Positions 1-64,000 of a stretch of 64,000 bases of DNA are shown one piece after another. The stretch lies in contig NZ_CP009282.1 of assembly GCF_000758605.1 (NCBI RefSeq), forward strand, positions 3,658,001 to 3,722,000. Reading direction: 5' to 3'. Both the position numbers and the translations under genes were made by a program. The stretch comes from Paenibacillus sp. FSL R5-0912. Lineage in GTDB: Bacteria; Bacillota; Bacilli; Paenibacillales; Paenibacillaceae. The notes below the pieces were generated by a model. That model ran no database searches. It was not told where the DNA came from and saw nothing but the letters and a program-made list of their open reading frames with translations. Position 1 is the stretch's first letter, and every line of letters starts with the position of its first letter.

Positions 1-102
1 GTCTTCCGCCCCGTTGCTGGAGAAATGCTGTTCCAGTTCTGTTCTGCGCTCCTCAAGTAGCTGCTGGAGCTTAGTCAACTCTGATTTTGTTAAGTGGCTC
101 AT
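1..102 (-). CDS. DksA/TraR (YteA-like) family protein, N-terminal part
   Basis: Only the first 34 codons lie in the window; the gene runs off the left edge. Seen: an ATG start at 102 preceded on the minus strand by an AGGA-type ribosome binding site, then a peptide beginning MSHLTKSELTKLQQLLEERR, rich in Leu, Glu and Gln and probably a coiled-coil helix. Known: YteA-type DksA/TraR proteins of spore formers begin with such a helix and carry a C4 zinc finger further on. The finger is outside the window, so the family call rests on the N-terminus alone. Confidence 0.6.
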   Translation of the reverse strand, partial: MSHLTKSELTKLQQLLEERRTELEQHFSSNGAED

Positions 103-292
103 CGGGTCATCTTCCTTTCGGATGTGTGTAGTGGTTATACTGTTGTAATCTTTCCTTACCCTATTGTCCCAGAGTGCAATCAGCAGGCTCACTTCTGCTT
201 AAATGCAACTTTAGTGATGTTTTCAGGTTGCTTTCACCCTGTTATAATAATTACTGCCGGATGAAAGCAGCATAACTTTGGAGGTTACTTAA
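103..292. promoter_or_regulatory. divergent promoter region
   Basis: A 190-bp A/T-rich spacer between the divergent YteA-like and DivIVA-family genes. It must hold promoters for both sides. A TATAATAATT stretch near 242-251 could serve the rightward gene, but no convincing -35 partner was identified, so no promoter is placed precisely. Confidence 0.4.
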
Positions 293-676
293 ATGGACGA
301 ACATATGAAACGCCGGTTGGACAAGCAAAGAAAGCTGTTCAGCCAGCTAGGTATTACTCTGGATGCACTTACTATTCATGAGAAGGAATTCAGCATGAAG
401 CTTCGCGGTTACGATGCCGAGGAAGTGGATACGTTTCTGGATAGTGTAATTAAGGATTATGAGCGGTTCTATGCTACCATTGCCGATCTGATGGACAAGT
501 GGCAGGAGCAGCAGATTGAAATGAAGGAGTTGAAGGCCGAGACCAAGGCAGCAACAGCGCCTGCTCCGGTTATCAAAGGGATCGACCCGCTGGATTTGGA
601 AGAAATTATTATTAAGCTTGAAGCTAATGTACGGCAGCTCAAGGACAGATTACCGCGTACAGAAGGATATTTGTAG
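293..676 (+). CDS. small DivIVA-domain (GpsB-like) protein
   Basis: 127 residues; start fixed by a GGAGG site ending 8 bp before the ATG. Seen: an N-terminal DivIVA signature around residues 36-55 (FSMKLRGYDAEEVDTFLD), then a coiled-coil segment, an Ala/Pro linker and a second short helix at the C-terminus. Known: DivIVA/GpsB proteins bind membrane through this N-terminal turn, oligomerise by coiled coil and organise division or cell-wall enzymes. At 127 residues it is slightly longer than GpsB (about 100) and shorter than DivIVA (about 160), so which role it plays is unclear. It stands as a single gene upstream of a histidine kinase with its own apparent promoter. Confidence 0.8.
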   Translation: MDEHMKRRLDKQRKLFSQLGITLDALTIHEKEFSMKLRGYDAEEVDTFLDSVIKDYERFYATIADLMDKWQEQQIEMKELKAETKAATAPAPVIKGIDPLDLEEIIIKLEANVRQLKDRLPRTEGYL

Positions 677-761
677 GACTTTACACCTGGAAACCGGTCT
701 ACCTGTTACCCCTTGCACCAGACTTTACAATTATAGGAAATAAAGTATATTATAACGCAAA

Positions 762-3518
762 ATGGGGGTTGGACCATTGCCGGAGAAGCATGCGTGGAGC
801 TTGAAGATCCGTGGCAAAATCGCACTTGGATATGTCATCATTTTATTAATGCTGGGGCTGTTTCTGGTTATCGTCTCCAACAGGATTACCAGCCTGGAGA
901 AAGAAACCGTGTTCCTGAGTGACCATGATATCGAGGTTCATGAACTTACATATCAAATTGAAAAAAATGTTCTGGATATGGAGACCGGGCAAAGGGGGTA
1001 CGCCCTTACCGGGGACGAGTCTTACCTGGAGCCATATAGTAACGGACTTGTAGAATGGCGGATTAATTTCGCGAAGCTACACGGTCTGATTACAGATAAC
1101 CCGGAGCAAGTCGGGAACCTGAATAACATTTCAGATAATATTGAGAAATGGATCGATGAGGCCGGTCAATATGTAGTTGATCTGAAGCGGAATGGCCAGA
1201 ATGAGACTGTAAGTGCTTTTTTTCGCAATGACGCAGGTAAAATAGTGATCGATGCGATTCGTACGCAATCCGATTACTTTCGCGATATTGAACGCACGCT
1301 TACCAAAGAGCGCATTAACAATCTCAAAGACAGTAACCATAAGCTGCTTATTACGATGTACATTCTTTGGGGTCTCGTAGCCGTATTAGCCTCACTCATT
1401 ACCTATCTGCTCTCAGCCAGCATTGTGAATCCTTTGCACAGTGTAATCCGGGCCATTAACGAAATAGCCAGCGGAGGGAATAGGTCAGAGCGAATCAAAG
1501 TGAAGACGTTTGATGAGATCTATGAATTGGGAGAAGCGACCAATGGCCTGCTGGACACTGTGCAGCGGGATCAGTGGAACAGCGAACAGCTTACTTCGAT
1601 GTCCATTGCACTGCAGGAAACGACGGATATGGCTGCTTTGTGCCGGATCTTTATCAACCGCCTGTCGCTGATGCTGGAAATGCAGTACGCGACTATATTT
1701 GTGCTTAACCGGGATGAGCTTTTTGAGCGGAGGTACTCCTATGCTGGAGCCGAGAACAAAGAAGCCCGTTTAAGCGGAGATCTCGTTCAGCCTGGAGCGG
1801 GTTTGATCGGCCAGTGCGCATTGGATCAGCGGGTTAACATTATTGAGCATCTACCGGAGGATTATATTTATATCTCCTCTGGTTTGGGCAGGACTGCTCC
1901 GCGGTTTGCGGTCATCGCTCCGATTGTTTTTGAGAACAAGACGGTAGCAGTGCTGGAGGTTGCTGCGCTTACGCGGTGGGCGCCATATCATTTCGAGCTG
2001 CTGGATGAATTGCTGCAAATGATGGGCGTGACCGTCAATTCCGTAATGACCCGAATGGAGATTCAGAAGCTCCTGCATGAATCACAGGTTATGAATGAAG
2101 AGCTGCAGGTGCAATCCGAAGAGCTGCAGGTGCAGTCGGAGGAGCTTCAGGTACAGACTGAGGAGCTGCAGGACCAGACCAGTGAATTGCTGACCGTGAA
2201 CAAGGAGCTTGAGGATCAGAAGTCTGTGGCAGAGAACGCAGCAATAGAGCTGGAGCGGTACAATGAACAGCTTGAGCTAAGCTCCCGCTATAAATCGGAA
2301 TTTCTGGCCAATATGTCACATGAACTGCGCACTCCGCTCAATAGCATGCTGATTCTCTCACAGCTGCTTACGGAGAACCGTAATCACACATTGACAGAAG
2401 AAGAACAGGGGTATGCCTCTGTAATTTACAATTCCGGCAGTGATTTGCTGAGTATGATTAATGATATTCTTGATCTCTCCAAGGTAGAGGCCGGCAAAAT
2501 GCTGGTGGAAATGGATGCCGTTAATCTTACAGAGCTGCCGTCCCTGCTGCAAGGTTATTTCGGTAAGCTCGCTGAGGGAAGGCATTTAGAATTTGAGGTG
2601 ACCATTGGCGCAGAGGTTCCCGATCTGTTCTTCACCGATGAAATGAGGATGCACCAGATCCTGCGTAATCTGCTATCCAATGCGTTTAAATTCACACAGC
2701 ATGGTTCAGTTTCTGTGGATGTCCATAAGCTGGATTCCTACTCGAATATGAATTACGCCATGAATGATACCTTACTGTCCTTTGCGGTAAAAGATACGGG
2801 TATCGGCATTTCGGCGGAGAACCGCGAACTGATCTTTGAGGCCTTCCGTCAAGCTGATGGGACGACTGCCCGCCGATTCGGAGGAACCGGATTGGGGCTG
2901 TCCATTTCGCTTCAGTTAGCCAAGCTGCTGGGCGGACATATCAGCCTGGAGAGTGAAGAGGGTGCAGGCAGCACGTTCACGCTTTATCTTCCATGCCGTG
3001 AGCTGGACAGCGGGGAAGAGCCAGATAGCCTTCCGGGGCAGACTCAGGCTGCAGCAGCTTCTGAACAGGCAGAGGCTGCCCTGCGCGGGACGGTGGCCAA
3101 CAGCAAAGATTTACTGTTTGATAAGGAGTTCCAGAAGCTTCAAGGCAGAACTGTTCTGATTGTAGATGATGATACGCGTAATATTTTTGCACTGCAGAAG
3201 GGCCTGGAGCCTTATGAAATGAATATCCTCACTGCCCAGACAGGTTACGAGTGTCTGCAGATTGTCAGAGAACAGCCTGATGTGGATATTGTATTGCTCG
3301 ACATCATGATGCCGAATCTCGATGGCTACGATACCTTGTCTATTATCCGGGAAGAACTATTACTCACAGAGCTTCCGATCATTGCGATTTCAGCCAAGAC
3401 TATGAAGGAAGACCGTGAACGGTGTCTGACCGCAGGAGCATCAGATTTCATAAGCAAACCTGTAGTAATGAAAGATGTAGTCAGCCGGATGTGCCGGTGG
3501 ATACAGGAACGGGCTTAA
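762..3518 (+). CDS. hybrid sensor histidine kinase (CHASE3-like, HAMP, GAF, HisKA, HATPase, REC)
   Basis: 918 residues. Seen in order: membrane helix about 20-39; a CHASE3-like extracytoplasmic helical region about 45-190 with the ETGQRGYALTGDESYL signature; second membrane helix about 195-218; HAMP; a GAF-like domain about 280-425; a long coiled coil about 440-510 with four near-identical heptads (EELQVQS type); HisKA with phospho-acceptor His about 520 (SHELRTPLN); HATPase with DTGIGI and GGTGLGL boxes; and a receiver domain from about 796 with acidic DDD, phospho-acceptor Asp about 847 (LLDIMMPNLDG) and a conserved Lys (SKPV). It therefore combines sensing, autophosphorylation and an internal phosphorelay step. 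No strong ribosome binding site precedes the ATG; a TTG at 777 behind a GGGGG tract is an alternative start. No output regulator is adjacent, so its partner is unknown. Confidence 0.93.
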   Translation: MGVGPLPEKHAWSLKIRGKIALGYVIILLMLGLFLVIVSNRITSLEKETVFLSDHDIEVHELTYQIEKNVLDMETGQRGYALTGDESYLEPYSNGLVEWRINFAKLHGLITDNPEQVGNLNNISDNIEKWIDEAGQYVVDLKRNGQNETVSAFFRNDAGKIVIDAIRTQSDYFRDIERTLTKERINNLKDSNHKLLITMYILWGLVAVLASLITYLLSASIVNPLHSVIRAINEIASGGNRSERIKVKTFDEIYELGEATNGLLDTVQRDQWNSEQLTSMSIALQETTDMAALCRIFINRLSLMLEMQYATIFVLNRDELFERRYSYAGAENKEARLSGDLVQPGAGLIGQCALDQRVNIIEHLPEDYIYISSGLGRTAPRFAVIAPIVFENKTVAVLEVAALTRWAPYHFELLDELLQMMGVTVNSVMTRMEIQKLLHESQVMNEELQVQSEELQVQSEELQVQTEELQDQTSELLTVNKELEDQKSVAENAAIELERYNEQLELSSRYKSEFLANMSHELRTPLNSMLILSQLLTENRNHTLTEEEQGYASVIYNSGSDLLSMINDILDLSKVEAGKMLVEMDAVNLTELPSLLQGYFGKLAEGRHLEFEVTIGAEVPDLFFTDEMRMHQILRNLLSNAFKFTQHGSVSVDVHKLDSYSNMNYAMNDTLLSFAVKDTGIGISAENRELIFEAFRQADGTTARRFGGTGLGLSISLQLAKLLGGHISLESEEGAGSTFTLYLPCRELDSGEEPDSLPGQTQAAAASEQAEAALRGTVANSKDLLFDKEFQKLQGRTVLIVDDDTRNIFALQKGLEPYEMNILTAQTGYECLQIVREQPDVDIVLLDIMMPNLDGYDTLSIIREELLLTELPIIAISAKTMKEDRERCLTAGASDFISKPVVMKDVVSRMCRWIQERA
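2097..2180 (+). repeat. four tandem 21-bp coding repeats in the kinase coiled coil
   Basis: Four consecutive 21-bp units, each encoding EELQVQS, EELQVQS, EELQVQT and EELQDQT, lie in frame in the kinase signalling helix. The unit is exactly seven codons, one coiled-coil heptad, so unit gain or loss would keep both reading frame and helix register. Confidence 0.85.
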
Positions 3519-3532
3519 TAAGTCTACAACTG

Positions 3533-3580
3533 AAGAGTCAGGTAAGAACTCCTCTAGAGAGTTTTGTCTGACTCTTTTTT
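3533..3580 (+). terminator. intrinsic terminator after the hybrid kinase
   Basis: Inverted arms AAGAGTCAG (3533-3541) and CTGACTCTT (3568-3576) are followed by a T tract, 15 bp after the kinase stop codon. Confidence 0.85.
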
Positions 3581-3685
3581 CATGTGGAAATAAGGGATTA
3601 TTATGCATAAATACTGAATAATGGTGCAGACTACAACGATACAGGCAGACTGGCAGGGGCAAAACTTGACTTTTCGAAAAACCCA

Positions 3686-3714
3686 TTGACGGAACACAAG
3701 GTATGATTTATTAT
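3686..3714 (+). promoter_or_regulatory. probable sigma-A promoter of the glcT operon
   Basis: TTGACG at 3686-3691 and TATTAT at 3709-3714 are separated by exactly 17 bp. The promoter lies directly before the RAT/terminator leader of the glucose PTS operon. Confidence 0.7.
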
Positions 3715-3742
3715 GAGATCATAAATGATCATTTATATGCAA

Positions 3743-3774
3743 GTGGCGTGTTACCTTTATAGGGCATGAGCCAA
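3743..3774 (+). promoter_or_regulatory. GlcT-type ribonucleic antiterminator (RAT)
   Basis: Seen: GTGGCGTGTTACC, a short loop, then GGGCATGAG, ending inside the left arm of the terminator at 3768. Known: the Bacillus subtilis ptsG RAT contains CGTGTTACT...AGGCATGAG and is bound by GlcT so that the overlapping terminator cannot form. The near match and the overlap make the same mechanism likely here. The difference is position: the element lies upstream of the antiterminator gene itself. Confidence 0.8.
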
Positions 3775-3816
3775 GATCTGATTTCATTCATTTGAGTCAG
3801 TCTTGGCTCTTTTTTG
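3768..3816 (+). terminator. conditional terminator in the glcT leader
   Basis: GAGCCAAGA (3768-3776) pairs with TCTTGGCTC (3801-3809); an inner CTGA/TCAG pairing extends the stem. A run of T follows at 3810-3815. The left arm overlaps the RAT, so terminator and antiterminator are mutually exclusive. Confidence 0.85.
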
Positions 3817-3854
3817 TGCGAAAAATCAGGCAATGGACGGAAAGGAGGGAGAAC

Positions 3855-4721
3855 TTGGCGAGGGAAAATGAACAATTTCAGGTTTTGCGGGTGATCGGAA
3901 ATAATGTCGTGATGGTTCAAGGAGGTAAGAAAAGCAAGGAATACGTGATTATCGGCAAGGGCATCGGTTTTGCGCTTAAAGACGCAGGTGTGATTGATGC
4001 GGATGATCCCCGGATTGAGAAGCTGTTTCGGCTGGAGGACCGGGAAGAATGGAGCCAGTATCAGATTCTGCTGGAAGATATAGATCCTAAGGTCATGAGG
4101 ATTACGGATGAGATTATTTCGGATATCGCCCGTGAGTTTCCCGGCAAGTTAAACGACAAGATCTATTTGGCGCTCCCCAGCCATATCCAGTTCACCATTT
4201 TCCGCTTGCGGAGCGGGATGGACATTGTCAATCCGTTCCTTGAGGAAACCCGGATGACCTTTCCCAGGGAATTTGAGATCGCTTACAAGGCATCGGAGAA
4301 GATCAGCGCGGAATTTGAGGTGCGGATCCCTGAAGATGAAGTCGGATTCCTCACCTATCACGTATATTCTGCGGTCAGCAATGTGCCGGTTGGTCAGCTA
4401 GTCAAGGCCTCTAACATCGTCAGTGATCTGATGGATATGATCCGCAACGAACGCAATATTATTTTTGAACAGGGTAGTATGAATCATGTCCGGCTGATGG
4501 TTCATTTGAGATTCTCTATTGAACGGATTCTGCAGGGTTCGCTCATAGATAATCCATTCGTGAAGCACATCAAGAAAGAATACAAGGATGAATATAAGCT
4601 CGCTCATAAAATGGGAAAGATCATGCAAGGCAAGCTTGGTGTAGACGTACCGGAAGAAGAGATATGCTTTCTGGCCATGCATCTGCACCGCTTATTCCAG
4701 ACCTTAGAGAAAAACAAATAG
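3855..4721 (+). CDS. glcT: transcriptional antiterminator GlcT (BglG/LicT family)
   Basis: 288 residues from TTG 3855, chosen because AAAGGAGGGA lies 4 bp upstream; the longer frame to 3792 would begin inside the leader terminator. Seen: N-terminal RNA-binding domain of about 60 residues (FQVLRVIGNNVVMVQ), then two PTS regulation domains with conserved His in LPSHIQF, LTYHVYS, NHVRLMVHL and FLAMHLHRL. Known: GlcT binds the RAT when glucose is transported and is phosphorylated by the PTS when it is not. It heads an operon with EIIA and EIICB. Because the RAT precedes it, glcT probably stimulates read-through of its own operon. Confidence 0.93.
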   Translation: MARENEQFQVLRVIGNNVVMVQGGKKSKEYVIIGKGIGFALKDAGVIDADDPRIEKLFRLEDREEWSQYQILLEDIDPKVMRITDEIISDIAREFPGKLNDKIYLALPSHIQFTIFRLRSGMDIVNPFLEETRMTFPREFEIAYKASEKISAEFEVRIPEDEVGFLTYHVYSAVSNVPVGQLVKASNIVSDLMDMIRNERNIIFEQGSMNHVRLMVHLRFSIERILQGSLIDNPFVKHIKKEYKDEYKLAHKMGKIMQGKLGVDVPEEEICFLAMHLHRLFQTLEKNK

Positions 4722-4742
4722 CAGAGGCAGGGAGTGGAATTT

Positions 4743-5252
4743 ATGTTTTCCAGATGGAAATCTAAAAAAGAAGAGAAACATGCTGAGACCAGCATTGAGA
4801 TATCTGCGCCGGTCAGCGGGCAAGCCGTGCCGTTATCCGAAGTGCCGGATGAGACCTTTGCTGGCGGACATATGGGCAAGGGGATTGCTATAGAACCTTC
4901 CGAAGGGAAATTAATCGCCCCCTTTGACGGCAAAATCGCTCATGTGGTCAAAACCAATCACGCACTTATCCTGGAGCATTCCTCCGGTCTGCAGCTGCTG
5001 ATGCATATAGGAATTGACACCGTCAGCTTAAAAGGAAGCGGATTCACTAGCCATATTGTAAATGGTGATGAAGTAAAAGCAGGCCAGACGCTGATTGAGT
5101 TCGATCTCGAGGCGATACGGACAGCGGGGTACCGAACCATTACACCGGTCATTGTGACCAGCAGCGAGGAGTATACCCCGGAAGTCAAATGCCATTACGG
5201 CGCAATATCTGCGGGACAGAGCAGTATTCTTACAGTGGCTTCAAAGCTATAA
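4743..5252 (+). CDS. crr: glucose-family PTS component EIIA
   Basis: 169 residues from ATG 4743, which has GGGAG at suitable spacing; a GTG at 4734 in the same frame overlaps that site. Seen: a short basic and acidic N-terminus, then the EIIA-Glc beta-sandwich with conserved His in KTNHALIL (about residue 73) and the phospho-acceptor His in LLMHIGIDTV (about 88). Known: this domain takes phosphate from HPr and passes it to EIIB of the glucose permease. In B. subtilis PtsG it is fused to the permease; here it is a separate gene between glcT and the EIICB gene. No Gram-negative-type signalling role is implied. Confidence 0.92.
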   Translation: MFSRWKSKKEEKHAETSIEISAPVSGQAVPLSEVPDETFAGGHMGKGIAIEPSEGKLIAPFDGKIAHVVKTNHALILEHSSGLQLLMHIGIDTVSLKGSGFTSHIVNGDEVKAGQTLIEFDLEAIRTAGYRTITPVIVTSSEEYTPEVKCHYGAISAGQSSILTVASKL

Positions 5253-5294
5253 AAACATATACGTACTAATATGAAACCGGGAGATGATTTCATT

Positions 5295-6749
5295 ATGTTA
5301 GCTTTTTTACAGAAGTTAGGGAAGTCTCTGATGCTTCCAGTCGCAACATTGCCGGCAGCAGCGATTCTGCAAGGGCTTGGACTTCTCGATTATGAAAAGG
5401 ATTTGCATCTGGGTAGCACAATAGGTGGATTCTTGAACCAATACGTTGCTCCATTCTTAAACGCAGGTGCTGGTGCGGTATTCGGCAACCTGGCCTTAAT
5501 TTTTGCAATTGGTGTCGCCATTGGATTCGCCGGGGATGCCGTAGCTGCTTTATCCGCACTAATTGCTTATATGGTTCTTACCAAAGTATTGTTAATCGTA
5601 CCGGCAACCTTTGGTTTCATTGGTGATGATGTAGTGCTGGATATGGGTGTGCTTGGTGGTATATTCGCCGGAGCCTGGGCAGCGTTCCTGTATAAGAAAT
5701 ATCATAATATCAAAATGCCGGATTGGCTGGGCTTCTTCGCCGGTAAACGTTTTGTTCCAATTGTTACAGCTGCTTCGACTATGGTACTGGCGGTCTTCAT
5801 CGGTATGATCTGGAGCCCGGTACAGGATGTCATCAGTGATTTCGGGAACTGGGTAGTAGGCCTTGGCGCAATTGGCGCATTTGTATTCGGAACCGCAAAC
5901 CGTCTGCTTGTTCCGATTGGCCTTCATCATGTCATTAACACTATTGCTTGGTTCCAGCTTGGTGATTATACGAACGCAGCCGGTGAGGTAATCCATGGTG
6001 ATGTTTGGCGCTTCCTGGCCGGAGATAAAAGTGCAGGGATGTTCACCACAGGGTTCTTCCCGATTATGATGTTTGCTTTGCCTGGTGCGGCGCTTGCCTT
6101 CATCCATACCGCAAAACCTGAAAAGAAAAAGATGGTAGCATCAATATTCATTGGTTCTGCTATTGCCTCTATACTTACAGGTATTACCGAACCACTGGAA
6201 TTCTCATTTATGTTTGTGGCACCGCTTCTGTATCTAGTTCATGCGATTCTGACAGGTGTGTCCATGGCAGTGATGTACATTCTAGATGTACGGCTAGGTT
6301 TCAGTTTCTCCGCAGGTCTCATTGACTACCTGACCAACTTGAAGCTCTCAACCAATGCATGGGTTCTAATTCCTGTAGGGCTGGCTTTCTTCGTACTCTA
6401 TTATGTATTGTTCCGCTTTGTTATCGCGAAGTTCAATCTCAAAACACCTGGCCGTGAAGATGATACAGATGATGAGATGATTGACTTGGGCAAAGGCACA
6501 ACAACCGTGTCGGCTTCTTCCCGTGCTGCTAAGATTCTGGAGAACATCGGTGGCCCTGCGAACATCCGCAGCATCGATGCCTGCATCACCCGTCTGCGTC
6601 TTAACGTTAACGATGAAAAGGCGGTTAAGGATTCCGCCCTTAAGCAGCTTGGCGCTTCCGGTGTAATGAGACTGGGGCAAGGGGCCGTACAGATTGTATT
6701 CGGACCGCAGTCCGAGCAGATTAAGGATGATATTAAAAAGCTGATGTAA
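5295..6749 (+). CDS. ptsG: glucose-specific PTS permease EIICB
   Basis: 484 residues from ATG 5295 (CGGGAG upstream); an in-frame ATG at 5271 lacks a ribosome binding site. Seen: a polytopic EIIC domain (SLMLPVATLPAAAILQGLG near the N-terminus, GLHHVINT and GITEPLEFSFMF motifs), a charged linker about 393-412, then an EIIB domain with phospho-acceptor Cys about 430 in DACITRLRL. It imports and phosphorylates glucose or a close relative using the adjacent EIIA. GlcT control argues for glucose, but family members for N-acetylglucosamine or maltose share this architecture, so specificity is inferred. A terminator follows directly. Confidence 0.9.
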   Translation: MLAFLQKLGKSLMLPVATLPAAAILQGLGLLDYEKDLHLGSTIGGFLNQYVAPFLNAGAGAVFGNLALIFAIGVAIGFAGDAVAALSALIAYMVLTKVLLIVPATFGFIGDDVVLDMGVLGGIFAGAWAAFLYKKYHNIKMPDWLGFFAGKRFVPIVTAASTMVLAVFIGMIWSPVQDVISDFGNWVVGLGAIGAFVFGTANRLLVPIGLHHVINTIAWFQLGDYTNAAGEVIHGDVWRFLAGDKSAGMFTTGFFPIMMFALPGAALAFIHTAKPEKKKMVASIFIGSAIASILTGITEPLEFSFMFVAPLLYLVHAILTGVSMAVMYILDVRLGFSFSAGLIDYLTNLKLSTNAWVLIPVGLAFFVLYYVLFRFVIAKFNLKTPGREDDTDDEMIDLGKGTTTVSASSRAAKILENIGGPANIRSIDACITRLRLNVNDEKAVKDSALKQLGASGVMRLGQGAVQIVFGPQSEQIKDDIKKLM

Positions 6750-6773
6750 CTCTGCAGCACAATAGTTTAATCC

Positions 6774-6804
6774 GAAGCGGACATCTTGGATGTCTGCTTT
6801 TTTT
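6774..6804 (+). terminator. terminator after ptsG
   Basis: AGCGGACATC and GATGTCTGCT form a stem with a two-base loop followed by seven T. A weaker GC hairpin (CCCC...GGGG, 6849-6863) lies further on. Confidence 0.85.
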
Positions 6805-6985
6805 ACGCACAAACTAATTGTGGATAGCTGAGAAATAAGATCCGTATACCCCAATTTGTGGGGTTATTTTGCGTACCGTCAGCTCTTATGGTAAGAATTA
6901 GATGGACCATTTGGAATGGGAATGATACAAATCTGCCTCAGCCTTCGTCTTACTTATAGCTGCAGCGGATAAGGAGGATTACCTG

Positions 6986-7501
6986 ATGGACATTCCGGAA
7001 TCAGACAACTTTAAATCGATTTTTTATACACATTATCCAATCGTGCGCCGAAAGCTGGCTGCGCTTGTAAGGGATGAGAGTGCAGCCGATGATTTGGCGC
7101 AGGAGGTCTTTCTGAGACTGTACAGAAATCCGCCGGATGATCCCGAAGCTCTGGGAGCCTGGCTGCATAGAGTGCTTACACGGATCGGTTACGATTACCT
7201 GAACAAGCAAGTACGGGAGCGCAGACTGATTAATAAGCAGGAGTTAATGTACGACACAGATGCCTCAGCCCCTACGGGGGAAGAAATAGTGCTGGGCAAG
7301 CTGGACCAGGAAGATGTGAGGAACTGGCTGGACGGGCTACCTGAGCGGGACCGGCAGGCTCTGCTGCTTAAGTACTCGGGTTACAGCTATGCGGAGATCG
7401 CCGGAGAGCTCGGTGTGAACCCGCCGGTGGTAGGCACGCTGTTAAGCCGGGCTACCGCCAAATTGAAACAGCATGCGGTGAAGTCGCTTCCGCAAGAATA
7501 A
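6986..7501 (+). CDS. ECF-type RNA polymerase sigma factor
   Basis: 171 residues; AAGGAGG lies 8 bp before the ATG. Seen: sigma-70 region 2 (about 12-80, DDLAQEVFLRLYRNP) and region 4 (about 108-162, LPERDRQALLLKYSGYSYAEIAGELG, the helix-turn-helix). No other domains. The next gene, 23 bp downstream, encodes a membrane-anchored protein in the usual place of an anti-sigma factor, and the operon continues with an ABC exporter. ECF operons are often self-regulated, but no promoter matching a known ECF consensus was recognised upstream, so this is inferred only. Confidence 0.92.
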   Translation: MDIPESDNFKSIFYTHYPIVRRKLAALVRDESAADDLAQEVFLRLYRNPPDDPEALGAWLHRVLTRIGYDYLNKQVRERRLINKQELMYDTDASAPTGEEIVLGKLDQEDVRNWLDGLPERDRQALLLKYSGYSYAEIAGELGVNPPVVGTLLSRATAKLKQHAVKSLPQE

Positions 7502-7524
7502 GATCATCCGGGAGGAATGAAGCA

Positions 7525-8649
7525 ATGAATAATAGAGCACATGGGAATTCCCAGCCTGCGGGAACAGACGAGGCTTGGGCTAAACTGCAGGAGAAGCTCG
7601 GGCAAGAACCGGTGAATCCGGTATGGGCAGATTGGGGCAAGCGGGAGGCAGTCCTAGCGGCTACAACAGAGGAAACCGTTAAAACGGATTCTGCGGCAAG
7701 CGGAATCCATTCTATATCTTCAATAAGAGCAAGGGAGAATACAGATTCAGGGCTTTCGCAGAATTCCGTCCGTAAATCACGCAGACCGGGACTAAGCCGC
7801 AGCCGTAAATGGGCTGCTGCAGCTGCAGGGGTTGCCATCTTCGCCGCTATCCTGGCTACTCCAGTAGGCAATACCGCCATGGCGGCTATCCTGAACCAAT
7901 TCCGGATGCAGGATGTAGCCGTAGTCGAAGAGAGCGATCTTCGGGATATGTTCTATCAGGTGAGCGGGGAAGGCAATTTCAACCAAACTATGAATTCCTT
8001 CGGCACCTTCACATTCGCTAACGGATCTGTCGAGGGCAAGCTCCCGGTTGGGGAAATACAAGGGGTGCTGGGATATGAACACCTGAAGGGCCAAGATATT
8101 ACTAATATGAAGACTGTAGAGGTAAGCGCGTCCCGTGATATTACCCTTACGCTGAACGTGGATGAAGTGAATCAGGCATTGAAGCGTGTAGGCTCGAACG
8201 ATCTGCTGCCGGAGTCTGTGGACGGAAAACCGATTACACTGCATTTGCCCGAAATTGTGAATTATGACCTGTCTACAGATCAGGAGCATTGGGCTACTCT
8301 GTCACAGATGAATACACCTGTAATTACCGTTGATCCTTCTATAGATATGGATGAAGCGTTGGATGCCGTAGTTAACTTTCCGCTAATTCCCGATTATCTG
8401 AGAAGCGACCTGCAGAAGAGCCGGATTCTGTCTGGTGATATTCCGATGCCGCTGATAAAGGGCAGCAATGATGAACAGATTACAGTGGCTGACACCCCTG
8501 TTATTCTTACCGAAATGAAGTTCAGCGAAGGCTATAGCTATTCCGCAGTCTGGGTCCAGGATGGTCAGATGCTCCAGCTTACAGGCGGAGATGTCTATCC
8601 GGATAGGGATAAGTTCATTCAGAAGGTACAGGAGTTGATTACACAATGA
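7525..8649 (+). CDS. membrane-anchored probable anti-sigma factor
   Basis: 374 residues; GGAGG upstream. Seen: a soluble N-terminus of about 93 residues without an HxxxCxxC zinc motif, one membrane helix about 95-118 (Ala-rich), and a large external part about 120-374 whose end (LTEMKFSEGYSYSAVWVQDG...) resembles the DUF4367-type sensor domains of Firmicute sigma regulators. Known: ECF sigma factors are usually held by a membrane protein encoded next door. The role is inferred from position and topology. It overlaps the following ABC gene by 4 bp (ATGA), which suggests translational coupling. Confidence 0.7.
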   Translation: MNNRAHGNSQPAGTDEAWAKLQEKLGQEPVNPVWADWGKREAVLAATTEETVKTDSAASGIHSISSIRARENTDSGLSQNSVRKSRRPGLSRSRKWAAAAAGVAIFAAILATPVGNTAMAAILNQFRMQDVAVVEESDLRDMFYQVSGEGNFNQTMNSFGTFTFANGSVEGKLPVGEIQGVLGYEHLKGQDITNMKTVEVSASRDITLTLNVDEVNQALKRVGSNDLLPESVDGKPITLHLPEIVNYDLSTDQEHWATLSQMNTPVITVDPSIDMDEALDAVVNFPLIPDYLRSDLQKSRILSGDIPMPLIKGSNDEQITVADTPVILTEMKFSEGYSYSAVWVQDGQMLQLTGGDVYPDRDKFIQKVQELITQ

Positions 8650-9641
8650 GTAGCGCACCTGCAATTGATGCTAACGCCCTGACCAAAGAGTATCCTAATG
8701 GACGCGGTTGCCGGGATGTTACCATCACTGTGGGGAAAGGGGAAGCCTTCGGCTTCCTCGGCCCCAACGGTGCCGGCAAGAGCACCTTCGTCAAAATGCT
8801 GGTGGGACTCATCTCGCCAACGGGCGGGAAAGCTTCCATCCTGGGTCATCCGCTCGGTTCTCTTGAAGCCAAAGCCAAGATCGGGTACTTGCCTGAGCTA
8901 TACCGCTATCAGGATTGGCTGACCGGAGAAGAGGTAGTCAGACTGCATGCTAAGCTAAGCCGGACCCGGAAAAGTGTGGCGGACATAAGGATCCCACAGC
9001 TTCTGCAGGAAGTAGGCATTGGTCAGCGGGGGAAGGACCGGGTCAAGCATTATTCCAAGGGAATGCAGCAGCGGCTGGGACTGGCTTGTGCGCTGGTCAA
9101 CGAGCCGGAAATTATTTTTCTCGATGAGCCCTCCTCTGCGCTTGATCCAATCGGGAGAATGGAAGTACGGATGATTCTGGAGCGGCTCAAGGAGAGAGGG
9201 ATCACGATATTTCTCAACTCCCATTTGCTTGAGGATGTTGAAGTGCTGTGCGACCGGATGGCCATGCTTAATAACGGGACGGTCCTGCGGCACGGCAAAG
9301 TATCAGAGATCCTGAGCCAGCGGACCAGCTGGCATTTCAAAGTGGGCGGGTATACGCCTTTTTTGCTGTCCTGGCTGAAGGAACATACAGGGCTTACCAT
9401 CCGGCAGACGACCGCTGGAGCCGGAAAAACCAGGCAGGGAATCGGACAAGAGCCGGAATTAGGCAGCAGTGTCGTATGGCTGGAAGCAGAGCTGGACAAC
9501 GAGGAGCAGGCGGGCTGGCTGAACGGGCTGATTGTGGAGCAGGGGATGACTCTATATGAAGTAACCCGCAAACAAGAACGGCTGGAAGAGTGGTTCATGG
9601 ATGCTGTATCCGGACTTAGCCATAGGGGAGAGAGCGAATGA
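8646..9641 (+). CDS. ABC exporter ATP-binding protein (ABC-2 type)
   Basis: 331 residues. Seen: Walker A GPNGAGKS about 39-46, Q-loop region LPELYRYQDW, signature YSKGMQQRLGLACAL, Walker B IIFLDEPSSALDP and an H-loop NSHLLEDVE. A C-terminal extension of about 110 residues (from about 220) follows the nucleotide-binding domain. It overlaps the genes on both sides by 4 bp, so sigma factor, regulator, ATPase and permease form one coupled operon. The substrate is unknown; such modules commonly export peptides or confer antibiotic self-protection, but nothing here proves that. Confidence 0.9.
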   Translation: MSSAPAIDANALTKEYPNGRGCRDVTITVGKGEAFGFLGPNGAGKSTFVKMLVGLISPTGGKASILGHPLGSLEAKAKIGYLPELYRYQDWLTGEEVVRLHAKLSRTRKSVADIRIPQLLQEVGIGQRGKDRVKHYSKGMQQRLGLACALVNEPEIIFLDEPSSALDPIGRMEVRMILERLKERGITIFLNSHLLEDVEVLCDRMAMLNNGTVLRHGKVSEILSQRTSWHFKVGGYTPFLLSWLKEHTGLTIRQTTAGAGKTRQGIGQEPELGSSVVWLEAELDNEEQAGWLNGLIVEQGMTLYEVTRKQERLEEWFMDAVSGLSHRGESE

Positions 9642-10519
9642 ATACCATACTTGAAATGACATGGAAGGAAATGCTGCGTAAAAAGGTGATGCTGCTAACT
9701 CTGCTGCTCACGTTTGTCTTTCTGATCGCCTTCTGGTTTGTGGCCGATACGGTTGGAAAGAATGAGCCTGGGGCAGGGTCTATACATAACGGGAGTGAGT
9801 TGTTCACACGATTTACGAACGGCGCCTTTATTCTTAGTCTGGGATACTTCTTCGGCGCCTTTGTAATCGCCTTTCTGGCGATCTTCAGCTCGTTCTCGGT
9901 AATTGCGGGGGAAGCGGAACAGGGAGTCATGCAGGCATTGCTGCCCCGGCCGCTGCCGCGCTGGAAATGGTATGCCGGACGCTGGCTCGGTTTCGTAACA
10001 CTGGGTGTAGTTTATGCCTTCATTCTATTTCTGGCTATCCTGCTGATCACAAATGTCCATGCGAGCGTTCCCAGAGATCCGGCAGCACTAGTGAAGTCAT
10101 TTTTGCTGTTTGCTTCTGTGGTTCCATTGTTAATCTCCGTATCCATGCTGGGCTCAGGGATTTTCTCGGCGCTGGGTAACGGTGTGTTCATGACGATGCT
10201 CTATGGGGCAGGGTTTCTGGGAGGAATGCTTGATAAGCTAAGCGGTTCGCTGCGGCTGGAGAATGACGCGCTGAATGTGCTGCATAATCTGACCGGGATC
10301 ATGTCGATGCTGATGCCGGCAGATGCCTTGCAGCGCAGAATGACCGCCGAGCTGTTCAGTCTGAAGGATATCAGCGGTCTGGTTTCCCTAAGTAATGGCG
10401 GACTTAGCATCATTAATATCAGCGCGTACCCGTCAGTGTCATTCATCGTATATGCTGTGTGTTATACCGTAATTGTATTTGTAATAGGAATTCTGCATTT
10501 TCAGCGCAAGGATTTATAA
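9638..10519 (+). CDS. ABC-2 type permease
   Basis: 293 residues, hydrophobic, with about six membrane helices starting at LLTLLLTFVFLIAFWFV and ending with VYAVCYTVIVFVIGILHF before FQRKDL. The middle carries EAEQGVMQALLPRPLPRW, the cytoplasmic motif usual in ABC-2 permeases after the second helix. It starts 4 bp inside the ATPase gene and is its probable partner. It is the last gene of the ECF sigma operon. Substrate unknown. Confidence 0.87.
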   Translation: MNTILEMTWKEMLRKKVMLLTLLLTFVFLIAFWFVADTVGKNEPGAGSIHNGSELFTRFTNGAFILSLGYFFGAFVIAFLAIFSSFSVIAGEAEQGVMQALLPRPLPRWKWYAGRWLGFVTLGVVYAFILFLAILLITNVHASVPRDPAALVKSFLLFASVVPLLISVSMLGSGIFSALGNGVFMTMLYGAGFLGGMLDKLSGSLRLENDALNVLHNLTGIMSMLMPADALQRRMTAELFSLKDISGLVSLSNGGLSIINISAYPSVSFIVYAVCYTVIVFVIGILHFQRKDL

Positions 10520-10529
10520 GACAAATAAA

Positions 10530-10573
10530 CAGCGCCCTCAAAGTTTCCTGGTTAAGGAACTTCAGGGGCGCTG
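10530..10573 (-). terminator. terminator hairpin between convergent genes
   Basis: CAGCGCCCTCAAAGTTTCC and GGAACTTCAGGGGCGCTG form a long imperfect stem. On the minus strand TTTATTTG follows, so it best serves the HxlR gene. It may also stop the rightward operon, though there is no T tract on that side. Confidence 0.7.
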
Positions 10574-10593
10574 CTTCGCATGCAGGCCGGCAA

Positions 10594-10920
10594 TCATTTG
10601 GTCACGCCAATCTCAATCCAATCCGTAGACCAGTTACCGATTTCACCAAGAATGGGAGCCAGTGCCGTGCCTTTGTCGGTCAACGAATACTCAATACGCA
10701 CAGGCATTTCAGGATACACCGTGCGCTGAATGATGCCTTCGTTCTCCATTTCCTTCAGCCGGTCGGATAATACTTTGCCGCTTAGATTGGATAAGCAATG
10801 CTCGATTTCCCCGAATCGCCGCGGACCATCCATCAGGACGAATACGATCAGTGCAACCCACCGTTTACTAAGCACATCGACCGCTTTCTCGAAGCGTGGA
10901 CACATTTCGAAATTGTTCAT
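10594..10920 (-). CDS. HxlR-family winged-helix regulator
   Basis: 108 residues from the ATG at 10920, which has GAGGTG 6 bp upstream; an in-frame ATG at 10941 lies before that site. Seen: the HxlR core CPRFEKAVDVLSKRWVALIV, then RFGEIEHCL and LSDRLKEMENEGII of the winged helix, ending in IGNWSTDWIE. The Cys at residue 7 occupies the place of the redox-sensing Cys of YodB/HypR-type members, so a thiol-stress response is possible but not shown. The nearest divergent gene is the GTP cyclohydrolase gene more than 300 bp away, so its target is uncertain. Confidence 0.9.
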   Translation of the reverse strand: MNNFEMCPRFEKAVDVLSKRWVALIVFVLMDGPRRFGEIEHCLSNLSGKVLSDRLKEMENEGIIQRTVYPEMPVRIEYSLTDKGTALAPILGEIGNWSTDWIEIGVTK

Positions 10921-10941
10921 TAGCATCACCTCAACATTCAT

Positions 10942-11275
10942 TATATCATAAACTTACAATAAGTAATCATTAATATTTAAATATATATTATAACTTGACG
11001 AACTTATATTACAATGATAAACTAACTTACAAATAGTTACTAGTGAAAATAATGAATATTAAAATTTTACGAACCAGGCATAGGCTATTACGCATTTTTT
11101 AGAGAAAAGTTGCTTGCCTGCTTATACCAACTAAGCCTATGCTTCCGATACGAGTTTTGCGTAACCAGTTCGGAGAAGCTTATGCTATCAAAACTAAGTG
11201 TATGCTTCCGAAGCAAGTTTTGCGAAATGAAATCGAAGAAGCTAATGCTATCAAAACTTTTAGGATGGTGCACTC
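10942..11275. other. A/T-rich intergenic spacer upstream of ribA
   Basis: About 330 bp between the divergent HxlR and GTP cyclohydrolase genes. The first half is very A/T-rich and is the probable promoter region. The second half holds the 63-bp tandem repeat listed separately. No FMN riboswitch (RFN element) could be recognised. Confidence 0.5.
11129..11254 (+). repeat. two tandem copies of a 63-bp repeat
   Basis: Unit 1 (11129-11191) and unit 2 (11192-11254) both begin AACTAAG, contain TATGCTTCCGA and AGTTTTGCG, and end in GAAGCT(T/A)ATGCTATCAA; about three quarters of positions agree. In unit 2 GCTTCCGAAGC is a short palindrome. The array ends about 20 bp before ribA. Confidence 0.8.
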
Positions 11276-12058
11276 ATGATCAAACCCGATATCCTTTCCA
11301 TATTACAGAACAAAATCAAACGGATCTCCAAGGATGATTCCACGAATATACTGGTTGGTCCCATTACCTTGCCGGTGAACCTGGACGGGGAGACCGTTAC
11401 CTTCAAATGGTACAGCTGGCTGAAAGTGACGGATGAAGAGCTTCAGCAAGCGGAAGGTAAAGAGGCTACTGAACTGCTTATCAGCCGGTTGTCTTCAATG
11501 AACCTTGCGGATGGACAACAGTCGAGCGTTCTTGTCTATGGGGATTTCGAGAACTCCGACGAAGCGCTGATCCGGATGCACAGCATTTGCCACACCGGTG
11601 ATATTTTTGGCAGCAAACGCTGCGATTGCGGCTTCCAGCTGCACACATCGATGAAGATGATTGCCCAGCATGGTTCCGGAGCACTCTTTTACCTGGCTAA
11701 TCATGAGGGACGAGGCATCGGCCTGTTCAGCAAAGCCATGGCTTATATTCTGCAGGAAGAAGGATATGATACTGTAGAAGCTAATCTGGAGCTGGGCTTT
11801 GCTGATGATTCCAGAGATTACACAGACGCGATCAGTGTGCTTCAGCACCTGCGCAGCAAACCGGTGACCCTGATCACCAATAATCCGAAGAAGATGGAAG
11901 CTCTGAGAGCTGCCGGAATGAACACGGTCAAAAGAGTACCGCTATGGGGCGATGTCTCGGTCTTCAACGAAAAGTATCTGCGGACCAAAGTAGCCCGCTC
12001 CGGACATCTGGAGGCTGTGCAGAGCGCGGATTTTTTTGAGGGCAGAGTAGCTAAATAA
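11276..12058 (+). CDS. ribA: GTP cyclohydrolase II (RibA-type, stand-alone)
   Basis: 260 residues. Seen: the zinc site HSICHTGDIFGSKRCDCGFQL with three Cys, the GTP-binding and catalytic segment LANHEGRGIGLFSKA, and a late LITNNPKKMEAL motif, all typical of GTP cyclohydrolase II. Known: it opens GTP to give the first pyrimidine intermediate of riboflavin synthesis. An N-terminal segment of about 70 residues precedes the catalytic domain, and there is no DHBP synthase (RibB) fusion. It is not in a riboflavin operon: neighbours are an HxlR regulator and an ABC exporter. No clear ribosome binding site is visible (TTTAGGATGG lies 8-17 bp upstream). It could be a paralog with a related GTP-derived product. 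Confidence 0.85.
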   Translation: MIKPDILSILQNKIKRISKDDSTNILVGPITLPVNLDGETVTFKWYSWLKVTDEELQQAEGKEATELLISRLSSMNLADGQQSSVLVYGDFENSDEALIRMHSICHTGDIFGSKRCDCGFQLHTSMKMIAQHGSGALFYLANHEGRGIGLFSKAMAYILQEEGYDTVEANLELGFADDSRDYTDAISVLQHLRSKPVTLITNNPKKMEALRAAGMNTVKRVPLWGDVSVFNEKYLRTKVARSGHLEAVQSADFFEGRVAK

Positions 12059-12168
12059 GCCGGCCGTACTCTGGCAGAGCAGAATGGTAAGGGAAATAGG
12101 TAGTACTTTTGGATTCATTCTATTATAATGGGGTACTGAACCCAATACTTAGCTTAGTGAGGTAACCT

Positions 12169-13224
12169 ATGAATGCTATTCAAGTGCAGGACTTGCGCAA
12201 GACATTTAAAGTCCAAAAAAACCGCGAGGGCCTCAAAGGAGCCTTCGCTGATTTGTTTAAACGGCAATATTCCGAAGTGACCGCAGTGAAGGACATTTCG
12301 TTCAGTATTCCGGAAGGCGAAATATGCGGATACATCGGGGAGAACGGGGCCGGCAAATCGACCACGATTAAGATGCTCACTGGTATTCTCGTACCTACCG
12401 CCGGCAGTCTTTCTGTAGGCGGCTTCGTGCCGTATGCGGAACGTGAGAAGTTCGTACAGAATATCGGAGTTGTATTCGGACAGCGCAGCCAGCTCTGGTG
12501 GGATATCGGTGTCATCGAATCGTTCCAGCTGCTGCGTAAGGTGTACCGGGTCTCCGAGCAGGATTTCAAAAAACGGCTGGATGAGCTCGTTGAGCGGCTG
12601 GAGCTGCAGGAGCTGCTGAACCGTCCGGTACGTAAGCTCAGTCTCGGACAGCGGATGCGCTGTGAGCTGGTCGCTGCGCTGCTGCACAATCCGTCGATTC
12701 TGTTTCTGGATGAGCCGACGATTGGCCTTGATATTGTCGTGAAGTCAGAGATTCGAGAGTTCCTCAAGGATATGAACCGTGAGCATGGCACGACCATCCT
12801 GCTGACGACGCATGATCTGCAGGATATTGAAGCTCTCTGCTCGCGGGTAATCATGCTGGATGACGGGCGGATTATCTATGACGGGGGTCTTGAGGATCTC
12901 AAGCAGCGGTGGGGAACGGGACGTGAAGTGCAGTTCCAGTTCGGTACCGCTACGAAGCTGCAGCAGCTGGTGCAGTGGACAGAGGGGATGCCGGTTACCT
13001 GGACAGCCGAGAATGAGCTGGGTGCCAAGGTATGGATTCCGCTCGAGCTGAATGTATCGGATGTGCTGGGCCGGGTGGTCGGACAGGCAGATATTACAGA
13101 TATCAAAATCATCGAAACCAATACGGATGACATCGTCCGCAGTATTTATCAGTCAGGCTCGGCAGAGAAGCCGGAAGAGCGGATCGCGGCACTGAGTGAT
13201 GAGAAAGAGGCACTCCATGTCTAA
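12169..13224 (+). CDS. ABC exporter ATP-binding protein
   Basis: 351 residues; GAGGTAAC upstream of the ATG. Seen: Walker A GENGAGKS about 57-64, a Q-loop followed by GQRSQLWWDI, signature LSLGQRMRCELVAAL, Walker B ILFLDEPTIGLD and H-loop TTHDLQDIE. The GQRSQLWWD segment and the long N-terminus are typical of the ABC subfamily paired with two PF06182-type permeases. Both permeases follow: the first overlaps this gene by 8 bp. The substrate is unknown. Confidence 0.92.
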   Translation: MNAIQVQDLRKTFKVQKNREGLKGAFADLFKRQYSEVTAVKDISFSIPEGEICGYIGENGAGKSTTIKMLTGILVPTAGSLSVGGFVPYAEREKFVQNIGVVFGQRSQLWWDIGVIESFQLLRKVYRVSEQDFKKRLDELVERLELQELLNRPVRKLSLGQRMRCELVAALLHNPSILFLDEPTIGLDIVVKSEIREFLKDMNREHGTTILLTTHDLQDIEALCSRVIMLDDGRIIYDGGLEDLKQRWGTGREVQFQFGTATKLQQLVQWTEGMPVTWTAENELGAKVWIPLELNVSDVLGRVVGQADITDIKIIETNTDDIVRSIYQSGSAEKPEERIAALSDEKEALHV

Positions 13225-14092
13225 GCAGCTGGCAACGGCAGCTTCCTCCTCCGGCAGCAGAACACCGGGCGGCTCCCGGGAGAACGGACGAAGGCTGCTG
13301 CTCGGCGCTTATTTCGATTTCATCCGCATCCGCTTCCTGACGATGCTGGCTTACCGGATCAATTACTATTCAGGAATTCTGATCTACACGCTGAATATCG
13401 GGGTCAACTATTTCACCTGGAAAGCTATTTATGGAGGCGGAGAATCACTAGGCGGCTTTACCGGGGCACAGATGACTACGTATGTGGCCGTCTCGTGGAT
13501 GGCTCGGGCGTTCTATTTCAATAACCTGGACAGGGAGATTTCTACGGATATCCGTGACGGCAGCATCGCGATTCAGTTCATCCGACCTTATAACTATGTG
13601 CTGGTCAAAATGATGCAGGGACTTGGCGAAGGCCTGTTCCGCTTCATGATGCTGATGATTCCGGGCATGGTGATTGCCATTCTGCTGTTTCCGGTGCAAC
13701 TGCCGACAGAACCATCCGCCTGGATCGGTTTCCTGGTAATGCTCTTCTTCAGTTTCCTGATCAGCTCACAGATTAATATCATAACGGGGCTCTCTGCATT
13801 CTTCGTCGAGAATAACGAGGGGATGATGCGCATGAAGCGTGTTATCGTTGACCTGTTCTCTGGCCTGATCGTCCCGATTACGCTTTTTCCGGGCTGGTTA
13901 TCGTCCATTCTCAAGATTCTGCCCTTTCAGGCCATCACGTACCTGCCGGGTTCCGTATTCACGGGCCGGGTGCAGGGAGTGGGCATTTGGAATGTGCTGG
14001 GCATCCAGGTCATCTGGTTCCTGGTCCTGCTGATTCCGATTGTCTGGCTATATCACGCAGCGCGCCAGCGGCTGTTCGTGCAGGGAGGTTGA
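13217..14092 (+). CDS. ABC-2 family permease (PF06182-like), subunit 1
   Basis: 291 residues from ATG 13217, which has AGAGG upstream and overlaps the ATPase gene; the frame extends to 13196 without a better start. Seen: a polar N-terminus of about 28 residues, then YFDFIRIRFLTMLAYRINYYSG and about six membrane helices with the DREISTDIRDGSIAIQFIRP motif between helices 2 and 3. That motif (GSI...RP) is shared with the next gene and marks the family. It probably forms a heterodimer with the next product. Confidence 0.88.
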   Translation: MSKQLATAASSSGSRTPGGSRENGRRLLLGAYFDFIRIRFLTMLAYRINYYSGILIYTLNIGVNYFTWKAIYGGGESLGGFTGAQMTTYVAVSWMARAFYFNNLDREISTDIRDGSIAIQFIRPYNYVLVKMMQGLGEGLFRFMMLMIPGMVIAILLFPVQLPTEPSAWIGFLVMLFFSFLISSQINIITGLSAFFVENNEGMMRMKRVIVDLFSGLIVPITLFPGWLSSILKILPFQAITYLPGSVFTGRVQGVGIWNVLGIQVIWFLVLLIPIVWLYHAARQRLFVQGG

Positions 14093-14098
14093 GCCGGA

Positions 14099-14884
14099 AT
14101 GTACTATTTAGGTTTGTTAATTGAATATCTGAAAAATTATATGAAGACAAGGTTAACCTATCGTGCTGATTTCTGGGTGGAGGTTGTTTCCGATCTTCTC
14201 TTCCAGGCAACGAACTTTATCTTCATTATGGTCATTTTCATGCATACCGACAGCCTGGGCGGCTGGAATCAGAACGAAGTGGTGTTCGTCTACGGGTTCT
14301 TTATGGTGCCGTTCGGCGTGTTCAGCTGTTTCGTGAATATGTGGGGCTTCAGTGAGCGATATATCGTCAAAGGTGAGATGGACCGCATTCTGACCCGACC
14401 GGCGCATAATCTGTTCCAGATTTTCCTGGAGAATGTGGACCCGCCATCACTTATGGGCTCCTTCATCGGACTGATTATTATGGCAATCAGCGGCAGCAAT
14501 CTGGGCTTGCCGTTCGAATGGTGGACGCTTCCGATGCTGATTATCCTGACACTCAGTGCGGTAGCAATCTATACCGGCATCTATACGACATTGACTTCAC
14601 TGTCTTTCTATTCAGATGCGCCGACGGGTATTCTGCCGCTGATGTATAATATCCAGACCTACGGCCGTTATCCGGTTACGATCTACAACCGGGCGATTCA
14701 GGTGCTGCTCACCTGGATTATTCCGTTTGCATTTGTCGGGATCTATCCGGCAGCTCTGTTCCTCCACCGTGATGAGATGAAGGGGATGGCGCTGTTGACC
14801 CCCCTAGTGGGTGCTGTGTTCCTCGGCATTGGGCTGATGGCCTGGAGCTATGGCGTTAAGCGGTATAAAGGTGCGGGTTCTTAA
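14099..14884 (+). CDS. ABC-2 family permease (PF06182-like), subunit 2
   Basis: 261 residues; GGGAGG upstream, 6 bp after subunit 1. Seen: YLKNYMKTRLTYRADFWVE, then about six membrane helices, with KGEMDRILTRPAHNLFQI matching the GSI...RP element of subunit 1. The two permeases and the ATPase form one exporter operon closed by a terminator at 14910. Confidence 0.88.
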   Translation: MYYLGLLIEYLKNYMKTRLTYRADFWVEVVSDLLFQATNFIFIMVIFMHTDSLGGWNQNEVVFVYGFFMVPFGVFSCFVNMWGFSERYIVKGEMDRILTRPAHNLFQIFLENVDPPSLMGSFIGLIIMAISGSNLGLPFEWWTLPMLIILTLSAVAIYTGIYTTLTSLSFYSDAPTGILPLMYNIQTYGRYPVTIYNRAIQVLLTWIIPFAFVGIYPAALFLHRDEMKGMALLTPLVGAVFLGIGLMAWSYGVKRYKGAGS

Positions 14885-14909
14885 GGGATTCCGCTAAGAA
14901 AATCATACA

Positions 14910-14955
14910 GGGTCGTCCGAGCAGCTATCTATAGGATGGCACGGACGGCCCTTTT
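14910..14955 (+). terminator. terminator after the three-gene ABC operon
   Basis: GGGTCGTCCGAGC pairs with GCACGGACGGCCC, followed by TTTT. Confidence 0.8.
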
Positions 14956-15005
14956 CGTGTAGAAAATACTATAATGATGCTCAAAAAATCCTACCTGCCC
15001 AATAA

Positions 15006-15021
15006 ATGAAAGCGCATAATA
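15006..15021 (+). promoter_or_regulatory. possible partial cre site upstream of glcK
   Basis: ATGAAAGCGCATAATA agrees with the CcpA consensus WTGNNARCGNWWWCAW at 14 of 16 positions but lacks the CA near the right end. It lies about 50 bp before the glucokinase start. Weak, given the missing conserved bases. Confidence 0.25.
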
Positions 15022-15068
15022 AGGAGGGAGAGTGAAGCCAGGACAAATAATGTAAAGGAGCAGAAGCG

Positions 15069-16043
15069 ATGGAAAAATATACGATAGGTATCGATTTGGG
15101 CGGAACGAATATCAAAGCTGGATTGTTCGATGGGGATTACAGAGCAGTCGGTGAGCTGTCTCTGCCAACGGAAGCGGCGGCAGGGCCGGCGCATGTGCTC
15201 GCCAGGATCAGGCTGGCCGTTACACAGCTGACAGAGGGCAAAGGGATAGATCAGCAGCAGATCACCTGTATGGGGATGGGAATTCCCGGTCTGCTGGACC
15301 CGGAGGAAGGCCTGTCCATCTTTTCGCCTAACTTTCCCGGATGGGAACAAATACATATAGTGAATGCAATGAAGCCCTTTTATAATTTTCCGGTCTACAT
15401 CGATAATGATGTGCGAGTTAACTTATATGGGGAATGGCAGCAGGGAGCCGGACAAGGATGCCGTAACCTGGTGCTGCTCACACTTGGAACCGGACTGGGC
15501 TCAGGCATTGTCCATGACGGCAAGGTGTTGTACGGAACAACTTTCAGCGCTGGTGAAATCGGACACATGAATATGTACAGGCAGGGCAGGCCCTGCCGCT
15601 GCGGGAGCTCCGGCTGCCTCGGGAGGTATGTATCTGCTGTAGGCATGGTCCATACATTCAAGGAGAAGCTCCGGGAAGGAAGGAGCAGTCAGATCCTGGC
15701 CTGGACGAATCAGGATGACGGCCAAATTACCGCAAAGATGATCTCGGAGGCTTATGATCTCGGGGACCCGCTGGCGGTCGAAGTCATGCATGAAACCGGA
15801 GAGCTGCTGGGGTACGGTCTGGCAAATGTAATTAATCTGCTGAACCCGGAGCTGATCATTGTTGGAGGCGGCATGGCTGCCGCAGGAGAACGGCTGCTTG
15901 GCAGCGTCCGCGGCACTGTAAATGCTCATGCGCTGAAGCTCTCAGGAAGCAAATGCAGGATCGTTCAAGCCGAATTGGGCGCCAGAGCGGGCACACTTGG
16001 CGCGGCGGTATATGCGGACCAGAGACTGAATGCTCTAAAATGA
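15069..16043 (+). CDS. glcK: ROK-family glucokinase
   Basis: 324 residues; AAAGGAG upstream. Seen: phosphate-binding N-terminus IGIDLGGTNIKAGLFD, the DNDVRVNLYGEW region with the catalytic Asp, LGTGLGSGIVHDGKVL, the sugar-binding EIGHM and the ROK zinc motif CRCGSSGCLGRY, then INLLNPELIIVGGGMA. Known: ROK glucokinases make glucose 6-phosphate from free glucose with ATP. It complements PTS uptake by handling glucose released inside the cell. ROK kinases for other hexoses share these motifs, so substrate is probable rather than certain. Single gene with no DNA-binding domain. Confidence 0.85.
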   Translation: MEKYTIGIDLGGTNIKAGLFDGDYRAVGELSLPTEAAAGPAHVLARIRLAVTQLTEGKGIDQQQITCMGMGIPGLLDPEEGLSIFSPNFPGWEQIHIVNAMKPFYNFPVYIDNDVRVNLYGEWQQGAGQGCRNLVLLTLGTGLGSGIVHDGKVLYGTTFSAGEIGHMNMYRQGRPCRCGSSGCLGRYVSAVGMVHTFKEKLREGRSSQILAWTNQDDGQITAKMISEAYDLGDPLAVEVMHETGELLGYGLANVINLLNPELIIVGGGMAAAGERLLGSVRGTVNAHALKLSGSKCRIVQAELGARAGTLGAAVYADQRLNALK

Positions 16044-16375
16044 TGATTGACCGGGACAATGATCTCCTGAAATTGATCGGCGAAGACTAACTATGAGTGA
16101 TGCAAAACTATTGAATTACAATAATTCACCATATCTACATATTAAGGACCTCAACCGACAATAATCGTCAAATTATCCCAATGATGACAGCATATTCTTG
16201 GCTGTATACTAATAACAGGTTAAGAATTCGGCAGCAGTTCTTTATCCGCAGTTTCTGTGGAAGCGGCATGTAACGGTTCTTCATAACTGCTAAACATCAT
16301 CCCGGGCAGACTGAATAAACCGTGAAGCTGGTGGCTGAAGGTATTCATCCGCTCGATAAGGAGCCAGGTAATGTT
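16044..16375. other. intergenic spacer before the epimerase-like gene
   Basis: About 330 bp. No terminator with a T tract was recognised after glcK. TATACTAAT at 16204-16212 could be a -10 region, but no good -35 partner is spaced correctly. Nothing else could be identified. Confidence 0.4.
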
Positions 16376-17308
16376 ATGAATCTCGTAATCGGAGGCAATG
16401 GCGGTTTGGGCCATTCCATCACCCAAGAATTACTGTGGCGAGGTAAGCTGGTAACAGCGACCTATCATCGTTCTAATGAGGCACTAAGCAGATTGAGAGG
16501 ACCGCTGCTGACTATGGTTTCACTGGATATACAAGATGAGAGGGCACTTGCTTCTCTGCTGACAGGAGTGAGAACGGTCTACTTCTGTCTTAATGTGCCT
16601 TACCAGGACTGGTACACGATCATGCCCAAAGCGTTGGAACGGGTAACCGCGAAGCTGCATTCCGGGCAGACGCTGGTATTTCCCGGGAATGTCTACGGAT
16701 ACGGCAGATTCCAATACCTTCCCGCTGATGAAAGCCATCCCAAGGCGGCTCTTACCCGTAAAGGGAAGCTTCGTAACCAAATGGAAGAGCTGCTGAAGAA
16801 GCAGGCAGCGGAGAACGGCTTCCGCAATGTCATTCCGCGTTATCCCGACTACTATGGCCCCAACGTTACGAACAGGGTATTCGGACCCATATTTAACGGA
16901 GCGCTGCAGGCCAAAACCATCGCCTGGCCGGTCAGGCTGGATGTTCCCCATGATCTGATCTATATCCGCGATGCGGCTAAGGCAGCAGTGCTACTGGCGG
17001 AAAGCGGGGAAGAAGGGGAGTGGCATGTGTCGGGCTCCGGGGCGATTGAGGGCCGTCAGTTCCTGAATATCATCCAGGATGAAGCAGACAGTCCAAGGAA
17101 ATGCCGGACACTCCCGGGCTGGGCCGTTGGTTTGGCAGGTATATTCGATAAAGAAGCTAAAGAATTCCATGAGCTGCTATACGAATTCCAGTATCCGCTG
17201 GTGCTGAGCGAGAACAAATTCATGAAGCGGTTCCCGGAATATTCTCCAACCGCCTACAAGGATGCAGTCAAAGAAACCTTGGGCTGGTTCCGGGAGCAGC
17301 AGGAATAG
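16376..17308 (+). CDS. NAD(P)-dependent epimerase/dehydratase family protein
   Basis: 310 residues from ATG 16376, chosen because the nucleotide-binding motif NLVIGGNGGLG begins at residue 2; the frame continues back to GTG 16322. Seen: Rossmann GGNGGLG, VYFCLNVPY, VYGYGRF and RYPDYYGP, where YGYGR replaces the usual YxxxK helix, and a substrate-binding C-terminal half. It belongs to the extended short-chain dehydrogenase family that acts on nucleotide sugars or related substrates. Reaction unknown. The sfp-like gene follows after 31 bp and may be co-transcribed. Confidence 0.8.
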   Translation: MNLVIGGNGGLGHSITQELLWRGKLVTATYHRSNEALSRLRGPLLTMVSLDIQDERALASLLTGVRTVYFCLNVPYQDWYTIMPKALERVTAKLHSGQTLVFPGNVYGYGRFQYLPADESHPKAALTRKGKLRNQMEELLKKQAAENGFRNVIPRYPDYYGPNVTNRVFGPIFNGALQAKTIAWPVRLDVPHDLIYIRDAAKAAVLLAESGEEGEWHVSGSGAIEGRQFLNIIQDEADSPRKCRTLPGWAVGLAGIFDKEAKEFHELLYEFQYPLVLSENKFMKRFPEYSPTAYKDAVKETLGWFREQQE

Positions 17309-17339
17309 ACAGGAGAACCAATAGGAGGCTTAGCCGTTC

Positions 17340-18086
17340 ATGCATATCATTGCCGTATCACTCGGGACCGCTTTTTCGGTTCCTGAGTTGCTGCCCTATG
17401 TGTCACCAGAACGCCGGATGAGCAGCAGCCGGCTGAAACGTGAAGACGATGTTCGCAGGTCTCTTATCGGAGACATCCTTGCCCGGATGTTCGCTATGGA
17501 TATGGAGGGGATGCGGAATGATGCGATCTGTTTTGACCAAGGGGTGTTTGGCAAACCCCGGCTGTCTGCTATGCGCGAACCGTGGGACTTTAACCTCTCA
17601 CATTCGGGGAAATGGGTGGCAGGTATCGTCAGCCGCAAGGGACAGCGGGTAGGAATCGACATTCAGAAGATGGCAGCCATAAATCCGGTATTAGCCCGGT
17701 ACAGCCTGTCCCCTGAAGAAATGGAGCGATACCAGAGCTTGAAATCAGAGGCTCAAATACGCTATTTCTATGACTTGTGGACGCGGAAGGAGAGTTATCT
17801 GAAGATGGAGGGCATTGGCCTGACGATTCCAATCCGTTCTGTATTCTCCGAGCAGTACGCTTTGAAGTATGAGCAGTCTGTGCTTAGCGACCGGCTGCCC
17901 GATCATGCGTTCAGGCAATATCCGGTAGATCCGGGCTACGTGCTGACCGCTTGTTCAACAGATTTCCGCTTTCCTGATCAGTATTTGGTGGTCCGGGCTA
18001 AGGATCTCGTCGAAGTGTTTCTGCGGCGCTGCCGGCTGCAGGCGGAGCAATCTGCTCCAGAACCTGACGGACTCACCGTCTTGTAG
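17340..18086 (+). CDS. 4'-phosphopantetheinyl transferase (Sfp-type)
   Basis: 248 residues; AGGAGG 10 bp upstream. Seen: GKPRL, the CoA-binding FNLSHSGKWV, the Mg-binding VGIDIQKM and the catalytic WTRKESYLKMEGIGL, all hallmarks of the Sfp/EntD family and at the usual spacing for about 230 residues. Known: it transfers 4'-phosphopantetheine from CoA to carrier proteins of NRPS, PKS or fatty-acid systems. No NRPS or PKS gene lies in the window, so the carrier must be encoded elsewhere. A strong terminator follows at 18162. Confidence 0.9.
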   Translation: MHIIAVSLGTAFSVPELLPYVSPERRMSSSRLKREDDVRRSLIGDILARMFAMDMEGMRNDAICFDQGVFGKPRLSAMREPWDFNLSHSGKWVAGIVSRKGQRVGIDIQKMAAINPVLARYSLSPEEMERYQSLKSEAQIRYFYDLWTRKESYLKMEGIGLTIPIRSVFSEQYALKYEQSVLSDRLPDHAFRQYPVDPGYVLTACSTDFRFPDQYLVVRAKDLVEVFLRRCRLQAEQSAPEPDGLTVL

Positions 18087-18161
18087 GGAAGAGGGTACCC
18101 GACAGCCGGCATAAGTTTTACTGGACGCAATATATCCTTGCACGGCGCTACACTTACATAC

Positions 18162-18197
18162 AGCAGCGATTGCCATCATGGCACCGCTGCTTTTTTG
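18162..18197 (+). terminator. strong terminator after the sfp-type gene
   Basis: AGCAGCG...GCCAT pairs with ATGGC...CGCTGCT around a single-base loop, followed by six T. Confidence 0.9.
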
Positions 18198-18296
18198 GCT
18201 AGTATTTCCATTCAGTGCATAAGTTCTAAGTCTCAGAATTGTACGCGATCCGGAGTAGCATGATATGCTGTAGATATTGAAGCTCACAGGAGGGTA

Positions 18297-18830
18297 ATGA
18301 TGAAACGAGACATTCAACATGTGCCTTATGGTTATGAACCGCCAGCCGGTGAACGCAAAGGAACCTTGATCTTCTATGATTCATTCGAGCATATCTCGGA
18401 TATGGATTTGCTGAAGGCGGCTGAGACAGCGATAGAGCGAAAATTCACCAAGCTGGTGCTGTATCCGCTGCATGAAGAAACCGTTAGACGGATGACGAAG
18501 GAGCCGGTGCAGGCTTTTCATAAACGGGAGGACCGGCTGCATGAGTGGAAAAGAGATCAGGGCCGGTCTTTCATTACGGTGGAAAGTCTGGAGGGGAAAC
18601 GCAAGAAATACACCCCGCTCGATTCTGCGCTGCGCCATATCAGTGAGGTCTATTCCGCTCCTTACTTTCTCTATCTGACTCCGGAGATGGCAAATCTGTT
18701 CGCGTCTTATTCCTCCTTCGAGGAATGGATCGTCAAGCTGCGTTTGCTGGTATCAGAAGCGCCGGCACAACTACATCCGCGGCTGGAGAAATTCCGTCAT
18801 CGCTGGGATGTGGCTGGCGAAGGCAATTAG
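18297..18830 (+). CDS. conserved hypothetical protein
   Basis: 177 residues; AGGAGGG lies just upstream of ATG 18297 (a second ATG at 18300 is equally well placed). Not recognised. Seen: soluble, charged, no signal peptide or membrane helix. The segment about 23-60 alternates strand and helix (TLIFYDSFEHI, KFTKLVLYPLHEETV), as in an alpha/beta nucleotide-binding fold, and the middle has FHKREDRLHEWKRDQG. Followed after 42 bp by another small gene with its own ribosome binding site, so the two probably form an operon. Function unknown. Confidence 0.75.
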   Translation: MMKRDIQHVPYGYEPPAGERKGTLIFYDSFEHISDMDLLKAAETAIERKFTKLVLYPLHEETVRRMTKEPVQAFHKREDRLHEWKRDQGRSFITVESLEGKRKKYTPLDSALRHISEVYSAPYFLYLTPEMANLFASYSSFEEWIVKLRLLVSEAPAQLHPRLEKFRHRWDVAGEGN

Positions 18831-18872
18831 GTAAATAGTTGTATACCCTATACCCGTGGGAGGGCGATGAGC

Positions 18873-19211
18873 ATGAATGAGGCCTATCAACTCAATGTTA
18901 AATTGCAGCCCAATGAGACGCTTGCGCTGATCAAAGAGGGAATGCCGCAGGAGTCGGAGCTGCTGTACGAGGAGCTGAATGATCTCGGTGAAGGCAAGAT
19001 GATCGGGACGCTGGTCTATGAGCGGTATTATTTCCGGTCCGGTAATCAGGCTGCGCTGGTGATCCTAGTCGATAATCTGAAGGGCAGAAGTAATGTCCGG
19101 CTTATTCCGGCGGGAGGCTCCAACGGGTTGATCCTTAAGCTCGATTGGGGCGCCGGCAAAAGCTTCGCTTCTTCGGTGGAGCGAATTCTGGCGGATTATA
19201 TTGTGGAATAA
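18873..19211 (+). CDS. DUF6054-like small protein
   Basis: 112 residues from ATG 18873, at good spacing from GGGAGGG; an ATG at 18867 sits too close to that site. Seen: soluble alpha/beta protein with EGKMIGTLVYERYYFRSGNQ and AALVILVDNL, then LDWGAGKSF near the end. These resemble what I recall of the DUF6054 family, whose function is unknown; the assignment was not searched. Likely co-transcribed with the preceding hypothetical gene. Confidence 0.65.
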   Translation: MNEAYQLNVKLQPNETLALIKEGMPQESELLYEELNDLGEGKMIGTLVYERYYFRSGNQAALVILVDNLKGRSNVRLIPAGGSNGLILKLDWGAGKSFASSVERILADYIVE

Positions 19212-19239
19212 GCGGGGAGGTTAAGGAGGGGAGCTTGGA

Positions 19240-19287
19240 GGCCAGTGTAGGTCCGGCAGCATACTGCTGCTGCGGCTTACTGGCCCT
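19240..19287. repeat. large hairpin between convergent genes
   Basis: GGCCAGT (19240-19246) pairs with ACTGGCC (19279-19285) outside an inner CAGCA/TGCTG pairing. There is no T tract, so termination is possible but not convincing. It lies between the rightward DUF6054-like gene and the leftward DUF4395-like gene. Confidence 0.5.
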
Positions 19288-19322
19288 GTAAGATTCACCG
19301 CACGGGCAGCACGGACTCCTGC

Positions 19323-19766
19323 TTATTTGTGGAGAGCTGCCTGTTTGCGTCTATAGGTATACATTCTCCACTGGTAGTGGATGAAGCACCCGATGCAGAA
19401 GCCGAGGATAGCTACTGTGGCTGCTACCGCAACCATGATCGAGAAGATATAAGCGGCTACGGTCCAGCCGGCAAGGAAGCTGACCAGCCCTGCAGTCAGG
19501 CAGAAGACGGCAATGCTCTGGTTGAACTGCTGCTGTTCCCAGTCTTCCAGTACATAGGCGGAGCGCTCCTTAGTCAGGAATTTCGCCGCAACCTTGATCA
19601 CCGGATTATATCCGAAGATTAGGCCAGACAGTCCTGCGGCAAGCGGCAGGGCAAGAATCCAGTAAGCTCCCGTAAATAGTGACAATAATACAGAAATTAC
19701 GATAAAAGCCTGATTAGTTCTGACTAACGGCCGGGGAATTCCCTTAATGATTGAAGGCTCACTCAT
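19323..19766 (-). CDS. DUF4395-family membrane protein
   Basis: 147 residues from ATG 19766, which has AAAGGTG upstream; a GTG at 19775 sits too close to that site. Seen: about four membrane helices in two pairs. The N-terminal half contains PRPLVRTNQAFIVISV and GLIFGYNPVIKVAAKFL, the characteristic DUF4395 pattern. The C-terminus YQWRMYTYRRKQ is basic and cytoplasmic. Function unknown. Monocistronic; its upstream region abuts the promoter of the divergent TetR gene. Confidence 0.75.
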   Translation of the reverse strand: MSEPSIIKGIPRPLVRTNQAFIVISVLLSLFTGAYWILALPLAAGLSGLIFGYNPVIKVAAKFLTKERSAYVLEDWEQQQFNQSIAVFCLTAGLVSFLAGWTVAAYIFSIMVAVAATVAILGFCIGCFIHYQWRMYTYRRKQAALHK

Positions 19767-19865
19767 TAAATTCACACCTTTCGCATTGGAATAATTAAAT
19801 TATAACCAATGATCTGCAATGTGGCAATCGGTAAGCGTAAACATTAAAATTTGAAATTATTATCC

Positions 19866-19917
19866 ATTGACAGCGGAGCCCACTCGTGGTTTTATTATGT
19901 AGACCAATTGTTATAAA
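19866..19917 (+). promoter_or_regulatory. promoter and probable LmrA/YxaF-type operator
   Basis: TTGACA (19867-19872) followed at 17 bp by TTTTAT or at 20 bp by TATTAT. Directly after it lies GTAGACCAATTGTTATAA (19899-19916), which resembles the B. subtilis LmrA/YxaF box as I recall it (ATAGACCAGTCACTATA type). The regulator encoded just downstream is of that family, so autoregulation is likely. Confidence 0.6.
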
Positions 19918-19950
19918 AGTGCAGAAACATCTATAAAGGAAGTGTCCGGC

Positions 19951-20520
19951 TTGTCAAACAAGCATAATGCACGTGAAGCTATTCTGGATACGGCTTCAAG
20001 ATTGTTTTTCACACAGGGCTATCATGCAACCGGGCTAAATCAGATCATCAAGGACAGCGATTCGCCCAAGGGATCATTGTATTATTATTTTCCTCACGGC
20101 AAAGAAGAGCTGGTGTTGACCTGCATTAACCGGACAAGTGAAATGGTCTCCCAAAATTTGCGGCATTATGTAGAGAGTGAAGCCTCACCTGCCCAGGCGG
20201 TGCAGAATTTCATTCTGTCTATAGCCAGGGAAGCGGAGGAATCTTCTTTCGAAGGATTGGTGCCGTTCAGCTTCTGGGTAGCCGTTGAGACTTCCTGTGT
20301 CAGCAATGAGCTGAGGACTGCTTGTCAATGTGTGTTCAAGGATTGGCAGGATGTGATCGCCCAGCGTCTGATGAAGGAAGGCATGCAGGAGGAAGCTGCT
20401 CTGCGCAAGGCGACTGTTGTGGTCTCCTTGTTTGAAGGTGCGCTGCTCCTGGCGTTGACCTGCCGAAATGTCCAGCCGCTGGTTGCAGCAGCAGAGAGTA
20501 TTCCGGCAATACTGGCTTAA
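19951..20520 (+). CDS. TetR-family repressor, LmrA/YxaF type
   Basis: 189 residues from TTG 19951 behind AAGGAA; a GTG at 19942 is too near the site. Seen: helix-turn-helix REAILDTASRLFFTQGYHATGLNQIIKDS followed by PKGSLYYYFPHGKEEL, the diagnostic LmrA/YxaF sequence, and a ligand domain ending EGALLLALTCRNVQPL. Known: these repress DHA2 drug efflux genes and release DNA on binding flavonoid or drug ligands. The efflux gene follows after 86 bp, and a matching operator lies upstream. Confidence 0.9.
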   Translation: MSNKHNAREAILDTASRLFFTQGYHATGLNQIIKDSDSPKGSLYYYFPHGKEELVLTCINRTSEMVSQNLRHYVESEASPAQAVQNFILSIAREAEESSFEGLVPFSFWVAVETSCVSNELRTACQCVFKDWQDVIAQRLMKEGMQEEAALRKATVVVSLFEGALLLALTCRNVQPLVAAAESIPAILA

Positions 20521-20606
20521 GGTTCACAGTACCATCGTAACACTGTAACACTGCAATACTGCAACAAATAGAGAGAGAATAAACAGATTATCAGGAGGAT
20601 ATGAGA

Positions 20607-22073
20607 GTGAACGCAACTATGACTGGTAAGGGGCACACAGAGCCCCGCAAATTTAAGACCCTTCCAATTCTCGTCTCCTTATTGCTTGCCGGATTTATCG
20701 GCATGTTCAGTGAGACCGCATTAAATGTAGCCTTAAGTGATCTTATGAATGTATTACAAATTACTCCGACCACAGCGCAATGGCTGACTACTGCTTACCT
20801 GCTGACGCTGGGTATTCTGGTTCCGATCTCCGGGCTGCTGCTGCAGTGGTTCACGACCAGACAGCTGTTCATTGCTGCACTCTGCTTCTCGATTGCGGGA
20901 ACATTCCTGGCTGCAATGGCGCCGAGTTTCGAATTCCTGCTTACAGCGCGTGTGGTTCAGGCGATGGGAACTGCACTCCTTTTGCCGCTGATGTTCAATA
21001 CGATCCTGATTATTATCCCTGCGGAGAAAAGAGGCGCAGCGATGGGTCTCATCGGACTCGTCATCATGGTAGCTCCTGCGATCGGCCCTACCATTGCGGG
21101 TCTGCTGATTGAGAGTCTCAGCTGGCACTGGATCTTCTGGCTGTCCCTGCCGTTCCTTGTGATCGCGCTGTTCAGCGGAATTTTCTTCATGCAGAACGTC
21201 ACAGAAGTGACCAAGCCGAAGATTGATATCCTCTCGATCGTATTATCGTCACTCGGTTTCGGCGGCGTTGTGTATGGATTCAGCAGCGCCGGTGAAGCGG
21301 AAGGCTGGGGAAGTCCGAAGGTGATTATCGCCATTGCTATTGGTGTAATTGCGCTCGTTCTATTCTGCATCCGGCAGTTGACGATGAAGCAGCCGATGAT
21401 TAATCTGCGTGCCTTCAAATTCCCGATGTTCGTGGTCGGTGTTCTGATGGTCTTCATCTGTATGATGGTGATTCTATCCTCGATGCTGATTCTTCCGATG
21501 TACCTGCAGCAGGGACAAGGCTATACTGCGTTCAAAGCAGGCTTACTGCTGCTGCCGGGCGGAATTATCAACGGACTGATGTCGCCGGTGATGGGACGCC
21601 TGTTCGATAAATACGGTCCGAAATGGCTGGTTATTCCAGGACTCGTGCTCGTAGCTGTTTCGCTGTGGTTCTTCTCCAGTATTACAGCAACTTCTACCGT
21701 TATCTTCGTAATTGTACTTCACAGCGTGCTCATGATCGGAATCTCGATGATTATGATGCCTGCCCAGACGAACGGGATCAATCAGCTTCCGCTGGAATAC
21801 TATCCTGACGGTACAGCGATCATGAATACTCTGCAGCAGGTTGCAGGGGCGATTGGTACGGCTCTGGCAGTAAGCATTATGACCTCCGGTACCAAGAGCT
21901 ACATGAAGACTGTAACTGACCCTGGTGATCCGCTGAATATTGGCGCTGCATTTACCCATGGGGTACAGAATGCGTTCATCTTCGGCATGGTGATGGCCAT
22001 TGTCGGTCTGGTTGTTGCTTTCTTCCTCAAACGTGTTATTGTCTCGCACAAGACACAGGCTTCCATGCACTAA
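20607..22073 (+). CDS. DHA2-type multidrug efflux MFS transporter (LmrB-like)
   Basis: 488 residues from GTG 20607, 8 bp after AGGAGG; an ATG at 20601 is only 2 bp from the site. Seen: 14 predicted membrane helices, the DHA2 patterns SETALNVALSDLMNVL and TTAQWLTTAYLLTLGILVP, motif C-like GPTIAGLL and a late NTLQQVAGAIGTAL. The downstream terminator closes the unit. With the LmrA-type repressor it forms a drug-responsive efflux pair. Substrates unknown. Confidence 0.92.
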   Translation: MNATMTGKGHTEPRKFKTLPILVSLLLAGFIGMFSETALNVALSDLMNVLQITPTTAQWLTTAYLLTLGILVPISGLLLQWFTTRQLFIAALCFSIAGTFLAAMAPSFEFLLTARVVQAMGTALLLPLMFNTILIIIPAEKRGAAMGLIGLVIMVAPAIGPTIAGLLIESLSWHWIFWLSLPFLVIALFSGIFFMQNVTEVTKPKIDILSIVLSSLGFGGVVYGFSSAGEAEGWGSPKVIIAIAIGVIALVLFCIRQLTMKQPMINLRAFKFPMFVVGVLMVFICMMVILSSMLILPMYLQQGQGYTAFKAGLLLLPGGIINGLMSPVMGRLFDKYGPKWLVIPGLVLVAVSLWFFSSITATSTVIFVIVLHSVLMIGISMIMMPAQTNGINQLPLEYYPDGTAIMNTLQQVAGAIGTALAVSIMTSGTKSYMKTVTDPGDPLNIGAAFTHGVQNAFIFGMVMAIVGLVVAFFLKRVIVSHKTQASMH

Positions 22074-22092
22074 ACTAATCTTCTTATACAGC

Positions 22093-22127
22093 AAACAGCA
22101 CATCCGGATTACGGGTGTGCTGTTTTT
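22093..22127 (+). terminator. terminator after the first DHA2 transporter gene
   Basis: AACAGCACATCC pairs with GGGTGTGCTGTT, followed by TTT. Confidence 0.85.
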
Positions 22128-22167
22128 GTTATGTGCAATATGGAGCTCACAGAGCATTGATTGTAAA

Positions 22168-22195
22168 AAATCCTGCCCAAAATACAACATTTCTC
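22168..22195 (+). repeat. 28-bp repeat, copy 1
   Basis: AAATCCTGCCCAAAATACAA plus CATTTCTC. The same sequence with two changes recurs at 28161-28188, also just after the terminator of a DHA2 transporter gene. Here TACAACA (22183-22189) also pairs with a TGTTGTA about 35 bp further on. Confidence 0.75.
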
Positions 22196-22342
22196 TCATG
22201 ATAACGCTCCTAATTCATAATTGTTGTAAAAATGGATTCCTGAGTTTAAGACGATGATTGGACATCAACTGGGAATTAAAGTATATTAAGCATAGATTAA
22301 CGATGTATCAGTGAATTGCCATACGAACGGGAGGGGACGTCA

Positions 22343-22675
22343 ATGAAAGTCAGCAAAGAAATGCTGAAGGGCAGCACGGGGACCTTAATTCTCACGCTGC
22401 TACTCGATAAGCCGTTATATGGCTACGAACTGATTAAAGAGCTGGAGCAGCGCTCGCAGGGGGTATTTTCCCTGAAGGAGGGCACGCTCTATCCGATACT
22501 CCATGCGATGGAGAGCGAACGCTGGGTAGAGGCGTATTGGCTTGAGGTAGAAGGGCGCAAACGCAAATATTACCGGCTGCTGGATGAAGGCAAGGCGAAG
22601 CTGCAGGAGAAGAGAGCAGAATGGAATCTTTTCAAAGGCGCGGTGGATTCGGTACTGGGGGAGGGCGGCGCATGA
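22343..22675 (+). CDS. PadR-family transcriptional regulator
   Basis: 110 residues from ATG 22343, 7 bp after GGGAGGGG; the frame opens at 22316. Seen: LKGSTGTLILTLLLDKPLYGYELIKELEQRS and FSLKEGTLYPILHAMESERWV, the PadR winged helix, then a short C-terminal helix (PadR-s2 type). The next gene begins 4 bp before its stop and carries a HAAS domain, the usual PadR partner. PadR repressors of this kind sense cell-envelope stress or small ligands. Confidence 0.93.
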   Translation: MKVSKEMLKGSTGTLILTLLLDKPLYGYELIKELEQRSQGVFSLKEGTLYPILHAMESERWVEAYWLEVEGRKRKYYRLLDEGKAKLQEKRAEWNLFKGAVDSVLGEGGA

Positions 22676-24006
22676 TGGAGCAGCGGAAGAAGCTGGACAA
22701 CTATCTGGACAGGGTGTGTGCAGAGGTTAGAGCCAAAGGGATGCACAGGGAGATAAGGGAGGAACTCAGCGGGCACTTCCAGGACTTGATGCTGGAGCGG
22801 CAGCAGCTTGGTGCAACTGAAGAAGAAGCACAGCAATATGCTATCGCGCAAATGGGTGATCCGCAGGGGGTCGGCCGGGATCTGCACAAAATCCATAAAC
22901 CGCGGATTCCGTGGGGACTGCTCACCGCAGTAATGATGTTGTCAGCTGTAAGTCTGCTGGGGATGGGGGCGATAGAAGCCGGAACCTCCTTCAACCCGGC
23001 CTTATCTGATCTGACGATGCGCCAGACGGTGTATATCAGCCTTGGGATCGCCGTTATGACAGGAATGTACTTCGTCAATTTCAAGCTGCTTCAGAGAGCA
23101 TCAGGATTCATCTATGCTGCAGCATTAATGGCTATAGTTGCCAGCCTATGGCTGGGACCTGAATTAATCAATGGGAACAGACGCTATGTTGGTTTTTTGG
23201 GCTTATATTTTGATCTGGTTGGATACAGTCCTTATCTATTTGTTATCGCTCTGGCAGGGATATGGACCAGCCGCAGCTTTATGCTGAAATGGAGCAGACG
23301 GACCAGGGAATTAGCGGAGTTAGCCTTACTGCTGCTGCCTGCGGCGATCTATGCGGCGCTCCGGTCTTTACCGGAGCTGGTGGTTTATTTGGCAGTATCG
23401 CTGACGCTATATGTATGGATAACACGGCGCTGGATTACAGCCGGATTAATGGTTATAACATTTGTGTCGGGCGGAGCCATCTATGTTTGGAATAATTTGA
23501 ACTTGCGTGACAGGGTCATCGGAGCGATAAATCATAATTATATGCTTAATGGCCCGGGTTACCTCAACCGCAGAATTCACGAGACCATTACATCCGCAGG
23601 CTGGAGAGGGTATGGCTTCGGAGGTGGGGAAGAAGGACTGCCGTATGCGTATTCGGATCTTTTTCCGGTATTTCTGGTTCAATGCTTCGGCAGGGCCGGG
23701 GGCTTGCTCTTCATTGCGGCAGTGGGCTGGTTCGTTCTCAAAATGATCTCCTATACCCGCGCTGTACGCGATACCTACGGGCGGATGCTTATCCTTGCTC
23801 TGGCTCTCATGTTAGCCATCCGCTTAGTTTATGGTCTATCGATCCTCAGCGGAAGAATGCCAATCACAGCTATACCGTTCCCATTCCTCAGCTACGGACA
23901 GCATGTCTTCATTGAATTCGCCGCTGTCGGGCTGCTGATGGGTGTCTACCGGCGGAAGGATATGCTTCCTGCGGATACAAGTCTGGACTTAACTATGGAC
24001 GCCTAG
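22672..24006 (+). CDS. HAAS-domain protein fused to an FtsW/RodA/SpoVE-type (SEDS) domain
   Basis: 444 residues; ATG 22672 overlaps the PadR stop. Seen: residues 1-80 form a HAAS-type cytoplasmic domain (LDNYLDRVCAEVRAKGMHREIREEL, then a TEEEAQQYAIAQMGDPQGVG segment). After that come about ten membrane helices of the SEDS fold, with NGNRRYVGFLG, NLRDRVIGAINHNYM, a periplasmic segment SAGWRGYGFGGGEEGLPYAYSDLF and a late IPFPFLSYGQHVFIEF. Known: SEDS proteins polymerise peptidoglycan; their conserved catalytic Asp lies in a TDFIF-like motif, and YSDLFPVF is the matching place here. Fusion to HAAS and coupling to PadR suggest regulated, non-essential use. Activity is untested; whether it is a glycosyltransferase is inference. 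Confidence 0.85.
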   Translation: MMEQRKKLDNYLDRVCAEVRAKGMHREIREELSGHFQDLMLERQQLGATEEEAQQYAIAQMGDPQGVGRDLHKIHKPRIPWGLLTAVMMLSAVSLLGMGAIEAGTSFNPALSDLTMRQTVYISLGIAVMTGMYFVNFKLLQRASGFIYAAALMAIVASLWLGPELINGNRRYVGFLGLYFDLVGYSPYLFVIALAGIWTSRSFMLKWSRRTRELAELALLLLPAAIYAALRSLPELVVYLAVSLTLYVWITRRWITAGLMVITFVSGGAIYVWNNLNLRDRVIGAINHNYMLNGPGYLNRRIHETITSAGWRGYGFGGGEEGLPYAYSDLFPVFLVQCFGRAGGLLFIAAVGWFVLKMISYTRAVRDTYGRMLILALALMLAIRLVYGLSILSGRMPITAIPFPFLSYGQHVFIEFAAVGLLMGVYRRKDMLPADTSLDLTMDA

Positions 24007-24068
24007 TGCTGCTGCACGTATACTGGTAGGGTGAAAAATACGGACGAGGCAGGAGAGGGGTTAGCATT

Positions 24069-24842
24069 GTGATGAAGCTGCGAATTACAGGCAGAAGGTT
24101 GGGGCTGATCTCATGTGCGATTATCCTAGGCGGAGCTGCCCTTCTAACGGCAACAGCAGCCACAGCTGCTGCTCCTAAGATACAGAATACAGCCGCAGCC
24201 CCGGCGCAAAGTAGGGTGGAGAAGAAACACAACCTGCCCGGCGGTTTTGTGTATCTGGATGAAGTGATTCCTAAGGCGCAATATGAGATACGCTACTACA
24301 GTGAGAATAATTTCACCGGAACAAGGGTGGACGGGTATAAGGCTCCGCTGGCGATTTTCTCGCGGACTGCAGCCAATGCGCTGAAGAAAGTCAGCGATGA
24401 TCTGGACGGCAAAGGTTATATCCTGAGAATCTATGATGCCTACCGTCCGCAAAAAGCCGTTAATCACTTCGTACGCTGGTCACAGGATGCCGCGGATATT
24501 AAGATGAAGCAGCAGTATTATCCCAAGCTGGACAAGCGTAATCTGTTCAAGCTGGGCTTCATCTCCAAGAAATCAGGGCACTCGCGGGGCAGCACCATCG
24601 ATCTGACACTGGCTGATAAAAAAACGGGGGCGCTGGTTGACATGGGCAGCCCGTATGATTTCTTCGGTGAGATTTCTTACTATAATACTACTCTGGTCAA
24701 CAGTACCCAGCATGCCAACCGTAAAGTTCTTAAGGATGCCATGTCGAAGCAGGGCTTCAAGCCCTATACCAAGGAATGGTGGCATTTCACACTGATCAAG
24801 GAGCCGTATCCGCGGCAGTATTTTAACTTTAATGTGGAGTGA
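24069..24842 (+). CDS. secreted D-Ala-D-Ala dipeptidase-like peptidase (VanX/M15D)
   Basis: 257 residues; GAGAGGGG upstream of GTG 24069 or ATG 24072. Seen: a signal peptide (basic start, long hydrophobic stretch, ATAATAAAP) and a catalytic domain with YRPQKAV (Arg), SGHSRGSTIDLTL (zinc His and Asp) and EWWHFTL (catalytic Glu, zinc His), in the order of VanX and DdpX. Known: cytoplasmic VanX cuts D-Ala-D-Ala; exported relatives act on peptidoglycan-derived peptides. With an exported form next to a SEDS-type gene, a cell-wall role is likely. Confidence 0.88.
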   Translation: MMKLRITGRRLGLISCAIILGGAALLTATAATAAAPKIQNTAAAPAQSRVEKKHNLPGGFVYLDEVIPKAQYEIRYYSENNFTGTRVDGYKAPLAIFSRTAANALKKVSDDLDGKGYILRIYDAYRPQKAVNHFVRWSQDAADIKMKQQYYPKLDKRNLFKLGFISKKSGHSRGSTIDLTLADKKTGALVDMGSPYDFFGEISYYNTTLVNSTQHANRKVLKDAMSKQGFKPYTKEWWHFTLIKEPYPRQYFNFNVE

Positions 24843-24942
24843 GGCTGTTCCAAAGCTGCGCAGAACGGTTAATGATTAATGTAAGTTTAGTGCCTGAAGT
24901 TTGCGTGCATAATAATTATATTACAGGAGAGGTGGGATCGAT

Positions 24943-25713
24943 TTGAAGAACAGAATCGTAGCCGTTTTCCTAAGTGTACTGTTATTGGCAGCAGGATCGG
25001 GAGTATTAACCGGTAATAGTGTCCACGCAGCCCCGGGTGTAAATATTATAGTGAACGGACAAGCCTTGCAGCTGGATGGACCGCAAACCTATACTAGTGG
25101 AACAACCCCAATGCTCCCGCTCCGGGAGACTTCGGAAATCCTTAAGTACAAGACTACCTTTATAGGAGCTACAGGGCAGTTTAAGCTGAACCGGTTCCAG
25201 GAAACGATTGAATTCAGGCTGGGCGGGAAAGAGATCCTTCTGAACGGCAAGGATCGGGTGGCTTTTACAGATAGCATTGAACTGAAGCAGCAGCGGGCCT
25301 ATGCACCATTGTCTTTTTTTAGAGCGATAGGGCTGGTTACATCCTATGATCCGGCAAAAGCTCAAGTTGAGATCTACTCACCGGAGGTAGCTGCCGGAGC
25401 GGTAGCCGGATTGCTGGCCGCAGGCAACTATACGGGACTCCGCGAGCGTTACTTCGCTGTGGAAGCAGAGCAGCCCTCGCTGCCCGTCATTCAGCAGAGC
25501 TGGGAGGGTGTAAGTGCTCCGGCAGGCCAGTACTTCGGAGTGAAATCTACGGAGAGCCGGCAGCATGAAGGGAATATGACAATAACAAGCGTGCTCTCCT
25601 TCTCCAAATCCGAGGCGCTACTGACACTGGAGCTGAATACATCGGGCAAAATCGTGAAGCTGGGTCTGGCGGAGCTGCAGGCAGCGGAAGTGCTGGCCAA
25701 CCCGTCGAAATAA
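24943..25713 (+). CDS. copper amine oxidase N-terminal (stalk) domain protein
   Basis: 256 residues from TTG 24943. Seen: signal peptide with VHAAPG cleavage region; then a stalk domain about 30-145 (NIIVNGQALQLDG, TPMLPLRETSEIL, RAYAPLSFFRAIG, VEIYSP), the pattern named after copper amine oxidase N-terminal domains and common in secreted Paenibacillus proteins; then a domain about 150-250 that resembles DUF3887-type fold (NYTGLRERYF...). No catalytic residues are visible. Probably an exported protein bound to the wall. A terminator follows. Confidence 0.8.
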   Translation: MKNRIVAVFLSVLLLAAGSGVLTGNSVHAAPGVNIIVNGQALQLDGPQTYTSGTTPMLPLRETSEILKYKTTFIGATGQFKLNRFQETIEFRLGGKEILLNGKDRVAFTDSIELKQQRAYAPLSFFRAIGLVTSYDPAKAQVEIYSPEVAAGAVAGLLAAGNYTGLRERYFAVEAEQPSLPVIQQSWEGVSAPAGQYFGVKSTESRQHEGNMTITSVLSFSKSEALLTLELNTSGKIVKLGLAELQAAEVLANPSK

Positions 25714-25734
25714 CAAATAACGGATCATTCATAG

Positions 25735-25782
25735 CAGGAGCATCTCACAGCTGTAAACCGCTGCCGGAGATGCTTCTTTTTT
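25735..25782 (+). terminator. terminator after the stalk-domain gene
   Basis: GAGCATCTC pairs with GAGATGCTTC around a 20-base loop, followed by six T. Confidence 0.8.
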
Positions 25783-25822
25783 ATTAATGACCAACACTTT
25801 TGAAAATTTCTGAAAACTTCTA

Positions 25823-25876
25823 TTGACAGATCACTCCAAAGAGAGTAACTTTAGATTCTGATTAAACGCTGTTTAA
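25823..25876 (+). promoter_or_regulatory. promoter and palindromic TetR operator
   Basis: TTGACA at 25823-25828 with a 17-bp spacer to TAACTT at 25846-25851. Downstream lies TTAAACGCTGTTTAA (25862-25876), a perfect 6-3-6 palindrome of the kind bound by TetR dimers, about 45 bp before the TetR gene. Confidence 0.65.
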
Positions 25877-25921
25877 ATCATTGATTAGAAATTGTGGTGA
25901 AGGAGGGCGACAACCTGCATT

Positions 25922-26545
25922 ATGGTTAAATCCGACAACAAGGCTGATCCTTCAGATAAAGATACGAAGCAGATTATACTCGATGCTACCGTGGATTTGA
26001 TCCGCGAGGAGGGGTTCAGTTGTATCACCCTTCGGAGTATCGCAGCAAGGGCAGAGACGAATCTTGCACTGGTGAATTATTATTACGGCTCCAAGGAAAA
26101 GCTATTTGGCGACGCAGTGAAGAAGCTAGTGTCTACATTTGATGATGCCTTCAAAACACTGGAAGATGACAGCCTGCCGCCGAAGGAGCGGATGAAGCTA
26201 TTTTTCATGCGATATATTATGAATCTCAGCCGTTACCCGGGAATGGCCCGGCAGATGCTTGATCAAAGACATCATATTATGGGCTCACAGGATGAATATG
26301 CGAAGTACTCCAAATTGATGAGGCTTGAACGCATTAAGGAAGTGCTCAGTGAGATCACAGGGGAGCAGGACCGCGACAAGCTCATGATGATGATGATGCA
26401 AGTCTATGGGGCCATTGTTTTTCCGGTAATTATGGTCTCCAGCCTGCCGAAGGACCGGGAGGATCTCAAGGAGTTCTTCAGGCTTTCGCCGCTTGAGGAG
26501 CAGATTGATGGGTTATTTGAACTTTATTTTCATAAGTATAACTAA
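25922..26545 (+). CDS. TetR-family regulator
   Basis: 207 residues; AAGGAGGG lies about 14 bp before the ATG, longer than usual, but no closer start exists. Seen: helix-turn-helix IILDATVDLIREEGFSCITLRSIAARAETNLALVNYYYGSKEKLF, then an all-helical ligand domain (MKLFFMRYIMNLSRYPGMARQML), with an MMMMMQ run. It is a different TetR subfamily from the one at 19951. It precedes a second DHA2 transporter by 30 bp and probably represses it through the upstream palindrome. Confidence 0.92.
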   Translation: MVKSDNKADPSDKDTKQIILDATVDLIREEGFSCITLRSIAARAETNLALVNYYYGSKEKLFGDAVKKLVSTFDDAFKTLEDDSLPPKERMKLFFMRYIMNLSRYPGMARQMLDQRHHIMGSQDEYAKYSKLMRLERIKEVLSEITGEQDRDKLMMMMMQVYGAIVFPVIMVSSLPKDREDLKEFFRLSPLEEQIDGLFELYFHKYN

Positions 26546-26575
26546 TTATAAACAGAGAAAAGAGTGGAGAAGAGA

Positions 26576-28075
26576 ATGACAAACGCCTCAAATAAAGGAA
26601 ACAGTGCAGCAGTGGAAGTACCGTTCTCGCTGAAAGCCATTATTCCGCCGTTAATGGCTATTATCGTCGGCATGATTATGGTTATCTTGGACAGCACTGC
26701 TGTAAACGTTGCGGTACCGAATCTGGTGCAGTATTTCGCAACAGATCTTAAGACCGTTCAGTGGGCCATTACGGGGTATACACTGGCGCTGGCTGCTGTA
26801 ATTCCGCTGGCTGGCTACATGACTGACCGCTTCGGGTCCAAGCAAGTCTTTCTAACGACTATTGTTATGTTTGTATTGGGGTCCGTTCTTTGTTCGGTTG
26901 CCCAGACCTCGACGCAGCTGGTCATCTTCCGTGTCATACAAGGTCTTGGCGGCGGGATGGTAGCTCCAATCGGTATGGCAATGGTCTTCAGACTGGCTCC
27001 GGCAGAGCGCAGAGGTTCTATTATGGGGATGCTCGGTGTTCCCATGCTGCTGGCTCCGGCACTTGGTCCGATCCTCTCCGGCTGGCTGGTAGAATACGTG
27101 AGCTGGCACTGGATCTTCCTGATCAACCTGCCTATCGGTATCGTTGGTATCATTCTGGGAGTTAAATATCTGCCTGTTACCGAGAAGAAGGGCAAAGCGC
27201 ATCTGGATATCTTCGGTATCATTCTGGCTCCGCTTGCGTTCTCCATGCTTGCTTATGGCGTGAATCAAGGCGGAGGTGAAAGCTGGACCTCGACGGGGGC
27301 TCTTGTAGGTTTGTCTGTCGGTGGTGTGGCGCTGGTGCTGTTCGTCATCGCTGAGCTGCTGCAGAAGCATCCGTTGCTGGAGCTGCGTGTCTTCCGTTCA
27401 TCGGACTTCACACGCGGCATTATCCTATCCTGGGTGACCCAGGCTGCCTTATTCGGTTCCATGCTGTTCGTTCCGCTGTATCTGCAGCAGATCCGGAACT
27501 ACACACCGCTTGAGACAGGTCTCATTCTACTTCCGCAGGCGCTGGCATCCGGTATCGGTATGCCGGTGGGGGGCCGCTTATTCGATAAGATTGGTGCACG
27601 CCCATTGCTCTTTGTCGGACTCAGTATCATTTCCACTGCACTGTTCCTGTTGTCCGGTGTTACAGTAGACACCAGTCTTCCCGTTATCATGGGCTGTCTT
27701 GCTATGATGGGTCTGGGAATGGGCTTGTCGATGATGCCGGTCAACACCCATGTTCTGAACTCCGCGCCGCGTGAATGGGTTGGCCGGGTGACTCCGCTTA
27801 CCGCCGCAGCCCAGCAGGTTGTTGTATCCTTCGCGGTTGCCGGTATGACCGGATACTTAACCAGCCAGATTACCGTTCATATGGGTGAGATGGCTGCCGG
27901 AAGCAACCCGCTTGTCGCCGCTGTTCAGGGTTTCAATGATGTATTCTTCCTCTCCGCCTGCATCGCGCTGGCCGGAGTGGTCATCAGTCTGATTCTGCGC
28001 AAACCGAAGACAGCCGGTTCCGCCGGAACTCCGGAAGGCCAGCAAGCGGACGCTGCTGTAATGATGGGACATTAA
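26576..28075 (+). CDS. DHA2-type MFS multidrug efflux transporter
   Basis: 499 residues from ATG 26576 behind GGAG; a GTG at 26564 is in frame. Seen: 14 membrane helices, DSTAVNVAVPNLVQYF, TVQWAITGYTLALAAVIPLAGYMTDRFGSKQVFL (DHA2 motifs D1 and A), GPILSGWL and VTPLTAAAQQVV. It is a paralog of the transporter at 20607, controlled by a different TetR type. A terminator closes the pair. Confidence 0.92.
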   Translation: MTNASNKGNSAAVEVPFSLKAIIPPLMAIIVGMIMVILDSTAVNVAVPNLVQYFATDLKTVQWAITGYTLALAAVIPLAGYMTDRFGSKQVFLTTIVMFVLGSVLCSVAQTSTQLVIFRVIQGLGGGMVAPIGMAMVFRLAPAERRGSIMGMLGVPMLLAPALGPILSGWLVEYVSWHWIFLINLPIGIVGIILGVKYLPVTEKKGKAHLDIFGIILAPLAFSMLAYGVNQGGGESWTSTGALVGLSVGGVALVLFVIAELLQKHPLLELRVFRSSDFTRGIILSWVTQAALFGSMLFVPLYLQQIRNYTPLETGLILLPQALASGIGMPVGGRLFDKIGARPLLFVGLSIISTALFLLSGVTVDTSLPVIMGCLAMMGLGMGLSMMPVNTHVLNSAPREWVGRVTPLTAAAQQVVVSFAVAGMTGYLTSQITVHMGEMAAGSNPLVAAVQGFNDVFFLSACIALAGVVISLILRKPKTAGSAGTPEGQQADAAVMMGH

Positions 28076-28093
28076 TTCATATCTTGGGTTTAC

Positions 28094-28127
28094 GACCGTC
28101 GCAGCATATCGCTGCGGCGGTTTTTTC
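28094..28127 (+). terminator. terminator after the second DHA2 transporter gene
   Basis: ACCGTCGCAGC pairs with GCTGCGGCGGT, followed by six T. Confidence 0.9.
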
Positions 28128-28160
28128 TGATTTCACCCCCGTTGTTGCGATTACGATTCG

Positions 28161-28188
28161 AAATCCTGAACAAAATACAACATTTCTC
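28161..28188 (+). repeat. 28-bp repeat, copy 2
   Basis: AAATCCTGAACAAAATACAA plus CATTTCTC, matching 22168-22195 at 26 of 28 positions. Shortly after, GTTGTACTACGTACAAC (28224-28240 region) is a further palindrome of the GTTGTAC type seen elsewhere in the window. Confidence 0.75.
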
Positions 28189-28324
28189 CCAACCCTACGG
28201 GTATCTCGGTATCAGAGTTGTACTACGTACAACATTTATGTCCTTACAGCAAGAACTTAAGTAATTCAATTGCTGTCATCTTATAGTACGGCTATACAGA
28301 AGGGCGAAAGGAGGAATTAGAGGT

Positions 28325-28396
28325 ATGCTGTTCTTCTTCCTGGAATCGAAGACAGAGAGAGCAGATCAGAGCCATCATCGGGAGGCTATAGATTAG
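28325..28396 (+). CDS. candidate 23-residue small protein
   Basis: An ATG at 28325 follows AAAGGAGGAATTAGAGGT and opens 23 codons (MLFFFLESKTERADQSHHRE, then AID) before TAG, overlapping the end of the convergent EamA gene. A strong ribosome binding site with no other gene behind it is the only support. It may be the 5' remnant of a lost gene. Confidence 0.3.
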   Translation: MLFFFLESKTERADQSHHREAID

Positions 28397-29288
28397 CCCG
28401 CCGTTTCTTAAGCGTTCTTGCCGGGAAAGGGGCAAAGTGCAATCTGCCGAGCAGCTCGGAAGCTATAATGCCCAGCAGGACAAGGGCAGCGCCGGTGTAA
28501 CCTTGCAGCGAAAGCTGCTCATGTGCGAACCAGTAGCCGAAGAAAGCGGCAAAGACCGGTTCCAGGGCGAAGATTAATCCGGTGCGGGTCGGCGTTGTGT
28601 ATTTCTGGGCAACGGGCTGCAGGATGAAGCCGCAGGCGCTGCAGAAAATTCCGAGTGCGAGGATGGCGATCCAGCCGGGAAGAGTCGAAGGCAGTGCGGG
28701 AGTCTCGAAGACAGCTGACAGAATCAGGGCATATCCCCCGGCGAAGCCCAACTGGAGAATGCCGATATTCAGCGAATCGCTGGATTGTACAGCCCTGCTG
28801 GTGACTAGGATCTGTACGGCGTAGAATACAGCAGCCAGAATACAGAGCAGATCACCGGGCCGGATATGCAGCGAGCCGTTCAGGGTGAGCAGCCCGATAC
28901 CGGCGATGGCCAGAATGGCTCCGAAGATCTGAGGAGGTGCGACTTTCTTTTTGAAGATTAGCACATCCAGCAGCGGTACAAACACAACGGTCAAGGCGAC
29001 GAGGAAGCCGGCGTTTGAGGTCGTAGTGGTCTTCAGTCCGAAGGTGATACAGGTGAACACGCCGAGTAGAAGGAAGCCAAGCAGAGCTCCATATTTCAAT
29101 GTTCTGGCGTCCACACCGCGCAGCCGTTTGTGGAACAGCAGAGCCGCCAGAATGAAGGCCAGCCCGAAACGCAGTGCAATCAGATTGAATTCTCCCAGTG
29201 TGCCGAGTCCCATTTTCATGAACAGGTAGGAGGAACCCCAGAACATCGTTACTACTATGAGCATCAGCTCGGCCTTTAGCGGCTTCAT
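28386..29288 (-). CDS. EamA/DMT-family transporter
   Basis: 300 residues. Seen: ten predicted membrane helices in two EamA repeats, the first starting LMLIVVTMFWGSSYLFMKMGLG and the second from DLLCILAAVFYAVQILVTSRAV, with the typical GLIFALEPVFAAFFGYW and a basic C-terminal tail. Such proteins export metabolites or amino acids. It is divergent from a LysR-family gene with a 119-bp spacer, the usual arrangement for a regulator and its transporter target. Substrate unknown. Confidence 0.9.
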   Translation of the reverse strand: MKPLKAELMLIVVTMFWGSSYLFMKMGLGTLGEFNLIALRFGLAFILAALLFHKRLRGVDARTLKYGALLGFLLLGVFTCITFGLKTTTTSNAGFLVALTVVFVPLLDVLIFKKKVAPPQIFGAILAIAGIGLLTLNGSLHIRPGDLLCILAAVFYAVQILVTSRAVQSSDSLNIGILQLGFAGGYALILSAVFETPALPSTLPGWIAILALGIFCSACGFILQPVAQKYTTPTRTGLIFALEPVFAAFFGYWFAHEQLSLQGYTGAALVLLGIIASELLGRLHFAPFPARTLKKRRANL

Positions 29289-29407
29289 TCCATCATCATC
29301 CTTCTTTATTCCAAGTGATTATAGTATAATACGCTCAAATACATAAGGTAACTGAATGTTTATCATATGAAACATGAGGAAATCTCATGCAAACTTGGAG
29401 GACAGCG

Positions 29408-30289
29408 ATGAGCATAGTCAAATACGAAGTGTTCCTCAAAGTCGTTGAACTGGGCAGTCTGACCAAAGCCGCCGAGGTGCTGGGCTTCACCCAATCCGGT
29501 ATAAGCCATACCATCAGCAGTCTGGAGAGCGAATTCGGATTCCCGCTGCTTGTGAGGAGCCGTTCCGGTGTCAAGCTGACAGTCAATGGGGAGCAGGTTA
29601 TTCCGCCTATCCGCGAAATCCTCAAATGGAATGAGCAGCTGAAGCAGCAGGTGGCCGATATTCATGGTCTGGAGACAGGGACCATAACAATAGGCACCTT
29701 CACAAGTGTATCCGTTCATTGGCTGCCGGACATGATCAAACAATTCCGGAGAGAGTACCCTTACATTGAATTCAAGCTGATGGAGGGCGGGTATCTGGAG
29801 ATTGAGCAGTGGATTGAGGCCGGGGTGGTCGATTGTGGCTTCCTCTCATTGCCTACCAGGGAGAAATTCGAGGTGTTTCCGCTCAAGCAGGACCGGATGC
29901 TGGCCATTCTTCCGTTAGACCACCCTCTGAGCAAAGCCCCGTATATGCCGCTGGCCCAGATCGCCTACGAGGATTTCATCATTCCGAGGCCCGGCTCGGA
30001 CTATGATGTGCAGCGGGTGCTGGAGAAAGCGGGGATTAAGCCGAACATCAAATTCTCGGCCGGAGATGATTATGCGATTATAGCTATGGTGGAAAAAGGC
30101 CTGGGTATCAGCATCCTCCCGGAGCTGGTTACCCGCTTCCAGCAAGAGCATGTGGCGATGCTGGAGCTGGAGGAGTGCAGCTTCCGTTCTCTGGGCATTG
30201 CGGTCAGCTCAATGAAATATGCTTCTCCTGCAACGAAGCGGTTCCTGCAGCATGTGCAGAATTGGTCGCCTGGCCAAGAAGGGATTTGA
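29408..30289 (+). CDS. LysR-family transcriptional regulator
   Basis: 293 residues from ATG 29408 behind GGAGG; a further in-frame ATG at 29387 lacks a site. Seen: LysR winged helix (YEVFLKVVELGSLTKAAEVLGFTQSGISHTISSLE) and an effector-binding domain with GTITIGTFTSVSVHWLPDMI and DYAIIAMVEKGLGISILPE. It probably controls the divergent EamA gene. A paralogous C-terminal fragment lies at 36205. Its 3' terminator forms part of the first copy of the 109-bp inverted element. Confidence 0.92.
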   Translation: MSIVKYEVFLKVVELGSLTKAAEVLGFTQSGISHTISSLESEFGFPLLVRSRSGVKLTVNGEQVIPPIREILKWNEQLKQQVADIHGLETGTITIGTFTSVSVHWLPDMIKQFRREYPYIEFKLMEGGYLEIEQWIEAGVVDCGFLSLPTREKFEVFPLKQDRMLAILPLDHPLSKAPYMPLAQIAYEDFIIPRPGSDYDVQRVLEKAGIKPNIKFSAGDDYAIIAMVEKGLGISILPELVTRFQQEHVAMLELEECSFRSLGIAVSSMKYASPATKRFLQHVQNWSPGQEGI

Positions 30290-30298
30290 CGGGGAAGT

Positions 30299-30407
30299 AA
30301 AAGCAGCGATTCTCCAATAACGGGAATCGCTGCTTTTTTAACGTTCGAAGCTTTTGAGAAATTTGAGAACCTAACTTGTCAGTAGAATATCTACTATTGG
30401 GACAGCC
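30299..30407. repeat. 109-bp inverted element, left copy
   Basis: Runs from AAAAGCAGCGATTCTCC to GGGACAGCC. Its reverse complement matches 37559-37667 with about 12 substitutions and two small indels. One end holds a terminator hairpin (30302-30338), and the other end reads GGCTGTCCCAATAGTAGA on the minus strand, like the terminal inverted repeats of several insertion sequences. It ends 1 bp before the stop codon of the next, leftward gene. Confidence 0.85.
30302..30342 (+). terminator. terminator after the LysR gene
   Basis: GCAGCGATTCTCC pairs with GGGAATCGCTGC, followed by six T. It forms the inner part of the left 109-bp element. Confidence 0.85.
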
Positions 30408-30408
30408 T

Positions 30409-31728
30409 CTACTTGGTTTTGCTTAATTGGCGCCCTTCTTTGTCGAGAAACAACAGCTCGTAGTATTTTTTCGGCCGGCCTTTACTGTTGTCACGTTTCT
30501 CAAATACCGTTTGGACGTATTTTTTTTCTTCAATTTTGTTAAGGATACGGTTTGCACCTTTGACGGTCATGGACAGGCACCCAGCAACATCCTCAGAGGA
30601 TAATTTATTGGTTCTCATAATTTCTGCGTAGGACATGATTTTCTGCAAATTGATGTTGTTTATTCCAATATTTTTGGCCAATGCGATGATTTCCGGGTCC
30701 CCCTGTTCAGAGAACTGAATGACATTCATGCTCCGCATTGGGCCGATAACCTGCTGATCCTCGTTAATAAAAAAGCTGCAACTGCCCGTAAAGGCTTTGG
30801 CCTGTCTGTAAGCTTTGGTGGCGTTCTCGTTAGCTTGAAAATACTCATGTCCTGAGCCCCACCCGATCTTCACCTTGTAGCTTACGTACTCTTCCAGATA
30901 CTCCAGCAGGGAGCAGTTCTGCGCGCCAGAGGTAATTTTCATGAAATTTCCGTAGGTGGTGTATAGTCTGACAAAGCCTTCCGAAATTTGGGCTGTGTCG
31001 GCAAGATTCACGCTGCGCAGAAACCTGCCGACAAGAATTTTCAGCTCATGAAGCTGCTCTTCGGATGGCGGCTGTGCCGTTTTGGTCGATACACATGCTA
31101 CAACTGCCCTCTGGCTCTTAAGTTTGAGGATGGTAATTTCGTTGATGATCTCTCTTAGGGTTTCTTTAACATCTTCCAAAGTGGGCCGGATCAAGATATA
31201 TCTGACTCCGTGCTTTTGGAGCTCTGGAACGAAGTGGCCGAACGCCGTAATGGACAGGTCAATCTTCTTGTCTTCCCACAGCGTGATATGGTTCTCCAGC
31301 ATGGTCTCCACCCGTTCGAGCAGATCTTCGCCGTCAATGGGCTTTCCATCATGAGTCAGGTATTGTTGGAATTCACTGAAAGAATCAATGATATACGCAT
31401 AATCCACATAGATCCTCGATATATCAAGCCCTGGTTCTGTGACCAGCAGCCGGAAAAGTTCTCTATACAGAAGATTCTCATTATCCTGCAAAATGTGAAT
31501 AGGGACCTTCTCATCCAGGCAATCCTTATCTATTGACTCATAAAGCATCCTGCCGCTGACCACAAATCCATCCACTGAACCTAAGTTCTGCAGATATAGG
31601 TCTGTTGTTTCCCTGAAGTTGCTGACAGTAAGGAACCGGAACTGGCATAAGGGCCGCATTTCTTCTTCAATAGCGCGGAAATAATCCATATGGGTCTCTG
31701 GCGTGATAATACCCAGCTTGATTTTCAT
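30409..31728 (-). CDS. transcriptional regulator of the amidohydrolase/crotonase operon (GGDEF-like and winged-helix)
   Basis: 439 residues; AAAGGA upstream of the ATG. Not assigned to a named family. Seen: an N-terminal alpha/beta domain about 1-200 (IKLGIITPETHMDYF; GFVVSGRMLYESI; PIHILQDNENLLYREL) resembling receptor-like sensor folds; a middle domain about 205-330 with IGWGSGHEYFQANENATKAYRQAK, like the degenerate GGDEF domains of CdaR/PucR regulators; and a C-terminal winged helix about 350-435 (TNKLSSEDVAGCLSMTVKGANRILNKIEEKKYVQ). Divergent from the catabolic operon with operator-like repeats between, so it probably regulates it in response to its substrate. Confidence 0.75.
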   Translation of the reverse strand: MKIKLGIITPETHMDYFRAIEEEMRPLCQFRFLTVSNFRETTDLYLQNLGSVDGFVVSGRMLYESIDKDCLDEKVPIHILQDNENLLYRELFRLLVTEPGLDISRIYVDYAYIIDSFSEFQQYLTHDGKPIDGEDLLERVETMLENHITLWEDKKIDLSITAFGHFVPELQKHGVRYILIRPTLEDVKETLREIINEITILKLKSQRAVVACVSTKTAQPPSEEQLHELKILVGRFLRSVNLADTAQISEGFVRLYTTYGNFMKITSGAQNCSLLEYLEEYVSYKVKIGWGSGHEYFQANENATKAYRQAKAFTGSCSFFINEDQQVIGPMRSMNVIQFSEQGDPEIIALAKNIGINNINLQKIMSYAEIMRTNKLSSEDVAGCLSMTVKGANRILNKIEEKKYVQTVFEKRDNSKGRPKKYYELLFLDKEGRQLSKTK

Positions 31729-31766
31729 AGTAGATTCCTTTCATAAACAGTTCAATCAAAAGAGTT

Positions 31767-31787
31767 ATATCACAATAAATGTGATAT
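31767..31787. promoter_or_regulatory. 21-bp palindrome in the divergent regulatory region
   Basis: ATATCACA, a 5-base centre ATAAA, then TGTGATAT: a perfect inverted repeat, 40 bp upstream of the leftward regulator gene. A likely binding site for a dimeric regulator, possibly involved in autoregulation. Confidence 0.65.
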
Positions 31788-31814
31788 TACAATGTTCCGG
31801 CAGCCTTTAAAATA

Positions 31815-31890
31815 ATGTTCTTAAAATGTCTATAAATATCTTGACAGCGAAGGAATTTAAAAGTACGATGATTATGTTCTTAAAAAGTCT
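31815..31890 (+). promoter_or_regulatory. promoter of the catabolic operon flanked by 17-bp direct repeats
   Basis: TTGACA (31841-31846) and TACGAT (31864-31869) are spaced by 17 bp. ATGTTCTTAAAATGTCT (31815-31831) ends 9 bp before the -35, and ATGTTCTTAAAAAGTCT (31874-31890) starts 4 bp after the -10; they differ at one base. Repeats placed this way suggest a bound regulator that loops or blocks the promoter. Confidence 0.7.
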
Positions 31891-31940
31891 TAAAATGTGA
31901 AGGAGGACATTTAAACTCTGTACTTACATTCATTCAATTT

Positions 31941-33179
31941 ATGTTGCGGGAGATGTTCATTGTGATTGAAGAAGCTGGAGACTATTTGAGTATGGCTCAT
32001 CAGCTGCAGGACAAATTGGTCATGTTCAGGCATCATCTTCATGCGATTCCGGAGCTTGATTTAAGTTTGCCCAGGACAACTGCTTATGTAAAAGAGGTGT
32101 TGGAGTCGATGGGTCTTAAGCCCGCTCCAGTAGGGGAATCAGGTCTAACGGTTACGATTGGCGGGCAGCATGACGGGAAGGTGGTTCTTATCCGTGCAGA
32201 TATGGACGCTTTGCCTATTGCAGAGGAAACGGAGCTTTCTTACGCGTCGTTGAACGGGAACATGCATGCTTGTGGTCATGACATGCATACTTCCATGCTG
32301 CTGGGAGCGGCGGAGATCCTGAAGGCTAACGAAGAGCAGCTTCGCGGGACGGTCAAGCTTATGTTTCAGCCGGGTGAAGAGACGCTGCATGGGGCAAAAA
32401 TGATGCTTGAGAGCGGGATTCTCGACACTCCTAAAGTGGATGCAGCTATGATGCTTCACGTGTTGACCGGAATGCCACTTCCTATCGGACAATTTGTAGT
32501 GCCTGAGGAAGGTGGAGCGATTTCTGCTTCTTCGGATTGGTTCGAAATCATCATCCGCGGAAGGGGTTCACATGGCGCAATGCCCGAGGCCGCAGTGGAC
32601 CCCTTAAATGTGGCTGCTCATCTTCATCTGGCGCTGCAGGGTATACTTAGCCGTGAAATTTCGCCAATTGAACATGCAGTCCTTACCATCGGCGTGATGG
32701 AAGGCGGAAGTACAAACAATGTGATTCCCGATACGGCCAGATTGAAAGGCAGTGTACGCACATTTAACGCCGCACTGCGGGATAAAATGGAGATCCGTAT
32801 CCGCGAAATTACAGCAGGTATCGGAGAAACTTTTCAGGCAAAGCTGGATGTGATCTATTCGAGGGGTTGTCCTGAAGTGAAAACGGATGGCGGGCTTAAT
32901 GAGCAAATGAGGATTTCGATTGAAAATACCTTTGGTGACGGTTCCTACATTGGTATAACTGAGCTGGTACCCGGCGGTAAATTAATGGGATCAGAAGACT
33001 TCGCCTTTGTCTCACAGGCGGTGCCAAGTACCACAGTGTTTCTTAACGCAGGCAATATCGAAGATGGTTATAGTTACCCTGTACACCATCCGAAGACGAT
33101 GTTCTCGGATGAGGTGCTTCATAGAGGGGCTGCGGCTTATGCAGCATTTGCCAGAGACTGGCTTGAAAATAACGGTTAA
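31941..33179 (+). CDS. M20-family amidohydrolase
   Basis: 412 residues from ATG 31941; GTG 31962 behind CGGGAG and ATG 31992 are alternatives, so the N-terminus is uncertain. Seen: HHLHAIPELD; the metal site HACGHDMHT; catalytic PGEE; a dimerisation lid domain (GRGSHGAMPEAAVDPLNVA); GGSTNNVIPDTA; GSEDFAFV and VHHPKT. Known: M20D enzymes of this type (IAA-amino acid, hippurate and N-acetyl-amino-acid hydrolases) cut an acyl amide from an amino acid. First gene of the operon with two crotonase-fold hydrolases and serine dehydratase. Its substrate is probably an N-acylated amino acid or conjugate. Confidence 0.88.
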   Translation: MLREMFIVIEEAGDYLSMAHQLQDKLVMFRHHLHAIPELDLSLPRTTAYVKEVLESMGLKPAPVGESGLTVTIGGQHDGKVVLIRADMDALPIAEETELSYASLNGNMHACGHDMHTSMLLGAAEILKANEEQLRGTVKLMFQPGEETLHGAKMMLESGILDTPKVDAAMMLHVLTGMPLPIGQFVVPEEGGAISASSDWFEIIIRGRGSHGAMPEAAVDPLNVAAHLHLALQGILSREISPIEHAVLTIGVMEGGSTNNVIPDTARLKGSVRTFNAALRDKMEIRIREITAGIGETFQAKLDVIYSRGCPEVKTDGGLNEQMRISIENTFGDGSYIGITELVPGGKLMGSEDFAFVSQAVPSTTVFLNAGNIEDGYSYPVHHPKTMFSDEVLHRGAAAYAAFARDWLENNG

Positions 33180-33208
33180 GCTCTAAACCAAACTTAGGAG
33201 GAATTACA

Positions 33209-34048
33209 ATGACAGAGAGACGTATGATTGGACCCACCAAATTCGAAGAGTACTCGGAGAAATACAAGGAATTCCTGTTAATGACCCGCCGTGACGGAAT
33301 CATTGAAGTGCGTCTTCACACGGGCGGAGGTTCGTACACGCACAATTGGGAAGCTCATACCGCCTGGTCTCATGCCTGGTCAGATATCGGCCGTGACCCT
33401 GAGAACGAAGTCATGATTATTACGGGAACTGGGGATAAATGGTTGATTGGCGACCCAGAGGTCTGGAATACTAAATTTATGGATTGGCCGAAGCAAAAGA
33501 AGCTCGAACAGTATCATGAATCGCTGAGACTGCTTGAGAACCTGATCTTCTGCATTGACATCCCGACCATCGGGGCAATCAATGGTCCGGGAACGCACTG
33601 TGAACTCGCGACTCTCTGTGACATTACCATTTGTACCGAAGACGCCGACTTCTTTGATCCGCATTATCTGGGAGGCACACCTCCCGGAGATGGAATGCTG
33701 CTCACACTGCAGAACATGATCGGTTTCAAAAAAGCAGCCTACTACGCATACACCGGCAAGAATATCAATGGTCAAACCGCATTGGACCTGGGCATTGTTA
33801 GTGAAGTTCTGCCCCGGGAACAGCTTCTGCCCCGCGCATGGGAGCTTGCCGAGATGATTATGCAGGCACCGCGTTCAACGAGACATCTGTCGCACTCTAT
33901 CATCTCCCGTCCATGGAAGCAGGCTATGGTCGCCGATCAGGGATTCCAGCTTGCCCATCAAATGTACGACATGGCCATTGATGAAGAAGGTGCTCTGGAG
34001 CGCCTGAAGAAAATGCAAGGGCGCCTTATGGGCAAAGATGTTCAATAG
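33209..34048 (+). CDS. crotonase-fold hydrolase, 6-oxocamphor-hydrolase-like (copy 1)
   Basis: 279 residues; TAGGAGGA before the ATG. Seen: FEEYSEKYK near the start, HTGG, DPENEVMIITGTGDKW, IPTIGAINGPGTH, FFDPHYLGGTPPGDG and LPRAWELAEMI. This run of motifs follows Rhodococcus 6-oxocamphor hydrolase (OCH), as I recall its sequence, more closely than enoyl-CoA hydratases. OCH catalytic residues His45, His122, His145 and Asp154 have probable counterparts at His50, His130, His152 and Asp161. Known: OCH cleaves a C-C bond in cyclic beta-diketones without a CoA thioester. A CoA substrate cannot be excluded by sequence alone. Confidence 0.82.
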   Translation: MTERRMIGPTKFEEYSEKYKEFLLMTRRDGIIEVRLHTGGGSYTHNWEAHTAWSHAWSDIGRDPENEVMIITGTGDKWLIGDPEVWNTKFMDWPKQKKLEQYHESLRLLENLIFCIDIPTIGAINGPGTHCELATLCDITICTEDADFFDPHYLGGTPPGDGMLLTLQNMIGFKKAAYYAYTGKNINGQTALDLGIVSEVLPREQLLPRAWELAEMIMQAPRSTRHLSHSIISRPWKQAMVADQGFQLAHQMYDMAIDEEGALERLKKMQGRLMGKDVQ

Positions 34049-34874
34049 AGAGATGACGGGACCTACACGATTCGAAGAATATTCGAAGAAGTACAAGGAC
34101 TTGTTCATCATGACCCGCCGCGGCGGCATACTCGAAGTGCGTATGCACACCGGCGGGGAACCGCTTCAATTTGACTGGTCGGTACAGACTGCCTACGGTA
34201 ATGTATGGTCAGATGTGGGCCGCGATCCTGAGAATGAGGTGATGATCCTTACAGGCACAGGAGAGCTGTGGCAGACAGGCAATCCTGAAGTCTGGAACAC
34301 CAAATTCATGGATTGGCCGAATCGCCGGAAGCTGGAGATGTACCATGAATCGCTCAGAATGATTGAGAATATGGTTCATTGCCTTGATATCCCCACCATT
34401 GGGGTGATCAATGGCACAGGCTCACACTGGCAGCTGGGGACGCTGTGTGATATTACCATTTGTGCAGAAGACACTGTGTTCTTCGATGCCCATTACCTGG
34501 GAGGAGTACCGCCCGGGGATGGAATCGTCTTGGCACTTCAACAACTGCTGGGAACCAAGAAAGCGGCAATTCACGCATACACGGGGATGAACATTGATGC
34601 TCAAGAGGCACTAGACCTCGGTCTGGTCAATGAGGTGCTGCCTCGTGAACAGCTTCTTCCACGCGCGTGGCAGCTGGCAGAAAGAATCATGCAGGCACCC
34701 CGCTCTGTCAGACATCTTACTCATTCGATTGTGTCGCACCCGTGGAAAAAAGCTCTTGCAAATGATCAGGGTCTACAGATTACTCACCAATTGGTTGACA
34801 TGGCCATTGATGAAGAGGGGATTCATGAGCGCCTGATGAAGCTCAAGGAACGTTTTCAGGGGAAGGGTCAATGA
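34038..34874 (+). CDS. crotonase-fold hydrolase, 6-oxocamphor-hydrolase-like (copy 2)
   Basis: 278 residues, starting 11 bp inside copy 1. Seen: the same domain, aligning from residue 1 (MFNREMTGPTRFEEY against MTERRMIGPTKFEEY) and about 60% identical by eye. It keeps His130, His152 and Asp161, but the counterpart of OCH His45 is Gln50 (DWSVQT against NWEAHT). Start at 34038 is supported by this alignment. Tandem duplication with divergence suggests either a changed substrate, a partner subunit in a mixed oligomer, or partial loss of function. Confidence 0.82.
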   Translation: MFNREMTGPTRFEEYSKKYKDLFIMTRRGGILEVRMHTGGEPLQFDWSVQTAYGNVWSDVGRDPENEVMILTGTGELWQTGNPEVWNTKFMDWPNRRKLEMYHESLRMIENMVHCLDIPTIGVINGTGSHWQLGTLCDITICAEDTVFFDAHYLGGVPPGDGIVLALQQLLGTKKAAIHAYTGMNIDAQEALDLGLVNEVLPREQLLPRAWQLAERIMQAPRSVRHLTHSIVSHPWKKALANDQGLQITHQLVDMAIDEEGIHERLMKLKERFQGKGQ

Positions 34875-34934
34875 GCCTCAAGCCGCAGGATGAAGAGCTT
34901 AAGCCAAAGACAACTGAGAAGGGATAAGGGTGCT

Positions 34935-36137
34935 ATGAGATCGTTGACTGAGCTATTTAAGATTGGCAGTGGACCGTCCAGCTCCCATACTATGGGGCCG
35001 GAGAAGGCGGCCAGGATCTTCAAATCAGAGAATGAAGACGCAGACCAATTCAAGGCGTTAATTTATGGTTCCCTTGCCAAAACAGGCAAAGGCCATTTGA
35101 CGGACAAGGCTATTCTTAGAGCACTTTCACCCGTTCCGGCGGAGGTTGAATTTGTTCCACAGGCAGATTTTGTTCTGCCACATCCCAATACCATGGACTT
35201 GTTCGCTTACAAAGACGGGCGGCAAACCTCATCTATGCGTGTTGTCAGTATTGGCGGCGGGGACATCGTTATTGAGGGGCGGGAGGAGATGCAAACGCCC
35301 GATGTCTACCCGGAGAACTCCTTTGCAGCAATCAGTACCTTGTGTAAAGCGAATCATATCTCCCTAAGCGATTACGTTGAGCAGCGTGAAGGCGAACAGA
35401 TCTGGGATTTCCTCCAAGGAATCTGGGAAGCGATGAAGCGTTCGATCGACGAAGGGCTGTCTGTCACAGGTATTCTGGAGGGCGGTCTTGAAGTCGAACG
35501 CAAGGCGAAATATCTGTATCATCAGCGGGATATGGATGAGAGCCCGGAGACGAGGGAGAACAGGATCGTCAGCGCATACGCTTTCGCCGTCAACGAACAG
35601 AATGCCGCCGCCGGCACTGTCGTAACGGCCCCGACCTGCGGGGCCAGCGGTGTCGTGCCCGCCTCGCTACGTTATATGCAGGAGAAGATGCAGGTTCCGG
35701 ATGAACAGATCCTCCGGGCTCTAGCGGTCGGCGGGCTCATTGGCAATCTGGTCAAGCAGAACGCGTCCATCAGCGGCGCTCAGTGCGGCTGCCAGGCGGA
35801 GGTCGGCACGGCTTGCTCTATGGCAGCGGCTGCACTGGCTGAATTGTCTGGTATGGAGATCGACCAGATTGAGTATGCGGCGGAGGTTGCTATGGAACAC
35901 CACTTGGGGTTAACCTGTGATCCGATTAACGGACTGGTTCAAATCCCTTGCATTGAGCGGAACGCTGTCGGTGCGATGCGGGCGATCAATGCGCTGAGCC
36001 TGGCCAAATTCTTGTCTGGTACCCGTAAGATATCCTTTGATCTAGTTGTACAGACCATGTATGAGACAGGCCTGGATATGAACAGCAGGTACCGTGAAAC
36101 TTCAGAGGGCGGGCTTGCTAAGCTCTACAAAGCATAA
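34935..36137 (+). CDS. sdaA: L-serine ammonia-lyase, single-chain iron-sulfur type
   Basis: 400 residues from ATG 34935 (AAGGG upstream); the frame continues to 34890. Seen: LFKIGSGPSSSHTMGPEKAA and GSLAKTGKGHLTDKAI of the beta part; then the alpha part with iron-sulfur Cys in TAPTCGASG, AQCGCQAEVGTACSM and GLTCDPINGLVQIPCIERN. Known: it deaminates L-serine to pyruvate and ammonia. Placement at the end of the amidohydrolase operon points to release of serine (or a close analogue) from the substrate. It is a fused version; B. subtilis has separate sdaAA and sdaAB subunits. Confidence 0.92.
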   Translation: MRSLTELFKIGSGPSSSHTMGPEKAARIFKSENEDADQFKALIYGSLAKTGKGHLTDKAILRALSPVPAEVEFVPQADFVLPHPNTMDLFAYKDGRQTSSMRVVSIGGGDIVIEGREEMQTPDVYPENSFAAISTLCKANHISLSDYVEQREGEQIWDFLQGIWEAMKRSIDEGLSVTGILEGGLEVERKAKYLYHQRDMDESPETRENRIVSAYAFAVNEQNAAAGTVVTAPTCGASGVVPASLRYMQEKMQVPDEQILRALAVGGLIGNLVKQNASISGAQCGCQAEVGTACSMAAAALAELSGMEIDQIEYAAEVAMEHHLGLTCDPINGLVQIPCIERNAVGAMRAINALSLAKFLSGTRKISFDLVVQTMYETGLDMNSRYRETSEGGLAKLYKA

Positions 36138-36160
36138 TTTCATACTTGTGAAAAATGACG

Positions 36161-36205
36161 AAGAACGTCCCATGCTGCAGGTTGGCAGAAGGGACGTTCT
36201 TTTTG
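36161..36205 (+). terminator. terminator after sdaA
   Basis: AAGAACGTCCC pairs with GGGACGTTCTT, followed by TTT; it ends the catabolic operon. Confidence 0.88.
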
Positions 36206-36309
36206 ATATATTAGGATTCACTGTCCATTCGATGAAATACGTTTCGAGGCAACGGAAGCGATTCATCCAATCTGTGCAGAGCTGGTCATCTGCGCAAGAA
36301 GCAATTTGA
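36205..36309 (+). pseudogene. C-terminal remnant of a LysR-family gene
   Basis: The frame reads DILGFTVHSMKYVSRQRKRF then IQSVQSWSSAQEAI and stop. It aligns with the last 34 residues of the LysR protein at 29408 (RSLGIAVSSMKYASPATKRF, IQ/LQ HVQNWSPGQEGI), about 60% identical, with the same stop region TTTGACGG. The rest of the gene is missing; the fragment begins right at the sdaA terminator. Confidence 0.8.
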
Positions 36310-36379
36310 CGGAGCGCCGCTTGGATGAGAAAATGTATGCGTGTACATGGAGTAGTGAATTTAGTAGAGGAGGCTTCAA

Positions 36380-37540
36380 ATGAAACAGCTACGGATCGGA
36401 ATGATAGGTTATAAGTTCATGGGCAAAGCCCACAGTAATGCCTACCGCAGTCTGCCCATGTTCTTCCCCCAGGCACTCAAACCGCAAATGTCTGTCATTT
36501 GCGGACGGAATGAAGAAGCGCTGCAGGAGGCCGCCGGCCAGCTGGGCTGGTCGGAAGGTGTGACGGACTGGAAGGAGCTGGTCTCCCGCAGCGATATTGA
36601 TCTAATCGACATCAATGCGCCGAGCAATGCCCATAAGGAGATTGCGCTGGCGGCGGCTGCTGCTGGCAAGCATATTTTCTGCGAGAAGCCGCTGGCGCTG
36701 AATCTGGCAGATTCGCGAGAAATGCTCCAGGCTGCAGAGGCGGCCGGCATTGTTCATATGGTTGGCTTCAATTACCGTTTCTCCCCGGCGGTCAGGCTGG
36801 CGAAACGGCTGATTGAGAGCGGGCGGCTCGGAAAGGTCTATCATTTCCGTGCCTGGTTCCTGCAGGACTGGATTCTCGATCCTGAATTCCCGCTGGTCTG
36901 GCGTCTGCAGAAGGAGATTGCCGGCTCAGGATCGCATGGGGATCTGGGGGCGCATCTGATTGATCTGGCCCATTTCCTGGTAGGCGATGTGCAGGAGGTC
37001 ATTGGCATGAGTGAGACATTCGTCAAGGAACGGCCGCTGGCAACGGAGATGACAGGTCTTAGCGCCCGGGCCAGCAAAGATGCACCGCGCGGCGCAGTAA
37101 CGGTGGATGATGCTACTTTGTTCCTGGCCCGTTTTGCAAACGGCGCATTGGGCAGCTTTGAGGCGACACGGTTCGCTGCCGGGCATCGTTCGACCAATTC
37201 TTTTGAGATCAATGGCAGTCTGGGCAGTGTGAAATTCGACTTCGAGCGGATGAACGAACTGGAGGTCTATCTGACCTCGGATGACGAAGATGTGCAGGGC
37301 TTCCGGAGAGTGCTCGCCACCGATCCTGCACATGACTATGCTGAAGCCTGGTGGCCGCCGGGCCATACCATTGGATTTGAGCACACATTCATTCACGAGA
37401 TGCTGGAGCTGTCGAATGCGATTGCCGAAGGCCGTCAGCCTGAGCCGAATTTCCGTGACGGTGTGAAATGCCAGGCTGTACTGGAAGCTGTGGAACGTTC
37501 GATTGAAGAGCGGCGCTGGGTTCCGATATCTGAAATGTAG
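36380..37540 (+). CDS. Gfo/Idh/MocA-family oxidoreductase
   Basis: 386 residues; AGAGGAGG upstream. Seen: Rossmann start LRIGMIGYKFMGKAHSNAY, the signature FCEKPLAL with conserved Lys, NYRFSPAVRLAKRLIESGRLG, and HLIDLAHFLVGDV in the C-terminal domain. Known: these use NAD(P) to oxidise or reduce sugars, inositols or their derivatives. It is separated from the catabolic operon by a terminator and the LysR remnant, and from the next gene by the right 109-bp element, so it is probably a single transcript. Substrate unknown. Confidence 0.88.
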   Translation: MKQLRIGMIGYKFMGKAHSNAYRSLPMFFPQALKPQMSVICGRNEEALQEAAGQLGWSEGVTDWKELVSRSDIDLIDINAPSNAHKEIALAAAAAGKHIFCEKPLALNLADSREMLQAAEAAGIVHMVGFNYRFSPAVRLAKRLIESGRLGKVYHFRAWFLQDWILDPEFPLVWRLQKEIAGSGSHGDLGAHLIDLAHFLVGDVQEVIGMSETFVKERPLATEMTGLSARASKDAPRGAVTVDDATLFLARFANGALGSFEATRFAAGHRSTNSFEINGSLGSVKFDFERMNELEVYLTSDDEDVQGFRRVLATDPAHDYAEAWWPPGHTIGFEHTFIHEMLELSNAIAEGRQPEPNFRDGVKCQAVLEAVERSIEERRWVPISEM

Positions 37541-37558
37541 ATACTACAATGTATAAGG

Positions 37559-37667
37559 GGCTATCCCAAAAGTAGACATTCTACTGACAAGTCAGATTCT
37601 CATATTTCTCAAAAGCTTCAAACGTCAAAAAGCAGTGATTCTCCCGTTACTGGAGAATCGCTGTTTT
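37559..37667. repeat. 109-bp inverted element, right copy
   Basis: Starts GGCTATCCCAAAAGTAGACA and ends with a hairpin (AGCAGTGATTCTCC...GGAGAATCGCTG) and TTTT. It is about 87% identical to the reverse complement of 30299-30407. The hairpin can act as a terminator for the oxidoreductase gene and, on the other strand, for the AraC gene. Confidence 0.85.
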
Positions 37668-37713
37668 CTGTTATGGGCGTATTGCTGCTTGCTTCAATTT
37701 TAAAAACAGAGGG

Positions 37714-38583
37714 CTATTTACGTACCATAGAGGGTGTCAGGCCTTTGTACTGCTTATAGAGCTTCGTGAAATAATTGGGATTGTCACAGCCGACTCTGCC
37801 GGAAATCTCTGTAATGCTGAAGCCGGTCTCCTTAAGCAGCCGCTCGGCTTCATCCATCCGGCACAGGTTCACATAGTCGATGAAGGTGCGTCCTGTCAGC
37901 TTCTTGAAGGTTTTGCAGAAATGGAAAGCGTTCAGATTGACAAAGCGGGCAGCACGCTCGACCGACATTTTCTGATCGACATGTGTTTCCAGATATTCCA
38001 GCAACGGCTTGAAGCGTTCGCGGTTGATAGAATGGCGTTCGCTCTGCTGCGCGGGAAATGTACGGGACAGGTGTGTGAAGAATAAGTGGAGCTGGTTCTT
38101 CACCACAAGCTGAAAAGCCGGTTGTTTTGCCTGCACTTCCTCAATAATCCGCTCAAGCAAGGGATAATACGAGGCGCATTCCGGGTTGTGGACCACTGGC
38201 ATGACAGGAAACTGATACCGGTTGCTAAGATAAGGTGCCACATATTGCTCATGCTGGGAATCCTGATTGCGGTCCTTGAACAATGAGGCATGAAAAACAA
38301 TTGAGACATAGGAAACATCCCCGCTATCCAGGCTATAGCCGACATGCAGCCCGCCGGAAGGTACCATGATCACGTCTCCGGGGCCGGCCTCATAAGGTTT
38401 GCTGTCCACATGAAAGATCGCCCGGCCTTCACGCATGACAATAATCTCGAAATGCTCATGCCAGTGCAGGAACAGGATATTCTGTTGGGGCTTGGCATCC
38501 CTGCAATGGTTGAAGAATAAGCGGAATGGATAGGTCTTCTCCTCGAGCGCAGGATATTCCTTCAGTTCTTTCGGATATGTCAT
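37714..38583 (-). CDS. AraC-family regulator
   Basis: 289 residues from ATG 38583 with GGGAG about 12 bp upstream; a GTG at 38601 is in frame. Seen: an N-terminal cupin domain (LHWHEHFEIIVMREG, then AGPGDVIMVPSGGLHVG) that would bind a sugar, and a C-terminal pair of helix-turn-helix motifs (SVERAARFVNLNAFHFCKTFKKLTG; ITEISGRVGCDNPNYFTKLYKQYKG). It is divergent from the isomerase and oxidoreductase genes and probably controls them. Confidence 0.92.
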   Translation of the reverse strand: MTYPKELKEYPALEEKTYPFRLFFNHCRDAKPQQNILFLHWHEHFEIIVMREGRAIFHVDSKPYEAGPGDVIMVPSGGLHVGYSLDSGDVSYVSIVFHASLFKDRNQDSQHEQYVAPYLSNRYQFPVMPVVHNPECASYYPLLERIIEEVQAKQPAFQLVVKNQLHLFFTHLSRTFPAQQSERHSINRERFKPLLEYLETHVDQKMSVERAARFVNLNAFHFCKTFKKLTGRTFIDYVNLCRMDEAERLLKETGFSITEISGRVGCDNPNYFTKLYKQYKGLTPSMVRK

Positions 38584-38707
38584 AATGGCTTCAACTCCCA
38601 CAAGATTCAGCTAGTTTAACGCAAGATAAGAAGAGATTTTGCCCGAAATGAGGGATATACTTGGGTTATTGAACTAACTATAAACCAATATTGGAGTGGT
38701 ATACAAG

Positions 38708-39595
38708 ATGCAGGATACAATGAGAATCGGGACACTGGTGGGAGGCGGAGATGCACTAAGAGTGATTCCGCAAATTATAGGACACGGATTCGAATCATTC
38801 AGCCTGACCTTCTGGCAGACGACGGGAAATACGGATCTGACAGAAACTGCTGCACGGGTGCGTGAATTGGCCGCGGAGCATGATTTCGTGATCTCTTCTG
38901 TAGGGATATTCGGGAATCCGCTTACAGGCACTGGGGATAACTCCGATGCTCTGGCTAGCTGGGAACGGCTGATCGATCATGCCCATTTGTTTGGAAGCGA
39001 TATGGTCTCCGGCTTTACCGGACGTCTGCCTGGGGTTTCAATCGACGAATCCATTCCGAAATTCGCAGAGGTGTTCGGTGAGCTCTCCAAAAGAGCTGCG
39101 GACCGCGGTGTCAGAATCGCCTTTGAGAACTGTTCCATGGATGGAAACTGGCAATCCGGGGACTGGAATATTGCCCATAACCCTACAGCTTGGGAGAAAA
39201 TGTTCAATGCGGTGGATGCCGATAACCTGGGTCTGGAATGGGAGCCCTGCCACCAGATGGTGCAGCTAATTGATCCGATTCCGCAGCTGCGCAAATGGAC
39301 GGACAAAATTTTTCACGTGCACGGCAAGGACGCTACGATTGCCTGGGATATTATCAAGGAATACGGAATTCACGGACCTAAGCCGTATGTGTGGCACCGG
39401 ACACCGGGCTTTGGAGATACGAACTGGACTGATGTAATCTCAATACTGCGGCAGGCCGGGTACACAGGAACGATTGATATCGAAGGCTGGCATGATCCCG
39501 TTTATCGTGATGACCTGGAAATGACAGGCCAGGTTCATGCGCTCCATTATTTGAAAAAATGCCGGGGCGGAAGCTTCGTGCCGAATCCGGTCTAA
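38708..39595 (+). CDS. sugar phosphate isomerase/epimerase (TIM-barrel, AP endonuclease 2 fold)
   Basis: 295 residues from ATG 38708 behind TTGGAGTGG; a GTG at 38696 is in frame. Seen: a TIM barrel with metal-ligand patterns GVRIAFENCSMDG, LGLEWEPCHQM, IFHVHGKDATI and TIDIEGWHDP, as in xylose-isomerase-like epimerases and inosose dehydratases (IolE-like). It is the first gene after the divergent AraC regulator, and a second oxidoreductase follows 21 bp later, so the two enzymes probably act in one sugar or inositol pathway. Confidence 0.87.
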   Translation: MQDTMRIGTLVGGGDALRVIPQIIGHGFESFSLTFWQTTGNTDLTETAARVRELAAEHDFVISSVGIFGNPLTGTGDNSDALASWERLIDHAHLFGSDMVSGFTGRLPGVSIDESIPKFAEVFGELSKRAADRGVRIAFENCSMDGNWQSGDWNIAHNPTAWEKMFNAVDADNLGLEWEPCHQMVQLIDPIPQLRKWTDKIFHVHGKDATIAWDIIKEYGIHGPKPYVWHRTPGFGDTNWTDVISILRQAGYTGTIDIEGWHDPVYRDDLEMTGQVHALHYLKKCRGGSFVPNPV

Positions 39596-39616
39596 TCCAG
39601 AAAGCGGGGAACACCT

Positions 39617-40681
39617 ATGACAGCAGAGTATCGTGTAGTTGTAGCGGGCTGTGGAGCCATGGCTAATGAATGGATCAGTTATGCGGTGAAGCATACTGAA
39701 ATTGAAATCGTCGGACTCGTAGACATCCGGGTGGAATCCGCGCAGACCATGGGTGAGAAGCATGGACTGACCTGCCCGGTATTTACAGATATATCACAGG
39801 CAATTGAAGCTACAGCGGCTAATCTGGTGTTCGATATCACCGTGCCTTCGAGCCATTTCAGTATTGCCAGTAAGGCACTGGAAGCCGGATGTCATGTCTT
39901 CACCGAGAAGCCGCTGGCAGAAACGATGGAGCAATGTAATGAAATCGTTAACATGGCCGGACGTACCGGGCTGAGCCATGCCGTAATGCAGAACCGCAGG
40001 TATGATCCGCATATCCGCTCTTTGCGCGGGTTAATCACCTCGGGAGCAATAGGGAGAACGGGTTCCATAAGCGCAAGCTTCTTTCTGGCCCCGCATTTCG
40101 GCGGATTCCGGGAAGCGATGGACAGCCCGCTGCTCCTGGACATGGCCATCCATACCTTCGATCAGGCCCGCTTTATCAGCGGCGCCGATCCTGTAAGTGT
40201 GTACTGCCAGGAATTTAACCCTCCCGGATCATGGTATGAAGGGAATGCGGCAGCCATCTGTATCTTCGAAATGTCAGACGGCTCCGTATTCTGTTATCAG
40301 GGCTCGTGGTGTGCGGAAGGCGCGCCTACGTCCTGGGAAGCGTCATGGCGGGTCCAGGGGGAACGGGGGGCAGCGATCTGGGATGGCCGGGATATGCCGT
40401 ATGCCGAGATTATCGGTGGCGGTGAAGCTTCCGGACAGTTCCTCAATGAATATGAGCGGGTAGAAGGGCCGGCTGTGCAGATGAAGGAGACCTTCCATCA
40501 GGGCTGTCTTGAAGAGATGTTCCGCTCACTAGCGGAGCAGCGTCCCGCCGAGACTGACTGTCGCGACAACCGCTACAGTATGGCGATGGTGCTTGGCGCT
40601 TTGGAGAGTACGCGGACAGGCAGCAAGCTGAACATTGCGGAATTTATCCGGAATGCCGAGCGGAATGTGCCTGATAAATAA
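39617..40681 (+). CDS. Gfo/Idh/MocA-family oxidoreductase
   Basis: 354 residues; GCGGGGA upstream. Seen: YRVVVAGCGAMANEWISYAV (NAD-binding; Ala in place of one Gly), VFDITVPSSHFSIASKALEAG, FTEKPLAETMEQCN and DMAIHTFDQARFISGA. It lies in the AraC-controlled operon with the isomerase. It differs from the oxidoreductase at 36380 in length and sequence, so the two are not recent duplicates. A perfect terminator follows. Confidence 0.88.
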   Translation: MTAEYRVVVAGCGAMANEWISYAVKHTEIEIVGLVDIRVESAQTMGEKHGLTCPVFTDISQAIEATAANLVFDITVPSSHFSIASKALEAGCHVFTEKPLAETMEQCNEIVNMAGRTGLSHAVMQNRRYDPHIRSLRGLITSGAIGRTGSISASFFLAPHFGGFREAMDSPLLLDMAIHTFDQARFISGADPVSVYCQEFNPPGSWYEGNAAAICIFEMSDGSVFCYQGSWCAEGAPTSWEASWRVQGERGAAIWDGRDMPYAEIIGGGEASGQFLNEYERVEGPAVQMKETFHQGCLEEMFRSLAEQRPAETDCRDNRYSMAMVLGALESTRTGSKLNIAEFIRNAERNVPDK

Positions 40682-40690
40682 ATTGAGTGG

Positions 40691-40723
40691 AAGAGGGGGC
40701 AGCCGATTGGCTGCCCCCTCTTC
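40691..40723 (+). terminator. terminator after the isomerase/oxidoreductase operon
   Basis: GAGGGGGCAGCC pairs perfectly with GGCTGCCCCCTC around GATT, followed by TTCATT. Confidence 0.88.
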
Positions 40724-40932
40724 ATTCAGTCAGACAGGAACGGAATCTGAGTCCGCTTGCGCAGTAAATTCGCCCAATCTGAGCAAATAGAGGAATGTCA
40801 GTCCGCTTCACCAGAGGTTGCAAAACAAGTCACATAAATCCATGGAAAGCTGACAAAGCTGTATTCCTGATCTCTACAAATGAGATTACAATGGATACCA
40901 GGGTAGTGAATGCTAACCAAGGAGTGGTCCGG

Positions 40933-41305
40933 TTGAATGAACCGTTAAAAGTAGTGATTGGAAGCGGAGGTGGCTCTTGGCGGATATATCCGCTGTGCTG
41001 TTCCGGACGGGTTCTTCCCTGATGAAGCTTATCAGAACATTGTGCAGATCGGCGGGCCGGGACCGCTGGACCATCCTGCTGCCTCCCACCGGATCGTACA
41101 TACTTATATTACTCTGCAGAAGATGTTCACTGCCGCAGGGTATCAGGTTAAACTGCTGGAATACTGTGATGAATCCGGCCAATTTCATGAATTTCCCTGG
41201 GATGAGCGCGGCGGTTTCATCTACCGGTCGAAGCGTTTTGATCACCGTAATGCGGAGGGGAAGTTAGGTTTTATTTCATTAATTGCCGATGCAGTTAAAC
41301 TGTGA
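40933..41305 (+). pseudogene. SAM-dependent methyltransferase-like pseudogene with internal deletion
   Basis: Seen: AAGGAGTGG before TTG 40933, opening LNEPLKVVIGSGGG, the SAM-binding motif I at the usual N-terminal place. At about 40970-40979 the frame changes to GGYIRCAVPDGFFPDEAYQN, then GGPGPLDHPAASHRIVHTY and a normal C-terminus (RSKRFDHRNAEGKLGFISL). Known: in such methyltransferases about 60-80 residues separate these motifs. Here they are contiguous and out of frame, so a deletion joined them. The C-terminal 105 codons are intact. Confidence 0.78.
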
Positions 41306-41324
41306 GACTTGTATTCAAAAGTAA

Positions 41325-41374
41325 CAAATAGGCTGATCCGGTTGCAGGGAAATCTGCGTATGGATCAGCCTATT
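41325..41374. terminator. bidirectional terminator
   Basis: AAATAGGCTGATCC and GGATCAGCCTATTT form a perfect 14-bp stem between convergent genes; A and T runs on both sides let it serve either strand. Confidence 0.88.
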
Positions 41375-41399
41375 TACCGTTCTTGATAACTAATGCAAG

Positions 41400-41606
41400 T
41401 TAGAACCCTTTATACTGCGGCTCTTCTTTCTCGATTTCGGTTACGCGGCCTTCCACTTGCTGGACAATTTGCAGCGTCTGCTCTGCAGCACTGGTGAACA
41501 GGGTCTTGGCTTCCTCGTTCTGGGTTTCCATGGCAAACTGCTCAAGACTGGCTTGGGCGCTCTTCAGCGAAGCTACGCAGGTTTTGACCTGTGATGCAAC
41601 AGTCAT
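41400..41606 (-). CDS. DUF1657 protein
   Basis: 68 residues; GAGGAGG upstream on the minus strand. Seen: VASQVKTCVASLKSAQASLEQFAMET and EEAKTLFTSAAEQTLQIVQQVEGRV, the two-helix DUF1657 pattern. Known: DUF1657 genes accompany spoVA- and 2Duf-type spore membrane genes in spore formers. The divergent neighbour carries DUF421 followed by a DUF1657-like tail, which supports a spore-membrane association. Confidence 0.88.
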   Translation of the reverse strand: MTVASQVKTCVASLKSAQASLEQFAMETQNEEAKTLFTSAAEQTLQIVQQVEGRVTEIEKEEPQYKGF

Positions 41607-41822
41607 TGGATCATTACCTCCTCGGGTCTGGGTTGGAACAAAATCTCACAGCGTAGTATCCGCATCCGGCAGTATGAAATACAGGTAATAAATCCCATTG
41701 AGCAGAAGGCCAGTGCGCCGTTTGGCAGCAGGAATTTATTCTCTTGGTTATTTTCCGCCTGTTGTGACAAATAATGAAGATACATATGCGGAACATGAAT
41801 AACTTCACAGGAGGTTTTACGA

Positions 41823-42683
41823 ATGCCGGAAGCACTGGAGGTCATTCTTCGGACAATTTTTGCTGTAGTAGTGCTTTTCTTCCTTACCAAAATGCTGGGG
41901 AAGCGACAGGTATCACAGCTGTCTTTTTTCGAATACATTACGGGAATTACTATAGGCAGTATTGCAGCATATATCTCGCTGGATACAGACAAAACCTGGC
42001 ATCTAGGCATGATCGCCCTACTTGTCTGGGTTGCTTTCTCATTCGGGATTGAGTTCCTGCAGATCAAGAGCAAGAAAGCACGGGATTTCATTGATTTCAA
42101 ATCGACCGTACTGATCAAAGACGGTAAGATCCTGGAAGACAATATGAAGAAGGAGCGTCTGTCGACGGACGAGCTGCTGGAGGAGCTGCGCAAGAAGGAT
42201 GTCTTCAAAGTGGCCGATGTTGAATTTGCCATTATGGAGTCGGACGGTGCAATCAATGTGCTGCTCACCCGTGAGAATCAGCCGCTTACACCTAAGCATC
42301 TTGGAATTAAGGTTGCTCCAGAGAGAGAGACTCAGGCGGTGATAATGGACGGCGAAATTATGGATGAACCACTCGATGCCCTGAATCTGTCGCGCGGCTG
42401 GCTGCAGGGAGAACTGGAGAAGCTGAATCTGAGCGCGGAAAATGTATTCCTGGGCCAGGTAGACTCTTACGGTGAGCTTACCGTAGATTTGTACACGGAT
42501 AGTGTGGAGGTTCAGCAGCCGCAGGACAAGCCCCAGCTGTATGCGCTGCTGAAGAAATGCGAAGCCGATCTGGAGCTGTTCAGCTTGTCTACGAAGCATA
42601 AAGAAGCCAAGCAGATGTACGAAAATTGCTCAGAACAGCTGCAGACCTTGCTGAAGAGACTGAAGCCTTTTATCCAAAATTGA
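41823..42683 (+). CDS. 2Duf-type spore membrane protein (DUF421 + DUF1657-like tail)
   Basis: 286 residues; ACAGGAGG upstream. Seen: three N-terminal membrane helices, the first pair ending FFLTKMLGKRQVSQLSFFEYITGITIGS (DUF421/YetF signature), the YetF soluble domain about 85-225, then about 235-284 (YALLKKCEADLELFSLSTKH, EAKQMYENCSEQLQTLLKRL) that aligns with the DUF1657 protein next door. Known: 2Duf proteins sit in the spore inner membrane and affect permeability and wet-heat resistance. The fusion plus neighbour fits this family, here without the other spoVA2mob genes. Confidence 0.82.
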   Translation: MPEALEVILRTIFAVVVLFFLTKMLGKRQVSQLSFFEYITGITIGSIAAYISLDTDKTWHLGMIALLVWVAFSFGIEFLQIKSKKARDFIDFKSTVLIKDGKILEDNMKKERLSTDELLEELRKKDVFKVADVEFAIMESDGAINVLLTRENQPLTPKHLGIKVAPERETQAVIMDGEIMDEPLDALNLSRGWLQGELEKLNLSAENVFLGQVDSYGELTVDLYTDSVEVQQPQDKPQLYALLKKCEADLELFSLSTKHKEAKQMYENCSEQLQTLLKRLKPFIQN

Positions 42684-42771
42684 CAAAAAATATTGGTTGA
42701 AGCTAACCGGCAGCGGTATACTATAATCGATTTCATAAGATCTATTTAGCCAGAAGGAGGATCTGCCGATT

Positions 42772-43749
42772 ATGGAATATGTGAAGCTGGGAACAACGGG
42801 ACTGGATGTATCACGGATTTGCTTGGGGTGTATGAGCTACGGGGTGCCGGAGCGCGGGACCCATCCCTGGTCACTGAATGAGCAAGAGAGCCGGCCGTTT
42901 ATCCGCAAAGCGCTGGAGTTGGGCATCAACTTCTTCGATACGGCCAACATTTATTCTGACGGTACCAGCGAAGAGATTGTCGGACGTGCGCTCAAGGATT
43001 TCACCTCCCGGGATGAAGTGGTCATTGCTACAAAGGTGCATGGTAAAATGCGTCCCGGCCCCAATGGCGGAGGTTTGTCGCGCAAGGCTATTATGAGCGA
43101 GATCGACCATAGCCTGAAGCGGCTGGGGACGGATTATGTGGACTTGTACCAGATTCACCGCTGGGACCCGTCGACCCCGGTTGAAGAGACGATGGAAGCG
43201 CTGCATGATGTGGTGAAGGCGGGCAAAGCTCGCTACATCGGAGCATCCTCGATGTCTGCCTGGCAGTTTCTGAAGGCGCTGCATGTGGCGGAGCGGCACG
43301 GCTGGACCCGGTTCGTATCGATGCAGAATTATGTGAATCTGCTGTATCGTGAGGAAGAACGGGAAATGCTGCCGCTGTGCGAAGCGGAAGGGATCGGAGT
43401 GATTCCCTGGAGTCCGCTGGCCCGCGGGAGGCTGACCCGGGACTGGCAGGAGACGAGTACCCGGTCGGAAAGTGACCAATTTGCTAAGCTGCTGTACTCC
43501 CGGACGGAGGAAGCCGACCGCCTTGTGGCGCTGAGAGTGAAGGAGATTGCTGAAGAACGGGGTCTTCCGCGTGCCCAGGTTGCACTAGCCTGGGTCCTGC
43601 AGAAGAAGCCGGTCACAGCACCAATTGTCGGAGCGACCAGCATGAGCCATCTGGAGGATGCCGCTGCAGCGGTGTCGGTCACGCTCAGTCCGGAAGATGT
43701 ACTCCGTTTGGAGGAGCCTTATATTCCTCATCCTGTGATGGGCTTCTAA
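42772..43749 (+). CDS. aldo/keto reductase
   Basis: 325 residues; AGAAGGAGG upstream. Seen: LGTTGLDVSRICLGCMSYG; catalytic Asp in NFFDTANIYS, Tyr in NIYSDG, Lys in VVIATKVHG, His in LYQIHRWDP; then NADP-binding GVIPWSPLARGRL. These are the full catalytic tetrad of a (beta/alpha)8 oxidoreductase, closest in pattern to the YajO/YhdN-type group. Substrate unknown. Monocistronic, followed by a strong terminator. Confidence 0.92.
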   Translation: MEYVKLGTTGLDVSRICLGCMSYGVPERGTHPWSLNEQESRPFIRKALELGINFFDTANIYSDGTSEEIVGRALKDFTSRDEVVIATKVHGKMRPGPNGGGLSRKAIMSEIDHSLKRLGTDYVDLYQIHRWDPSTPVEETMEALHDVVKAGKARYIGASSMSAWQFLKALHVAERHGWTRFVSMQNYVNLLYREEEREMLPLCEAEGIGVIPWSPLARGRLTRDWQETSTRSESDQFAKLLYSRTEEADRLVALRVKEIAEERGLPRAQVALAWVLQKKPVTAPIVGATSMSHLEDAAAAVSVTLSPEDVLRLEEPYIPHPVMGF

Positions 43750-43784
43750 GGACAGATACAGCAACGATAATGCACCGTTTAATG

Positions 43785-43815
43785 GAGGAGCCGGGATGAT
43801 CCGGCTCCTTTTTTA
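43785..43815 (+). terminator. terminator after the aldo/keto reductase gene
   Basis: GGAGCCGG pairs with CCGGCTCC around GATGAT, followed by six T. Confidence 0.9.
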
Positions 43816-43868
43816 ATAGAATTTATAGGTTTCGGGCCCCCGCATAGTGGGGCTATTTGCGCTTAGAG

Positions 43869-43897
43869 GCATAAATTGAGGGTGTTCTGGCACACTA
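43869..43897 (+). promoter_or_regulatory. possible sigma-G promoter of the germination operon
   Basis: GCATA (43869-43873), 17 bp, then CACACTA (43891-43897), close to the forespore sigma-G consensus (GNATR, about 18 bp, CATNNTA). It lies 36 bp before the first ger gene. Germination receptors are expressed under sigma-G in Bacillus. Confidence 0.5.
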
Positions 43898-43933
43898 AGG
43901 AAGATTCTCTATAGCCGGAAGGAGGCAGGCAGG

Positions 43934-45382
43934 GTGCCGGACAAGAATATACTTGAGCTCATCCAAGAACAGCTCACAGATTGCAGTGATGCTGTATACC
44001 AGTCGATACATGTGTACGGACACGCCTGCATGCTGATCTATATACCTGCCATCGTGGACATGCTCAGCTTGCAGGAATTTGTTGCCAGTCCGCTGAAATC
44101 AGAGGCTAACAGTGAACCGGACTGGCCGCAATTCATGGAGCGTCTGGACCGCGGCTCAGCCTTTGTGATTCCATATATGAAGGCTTTTCATCCGGACAGG
44201 GCCGTGGAGCTGATTGTCAGCGGGAATCCGGTTCTATGTATTGAAGGGCTGCCTTATGTCTATTATTTCGAAATTACCCAATATCAGAAGAGGGCAGTGT
44301 CCGAATCACAGAACGAGCTGGTGGTCATTGGACCCCAGGAGGCTTTTATCGAGGATGTTCAGACGAATCTGTCCTTGCTGCGGCACAAAATCAAACATGC
44401 TGATCTGAAGACCAAACATTTCTCGATTGGCAGATACACCAAAACCGATGTATATCTGGTTTATATCGAAGGGCTCTGTAAGCCGGAAATCCTGGATGAA
44501 ATGGAAGAGAAACTAAATAATCTTTCAGTCGACGGAATTCTGGGCATCAGCTATTTGGCTGAGCATATGCGCCAGGGGAATTTTTCACCTTTTCCAATCT
44601 ATCAATATACAGAACGTCCCGACTCTGTAGCCGCATCATTGATGGAGGGCAGAATCAGCATATTGCAGGACGGTACCCCGTCGGCATTACTGGCACCTGT
44701 AACCTTCTTTGCGCTCCTGCAATCCTCTGAGGATTATTACCAGAACTTCTATGCCGGCAGCTGGATCCGGCTGGTCCGCTTCTTTTTCTCGCTGATATCG
44801 ATGATTCTGCCTTCTTTATATGTGGCGATCACAACCTTCCACGCACAGATTATTCCGTCCAACCTGCTGATTACCATTGCTGCCGCCCGTGAGAATATCC
44901 CTTTCTCCGCACTGACGGAAGCTTTGATCATGGAACTTACTTTCGAAGCACTGAGAGAAGCAGGGACCCGCATTCCGAAGCCGGTTGGCCAGACTGTCTC
45001 TATTATCGGCGGTATTGTCATAGGGCAGGCAGCGGTACAGGCGGGAATTGTCTCAGCACCCATGGTCATTGTAGTTTCCATTACGGGTATCGCCTCCTAC
45101 ATCATCCCCCATCTTGAGCTTGGATTGACCTTCAGGCTGCTGCGTTTCGTGCTCCTGATTCTGGGGGGGACGATGGGACTGATTGGCGTCTTCATCGCCG
45201 TTTTTATCATATATGGCCATCTGGCTAATCTAAAATCGTTCGGCACTCCCTTTCTCCAGCCGGTGGCTCCGCTGGTTCTTGAAGACTGGAAGGATACCGT
45301 GGTCCGTGTTCCGTCCCAGTATATGACGGAGCGCAGCTCTTCTTATACCGACAGGAAGAATAAAAGGAGACAGAAGCAATGA
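43934..45382 (+). CDS. spore germination receptor A subunit (GerAA family)
   Basis: 482 residues from GTG 43934 behind AGGAGGC. Seen: a soluble N-terminal half with SPLKSE and an FVIPYMKAFHPDRAVELIVSG segment, then a membrane half with EGRISILQDGTPSALLAPVTFF, ITIAAARENIPFSALTEALIMELTFEALREAG and PKPVGQTVSIIGGIVIGQAAVQAG, all signatures of GerA A subunits. Known: with B and C subunits it forms the germinant receptor of the inner spore membrane. Its nutrient is not predictable. The C subunit gene starts 4 bp before its stop. Confidence 0.95.
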   Translation: MPDKNILELIQEQLTDCSDAVYQSIHVYGHACMLIYIPAIVDMLSLQEFVASPLKSEANSEPDWPQFMERLDRGSAFVIPYMKAFHPDRAVELIVSGNPVLCIEGLPYVYYFEITQYQKRAVSESQNELVVIGPQEAFIEDVQTNLSLLRHKIKHADLKTKHFSIGRYTKTDVYLVYIEGLCKPEILDEMEEKLNNLSVDGILGISYLAEHMRQGNFSPFPIYQYTERPDSVAASLMEGRISILQDGTPSALLAPVTFFALLQSSEDYYQNFYAGSWIRLVRFFFSLISMILPSLYVAITTFHAQIIPSNLLITIAAARENIPFSALTEALIMELTFEALREAGTRIPKPVGQTVSIIGGIVIGQAAVQAGIVSAPMVIVVSITGIASYIIPHLELGLTFRLLRFVLLILGGTMGLIGVFIAVFIIYGHLANLKSFGTPFLQPVAPLVLEDWKDTVVRVPSQYMTERSSSYTDRKNKRRQKQ

Positions 45383-46527
45383 AACCACTCAAGCTGATCC
45401 TTGTGTTAGTGCTGCTTATGAATCTGACCGGCTGCTGGTCCAAGCTGGAACTGGACGAATTGACCTTTGTCTATGGCTTGTTTATTGACGTTGGTGAGGA
45501 ACCCGGAACGGTTGAGGTGACGATCAGTTCACCGCTTCCGAACCGTCTGGGTTCAGGCGCACAAGAGGGCGGTTCCGGAGACGGAAAGAGCTATTCTATG
45601 GTATCCAAGACTGCACCGACCATTCCGGAAGCTATCCTGCTGATTCAGAAGGATTTGTCACGCAAAATGGAGGCTTCACATCTCAAGATAATTGTACTGG
45701 GCAAACAATATGCCAAGCAGGGGATAGGAGATATGCTGGAATGGTTCCAGCGGCAGCCTGAGAATTCTCTCGGAACCTATATTATGGCTGCTCCGGGCAA
45801 GGCTAAGGAGATCCCGTTGCTGACACCGGTCTTCGAGCAATTGCCCGATCAGGTACTCAATAATATGGCCCGGCAAAAGGTTCTGTTCAGCACTACAATC
45901 AGAGACTGCATACTGTCGGAATCCTACCATATGGGCTATGCCATGAATTATTTGTCTTTCGGCAAAAAAAGTGAAACTTCTGAGCAGGGGAAGAAAGAAT
46001 ATTGGTGCGGGGTAGACGGTGTGATGCTGTTTCAGGATAAGAAGATGAAGGCCATACTGAAGGTGAAAGAGGGTAGAGCCTTGGCTTGGGCGGCAGATCA
46101 TTACGTTCAATCTGTAAATTCGTTTGCTTGGGAGGATGACGGAAAGGGGACTGCCACTGCGTATTTTCTGAATGACAAGGCCTCCTCCTCTGTCAAGATG
46201 ACTCCTGGAGGGCCAGAATTCCATGTGAAGCTAAAAGGCCGGGCGAGTATAACCTCCTTCAAGGACTCCAATCAACGTAAAGCGGACCAGCTCAGCCATC
46301 TGCTTAAGACCAAACTTCAGGAGAAAGTGGTAAAGGAAGTTTCGGAGACGCTGGAAAATGTGCAGAAGGCGGGAGTAGATGTACTTCAGCTCGGTATGCT
46401 GCTGGAATGGAATTATCCGGAAGAATGGAAACGTCTGCGTGATCACTGGGAGGATTATTACAGCAGGGAGGCCCGGATCAAGGTGACAGCTGATTTTAAA
46501 ATTGCAGATTTTGGTTCGGAGAAATAA
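45379..46527 (+). CDS. spore germination lipoprotein, Ger(x)C family
   Basis: 382 residues; overlaps the A subunit gene by 4 bp (ATGA). Seen: lipoprotein signal LILVLVLLMNLTGCWSK with lipobox Cys, then LELDELTFVYGLFIDVG, RKMEASHLKIIVLGKQYA and the C-terminal domain with LSHLLKTKLQEKVVKEVSETLENVQKAGVDVLQLG, the standard Ger(x)C layout. It attaches to the outer face of the spore inner membrane as the receptor C subunit. Gene order is A-C-B rather than the A-B-C of gerA. Confidence 0.95.
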   Translation: MKPLKLILVLVLLMNLTGCWSKLELDELTFVYGLFIDVGEEPGTVEVTISSPLPNRLGSGAQEGGSGDGKSYSMVSKTAPTIPEAILLIQKDLSRKMEASHLKIIVLGKQYAKQGIGDMLEWFQRQPENSLGTYIMAAPGKAKEIPLLTPVFEQLPDQVLNNMARQKVLFSTTIRDCILSESYHMGYAMNYLSFGKKSETSEQGKKEYWCGVDGVMLFQDKKMKAILKVKEGRALAWAADHYVQSVNSFAWEDDGKGTATAYFLNDKASSSVKMTPGGPEFHVKLKGRASITSFKDSNQRKADQLSHLLKTKLQEKVVKEVSETLENVQKAGVDVLQLGMLLEWNYPEEWKRLRDHWEDYYSREARIKVTADFKIADFGSEK

Positions 46528-46545
46528 GGGGGCGAAGGAGAAAAT

Positions 46546-47637
46546 ATGCGGACATCGAAATGGCAAATGACTCGGTTCTCGATTGTATACCTGGGCTCTC
46601 AAAGCACGATGTTTCTGATTCCCGGTCTCATTGAAACCTCATCCTACCAAGGCTGGATAAGCCTGATTCTAGGCGGTTTCCTCGGCCTGATTCTGTTATA
46701 TTTCACGATCCTGGTGGGAAAGCTCAAGCCGGAAATAGGCTGGGTAGAGTTCGGGGCAGAGATCATGGGGAAGTGGCTGCATGGAATCATAGTGATTCTG
46801 CTCTTGTGCTGGTGTATTTATTACGTATCATATGATATACAAAATTTCGCACTGTTCTTCGGAGGCAATTATTTGCGCGGAACTCCCCCGCTTTTTATTA
46901 TACTTGTTGTGGGTCTGGTCATTATGTACACCGCTCATCTGGGTTTGGCCTCTATGGTGTATATGTCGGAAGGCATTGCTCTGATCTGCATTGTCTTCGC
47001 TATTCTAAGTACGTATTTATTCATCCAGCATGCAGAATATGCTATGCTTCCGGCATTTCTCCATTATCATGACCCGCGTATCGTCATTAAGGATTCGATT
47101 ACGGTGATGTCCTGGTTTGGCGAATGGGTTGTGTTTCTTTTTGTTGCCCCGGAGCTTAAGATCAGCAATAAGATCATGAAGCCACTGAGTCTTGGGGGGA
47201 TCACTGTGATACTGATTGTTCTGATCGTATGGCTTATGACTATGCTGAATTTCGGCCCGTATCTCGGGAAGGAACTGCAGTTTCCCTTCCTGCAGATGAT
47301 CCGCAGTTCCTCGAATGATGATCTCCTGGGAAACTCTGATCCGATTCTGATTGGCATATGGTCGTCCTCAATGTTTATTCACAGCTCTTTTATGATCTAT
47401 GTTGCTTATAAATGCGCCTTGTATCTTACCAGACAAAAAGCAAAAAAAGTTATGATTCCGCTCCTGACGGTCTGTTCCATTACCATTGCATTTGTATACT
47501 CGATGAATGTGGCCGTATATTACCACAATTATTATTCTTTCAATACGACTATTTTTTGGCTGATTGTGGAGTTTATACCGGTGTACTATTTTATCGTGGC
47601 ATGGGTACGCTCGAAGTCCGGCAAGCAGCTGAAATGA
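46546..47637 (+). CDS. spore germination permease, B subunit (GerAB family)
   Basis: 363 residues; GAAGGAG upstream. Seen: about ten membrane helices, QMTRFSIVYLGSQSTMFLIPG and a late SSSMFIHSSFMIYVAYKCAL, characteristic of the GerAB/endospore germination permease branch of the APC superfamily. It completes a three-subunit receptor operon. B subunits carry the germinant-binding site, but no ligand can be read from this sequence. Confidence 0.93.
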   Translation: MRTSKWQMTRFSIVYLGSQSTMFLIPGLIETSSYQGWISLILGGFLGLILLYFTILVGKLKPEIGWVEFGAEIMGKWLHGIIVILLLCWCIYYVSYDIQNFALFFGGNYLRGTPPLFIILVVGLVIMYTAHLGLASMVYMSEGIALICIVFAILSTYLFIQHAEYAMLPAFLHYHDPRIVIKDSITVMSWFGEWVVFLFVAPELKISNKIMKPLSLGGITVILIVLIVWLMTMLNFGPYLGKELQFPFLQMIRSSSNDDLLGNSDPILIGIWSSSMFIHSSFMIYVAYKCALYLTRQKAKKVMIPLLTVCSITIAFVYSMNVAVYYHNYYSFNTTIFWLIVEFIPVYYFIVAWVRSKSGKQLK

Positions 47638-47716
47638 CTGTTGATTCTCCCAATTATATAATGTAGACGCTTTCTGGTATGATGAAGCTATAGTACATAC
47701 CTTTTTTTGGAATAGG

Positions 47717-48709
47717 ATGGTGTCATTATACATGAATCTTCAAGAAGCATCTGCTCGAATTGAATCGATCCGGGGAAATTTGGCTAAGGTTATTGTCGGA
47801 AAAGAAGATGGTGTAAACCTGCTGCTGACCGCTTTGCTCGCAAATGGTCATGTCCTCCTGGAGGATGTGCCCGGAACAGGCAAAACGCTGCTTGCCAAAA
47901 CACTCGCCCGCTCGCTGGACTGCACATTCAAGCGGATTCAATTCACGCCCGACCTGCTGCCTTCTGACTTAAGCGGCATCAACTACTACAACCAGAAAAG
48001 CGGGGAATTTCAATTCCGTCCAGGTCCGGTATTCGCCAGTATTCTGCTCGCTGATGAGATTAACCGGGCCACTCCGCGTACCCAGTCAAGCCTGCTGGAA
48101 TGTATGGAGGAGCGGCAGATTACCATCGACGGTGTGACTCATGAGCTGCAGCGGCCGTTTCTGGTCATCGCCACGCAGAATCCGATTGACAGCCAGGGGA
48201 CGTTCCCGTTGCCGGAGGCACAGCTCGACCGGTTCTTAATGCGGATTACAACAGGGTACCCTACATTCGATGAAGGGGTTCATATTCTGCAGCGGTTCCG
48301 CCAGAACAACCCGCTGGAGGATACCGGTGCGGTTGCAGGTGCAGAGGAAATTCAAGAGATGCAGCGGCTTACCGCCGGTATTAATGTAAGTGATGAACTG
48401 CTGGCGTATATGATCAGTGTGGTCGAAGCTACACGTAAATCTCCTGCTGTCCGGCTGGGTGCGAGCCCACGGGCAAGCTTCGCCCTCCTGCGTGCTTCGC
48501 AGGGGTATGCTCTGATTCAAGGGCGGAATTATGTACTTCCGGATGATATTAAGTCCGTGGCCGTTCCGGTGCTTGCACACCGGCTCATCCTTCAGCGCGG
48601 ACCCGGAGTCCGCGAGGGGCAATCGGCAGAGGTCGTGCTACAGGTGCTGCGCGAGGTGGAGGTTCCGGCGGAGGCTGCTGTCCTGTCCAGAGGCGGAAGG
48701 GTGGAATGA
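47717..48709 (+). CDS. MoxR-family AAA ATPase
   Basis: 330 residues from ATG 47717; ATG 47732 is equally possible and no strong ribosome binding site decides. Seen: Walker A DVPGTGKTLLAK, PDLLPSDLSG, Walker B ILLADEINRA, sensor 1 IATQNPID, and the MoxR FPLPEAQLDRFLM. Known: MoxR ATPases work with DUF58 and von Willebrand-type proteins as chaperone-like factors. A DUF58 gene follows after 3 bp and a DUF4129 membrane protein after that, a common Firmicute trio, often with a transglutaminase that is absent here. Confidence 0.93.
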   Translation: MVSLYMNLQEASARIESIRGNLAKVIVGKEDGVNLLLTALLANGHVLLEDVPGTGKTLLAKTLARSLDCTFKRIQFTPDLLPSDLSGINYYNQKSGEFQFRPGPVFASILLADEINRATPRTQSSLLECMEERQITIDGVTHELQRPFLVIATQNPIDSQGTFPLPEAQLDRFLMRITTGYPTFDEGVHILQRFRQNNPLEDTGAVAGAEEIQEMQRLTAGINVSDELLAYMISVVEATRKSPAVRLGASPRASFALLRASQGYALIQGRNYVLPDDIKSVAVPVLAHRLILQRGPGVREGQSAEVVLQVLREVEVPAEAAVLSRGGRVE

Positions 48710-48712
48710 ACC

Positions 48713-49801
48713 ATGTCGCTGCCGTGGTTCATTGCAAGCACGCTGTTCCTGCTGTTGTTCGTCTCTGCTGTATACGACCGTAACGCACTTAAGAAGGTTA
48801 CATATACCCGCTATTTCTCTTCCAAGGCCGTATATGCAGGAGAGCAGGTGGAGATGGTCGAGGAGATCATGAATAAGAAGCTGCTTCCGCTGCCTTGGCT
48901 GCGTCTGGAATCCAGTATCGCCCGGGGGCTTGAGTTCGGTTCCCAGGAGAATCTGGGCATCAGCAGCGGCGAGATCTCACAGAATCACGTCAGCCTGTTC
49001 TTTCTAAGGTCTTACCGCCACATCAAACGCCGGCATAATGTGATTTGCCGGGAGCGCGGATTGTTTCTTCTGGAGACCGCAACCATGACCACGGGGGATC
49101 TCTTCGGCATGAGCCGCAGATCGAAGACCTTCCCGTTGCAGCTGGAGCTCCTTGTCTACCCGGGGCTGCTTCAATTTCATGAGCTTCCGCTGCCGGTGCA
49201 CAGCTGGCTTGGCGAGCTGCCCGTCAAGCGCTGGATTGTAGAAGATCCGTTCCTGACCGCAGGTACCCGTGAGTACAGTGCAGGGGATTCCCTGGCTTCG
49301 ATTAACTGGAAAGCGACAGCCCGGACAGGAAGCATGCAGGTGCATCAGAAGGATTACACGGCCGATTCAAGGCTTGTAATCTGCCTGAACGTGGAGATCA
49401 GCGATTCCATGTGGCGGACCGTAACCGATGTGGAGCGGATTGAGCTAGGCATCCGGTATGCGGCGACCGTGGCTGAATATGCCATCAGCCATGGCATTGA
49501 GACCCGGCTGCTCAGCAACGGAAGGCTGGACGGCGGCGGGGCAAGAGAGCCGGTGGATACCTGGCCAATATCACATGCTGAAGAATTCCTGGGCATGCTG
49601 GCCAGACTGAATCTGGACAGAACATTGCCAATGAGCAGGCTGATGGAGATTGAAGCAGAGAAGGGGGAGGGTGATGCAGATTATCTGATCATTACCTGTC
49701 ACCGGGGGGCGGAGCTGCAGGCTGCTGCTGCTGCATTAAGCTTCATGGGGAATGGCGTAGAATGGCTGGATATTCCGGAAGAAGGCGGTGCAGCGCGATG
49801 A
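48713..49801 (+). CDS. DUF58 domain protein
   Basis: 362 residues; GGAAGGGTGG upstream. Seen: an N-terminal membrane anchor (PWFIASTLFLLLFVSAVY), a beta-rich segment with LLPLPWLRLESSIARGL, SLFFLRSYRHIKRRH and RGLFLLETATMTTGDLFG, then the diagnostic GTREYSAGDSLASINWKATARTGSMQVHQKD and a vWA-like LVICLNVEISDS. Known: DUF58 proteins are MoxR partners. It overlaps the next gene by 4 bp. Confidence 0.92.
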   Translation: MSLPWFIASTLFLLLFVSAVYDRNALKKVTYTRYFSSKAVYAGEQVEMVEEIMNKKLLPLPWLRLESSIARGLEFGSQENLGISSGEISQNHVSLFFLRSYRHIKRRHNVICRERGLFLLETATMTTGDLFGMSRRSKTFPLQLELLVYPGLLQFHELPLPVHSWLGELPVKRWIVEDPFLTAGTREYSAGDSLASINWKATARTGSMQVHQKDYTADSRLVICLNVEISDSMWRTVTDVERIELGIRYAATVAEYAISHGIETRLLSNGRLDGGGAREPVDTWPISHAEEFLGMLARLNLDRTLPMSRLMEIEAEKGEGDADYLIITCHRGAELQAAAAALSFMGNGVEWLDIPEEGGAAR

Positions 49802-51138
49802 AGCTCCGTTTCTCGTCTTCCTTCCAGGCCAACCTTGCGCTATGGATTACTGCATTCATAGACTGGCTGCTGCTTCTGCCTGTCTGGCTGGTACTTCAGG
49901 CTTATCTGCAATCCGGTGAAGCAGTGGTCCGGTGGATTTACCTATTACCGCTGCTGGTTGCAGGCGGTGTACTGCTGCGCTATAAGTGCAGCCGGTTATG
50001 GCAGCAGCTGCTGGCAGCGCTGCTGATGGGTCTCTTAGCCGGACTGATAAGCAGCATACTGACACTTCCGGGCATCCCGCTGGTAGCGGGTGCCGCAGTC
50101 TGTGCCTATCTTGGCATGACTACTGCTTCACGGATGAACCGGTTCAGAATCTATCTGGCCGGAATCACAATCTATTTCATTGCTTCAATAGCCTTCTCCC
50201 GGATTCCGGAGCTGCAGGATAATGTGACTATTCTAACCTGGAGCGGAAGCTTATGTCTGGTGCTGGCACTGATTGACTCGAGCAGCAGCCATCTGCGCTA
50301 CAGCTCCTTAAACAGTGATTCAGCACGTCTGCCCGAAGGCCTGCGGCGGCATAACCACCTGTATCTGGCGGGCTTCATTGTCCTGGCTGCAATCCTGGCG
50401 GCGGGCGGAGGCAAAGCGGTGGGTATGCTGCTGTGGAATGCGGCGAGGCTCTTCTTCACCTGGCTCAGCCGGCTGTCTTCCGGTGCAGAAGAACCTCCGC
50501 CGGAGGAGGCTCCCCCACAAGCCATTCAGGAATTCCCGGCAGCGGAAGCCGGCGAACCTGGCATTCTGGCCGCAATTCTTAACATTGGCTTCTATATTAT
50601 AGGGGCGGCTGCAATAGTTGTGGTGCTGTATTACGGTGTACGCTGGCTTTACAGAAATACCGGTGGACTACTCCGCAGAGCAATGGACTGGCTGTTGACA
50701 CTACTGCGTAGAGAATCGCCTGCAGCTGCTGCCGGTTATCAGGATGAAGAGACCAGCCTATTCACTTGGGAGCAGACCGTTCAGGGTTTCAGAGATTACT
50801 TGCGTACCAAGCTTACACCATCCAGCCGCCGGGACCGGTGGGAGACGATGGACGGAAGCCGGGCACGCATCCGCTGGCTCTATCGGCATTGGCTTCGCGC
50901 CAAGCATATCGACGGATATGAGGTGAAGGCATATCTGACCCCTCAGGAGACGGGTGCCGATGTGGCAGCGTGGTCGGAAGGACAGAAGCGGCAGCGCAAA
51001 AATCCGGGCAGCGAAGGGCAAGCCTATAGCCGTCTGCTTGCCCTTTATAATAAAGCCAGATATGCAGATGAACACTCAGACCTCACTGAGCTCTCTGCTG
51101 AAGAGATTACCGCACTTAAAGAACAGTTGAAGCTCTAG
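49798..51138 (+). CDS. membrane protein with C-terminal DUF4129-like domain
   Basis: 446 residues from ATG 49798, which overlaps the DUF58 stop. Seen: about six N-terminal membrane helices, one more near residues 200-220, a Pro/Glu-rich loop (EEPPPEEAPPQ), another helix about 260-280, and a cytoplasmic C-terminus with RIRWLYRHWLRAKHIDGYEVKAYLTPQETG and ALYNKARYAD, the DUF4129 pattern. In related operons such proteins accompany transglutaminase-like membrane proteins. Function unknown; likely works with MoxR and DUF58. Confidence 0.75.
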   Translation: MKLRFSSSFQANLALWITAFIDWLLLLPVWLVLQAYLQSGEAVVRWIYLLPLLVAGGVLLRYKCSRLWQQLLAALLMGLLAGLISSILTLPGIPLVAGAAVCAYLGMTTASRMNRFRIYLAGITIYFIASIAFSRIPELQDNVTILTWSGSLCLVLALIDSSSSHLRYSSLNSDSARLPEGLRRHNHLYLAGFIVLAAILAAGGGKAVGMLLWNAARLFFTWLSRLSSGAEEPPPEEAPPQAIQEFPAAEAGEPGILAAILNIGFYIIGAAAIVVVLYYGVRWLYRNTGGLLRRAMDWLLTLLRRESPAAAAGYQDEETSLFTWEQTVQGFRDYLRTKLTPSSRRDRWETMDGSRARIRWLYRHWLRAKHIDGYEVKAYLTPQETGADVAAWSEGQKRQRKNPGSEGQAYSRLLALYNKARYADEHSDLTELSAEEITALKEQLKL

Positions 51139-51165
51139 CTAATCCTGCAGGAAGGAGAAATAGGG

Positions 51166-51573
51166 ATGACCCCATATTTACGAGGCGAGCTGGCCAAAGA
51201 GGCCGGAGTAAACATAGAAACGCTAAGATTTTATGAGAAATACGGGTTGATTCCGCAGCCGCAGCGCACGTCCAGCGGATACCGGATGTATCCGGAGGAA
51301 GCACTGGGACGGATCGCTTTCATTCAGAATGCGAAAGCTTGCGGCTTCACTCTGCGTGAGATCAAGAAAGCTTTGGTCAAATCTGCAGACGGCAGTATCG
51401 GAATACCGGACTTTATTACAGTCATTGAAAGTAAAATGGCCGCTGTAGATCTGGAGATTGCCAAACGGCACAAGACCCGCACAAAGCTGGAAGAATTGAA
51501 GAGCAGCCTCCTTACACAGGACATACATCCAGGTATTCAGGAGACTCTTGATATCTTGAACATGAAAGGCTGA
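51166..51573 (+). CDS. MerR-family regulator
   Basis: 135 residues; GGAAGGAG upstream. Seen: MerR winged helix (AGVNIETLRFYEKYGLIPQPQRTSSGYRMY) and a long dimerisation helix, ending without the two or three Cys of metal-sensing MerR types. The only Cys is in NAKACGF. So it probably senses an organic compound or another signal. Downstream lies a textbook MerR promoter (51604-51634) in front of an alpha/beta hydrolase gene. Confidence 0.92.
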   Translation: MTPYLRGELAKEAGVNIETLRFYEKYGLIPQPQRTSSGYRMYPEEALGRIAFIQNAKACGFTLREIKKALVKSADGSIGIPDFITVIESKMAAVDLEIAKRHKTRTKLEELKSSLLTQDIHPGIQETLDILNMKG

Positions 51574-51603
51574 ATCGGCGGGAATTTAATCTGAGATAGC
51601 CAC

Positions 51604-51634
51604 TTGACCCTGTACTCCGGTACAGGGTTTATAT
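51604..51634 (+). promoter_or_regulatory. MerR-type promoter with 19-bp spacer and perfect palindrome
   Basis: TTGACC (51604-51609), 19-bp spacer, TTATAT (51629-51634). The spacer contains ACCCTGTAC, TCCG, GTACAGGGT (51607-51628), a perfect 9-bp inverted repeat. Known: MerR proteins activate such over-long spacers by unwinding DNA. The regulator is encoded just upstream. Confidence 0.85.
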
Positions 51635-51671
51635 TGTGTCTATGAACGATTAAGAGGAGGAATGAACCGTT

Positions 51672-52613
51672 ATGATATGCCCTAGTGTAACTCCGGCCGG
51701 ACTGCTGCAGGCCATTTCCAACCAGTTGAAGTACAATAAACCGTATCCGGGACAACCTGCCCAAGAGATCCGCGCCGCCCTTGCGGAATCCACCGGACAA
51801 CTGCCTGCGTTAAACGGTGTGCAGGTTGAGCAGGTAAGGACAGAGAGGTTCAGTGGGGAGTGGGTCAGGGCTGATGAAAAAACGGATGCAAATAGGGAGA
51901 CTAAGGTAATTCTGTATTTCCACGGCGGAGGGTTTGTGGCCGGCAGCTGTGCAGTTTACCGGGATCTGGCCGCTAGGCTCTCGGCCGCCAGCGGAATTGC
52001 TGTGCTTACTGTGGAATACCGGCTGGCTCCGGAATTTCGTTATCCGGCTGCAGGTGAAGATTGCCTGTCTGCGTACCAGTGGCTGCTGGACCAGGGCTTC
52101 AAGCCCGGGCACATCATATTTGGCGGAGATTCTGTAGGTGCCACGCTGGCCCTTATGACGCTGATCTCTCTGCGGGATGAAGAGAAGGCGCTTCCTGGCG
52201 GCGCATTCCTGCTCTCGCCTCATGGAGATCTTGTTCATTTGGACGGAGAGTCTTATACGAGCCGGGCAGATAGAGATCCCACAGGAAGCAGGGAGACTAA
52301 TCAGCGTATTCTGGAAGATTATCTTGGAGAGTATGCCGGGGAAGCTCCTGCACTATTATCACCGCTGAGACAAGACCTCACTGGATTGCCGCCTCTGTTC
52401 ATTCAAGTAGGTGATCACGAGGTTCTGCTGAGCGATGCCGATCGGCTGGCCGGTAAGGCACTGATGGATGGGACACCCGCCACGCTGGAAGTGTGGGAGA
52501 ACATGTGGAGTGTGTTTCAGATGCTGGCTGCGCTGCTGCCTGAAGCGCAGCAGGCGATTCATCATATTGGCGATTATGTAAAAGAGACGCTGAAGCTGGA
52601 AGCTGAAGTATAA
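51672..52613 (+). CDS. alpha/beta hydrolase (HSL-like) with altered catalytic triad
   Basis: 313 residues; AGAGGAGG upstream. Seen: oxyanion-hole HGGGF about 84-88, nucleophile Ser154 in GGDSVGATLA, and Asp248 in VGDHEVLL. The catalytic His normally sits in a WxHVFQ motif; here it reads ENMWSVFQM, with Ser280 (AGT codon) in its place. The fold and other elements are intact. Known: without His the triad cannot act normally, so the protein may be inactive, use another base, or be a ligand-binding sensor. It lies behind a MerR-type promoter. Confidence 0.85.
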   Translation: MICPSVTPAGLLQAISNQLKYNKPYPGQPAQEIRAALAESTGQLPALNGVQVEQVRTERFSGEWVRADEKTDANRETKVILYFHGGGFVAGSCAVYRDLAARLSAASGIAVLTVEYRLAPEFRYPAAGEDCLSAYQWLLDQGFKPGHIIFGGDSVGATLALMTLISLRDEEKALPGGAFLLSPHGDLVHLDGESYTSRADRDPTGSRETNQRILEDYLGEYAGEAPALLSPLRQDLTGLPPLFIQVGDHEVLLSDADRLAGKALMDGTPATLEVWENMWSVFQMLAALLPEAQQAIHHIGDYVKETLKLEAEV

Positions 52614-52617
52614 GAGC

Positions 52618-52944
52618 TTAATACAGCAGACGCAGCAGCATCAGCGCCAGGATACCGGTAACTACGGTTCCGAGCAGGCTGCGGGTTTTGACGGCTATCC
52701 AGAAGGAGGGGAATGCCGCGATCAGCTCCATATTCGTGGAAAGCCCCGCGAACTTGCCGTCTGTTACGAATAGTTCCTGGGCGACCAATGCAGCCATTAC
52801 CGCAATCGGCACAAAGCTTAACCAGCGCATCCCCCAGTCCGGAATGGAGATCCGGCTAAGCAGCATAAGCGGAAGAACGCGGGGAAGGAAGGTAACAAGT
52901 GCAGCACCCAGGATAATGAAGAAGATGTCCAGTCTTATTTCCAT
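52618..52944 (-). CDS. azlD: AzlD-family branched-chain amino acid exporter subunit
   Basis: 108 residues, overlapping azlC by 10 bp. Seen: four hydrophobic helices, FLPRVLPLMLLSRISIPDWGMRWLSFVPIAVMAAL typical of AzlD, and a basic patch AVKTRSLLGT. Known: AzlC and AzlD together export branched-chain amino acids or analogues. Its stop is only 4 bp from the stop of the convergent hydrolase gene. Confidence 0.9.
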   Translation of the reverse strand: MEIRLDIFFIILGAALVTFLPRVLPLMLLSRISIPDWGMRWLSFVPIAVMAALVAQELFVTDGKFAGLSTNMELIAAFPSFWIAVKTRSLLGTVVTGILALMLLRLLY

Positions 52945-53699
52945 TGTTCAATCACCATTCCAATCGTAGAGGCTACAAGAGCTGCCGCAATCACTCCCAT
53001 GCTGGGCGACCACAGAATAGAGACCAGAACGGCAACAATGACAGCTATGAAGCCGACGGTAATGTCCAGCAGATATTTGCGCCGTGCCATGACCGTCAGC
53101 ACCAGCAGTCCGATGAACATGGCGGGCAGAGCGAAATCCAGCCCCCACTTCTCCGGACTGGATATCCACTGTCCGAGGAAGGCGCCGGCGATATTGGCCA
53201 GGAACCAGTTCAAATAGGCTGTAATATTAAGCCCGTGCATCCATTTCTCGCTGATCCGCTTCCTGGAGGCGCTCTTCTGGATGGCTACCCCGAAGGTCTC
53301 ATCGGTAAGCAGTGATCCAATCAGCAGATTGCGCAGCGGATTCAAATGGCGGAAGTACGGCGATATCGCCGCGCTCAGCAGCAGATGACGCAGATTGACC
53401 AGCAGAATTGTGATAATGATGCTGGAGGCGCTGCTTCCGGCCGCAATCATTCCTGCGGCGATAAACTGTGCTGATCCGGCATAAAGAATAATGGAGATCA
53501 TGGCGATTTCGGCGATGGAGAGGCCGGCCGTTTTCTCCACAACACCTGCTGCAAAGCCAATGCTTAGATAGCCGAGCAGAGTAGGGAGGCAGTCTTTGAC
53601 CCCTTGCAGGAAGGTGTCATTCCCCTCCGGTACCTCAAGGGCATCCTGCTGCAGGCGGCCATTCGCCGGAGACTCCTGTTGTATGAATTCTGGCTTCAC
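52935..53699 (-). CDS. azlC: AzlC-family branched-chain amino acid exporter
   Basis: 254 residues from GTG 53699, which has GAGGAG at good spacing; a longer frame to TTG 53741 is possible. Seen: VKDCLPTLLGYLSIGFAAGVVEK, MISIILYAGSAQFIAAGMIAAG, LLVNLRHLLLSAAISPYF and LTDETFGVA, the AzlC signature order. It is the large subunit of the AzlCD exporter. No regulator such as AzlB is adjacent. Confidence 0.9.
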   Translation of the reverse strand: MKPEFIQQESPANGRLQQDALEVPEGNDTFLQGVKDCLPTLLGYLSIGFAAGVVEKTAGLSIAEIAMISIILYAGSAQFIAAGMIAAGSSASSIIITILLVNLRHLLLSAAISPYFRHLNPLRNLLIGSLLTDETFGVAIQKSASRKRISEKWMHGLNITAYLNWFLANIAGAFLGQWISSPEKWGLDFALPAMFIGLLVLTVMARRKYLLDITVGFIAVIVAVLVSILWSPSMGVIAAALVASTIGMVIEQWK

Positions 53700-53837
53700 G
53701 GATTCACTCGCTCCTCTATAGTCCAAACTATTCATCTCCAAGCTATGTATAGCATCACATATAAACTTGTAATACCTACTTTGGTAAACTGCTTGCTGAA
53801 GGTTTGACAGTGACTGGCTACGGTATATCAGGTAAGC

Positions 53838-54027
53838 TTAATTGTACTTTGTACAACTAAACCATCTGTTTTACTAGTGTTTAAGCGTTTAGTTGTATAT
53901 CGTGCAATTAAACTGCCCTATGTAGAGGGGGGCTCGCCCATTCGGGCAAATTTAGTTGTACAGACTACAGTTATAAGAGGCAAACATGCTTTTTCTCTGT
54001 TTATAATTGCACATAATACAACTATAA
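53838..54027. repeat. four copies of a TTTAGTTGTA...TACAATTAAA palindromic repeat
   Basis: Copies at 53838-53861, 53888-53912, 53951-53976 and 54001-54027. Each pairs AGTTGTA or AATTGYA with a nearby TACAACT or GCAATTA complement, in both orientations. Related GTTGTAC palindromes occur near 28230. Confidence 0.7.
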
Positions 54028-54162
54028 CTAACTTCCACGTTGAAACTGAATATGAATTTCAGTTTTTAATATCTAATAATTCACAGCGTATTGCAAGGAA
54101 ATTCTATATTTTATATGCTGCAATGCCTTCGCCAGTTTCGGTGCCGGGCAGCTTGCAGCAGC

Positions 54163-54211
54163 AAAAGGGTTCCGCTATCCGCAGAGCAATCTGCGGCGGC
54201 GGAACCCTTTT
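54163..54211 (-). terminator. strong terminator of the GH42 gene
   Basis: AAAAGGGTTCCGC (54163-54175) pairs with GCGGAACCCTTTT (54199-54211), with an inner CCGCAGA/TCTGCGG stem. Symmetric A and T runs allow use on either strand; it lies 39 bp beyond the stop codon of the leftward gene. Confidence 0.9.
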
Positions 54212-54249
54212 ATTTTGATATAGTCATGCCCTAGACTTCATAGCAATTG

Positions 54250-56313
54250 TTATTCCAGCACCAGAACGCCATATCCATCCAGCGTATAATTTCCACTGAG
54301 GGTTTGTCCGCTCAGCAGATCCGTTCTGGATTTCTTAAGCACGATCTCTGCCGGTTCTTCACTATAGTTAAGCAGGAAGGTGAGTCCTGCAGTGGTATTC
54401 TCCTCAGAAGCGCGGATCTGCAGCTCAATCTCCGGCGGCAATTCCAGCCATTCAGCAGCTGGTGAATTCAGTCCCAAACTTCCGATCAATTGCAGCACGG
54501 CCTGCTCATTAAATACAGCCCCGTAGTACCAGACTTCCCCCTTGCCGCGCTTGTTGCGGGTTACTGCCGGTTTGCCGGCATAATAATCGGTAGCGTAGGT
54601 TCCCATAACCTCGACACTGTTCTCTTCCACATGAAGAATATCATTGAAAGCATCCGCACCCGTGAGCGTCTCTGGATTATTCGTCCAACGGATCGAGGTA
54701 GGCTGACGTGTTCCTTTGACCATAGTGAACTCTTCCACGGTTACACCGCACATCTCCTGGGCTGCTCCGGGAAAAGGCCGCATATAACATTGTCCGGTGG
54801 TATCCTTGTATCCGGTGCGGCAGCCGAAGATCAGCTTCCCGCCTTGCTGTACATATTGATCCAGCAGGGCCTCTGTGTCGTCGCTCATAATGGCCGGGTG
54901 CGGGTAGACCAGCACCTCGTAACGCACAAGCTCTGCAAGCGTTGTATTGCTGCGCATATACAGAACATCATTGGGGATATGCATCCGCTGCAGTGCCTTG
55001 AACCATTCCTTGTTGCTCTGCCACATGAATGGCCCGTGCCAGACGTCATATTCCCCGTCCCACTCATTATCATAATCCCGCACGATGGCGATATTAGCCT
55101 GAGTCCGGCTGCCGATGAAGGCTTTGCCGATCTTTGCCAGCTCCTTGCCGATCTGCTCGGCTTCCTTCACGCGCCGGTTCGGCTGGTTATGATAGTCGTT
55201 CAAGCCGTGCCAATAGATTTCGTTCCCCATAGTAGCTGTCCGCCAGCGGAAGTAGAGCAGCATATCCGCACCATGGGCGATAGACTGGTAAGTCCACAGC
55301 CGCATCTGCCCGGGCTTCGGAGAAGGCATATCCATCCGGTTTACCCAACCGCCGGGTCCCGACTGCTGTTCCATCACACAGAAGTTGCTGCTTACCGAGC
55401 GGACCGCAGAGAGTGACAGCCCCCAGCCGCGGTCACGCAGCGGGTTCACCTCTGCCGGATCAAAGTAAATGGTGGAGAACTGCGGATATGAATCATAGCT
55501 GAAGAAGTCCAGCAGCTCGTCATTCAGTTCATGGCTGTCCAGATGTCCGAATAAGCCATTCGTAGTCACCCACTGGTCAGGAGCCAGTTCACGGAGGATA
55601 TCCGCCTGGATCTTGGCAAAATAAATCGTGTTATAAGAGATGAAGCGCTTCTCATCCAGTGCCTGATGCGGATTGGGCTGGTTCGGCGAGGGGGTTGGCC
55701 GGGTCAGATAGACCTGTGACCAGCGTGTATAGGTCTGATTCCAGAACACAGTACCCCAGGCTTCGTTCAGCTTTTCCAGTGTTACATATTTGTCCTGAAG
55801 CCATGCCCGAAAGGCAAGATGGTCACTCTCCGAGTAGAATACATTGACTTCACAGTTCAATTCGTTGTCAATCTGCCATCCGGACACACCAGGGTGGCTT
55901 CCGTAATGCGCGGCAAGCTTAGTCACAATTCTGGCGCAGAGCTCGCGGTATTTGGGACTGCTGTAATTATAATGACGGCGCATGCCGTGCTGCATCGTCA
56001 CACCTTCATAAGTCACATTTAATACCTCAGGATATTGTTCGGTAAGCCAGGCAGGCGGAGTGGCAGTAGGTGTTCCCATAATGACCTTCAGCCCGTAGCT
56101 GTGCGCCAAATCAATAGCACGGTCAAACAGGCCGAATTGAAATTGACCTTCTTCCGGCTCAAAGACCGACCAGGCGAACTCGCCCAGACGAACAATAGTG
56201 AATCCGGTTTCAACCATACGGCGGTAATCATCCGCCCACATGGATTCAGGCCAGTGTTCGGGATAATAACAGACGCCAAGCTCGAATCGTTCTGCAGCAA
56301 CAGGTTTCTTCAT
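54250..56313 (-). CDS. GH42 beta-galactosidase
   Basis: 687 residues from the ATG at 56313, 7 bp after GGAGG. Seen: GVCYYPEHWPESMWADDYRRM, GTPTATPPAWL, acid/base Glu151 in GWQIDNELNCEV, nucleophile Glu315 in FCVMEQQSGPGGW, then the trimerisation domain and a C-terminal beta domain, the full GH42 layout. No signal peptide, so it works on imported galactosides. Known GH42 substrates include lactose, galacto- and galactan oligosaccharides. Divergent from an AraC regulator that probably controls it; no transporter gene is adjacent. Confidence 0.95.
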   Translation of the reverse strand: MKKPVAAERFELGVCYYPEHWPESMWADDYRRMVETGFTIVRLGEFAWSVFEPEEGQFQFGLFDRAIDLAHSYGLKVIMGTPTATPPAWLTEQYPEVLNVTYEGVTMQHGMRRHYNYSSPKYRELCARIVTKLAAHYGSHPGVSGWQIDNELNCEVNVFYSESDHLAFRAWLQDKYVTLEKLNEAWGTVFWNQTYTRWSQVYLTRPTPSPNQPNPHQALDEKRFISYNTIYFAKIQADILRELAPDQWVTTNGLFGHLDSHELNDELLDFFSYDSYPQFSTIYFDPAEVNPLRDRGWGLSLSAVRSVSSNFCVMEQQSGPGGWVNRMDMPSPKPGQMRLWTYQSIAHGADMLLYFRWRTATMGNEIYWHGLNDYHNQPNRRVKEAEQIGKELAKIGKAFIGSRTQANIAIVRDYDNEWDGEYDVWHGPFMWQSNKEWFKALQRMHIPNDVLYMRSNTTLAELVRYEVLVYPHPAIMSDDTEALLDQYVQQGGKLIFGCRTGYKDTTGQCYMRPFPGAAQEMCGVTVEEFTMVKGTRQPTSIRWTNNPETLTGADAFNDILHVEENSVEVMGTYATDYYAGKPAVTRNKRGKGEVWYYGAVFNEQAVLQLIGSLGLNSPAAEWLELPPEIELQIRASEENTTAGLTFLLNYSEEPAEIVLKKSRTDLLSGQTLSGNYTLDGYGVLVLE

Positions 56314-56357
56314 AGTAACCTCCAAGTGTAAATATTTGCTTTATAGTTGATACCAAT

Positions 56358-56413
56358 CTATTGTATTATCAGCAGTGTATACACTTATATAACATAATAT
56401 TGCTATTGTATTA
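56358..56413. promoter_or_regulatory. direct repeats and palindrome between GH42 and AraC genes
   Basis: CTATTGTATTA occurs at 56358-56368 and again at 56403-56413, 45 bp apart, with GTGTATACAC between at 56375-56384. Direct repeats of this kind are typical AraC sites. Confidence 0.5.
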
Positions 56414-56458
56414 CTATATTGCGTGCTTGATATACGGCAGGTGGAGGTGAGAGTTAAT

Positions 56459-57292
56459 ATGAAAAAACATTGGGTTCTGCCGCAGCCTGCATATACGCAC
56501 TATGTGTGCTATCCGGAGATGCTGGGCCATTACAGCGACTTCCCCCAGCATGCAGAGCGTAGAAGCGAAGGGCTCCTGAACAGCTATAATCTACATATGG
56601 TCTTTGGCGGAGAAGGGTATGTGTTCCAGGAAGGGGAACGGATATCCATGAAGCGGGGGAGCGGGTTTCTGTTCCCGCGGGGGGCTTACCAGCAATACGG
56701 TTCTGAGCCGGGCCAGGCCTGGAATGTGCGCTGGGTCCATTTCGCCACAGCTTTATCTTTGCCGATGCTGGAGGAGGCGGATCACTCCCGCGGTTATTTT
56801 TTCACCTTCGATCCCGGAACGGGCTATGAACCGGTCTTCGAGGAGATGTACAGGCTAAGTGCGGCTTATGAGACCCGGAGTGAACCGCGTCTGTCTACTC
56901 TGCTCTATGAGATTCTTGTGACCCTGATGCAGAATTCTGAGCCGCTGCACGGGGCGGTGCCGCTGGAGATCAGACATTCCATCCGGCTCACGGCCGACAG
57001 GATACACAGCGAATGCGAGCGGCCCTGGACACTGGAAGCGATGGCTAGGCTTGCCGGTTACAGCAGCTATCATTTTCTGCGGCTGTTCCGGAGCATAATG
57101 GGCAAGACGCCGAACCGTTATTTAAGTGACTGCCGGATGGCCCGTGCCAAGCTGCTGCTGGTCTCGACTGAGCTGTCTGTCGCGCAAATTGCACTGCAGA
57201 GCGGTTTTCACCAGTCCAGTTACTTCATTAAGGTCTTCAGACAGCTGGAAGGCATGCCGCCCAACCAGTACAGACGGTTGTTCAGCTCATAG
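56459..57292 (+). CDS. AraC-family regulator
   Basis: 277 residues from ATG 56459 behind GGAGGTG; the frame opens at 56423. Seen: N-terminal sugar-binding domain with MVFGGEGYVFQEGERISMKRGSGFLFPRGAYQQYGSEPG, and C-terminal helix-turn-helix pair (TLEAMARLAGYSSYHFLRLFRSIMGKTPNRYL; VAQIALQSGFHQSSYFIKVFRQLEG). Divergent from the GH42 gene over a 145-bp region that contains two direct repeats, so a galactoside-responsive activator is likely. Confidence 0.93.
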   Translation: MKKHWVLPQPAYTHYVCYPEMLGHYSDFPQHAERRSEGLLNSYNLHMVFGGEGYVFQEGERISMKRGSGFLFPRGAYQQYGSEPGQAWNVRWVHFATALSLPMLEEADHSRGYFFTFDPGTGYEPVFEEMYRLSAAYETRSEPRLSTLLYEILVTLMQNSEPLHGAVPLEIRHSIRLTADRIHSECERPWTLEAMARLAGYSSYHFLRLFRSIMGKTPNRYLSDCRMARAKLLLVSTELSVAQIALQSGFHQSSYFIKVFRQLEGMPPNQYRRLFSS

Positions 57293-57475
57293 AATCATAG
57301 TGTAGCCGAAACAATATTAACAAACTTTGTTACATTATCAGCGCTTTTTGTGCTGTACTTGACATGTTTTTGCTTGAGAAGGTTACAAACGGAAGCGAAG
57401 GGTTACAAAGTGGATACAATTTCCACGCGATCTGCAACTATAATATTGCTAGTAAATACATCTGGAGGGAAATAA

Positions 57476-60070
57476 ATGAGAAAGTATAGAGTTACATATG
57501 CTGCTCTGCTCGTGAGTACGCTTGTAGCCGGTCAGCTGGCCGGCAGCATCGCTGCCCCCGTTGCCGCCGCAGCCGCAACAACTAAGAATGCGGCGGCATC
57601 TGCCGCTGCACCAGCATTCAAATTCAATCCCGTTACGCTGGGAGCCGGGGTGACAGCAGTCCTTGAGAACGTGAACATCTGGAGTCAGACCGGCGGAAAT
57701 ATCGTATCTTATACGCTGAAATATACCAATTCCGGTAATTCAAGCGCGAGTCTGCTGAAATATTTCTCACGGGTTGTAACACCTGGAGGTTCAGTGCTTC
57801 CGGGAAATCCGGTAGGTACGGATGCACTGAAGAAAAAGGTCGGAGCGAAAGAAAGTCTGAGCGTTACCTACTATGTAAATGTGGGACAAACTTCATCCTT
57901 GCAGGGCCTTAAGATCTCTATGCTGGTCTGGGACGCCAAGGCGAAGGGGTACTTGAAGCAGACGGGTTCTTACGCAGTTCCGGCGAATTACTCTACAGCT
58001 GCTGCAACCGGTACAAGTCTGAATACCACCATGAACGACATTCCTGTTACAGTCAGTGCGGATTCACTGCAGCTCTACAAATACGGCGGCAAAGTCTATG
58101 CCAAGGTAGGGCTCAATCTGACCAATAAAGGAAACAAGGTGCTGGGTGATCCGGGGTATTCCGCGTACCTGGTATCCGCCAGCGGGACTTCCTTTGAGCT
58201 TGCATTAAGCAGCACGCAGGCGGATTACAAGATTCAGCCGCAAGAGAAGCGGAGCATCTATTATCTGGCTGAAATACCAGCTTACCTCAAGACGGATAAT
58301 ATGAAGCTTCAATTTACGCAAAAGGATGAAACTACGAAGCTGGAGCTGCCGAAATCGGCCTATAAGCTTCCAGCGGCCACATCGCCTAATCTGGTCGTCG
58401 GCAGCGGCGTAGTCAAAAAAATCATCGTGAACAGCAATACCATAGAAACGCTGATACGCAATGCCAATGTATATTCACAGGATGCTGATGCGGTATGGAC
58501 TTTTCAGATGCAGATCAAGAATACCGGCAACAAAGCAGTCACGCTGCCAAGCTATGAGCTGGCGGTCAAATCCCAGAAAGGCACAACCTTCCCGGTGAGT
58601 GCGAAGGGGTTAAGCGGAGTTACGCTCAAGCCGCTAGAGACCAAAATCATTCCGCTGACGGTCCGCGTACCGCTTGAAGTGGAGCAATCCGGGCTGCAGC
58701 TCATGATGATCGAAGCGGTTGGCGCGGATACAGCAATTGGATCTGGTACGGCAGGTACAGAAGGTACAGAAGGAACGCCTGGTGCAGGGAATGCTGGCAG
58801 TGGAGCAACGACATCCAAAATGATTTTCCCGGTTGCCTATTTCGTCATTCCTTACGCGCTTCGTGCGGATGTGCAGACGGGGCAGGAGTACATGACGACG
58901 AATTCATACGGCTCCTTCTCTTACAGTATTCAATCTGTGCAGCGTTACCCTTGGAGAGATGATGATATTGTAGCCGCCAGACTGAAAATTACCAATACAC
59001 AATCCGTGTCGCTGACCCTGCCGGAACTTAAAGGTTCCATCAAGCTCGATAATGACAGTCTGCTTGTGACTACGGATCTGTTCATGGAGAATAAAGAATC
59101 TTCGGTTCTGGCCCCCGGCAAGTCAGTGGTACTGTATGTACTCGGCAAAATCGCCTATACGGCTGAGTTCCGGGATATCCGAATCGCCTTATACGGCACA
59201 GAGAATACAGAAACCGTTCCATTCCTGGATCTGAGCATTAACAACTCGATTAACAGTATCGCCATCATTCCGCAGGGCAAGAACTACACCGTCAATGGAA
59301 AAGGCAAAACAGCCACTGTGCAGGAAAACAGAACGACCGTCTATGAAGGGGAAAATTACAATCTGGTCTATACCGAGCTGCTCATGAGCAGTGAAGAAAA
59401 GCGACAGAGCAAGATGGCCCGGCTGCAGGCATATTACAGAACCAAAGATGGACAATATTTTGAGGCAACGCCTAGCCAATCAGATAACAGCGCTGCTCCC
59501 GGTGCGAAACAGCTCGTGGTCTTCTGGACCAAGCTGCCCAAAACCACGGACATCAGTGACATCTCCCTCTATCTGGGTGCCGGTATCAACGGAGGCAAGC
59601 TGATTGAGAGTAAGGAGGAAGCGACCGGATTTGTAGATGTGGCTGCGCTCCAGCTGAATCCGCAGGCCAATGTACCGGCAACCACACTACTGAATACGGT
59701 TCTATATCCTTATACCATTTCCTTCCTGAGCTCAGAAGGCAGACATATGATATCCACGGATACTATCAATATTTCAATTAACTACAATTTGAAGCGGGAT
59801 TATCAATACGATGCAGGAGCCTTGGAGCATAAGCTTATTTTACAAATTACCGATCCTTTCGGAATCTCGCAGGAAAAGACGCTCATCATAGGTACCGACC
59901 TGATTGAGGGAACGAACAACGTCTATTCGCTCGCCATCAACAGAAGCCTGTACAAAACTCTCGGCGGTGGTACTTATAAATTAACCTTGTATGATGAATT
60001 CCAGGGCGAACGGCTGATGCTCGGCGGCCAGGTCTATATCGTCAAAGAAGAGCTTCCGCCTAAATCATAG
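57476..60070 (+). CDS. large secreted protein of unknown function
   Basis: 864 residues; GGAGGGA upstream. Seen: signal peptide with an Ala-rich cleavage region (about 1-35), then at least four beta-rich modules of about 120-150 residues with a shared start pattern (VNIWSQTGGN; VTVSADSLQLYKYGG; ANVYSQDADAV; SYSIQSVQRYPWRDDD) and a shared NTGNKAV/NKGNKV element, as in Ig-like or CARDB-like folds, and a Gly/Thr/Glu linker about 423-442. No cell-wall anchor, SLH domain or catalytic motif was found. It begins an operon with a MacB-like transporter and adaptor, so it may be exported or retained on the surface as a partner of that system. Confidence 0.75.
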   Translation: MRKYRVTYAALLVSTLVAGQLAGSIAAPVAAAAATTKNAAASAAAPAFKFNPVTLGAGVTAVLENVNIWSQTGGNIVSYTLKYTNSGNSSASLLKYFSRVVTPGGSVLPGNPVGTDALKKKVGAKESLSVTYYVNVGQTSSLQGLKISMLVWDAKAKGYLKQTGSYAVPANYSTAAATGTSLNTTMNDIPVTVSADSLQLYKYGGKVYAKVGLNLTNKGNKVLGDPGYSAYLVSASGTSFELALSSTQADYKIQPQEKRSIYYLAEIPAYLKTDNMKLQFTQKDETTKLELPKSAYKLPAATSPNLVVGSGVVKKIIVNSNTIETLIRNANVYSQDADAVWTFQMQIKNTGNKAVTLPSYELAVKSQKGTTFPVSAKGLSGVTLKPLETKIIPLTVRVPLEVEQSGLQLMMIEAVGADTAIGSGTAGTEGTEGTPGAGNAGSGATTSKMIFPVAYFVIPYALRADVQTGQEYMTTNSYGSFSYSIQSVQRYPWRDDDIVAARLKITNTQSVSLTLPELKGSIKLDNDSLLVTTDLFMENKESSVLAPGKSVVLYVLGKIAYTAEFRDIRIALYGTENTETVPFLDLSINNSINSIAIIPQGKNYTVNGKGKTATVQENRTTVYEGENYNLVYTELLMSSEEKRQSKMARLQAYYRTKDGQYFEATPSQSDNSAAPGAKQLVVFWTKLPKTTDISDISLYLGAGINGGKLIESKEEATGFVDVAALQLNPQANVPATTLLNTVLYPYTISFLSSEGRHMISTDTINISINYNLKRDYQYDAGALEHKLILQITDPFGISQEKTLIIGTDLIEGTNNVYSLAINRSLYKTLGGGTYKLTLYDEFQGERLMLGGQVYIVKEELPPKS

Positions 60071-60109
60071 TAATTGAAATTCACATCAGCCTAAAAAGGA
60101 GCAGCTTCC

Positions 60110-60994
60110 ATGTTGCGTGTTGAAGATATTACGCATTCGTACAAAAGCGGTAATGAATGGACATCCGTTCTTCATAAAATCAATTTTTCGATCAATCAGG
60201 GGGAGATGGTTGCACTACTGGGCAGCTCGGGGTCCGGCAAGTCGACGCTCCTTAATCTGATGGCCGGCTTGATGAAGCCTACGGAAGGTCATATCTACAT
60301 TGCCGACCAGGACATTGTGAAGATGGGCGAGAATAAGCTTGCCGAGTTCCGGCGCAAGAATATCGGCTTTATCTTTCAGGCATATGAGCTGATTTCAAGC
60401 CTCACGGTCCGTGAGAATGTGGAGCTGCCGCTGGTCTTCCAGTCGGTCTCTCCCAAGGCCCGCAAGGCAAAGGCGCTTGCGCTGCTGGAGCAGGTGGGGA
60501 TTCCCGACAAGGCGGATTTATTTCCTTCCCAGCTCTCCGGTGGACAGCAGCAGCGGGTCAGTATTGCCCGGTCGCTGATCACAGAGCCGTCGGTCATCTT
60601 CGCCGATGAGCCGACGGGGAACCTGGATTCCAAGACCGAAGAGGAGATTATCAGCATTCTGCTGAATCTGAACCGTACGATGAAGACCACGTTTATTGTG
60701 GTTACCCATGAATACAAGGTGGCTGAACAAATGCAGCGGATTTTTACGCTCAGGGATGGCTTCCTGATTACAGAATCGCAGAGAGAAGTAGTGGTTGAAC
60801 AGCAAATAGCCGAGGAAGCTGAACAGGAAGCAGTGGTAGTGGTTGAGGTTGAAGAGCAATTAGCTGCAGAAGCTGAGCAGGAAGCTGTAGAGACAGAACA
60901 CCTGACAGCAGCAGCGGATGAACATCAGACCGCTGAAGAACCTGAACACCAGACCGCTGTGGAAGTTAAGCCTGCAGAGGGAGGGAAGCCGTGA
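60110..60994 (+). CDS. MacB/LolD-type ABC ATPase with acidic repeat tail
   Basis: 294 residues; AAAAGGAGC upstream. Seen: Walker A GSSGSGKS about 38-45, Q-loop IFQAYEL, signature LSGGQQQRVSIARSL, Walker B VIFADEPTGNLDS and an H-loop VVTHEYK, complete by about residue 215. Then a tail of about 70 residues (224-294), rich in Glu, Ala, Val and His, with repeated EQQIAEEAEQEA/EEQLAAEAEQEA and EHQTA units and almost no other sequence. The tail is unusual for this family. It overlaps the permease gene by 4 bp. Confidence 0.9.
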   Translation: MLRVEDITHSYKSGNEWTSVLHKINFSINQGEMVALLGSSGSGKSTLLNLMAGLMKPTEGHIYIADQDIVKMGENKLAEFRRKNIGFIFQAYELISSLTVRENVELPLVFQSVSPKARKAKALALLEQVGIPDKADLFPSQLSGGQQQRVSIARSLITEPSVIFADEPTGNLDSKTEEEIISILLNLNRTMKTTFIVVTHEYKVAEQMQRIFTLRDGFLITESQREVVVEQQIAEEAEQEAVVVVEVEEQLAAEAEQEAVETEHLTAAADEHQTAEEPEHQTAVEVKPAEGGKP

Positions 60995-62382
60995 AGATCA
61001 GAGATATTTCACGGATGGCCTGGGAACAGGTCAAACGGCGCAAGGTGGTCACAGGTCTATGTATGACCGGGATTTCCATCGGCTGCGCAGCTATTATCGT
61101 GGCCTTGAGTGTGGGCCAATCTGCTCAGGTCTATGTGACTGAACAGGTGAATCAGAATTTCAAAATGGATGAAATCATGGTCTCGCCGGGCGGCGGGATT
61201 CCATCAACCGGCAAGGGCGGCAGCGGGGGCGGCGGTTCTGGAGAGGTGAATGAGAACCTCGACCCGGGTAAGCTGACCGACCAGAAGCTGAAGATCATCC
61301 AGGGGTTAAATCATGTAAAGGCCGCTTCCCCGTTCCAGGAAGCCGGATACCTGCAGATGGTGACCGTAGATAACAAAATCGCCGATATCCGTATCATCAT
61401 TGCCGATTTGCATATGCTGACGGCCTATGATCACAAGTTCAAGCAAGGGGCGGCCGGTGGTCAGGTGGGGTCAATTGTGCTGAATTACGGGGCCACTCTT
61501 GGCTTGATTGATCTGGAGACCCGTCAGAAGCTGTTTGACCAGATGAATGCGGAACCGTTCAATCAGGACCTGTACCAGCAATATGACAAATTAGCCACAG
61601 TGCCCACCGAAATGTATCGGAAGCAGATCCAGATTCAGGCTCAGGATTACAGCTCTACAACACCGGTTATCAAGCTTAGCTCGCCGCTTCAGGTAGACGG
61701 AATTCTGGCAACTCCCAAGGGAATGGATGACTTGCGGGCATCGTATGAGAAGATTATGTACATGTCGCCCGAAACGGCCTTGCAGCTCTCCAAGGAGCTG
61801 ACCTTCGATAATTCCACCACCAGTGTGCTCACGCTTCCGCCGGAGGGGACGTATAACTCGCTTACGGTCAAAGTGGACGATGTGGCGAACATCAAGTCGG
61901 TGGAGCAGATGATTCAGAAGCTGACACTGAACGCTCAAGACAATCTATTCCAGCAGGAGATGCTGAAAGAACAATTCGACATGATTAAGATGGCTGCACT
62001 CGGAATCGGGGTATTCATCCTGGTGATCGCTTCGATCTCCATCATTGTGGCTATGACCATGTCGACTCATCAGCGGCGCCGGCAGATTGGAATTATGAAG
62101 GTGCTGGGAGCGAACATGGGGCAGATCCGCAATATGTTCATTACAGAAGCTGCGCTTCTGGGACTGCTGGGCGGAATGCTTGGTGTCTTGTTCTCTTACT
62201 TGATTGTCATGGGGCTGAATAAGCTGGTCGGTTCGGCAGGCGATGGAATGAATTTCTTCATCCCGCCGATGAATTTGCCGATCGGGATGTCCTTTGCCAT
62301 TATGACCGGCGTATTGTCGGGGATTTATCCGGCGATCAGCGCCTCCAGAACCGATGCATTAACTGCCATTAAACGAGACTAA
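60991..62382 (+). CDS. MacB/FtsX-type ABC permease
   Basis: 463 residues from GTG 60991 (GTGA overlap). Seen: cytoplasmic start with SRMAWEQVKRRKVVTGLCMTGISIG and first membrane helix about 24-45; a large external domain about 45-330 with a GGGSGGGGSGE-like Gly linker; then three membrane helices (GIGVFILVIASISIIVAM; EAALLGLLGGMLGVLFSYL; SFAIMTGVLSGIYPAI) as in MacB. Known: MacB dimers pass substrate across a single membrane to a partner by mechanotransmission. Works with the preceding ATPase and following adaptor. Confidence 0.92.
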   Translation: MKIRDISRMAWEQVKRRKVVTGLCMTGISIGCAAIIVALSVGQSAQVYVTEQVNQNFKMDEIMVSPGGGIPSTGKGGSGGGGSGEVNENLDPGKLTDQKLKIIQGLNHVKAASPFQEAGYLQMVTVDNKIADIRIIIADLHMLTAYDHKFKQGAAGGQVGSIVLNYGATLGLIDLETRQKLFDQMNAEPFNQDLYQQYDKLATVPTEMYRKQIQIQAQDYSSTTPVIKLSSPLQVDGILATPKGMDDLRASYEKIMYMSPETALQLSKELTFDNSTTSVLTLPPEGTYNSLTVKVDDVANIKSVEQMIQKLTLNAQDNLFQQEMLKEQFDMIKMAALGIGVFILVIASISIIVAMTMSTHQRRRQIGIMKVLGANMGQIRNMFITEAALLGLLGGMLGVLFSYLIVMGLNKLVGSAGDGMNFFIPPMNLPIGMSFAIMTGVLSGIYPAISASRTDALTAIKRD

Positions 62383-62406
62383 CCCTAAGCTAGAAAGGAA
62401 GCCGAA

Positions 62407-63510
62407 ATGATGAAGAGGACTCTAAAGAAGAGCCTGAAGTGGATCATAATCTTAGGTATCATCAGTACCGCAGGTTATCTGGGGTATACCAAATTCTTCA
62501 AGGGCAAGGAGGTTGCGGAGCTTCCGCCGGAAACGATGCAGGTGATCAGCTTCCCGGTAACAGAGGAAACGCTAACCACCTCGATACAGATCAAGGGCAG
62601 ATCGCAATACCAGCAGGAGACGCTGGTATACGCACCTTTCGCCTCCAAGGTTACGGCTTGGAAGGTCGAGAATGGGGCGCAGGTGAAGAAGGGCGATGTG
62701 CTCTTCACTCTGGATCAGACTACGCTCCGCAATGAGATTGCGACAGCAGAGGCTGCCAACCGCAAGGCGAAGCTGGAGGGAGAGCTGAACGCTTTTGTCA
62801 GCCAGCAGGAGGACGATACTGCGGCTCCGGCCGGTACGGAAGCGGAACGGCTGAAAGCATTGGCCGCCCAGGAAACGGCGCGACTGAACGACGAGCTGAA
62901 TCAGGTGACTGCCGAGATTCAAGCCAAGGAGCTTTCGGAGAAGAAGGCGAAGCTGGGCACTGCCGTGTATCATGCACCGGAGAACGGCATCTTCCTGTTT
63001 GACAGCAGCACTGAACGGCCGCAGACGGTAACCGACAATCAATACATCGGCAAGATTGTGGACATGAAGAAGGTGGAGTTCATTGCCCAGGTCGGAGAGC
63101 AGGATATCTTCCGCATCAAAAAAGGCATGAAGGTTAAGGTGAAGATGACCGCGATGAAGGACCTGATCCTGAACGGTGAGGTAACAGAAGTAGCCAAATT
63201 TGCCACCACCACCACAGGCCAGAACACAGCCGGACAAATTCCGCAATTTGAAGTCGTCATCTCCCTCCAGCCGGACGAGCATTTGATCGGCGGACTCAGC
63301 CTGAGCGGAGACATCGAAACCTCGCGCAAAGAGAAAGCAGTGGTTGTATCCAATATCGCTGTTATCCGTGAAGGTGAATTGGCCTTTGTGATGCTGGACA
63401 AAGGGAACGGGCAGTATGAACGGAAAGAGATTAAGGTCGGAATGGAAACAACAGACAAAACGGAAGTGCTGTCAGGACTGAAGGCAGGAGACACCGTAGT
63501 TCTGCAGTAG
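62407..63510 (+). CDS. HlyD/MacA-type periplasmic adaptor-like protein
   Basis: 367 residues; AAAGGAAG upstream. Seen: one N-terminal membrane helix about 12-27, a lipoyl-type half-motif APFASKVTAWKVENGAQVKKGDVLFTLD, a coiled-coil hairpin with EAANRKAKLEGELNAF and LNQVTAEIQAKELSEKKAKL, a second lipoyl half-motif (APENGIFLFDSS) and a beta-barrel domain to about 300. These are the standard MFP domains. With MacB-like genes it forms a Gram-positive tripartite-style exporter. The protein has no lipobox, so it is anchored by its helix. Confidence 0.92.
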   Translation: MMKRTLKKSLKWIIILGIISTAGYLGYTKFFKGKEVAELPPETMQVISFPVTEETLTTSIQIKGRSQYQQETLVYAPFASKVTAWKVENGAQVKKGDVLFTLDQTTLRNEIATAEAANRKAKLEGELNAFVSQQEDDTAAPAGTEAERLKALAAQETARLNDELNQVTAEIQAKELSEKKAKLGTAVYHAPENGIFLFDSSTERPQTVTDNQYIGKIVDMKKVEFIAQVGEQDIFRIKKGMKVKVKMTAMKDLILNGEVTEVAKFATTTTGQNTAGQIPQFEVVISLQPDEHLIGGLSLSGDIETSRKEKAVVVSNIAVIREGELAFVMLDKGNGQYERKEIKVGMETTDKTEVLSGLKAGDTVVLQ

Positions 63511-63523
63511 TATAGCAACAATG

Positions 63524-63566
63524 AATAGCCCCAACCGGGTTGATTGCCGGGTTTGGGGCTATTTTT
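63524..63566 (+). terminator. terminator after the adaptor gene
   Basis: AATAGCCCCAACCGG pairs with CCGGGTTTGGGGCTATT, followed by TTT. Confidence 0.88.
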
Positions 63567-63602
63567 AAATACAAATTACAGGCGGAGCGCGGCGGATGAT
63601 CT

Positions 63603-63786
63603 AAGTGGAATTAGTACATCTAATTTGATGTCACGGGCACAATTCCTGGAAACAGTTGGATAAACAACACTTAATCAGACCGAATTCTGCTAAAATCCTT
63701 GGGGCTCAGTGGATTAATTGTACTTTTTCCAACTGCCTCCCTGAAGCGCATGGTTTCGGCAGAATTAAGTGCCTTTTTTCCAACTC
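63603..63786. repeat. four copies of an ATTA...TTTTTCCAACT repeat
   Basis: Copies of a 22-23-bp motif lie at 63603-63624 (minus), 63653-63675 (minus), 63713-63735 (plus, ATTAATTGTACTTTTTCCAA then CTG) and 63764-63786 (plus). The first two are inverted relative to the last two. The rest of the 370-bp spacer (63511-63880) has no gene. Confidence 0.65.
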
Positions 63787-63880
63787 TGCTGGTTCACACC
63801 TCTCGCTACTGCATAAGGAGTAAGCTTCACTTCCCCAGAGCGTATAAATTGTTGAGAGTGGTACCGATTCCGCTTGTTAA

Positions 63881-64000
63881 CTACTTGTTCTGATGAAATG
63901 GCTTACGCCAAGCTTTGATCCCGTTGTTCAGCCCGGTAAGATCCGGGACGGGGACCACCTGATCAGTCAGCTCATATTTGGCTTTCAGTGCAAGAATGCG
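63881..64000 (-). CDS. unrecognised gene, C-terminal part
   Basis: A minus-strand frame open from the window edge to TAG at 63881-63883, 39 codons, ending GLNNGIKAWRKPFHQNK. The codon use looks coding and no stop interrupts, but the fragment is too short to assign a family. The start lies beyond the window. Confidence 0.5.
   Translation of the reverse strand, partial: RILALKAKYELTDQVVPVPDLTGLNNGIKAWRKPFHQNK

Follow-up and report, generated by a model that had tools for sequence, protein, structure and literature searches.

The window analysed here is a 64,000-nucleotide stretch of the genome of Paenibacillus sp. FSL R5-0912. Within it a block of genes is bounded by two copies of a short element in opposite orientation, and each copy lies in a gap between convergent genes. 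The features of the locus are as follows, with positions counted from the first nucleotide of the window.

29387–30289, plus strand: LysR-type regulator, convergent neighbour of the left element (PF03466, PF00126)
30299–30407, plus strand: left element, solo right (3') end of an IS1182-family insertion sequence (108.1 bits with the R1 covariance model); hairpin at 30299–30337 and right inverted repeat at 30390–30407, facing the regulator gene
30409–31728, minus strand: 439-aa regulator-like protein (no Pfam or NCBIfam match)
31941–33179, plus strand: M20 amidohydrolase of the cassette (TIGR01891, 308 bits, cut-off 153.75)
33209–34048, plus strand: crotonase-fold hydrolase A (PF00378; 1o8u, E 2e-44)
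34038–34874, plus strand: crotonase-fold hydrolase B, a paralogue of A (PF00378)
34890–36137, plus strand: L-serine dehydratase, sda (TIGR00720, 400.6 bits, cut-off 345.1)
36160–36203, plus strand: sda terminator hairpin (from the sequence)
36229–36312, plus strand: LysR 3'-end relic (63/85 identical to the tail at 30208–30292)
36380–37540, plus strand: GFO/IDH/MocA oxidoreductase, GFO1, convergent neighbour of the right element (PF01408, PF02894, PF22725)
37553–37698, minus strand: right element, solo right (3') end of the same insertion sequence family (R1, 115.6 bits); right inverted repeat at 37553–37576, hairpin at 37629–37667 and transposase C-terminus remnant at 37668–37698
37714–38601, minus strand: AraC-type regulator, the other convergent neighbour of the right element (PF12833, PF02311)

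All of the genes named in an earlier note on this DNA are present, including the relic of the LysR tail, whose alignment with the tail of the upstream LysR gene scores 76, where shuffles reach at most 29. The best solved relatives of hydrolase A are 6-oxocamphor and beta-diketone hydrolases. The stop codon of the 439-aa regulator-like gene (30409–30411) abuts the tip of the insertion sequence, and the last codons of this gene are unlike those of its relatives.

The two copies of about 109 bp (30299–30407 on the plus strand and 37559–37667 on the minus strand) are 87% identical by BLAST, and a repeat search of 28000–40000 returned this inverted pair only, with arms of 76 nt at 30335–30410 and 37556–37631 that are 88% identical; the pair is thus as the note had described it. 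The right copy is longer than first noted, reaching to about 37698 and including the remnant of a transposase C-terminus. One end of each copy had been likened to the terminus of an insertion sequence, and the motif concerned, GGCTRTCCCAAWAGTAGA, occurs twice in the window when up to three mismatches are allowed, where 0.09 occurrences are expected and none of 100 shuffles reached two. The other end is a hairpin, as had also been claimed; its folding energy is −19.7 to −25.1 kcal/mol (z −5.8 to −8.3) for either strand, and A- and T-runs flank it on both sides. Folding gives the stable stem followed by a T-run that is expected of an intrinsic terminator, while a simple consensus scan of the region catches the right hairpin, on the minus strand, and not the left one; by that scan terminator-like sites are no commoner in the region than in shuffles (12 against 10.7). 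An Rfam scan of the window gave zero matches.

Origin of the elements in an IS1182-family insertion sequence

A search of the strain's own genome, which is a single contig of 7.72 Mb, returned six matches to the element. In two of these (L004 and L006) it directly continues the C-terminal codons of a PF13751 transposase, and the stop codon of the transposase lies inside the loop of the hairpin. In this genome nine full-length right ends score above 45 bits with a covariance model built from 15 copies of the element (R1). Their transposase remnants are long in three cases and about 40 codons in one, and were undetected in five, namely the two window copies and three others. In the window region the two copies are the only matches to a covariance model of the element, bar weak reverse palindrome matches. 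The earlier proposal to look for full insertion sequences with the same ends was borne out in a related genome (G114), which has three complete copies, each 1,964 bp long and with an open frame of 552 codons. The transposase of one of these (L321) matches NF033551, the NCBIfam model for IS1182, with 451.5 bits against a cut-off of 270, and PF13751, PF05598 and PF01609 all exceed their cut-offs. Complete copies have inverted repeats at both termini, GGGGCTGTCCCAAAAG on the left and CTTTTGGGACAGCC on the right. In the genus the complete insertion sequence is about 1.96 kb long; its left end is also a hairpin, and on its right side a second hairpin, with the transposase stop codon in its loop, is followed by the right inverted repeat.

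The complete elements in G114 and the copies in the own genome that are joined to a transposase C-terminus identify the 109-bp element as the right end of an insertion sequence of the IS1182 family and not as a MITE. Of the readings offered in the note it is thus that of solo insertion-sequence ends which stands. In a further relative (G028) the 3' end of a degraded insertion sequence is 92% identical to the left element and, over 144 bp, 88% identical to the right one. The complete Paenibacillus copies are like the IS1182 family generally in their transposase (NF033551, PF13751, PF05598), whereas the window copies are without a transposase and have a single inverted repeat, the right one. No transposase match was found within 1.5 kb on either side of the window copies, which are therefore not complete, mobile elements, and the left end of the insertion sequence is absent from the window.

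The note had also considered a MITE-like unit that moves on its own, and the element is indeed short, repeated and provided with one terminus like that of an insertion sequence. On the hairpin side, however, there is no second inverted repeat, and the inner boundaries vary among copies, which retain 0, about 31 or about 75 bp of transposase sequence (0 in the left window copy and about 31 bp in the right). No young copies sharing two boundaries at unrelated sites were seen here, and such a unit seems very improbable. Were the elements simply repeated terminators unrelated to insertion sequences, their position at gene ends and the bidirectional folding of the hairpin would be accounted for. 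In position, in stem and in the A- and T-runs on both sides the element is like the intrinsic bidirectional terminators of convergent genes, but unlike these its sequence derives from a transposable element: the right inverted repeat is attached to it, the right copy includes transposase codons and the same sequence forms the 3' end of complete copies. The attached transposase sequence refutes terminators unrelated to insertion sequences, an alternative to which we give practically no credence. The suggestion that they are repeated terminators is, by prediction, nonetheless also true, alongside their origin as insertion-sequence ends.

Distribution and history of the cassette

Among 100 genomes of the genus searched, the own one included, the full cassette was found in 14 others, and most of the genus is without it. 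In 10 relatives its neighbours are LysR and GFO1, the arrangement of the window, and none of these has the element. An eleventh (G092) has LysR beside the cassette, GFO1 not being found in the stretch, and again no element. In the remaining three (G028, G015 and G031) the cassette is flanked by an MFS gene and EamA, and each side of it has a copy of the sda-type terminator; one such copy is found in G034, where the cassette is absent. At the cassette loci of the 14 relatives the element was detected neither by BLAST (E 1e-3) nor by the R1 model, the latter applied to 25 sources with 439,551 bases. The cassette block occurs elsewhere in P. massiliensis, P. periandrae, P. antibioticophila and Fontibacillus, and Lacrimispora has it without sda.

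Synonymous divergence (NG86) between the window and eight relatives is 0.16–0.70 in 39 of 40 values for cassette genes, the outlier of 1.93 being a gene that looks disrupted. For the neighbouring genes dS is at least 0.80 or saturated in 53 of 55 values, and both exceptions, LysR at 0.43 and EamA at 0.68, come from G119. GFO1 lies inside the interval bounded by the elements, yet it belongs to the backbone of the genus and has a backbone dS of 0.85–1.33. The cassette is likely to be an operon that has spread horizontally, with no tie to the elements. Since relatives carry the cassette without the elements, the elements are likely to be later, and the spread of the cassette owes nothing visible to them; it is likely that they had no part in moving it.

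These observations bear on a composite transposon, in which two inverted IS1182 copies would once have carried the cassette and left their inner ends behind. Such an origin would suit the right ends, which face inward as in an inverted composite, and the horizontal spread of the cassette as judged by dS; IS1272 is also reported to have mobilised a neighbouring gene as TnSha1 (PMC4923244). The interval, however, takes in the backbone gene GFO1, the same gene order is found without the element in 10 relatives and the three relatives with the cassette elsewhere are likewise element-free. The cassette occurs in 14 relatives without the elements, not together with a pair of insertion sequences, and a composite transposon is largely refuted and hardly credible. 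The proposal that the elements framed or mobilised the block is accordingly not supported, since in 10 relatives that lack the element the cassette has its window neighbours, and the inversion of the interval that the inverted copies might have allowed is seen in none of the 10 relatives with both neighbours. The note had named a cassette syntenic in all relatives as one of the observations that would speak against its reading. This holds largely, for the neighbours are the same in 10, and not fully, because three relatives have EamA as the neighbour and most of the genus lacks the cassette. Inverted repeats resembling insertion-sequence ends around a gene block should not be taken as evidence of mobility.

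The possibility that the LysR relic is a scar of the arrival of the cassette was also considered. The relic is clear in the window, and in none of nine relatives tested does the corresponding score exceed the shuffle maximum, so this remains an idea that the relatives do not support.

Native hairpins and their probable replacement

In the relatives the gaps between LysR and the regulator and between GFO1 and AraC are convergent and hold native hairpins. At the left gap a near-perfect stem, defined as having at most one mismatch and a loop of 3–16, extends over 14–19 bp in nine of 10 relatives, and in G113, the tenth, a different insert interrupts the hairpin; G119 was excluded because a 1.26-kb insertion fills its gap. 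At the right gap stems of 11–14 bp are found in all nine relatives examined, a set that excludes G114 with its gap of 3.8 kb. The mean stem length in shuffles is 5.6–6.8 over both gaps and 5.7–6.7 at the left one. In the window the native hairpins are gone and the insertion-sequence ends are in their place, with about 20–30 flanking nucleotides also missing. Any swap here would thus appear inexact, so that later deletions must be assumed.

Two staphylococcal elements of the IS1182 family, IS1272 and TnSha1, are reported to insert at hairpins, several of which have been proven to be terminators, so that the hairpin is lost and the target is not duplicated (PMC4923244), a mechanism that has been named inverted-repeat-replacing transposition (PMC5678879). 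As reported, the outcome for IS1272 appears to match that seen for the Paenibacillus insertion sequence, the hairpin being replaced without target duplication. The clearest instance is one genome pair, in which P. massiliensis (L280) has the sda terminator hairpin intact, while in P. massiliensis subsp. panacisoli (L281) its place is taken by a relic, 952 bp long, of the same insertion sequence family; 290 of 300 upstream bases are identical and no target duplication is seen.

Further sites were compared among the relatives. At site 6159408 the element is present in none of 11 relatives. In nine of these the gap is more stably folded than 96 or more of 100 shuffles, and the other two fail this folding test, which was run after a strict stem test that was above all shuffles in four of the 11, tied in two and was not above them in five. 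At another site a solo right (3') end is found in four genomes (G113, G088, G087 and G119). In the four relatives without the solo end that were tested, either a native hairpin is present, with no shuffle of 100 as stable (G100 and G114), or the left end of the insertion sequence in the opposite orientation (G112 and G115). This is one terminator hit repeatedly. Site 2099831 is ambiguous because the native hairpins of the remaining relatives resemble the insertion-sequence hairpin in their outer part; G119 has a hairpin of the insertion-sequence type without the inverted repeat and G111 has another hairpin. At site 4018281 the flanks are poorly conserved in the 11 relatives.

The insertion sequences might instead have landed at random beside old terminators whose hairpins were deleted later, with no hairpin-replacing insertion in the window. 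The inexact junctions in the window agree with this, and a genome rich in insertion sequences could give such an outcome by chance. A like outcome at both window gaps and at further sites, the clean pair of P. massiliensis genomes and the preference for hairpin targets that has been published for the family all argue against it, and we regard random landing as unlikely. Very probably the two copies are solo IS1182 right ends that arrived after the cassette, replaced native terminators and are predicted to end convergent transcription. It is likely, as a prediction from folding and position, that they took over the stop function of the native hairpins.

Such replacement by hairpin-targeting insertion would proceed in three steps. 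The transposase would recognise a terminator hairpin and swap in the insertion sequence, a step suggested for the window by the near-identical pair L280/L281 and by published work on IS1272. The insertion sequence would then supply its own hairpin with A- and T-runs, as its folding and position indicate, and since this hairpin is two-sided the convergent genes would keep a bidirectional stop signal. The transposase and the left end would finally decay, stages of which are seen in relatives, and the hairpin would stay, presumably under selection. The opposite orientation of the two copies would be an accident of two separate insertions. Unlike IS1272 and TnSha1, the Paenibacillus insertion sequence has a terminator-like hairpin of its own, which overlaps the transposase stop codon, and its decayed solo ends persist at the ends of genes; in the staphylococcal elements, the transposase reportedly has no stop codon inside the insertion sequence.

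Retention of the solo ends

IS1182-family elements are reported to be over-represented between convergent genes (PMC9208149). We determined gene orientation around 39 right ends, nine from the own genome and 30 drawn from the 130 matches in 16 relatives. Fifteen lie between convergent genes, 10 between co-directional and none between divergent genes, 11 are unclassifiable and three are on short contigs. At one copy in the own genome (3034611) the left neighbour is 873 bp distant. The 12 classified solo 3' ends comprise 10 between convergent and two between co-directional genes; three of the convergent copies represent one orthologous site, which leaves 10 distinct sites, eight convergent and two co-directional. 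Convergent genes flank 8 of 49 background gaps with a length of 80 bp or more, and the excess for solo ends has a binomial probability of 1.7e-5 with our home-made gene caller and this small background. A test of stem conservation gave seven broken pairs where 11.0 are expected (P 0.044), at best a weak signal of selection, in an alignment that was fitted to the structure. Termination may be the reason for which solo ends persist.

It is possible, if rather doubtful at present, that in this Paenibacillus group IS1182 elements hunt and replace terminators, supply a bidirectional terminator overlapping the transposase stop codon and are worn down by the host to a selected, domesticated hairpin. 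If so, a share of the gene-end terminators of the genome would be domesticated transposon DNA kept by selection. What had looked like the border of a mobile cassette becomes a readable history of terminators, taken away by a transposon of which a piece then stands in for them. Were selection on the leftover hairpin confirmed, this would be a concrete case of a bacterial insertion sequence rendered harmless by bringing along a spare of the part that it breaks, and a source of new terminators. No description of solo IS1182 ends serving as terminators was found among the titles and abstract openings of the literature searched.

An argument from asymmetry, that right ends alone survive, was dropped because left ends survive too. 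In the own genome left ends without right ends occur above 55 bits at seven places, six of them between convergent genes and one unclassified, and the right end is thus not alone in being retained. Both ends of the insertion sequence being hairpins fits their retention as terminators, without proving it.

Spread and gene content of the cassette

The block of regulator, M20 amidohydrolase, two crotonase-fold hydrolases (A and B) and L-serine dehydratase gene (sda), at 30409-36203 in the window and in extracted loci L071-L074, L109-L119 and L280-L295, is found across Paenibacillus, Fontibacillus and Lacrimispora, and its dS is far below that of the neighbouring genes. The regulator-like protein belongs to a family without a Pfam or NCBIfam match. 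Several of its 79 homologues are annotated "transcriptional regulator" and two distant ones carry winged-helix domains.

30409-31728, minus strand: regulator-like protein, 439 aa

The nearest relatives of crotonase A are 6-oxocamphor hydrolases and beta-diketone hydrolases. The occurrence of crotonase A in one block with an amidohydrolase and a serine dehydratase suggests, as an idea only, that the enzymes break down a serine amide bearing a beta-diketone.

Repeats that bracket the cassette

At the loci that carry the cassette between an MFS gene and EamA, direct copies of one 57-bp terminator flank it on both sides.

L072:3240-3296 and 9085-9141: flanking terminator copies
L071 and L073: same arrangement as in L072

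The cassette is absent from a further genome, G034, which has only one terminator copy (L074:4233-4293), and this locus looks like an empty site. In the window, the LysR-tail relic (36229-36312) forms with 30208-30292 a direct repeat bracketing the cassette, and is possibly a scar left by its arrival. In the nine relatives tested, a LysR copy can no longer be made out in the relic region.

Insertion-sequence copies, and other repeats at terminators and in gene gaps

The strain's own genome holds six more PF13751 transposase copies (L035-L040), with open frames of 529-548 codons, which belong to another branch of the transposase superfamily of the IS1182-family element and are apparently recent. 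Solo left ends of that element are also present, likewise as hairpins and mostly in convergent-gene gaps, for example:

6107903: L155
6467846: L161
6500985: L156
6893425: L159

A repeat of ~105 bp, distinct from the IS end and near-identical in two genomes, lies within or beside terminators; it is a putative second hairpin-targeting small repeat.

L116:4291-4477: copy 1, in the loop of a native hairpin
L115, flipped coordinates 10485-10650: copy 2, directly past the sda terminator

The LysR/regulator gap of P. tritici (L109:3534-4797) holds a different hairpin and an inserted gene of ~1 kb. Several convergent gaps of relatives are filled by short palindromic units, such as TGTATGCTGTTTTTGGCATACA, in tandem arrays.

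L113 and L118: arrays in the gap between the oxidoreductase (GFO1) and AraC genes
L230-L235: further arrays
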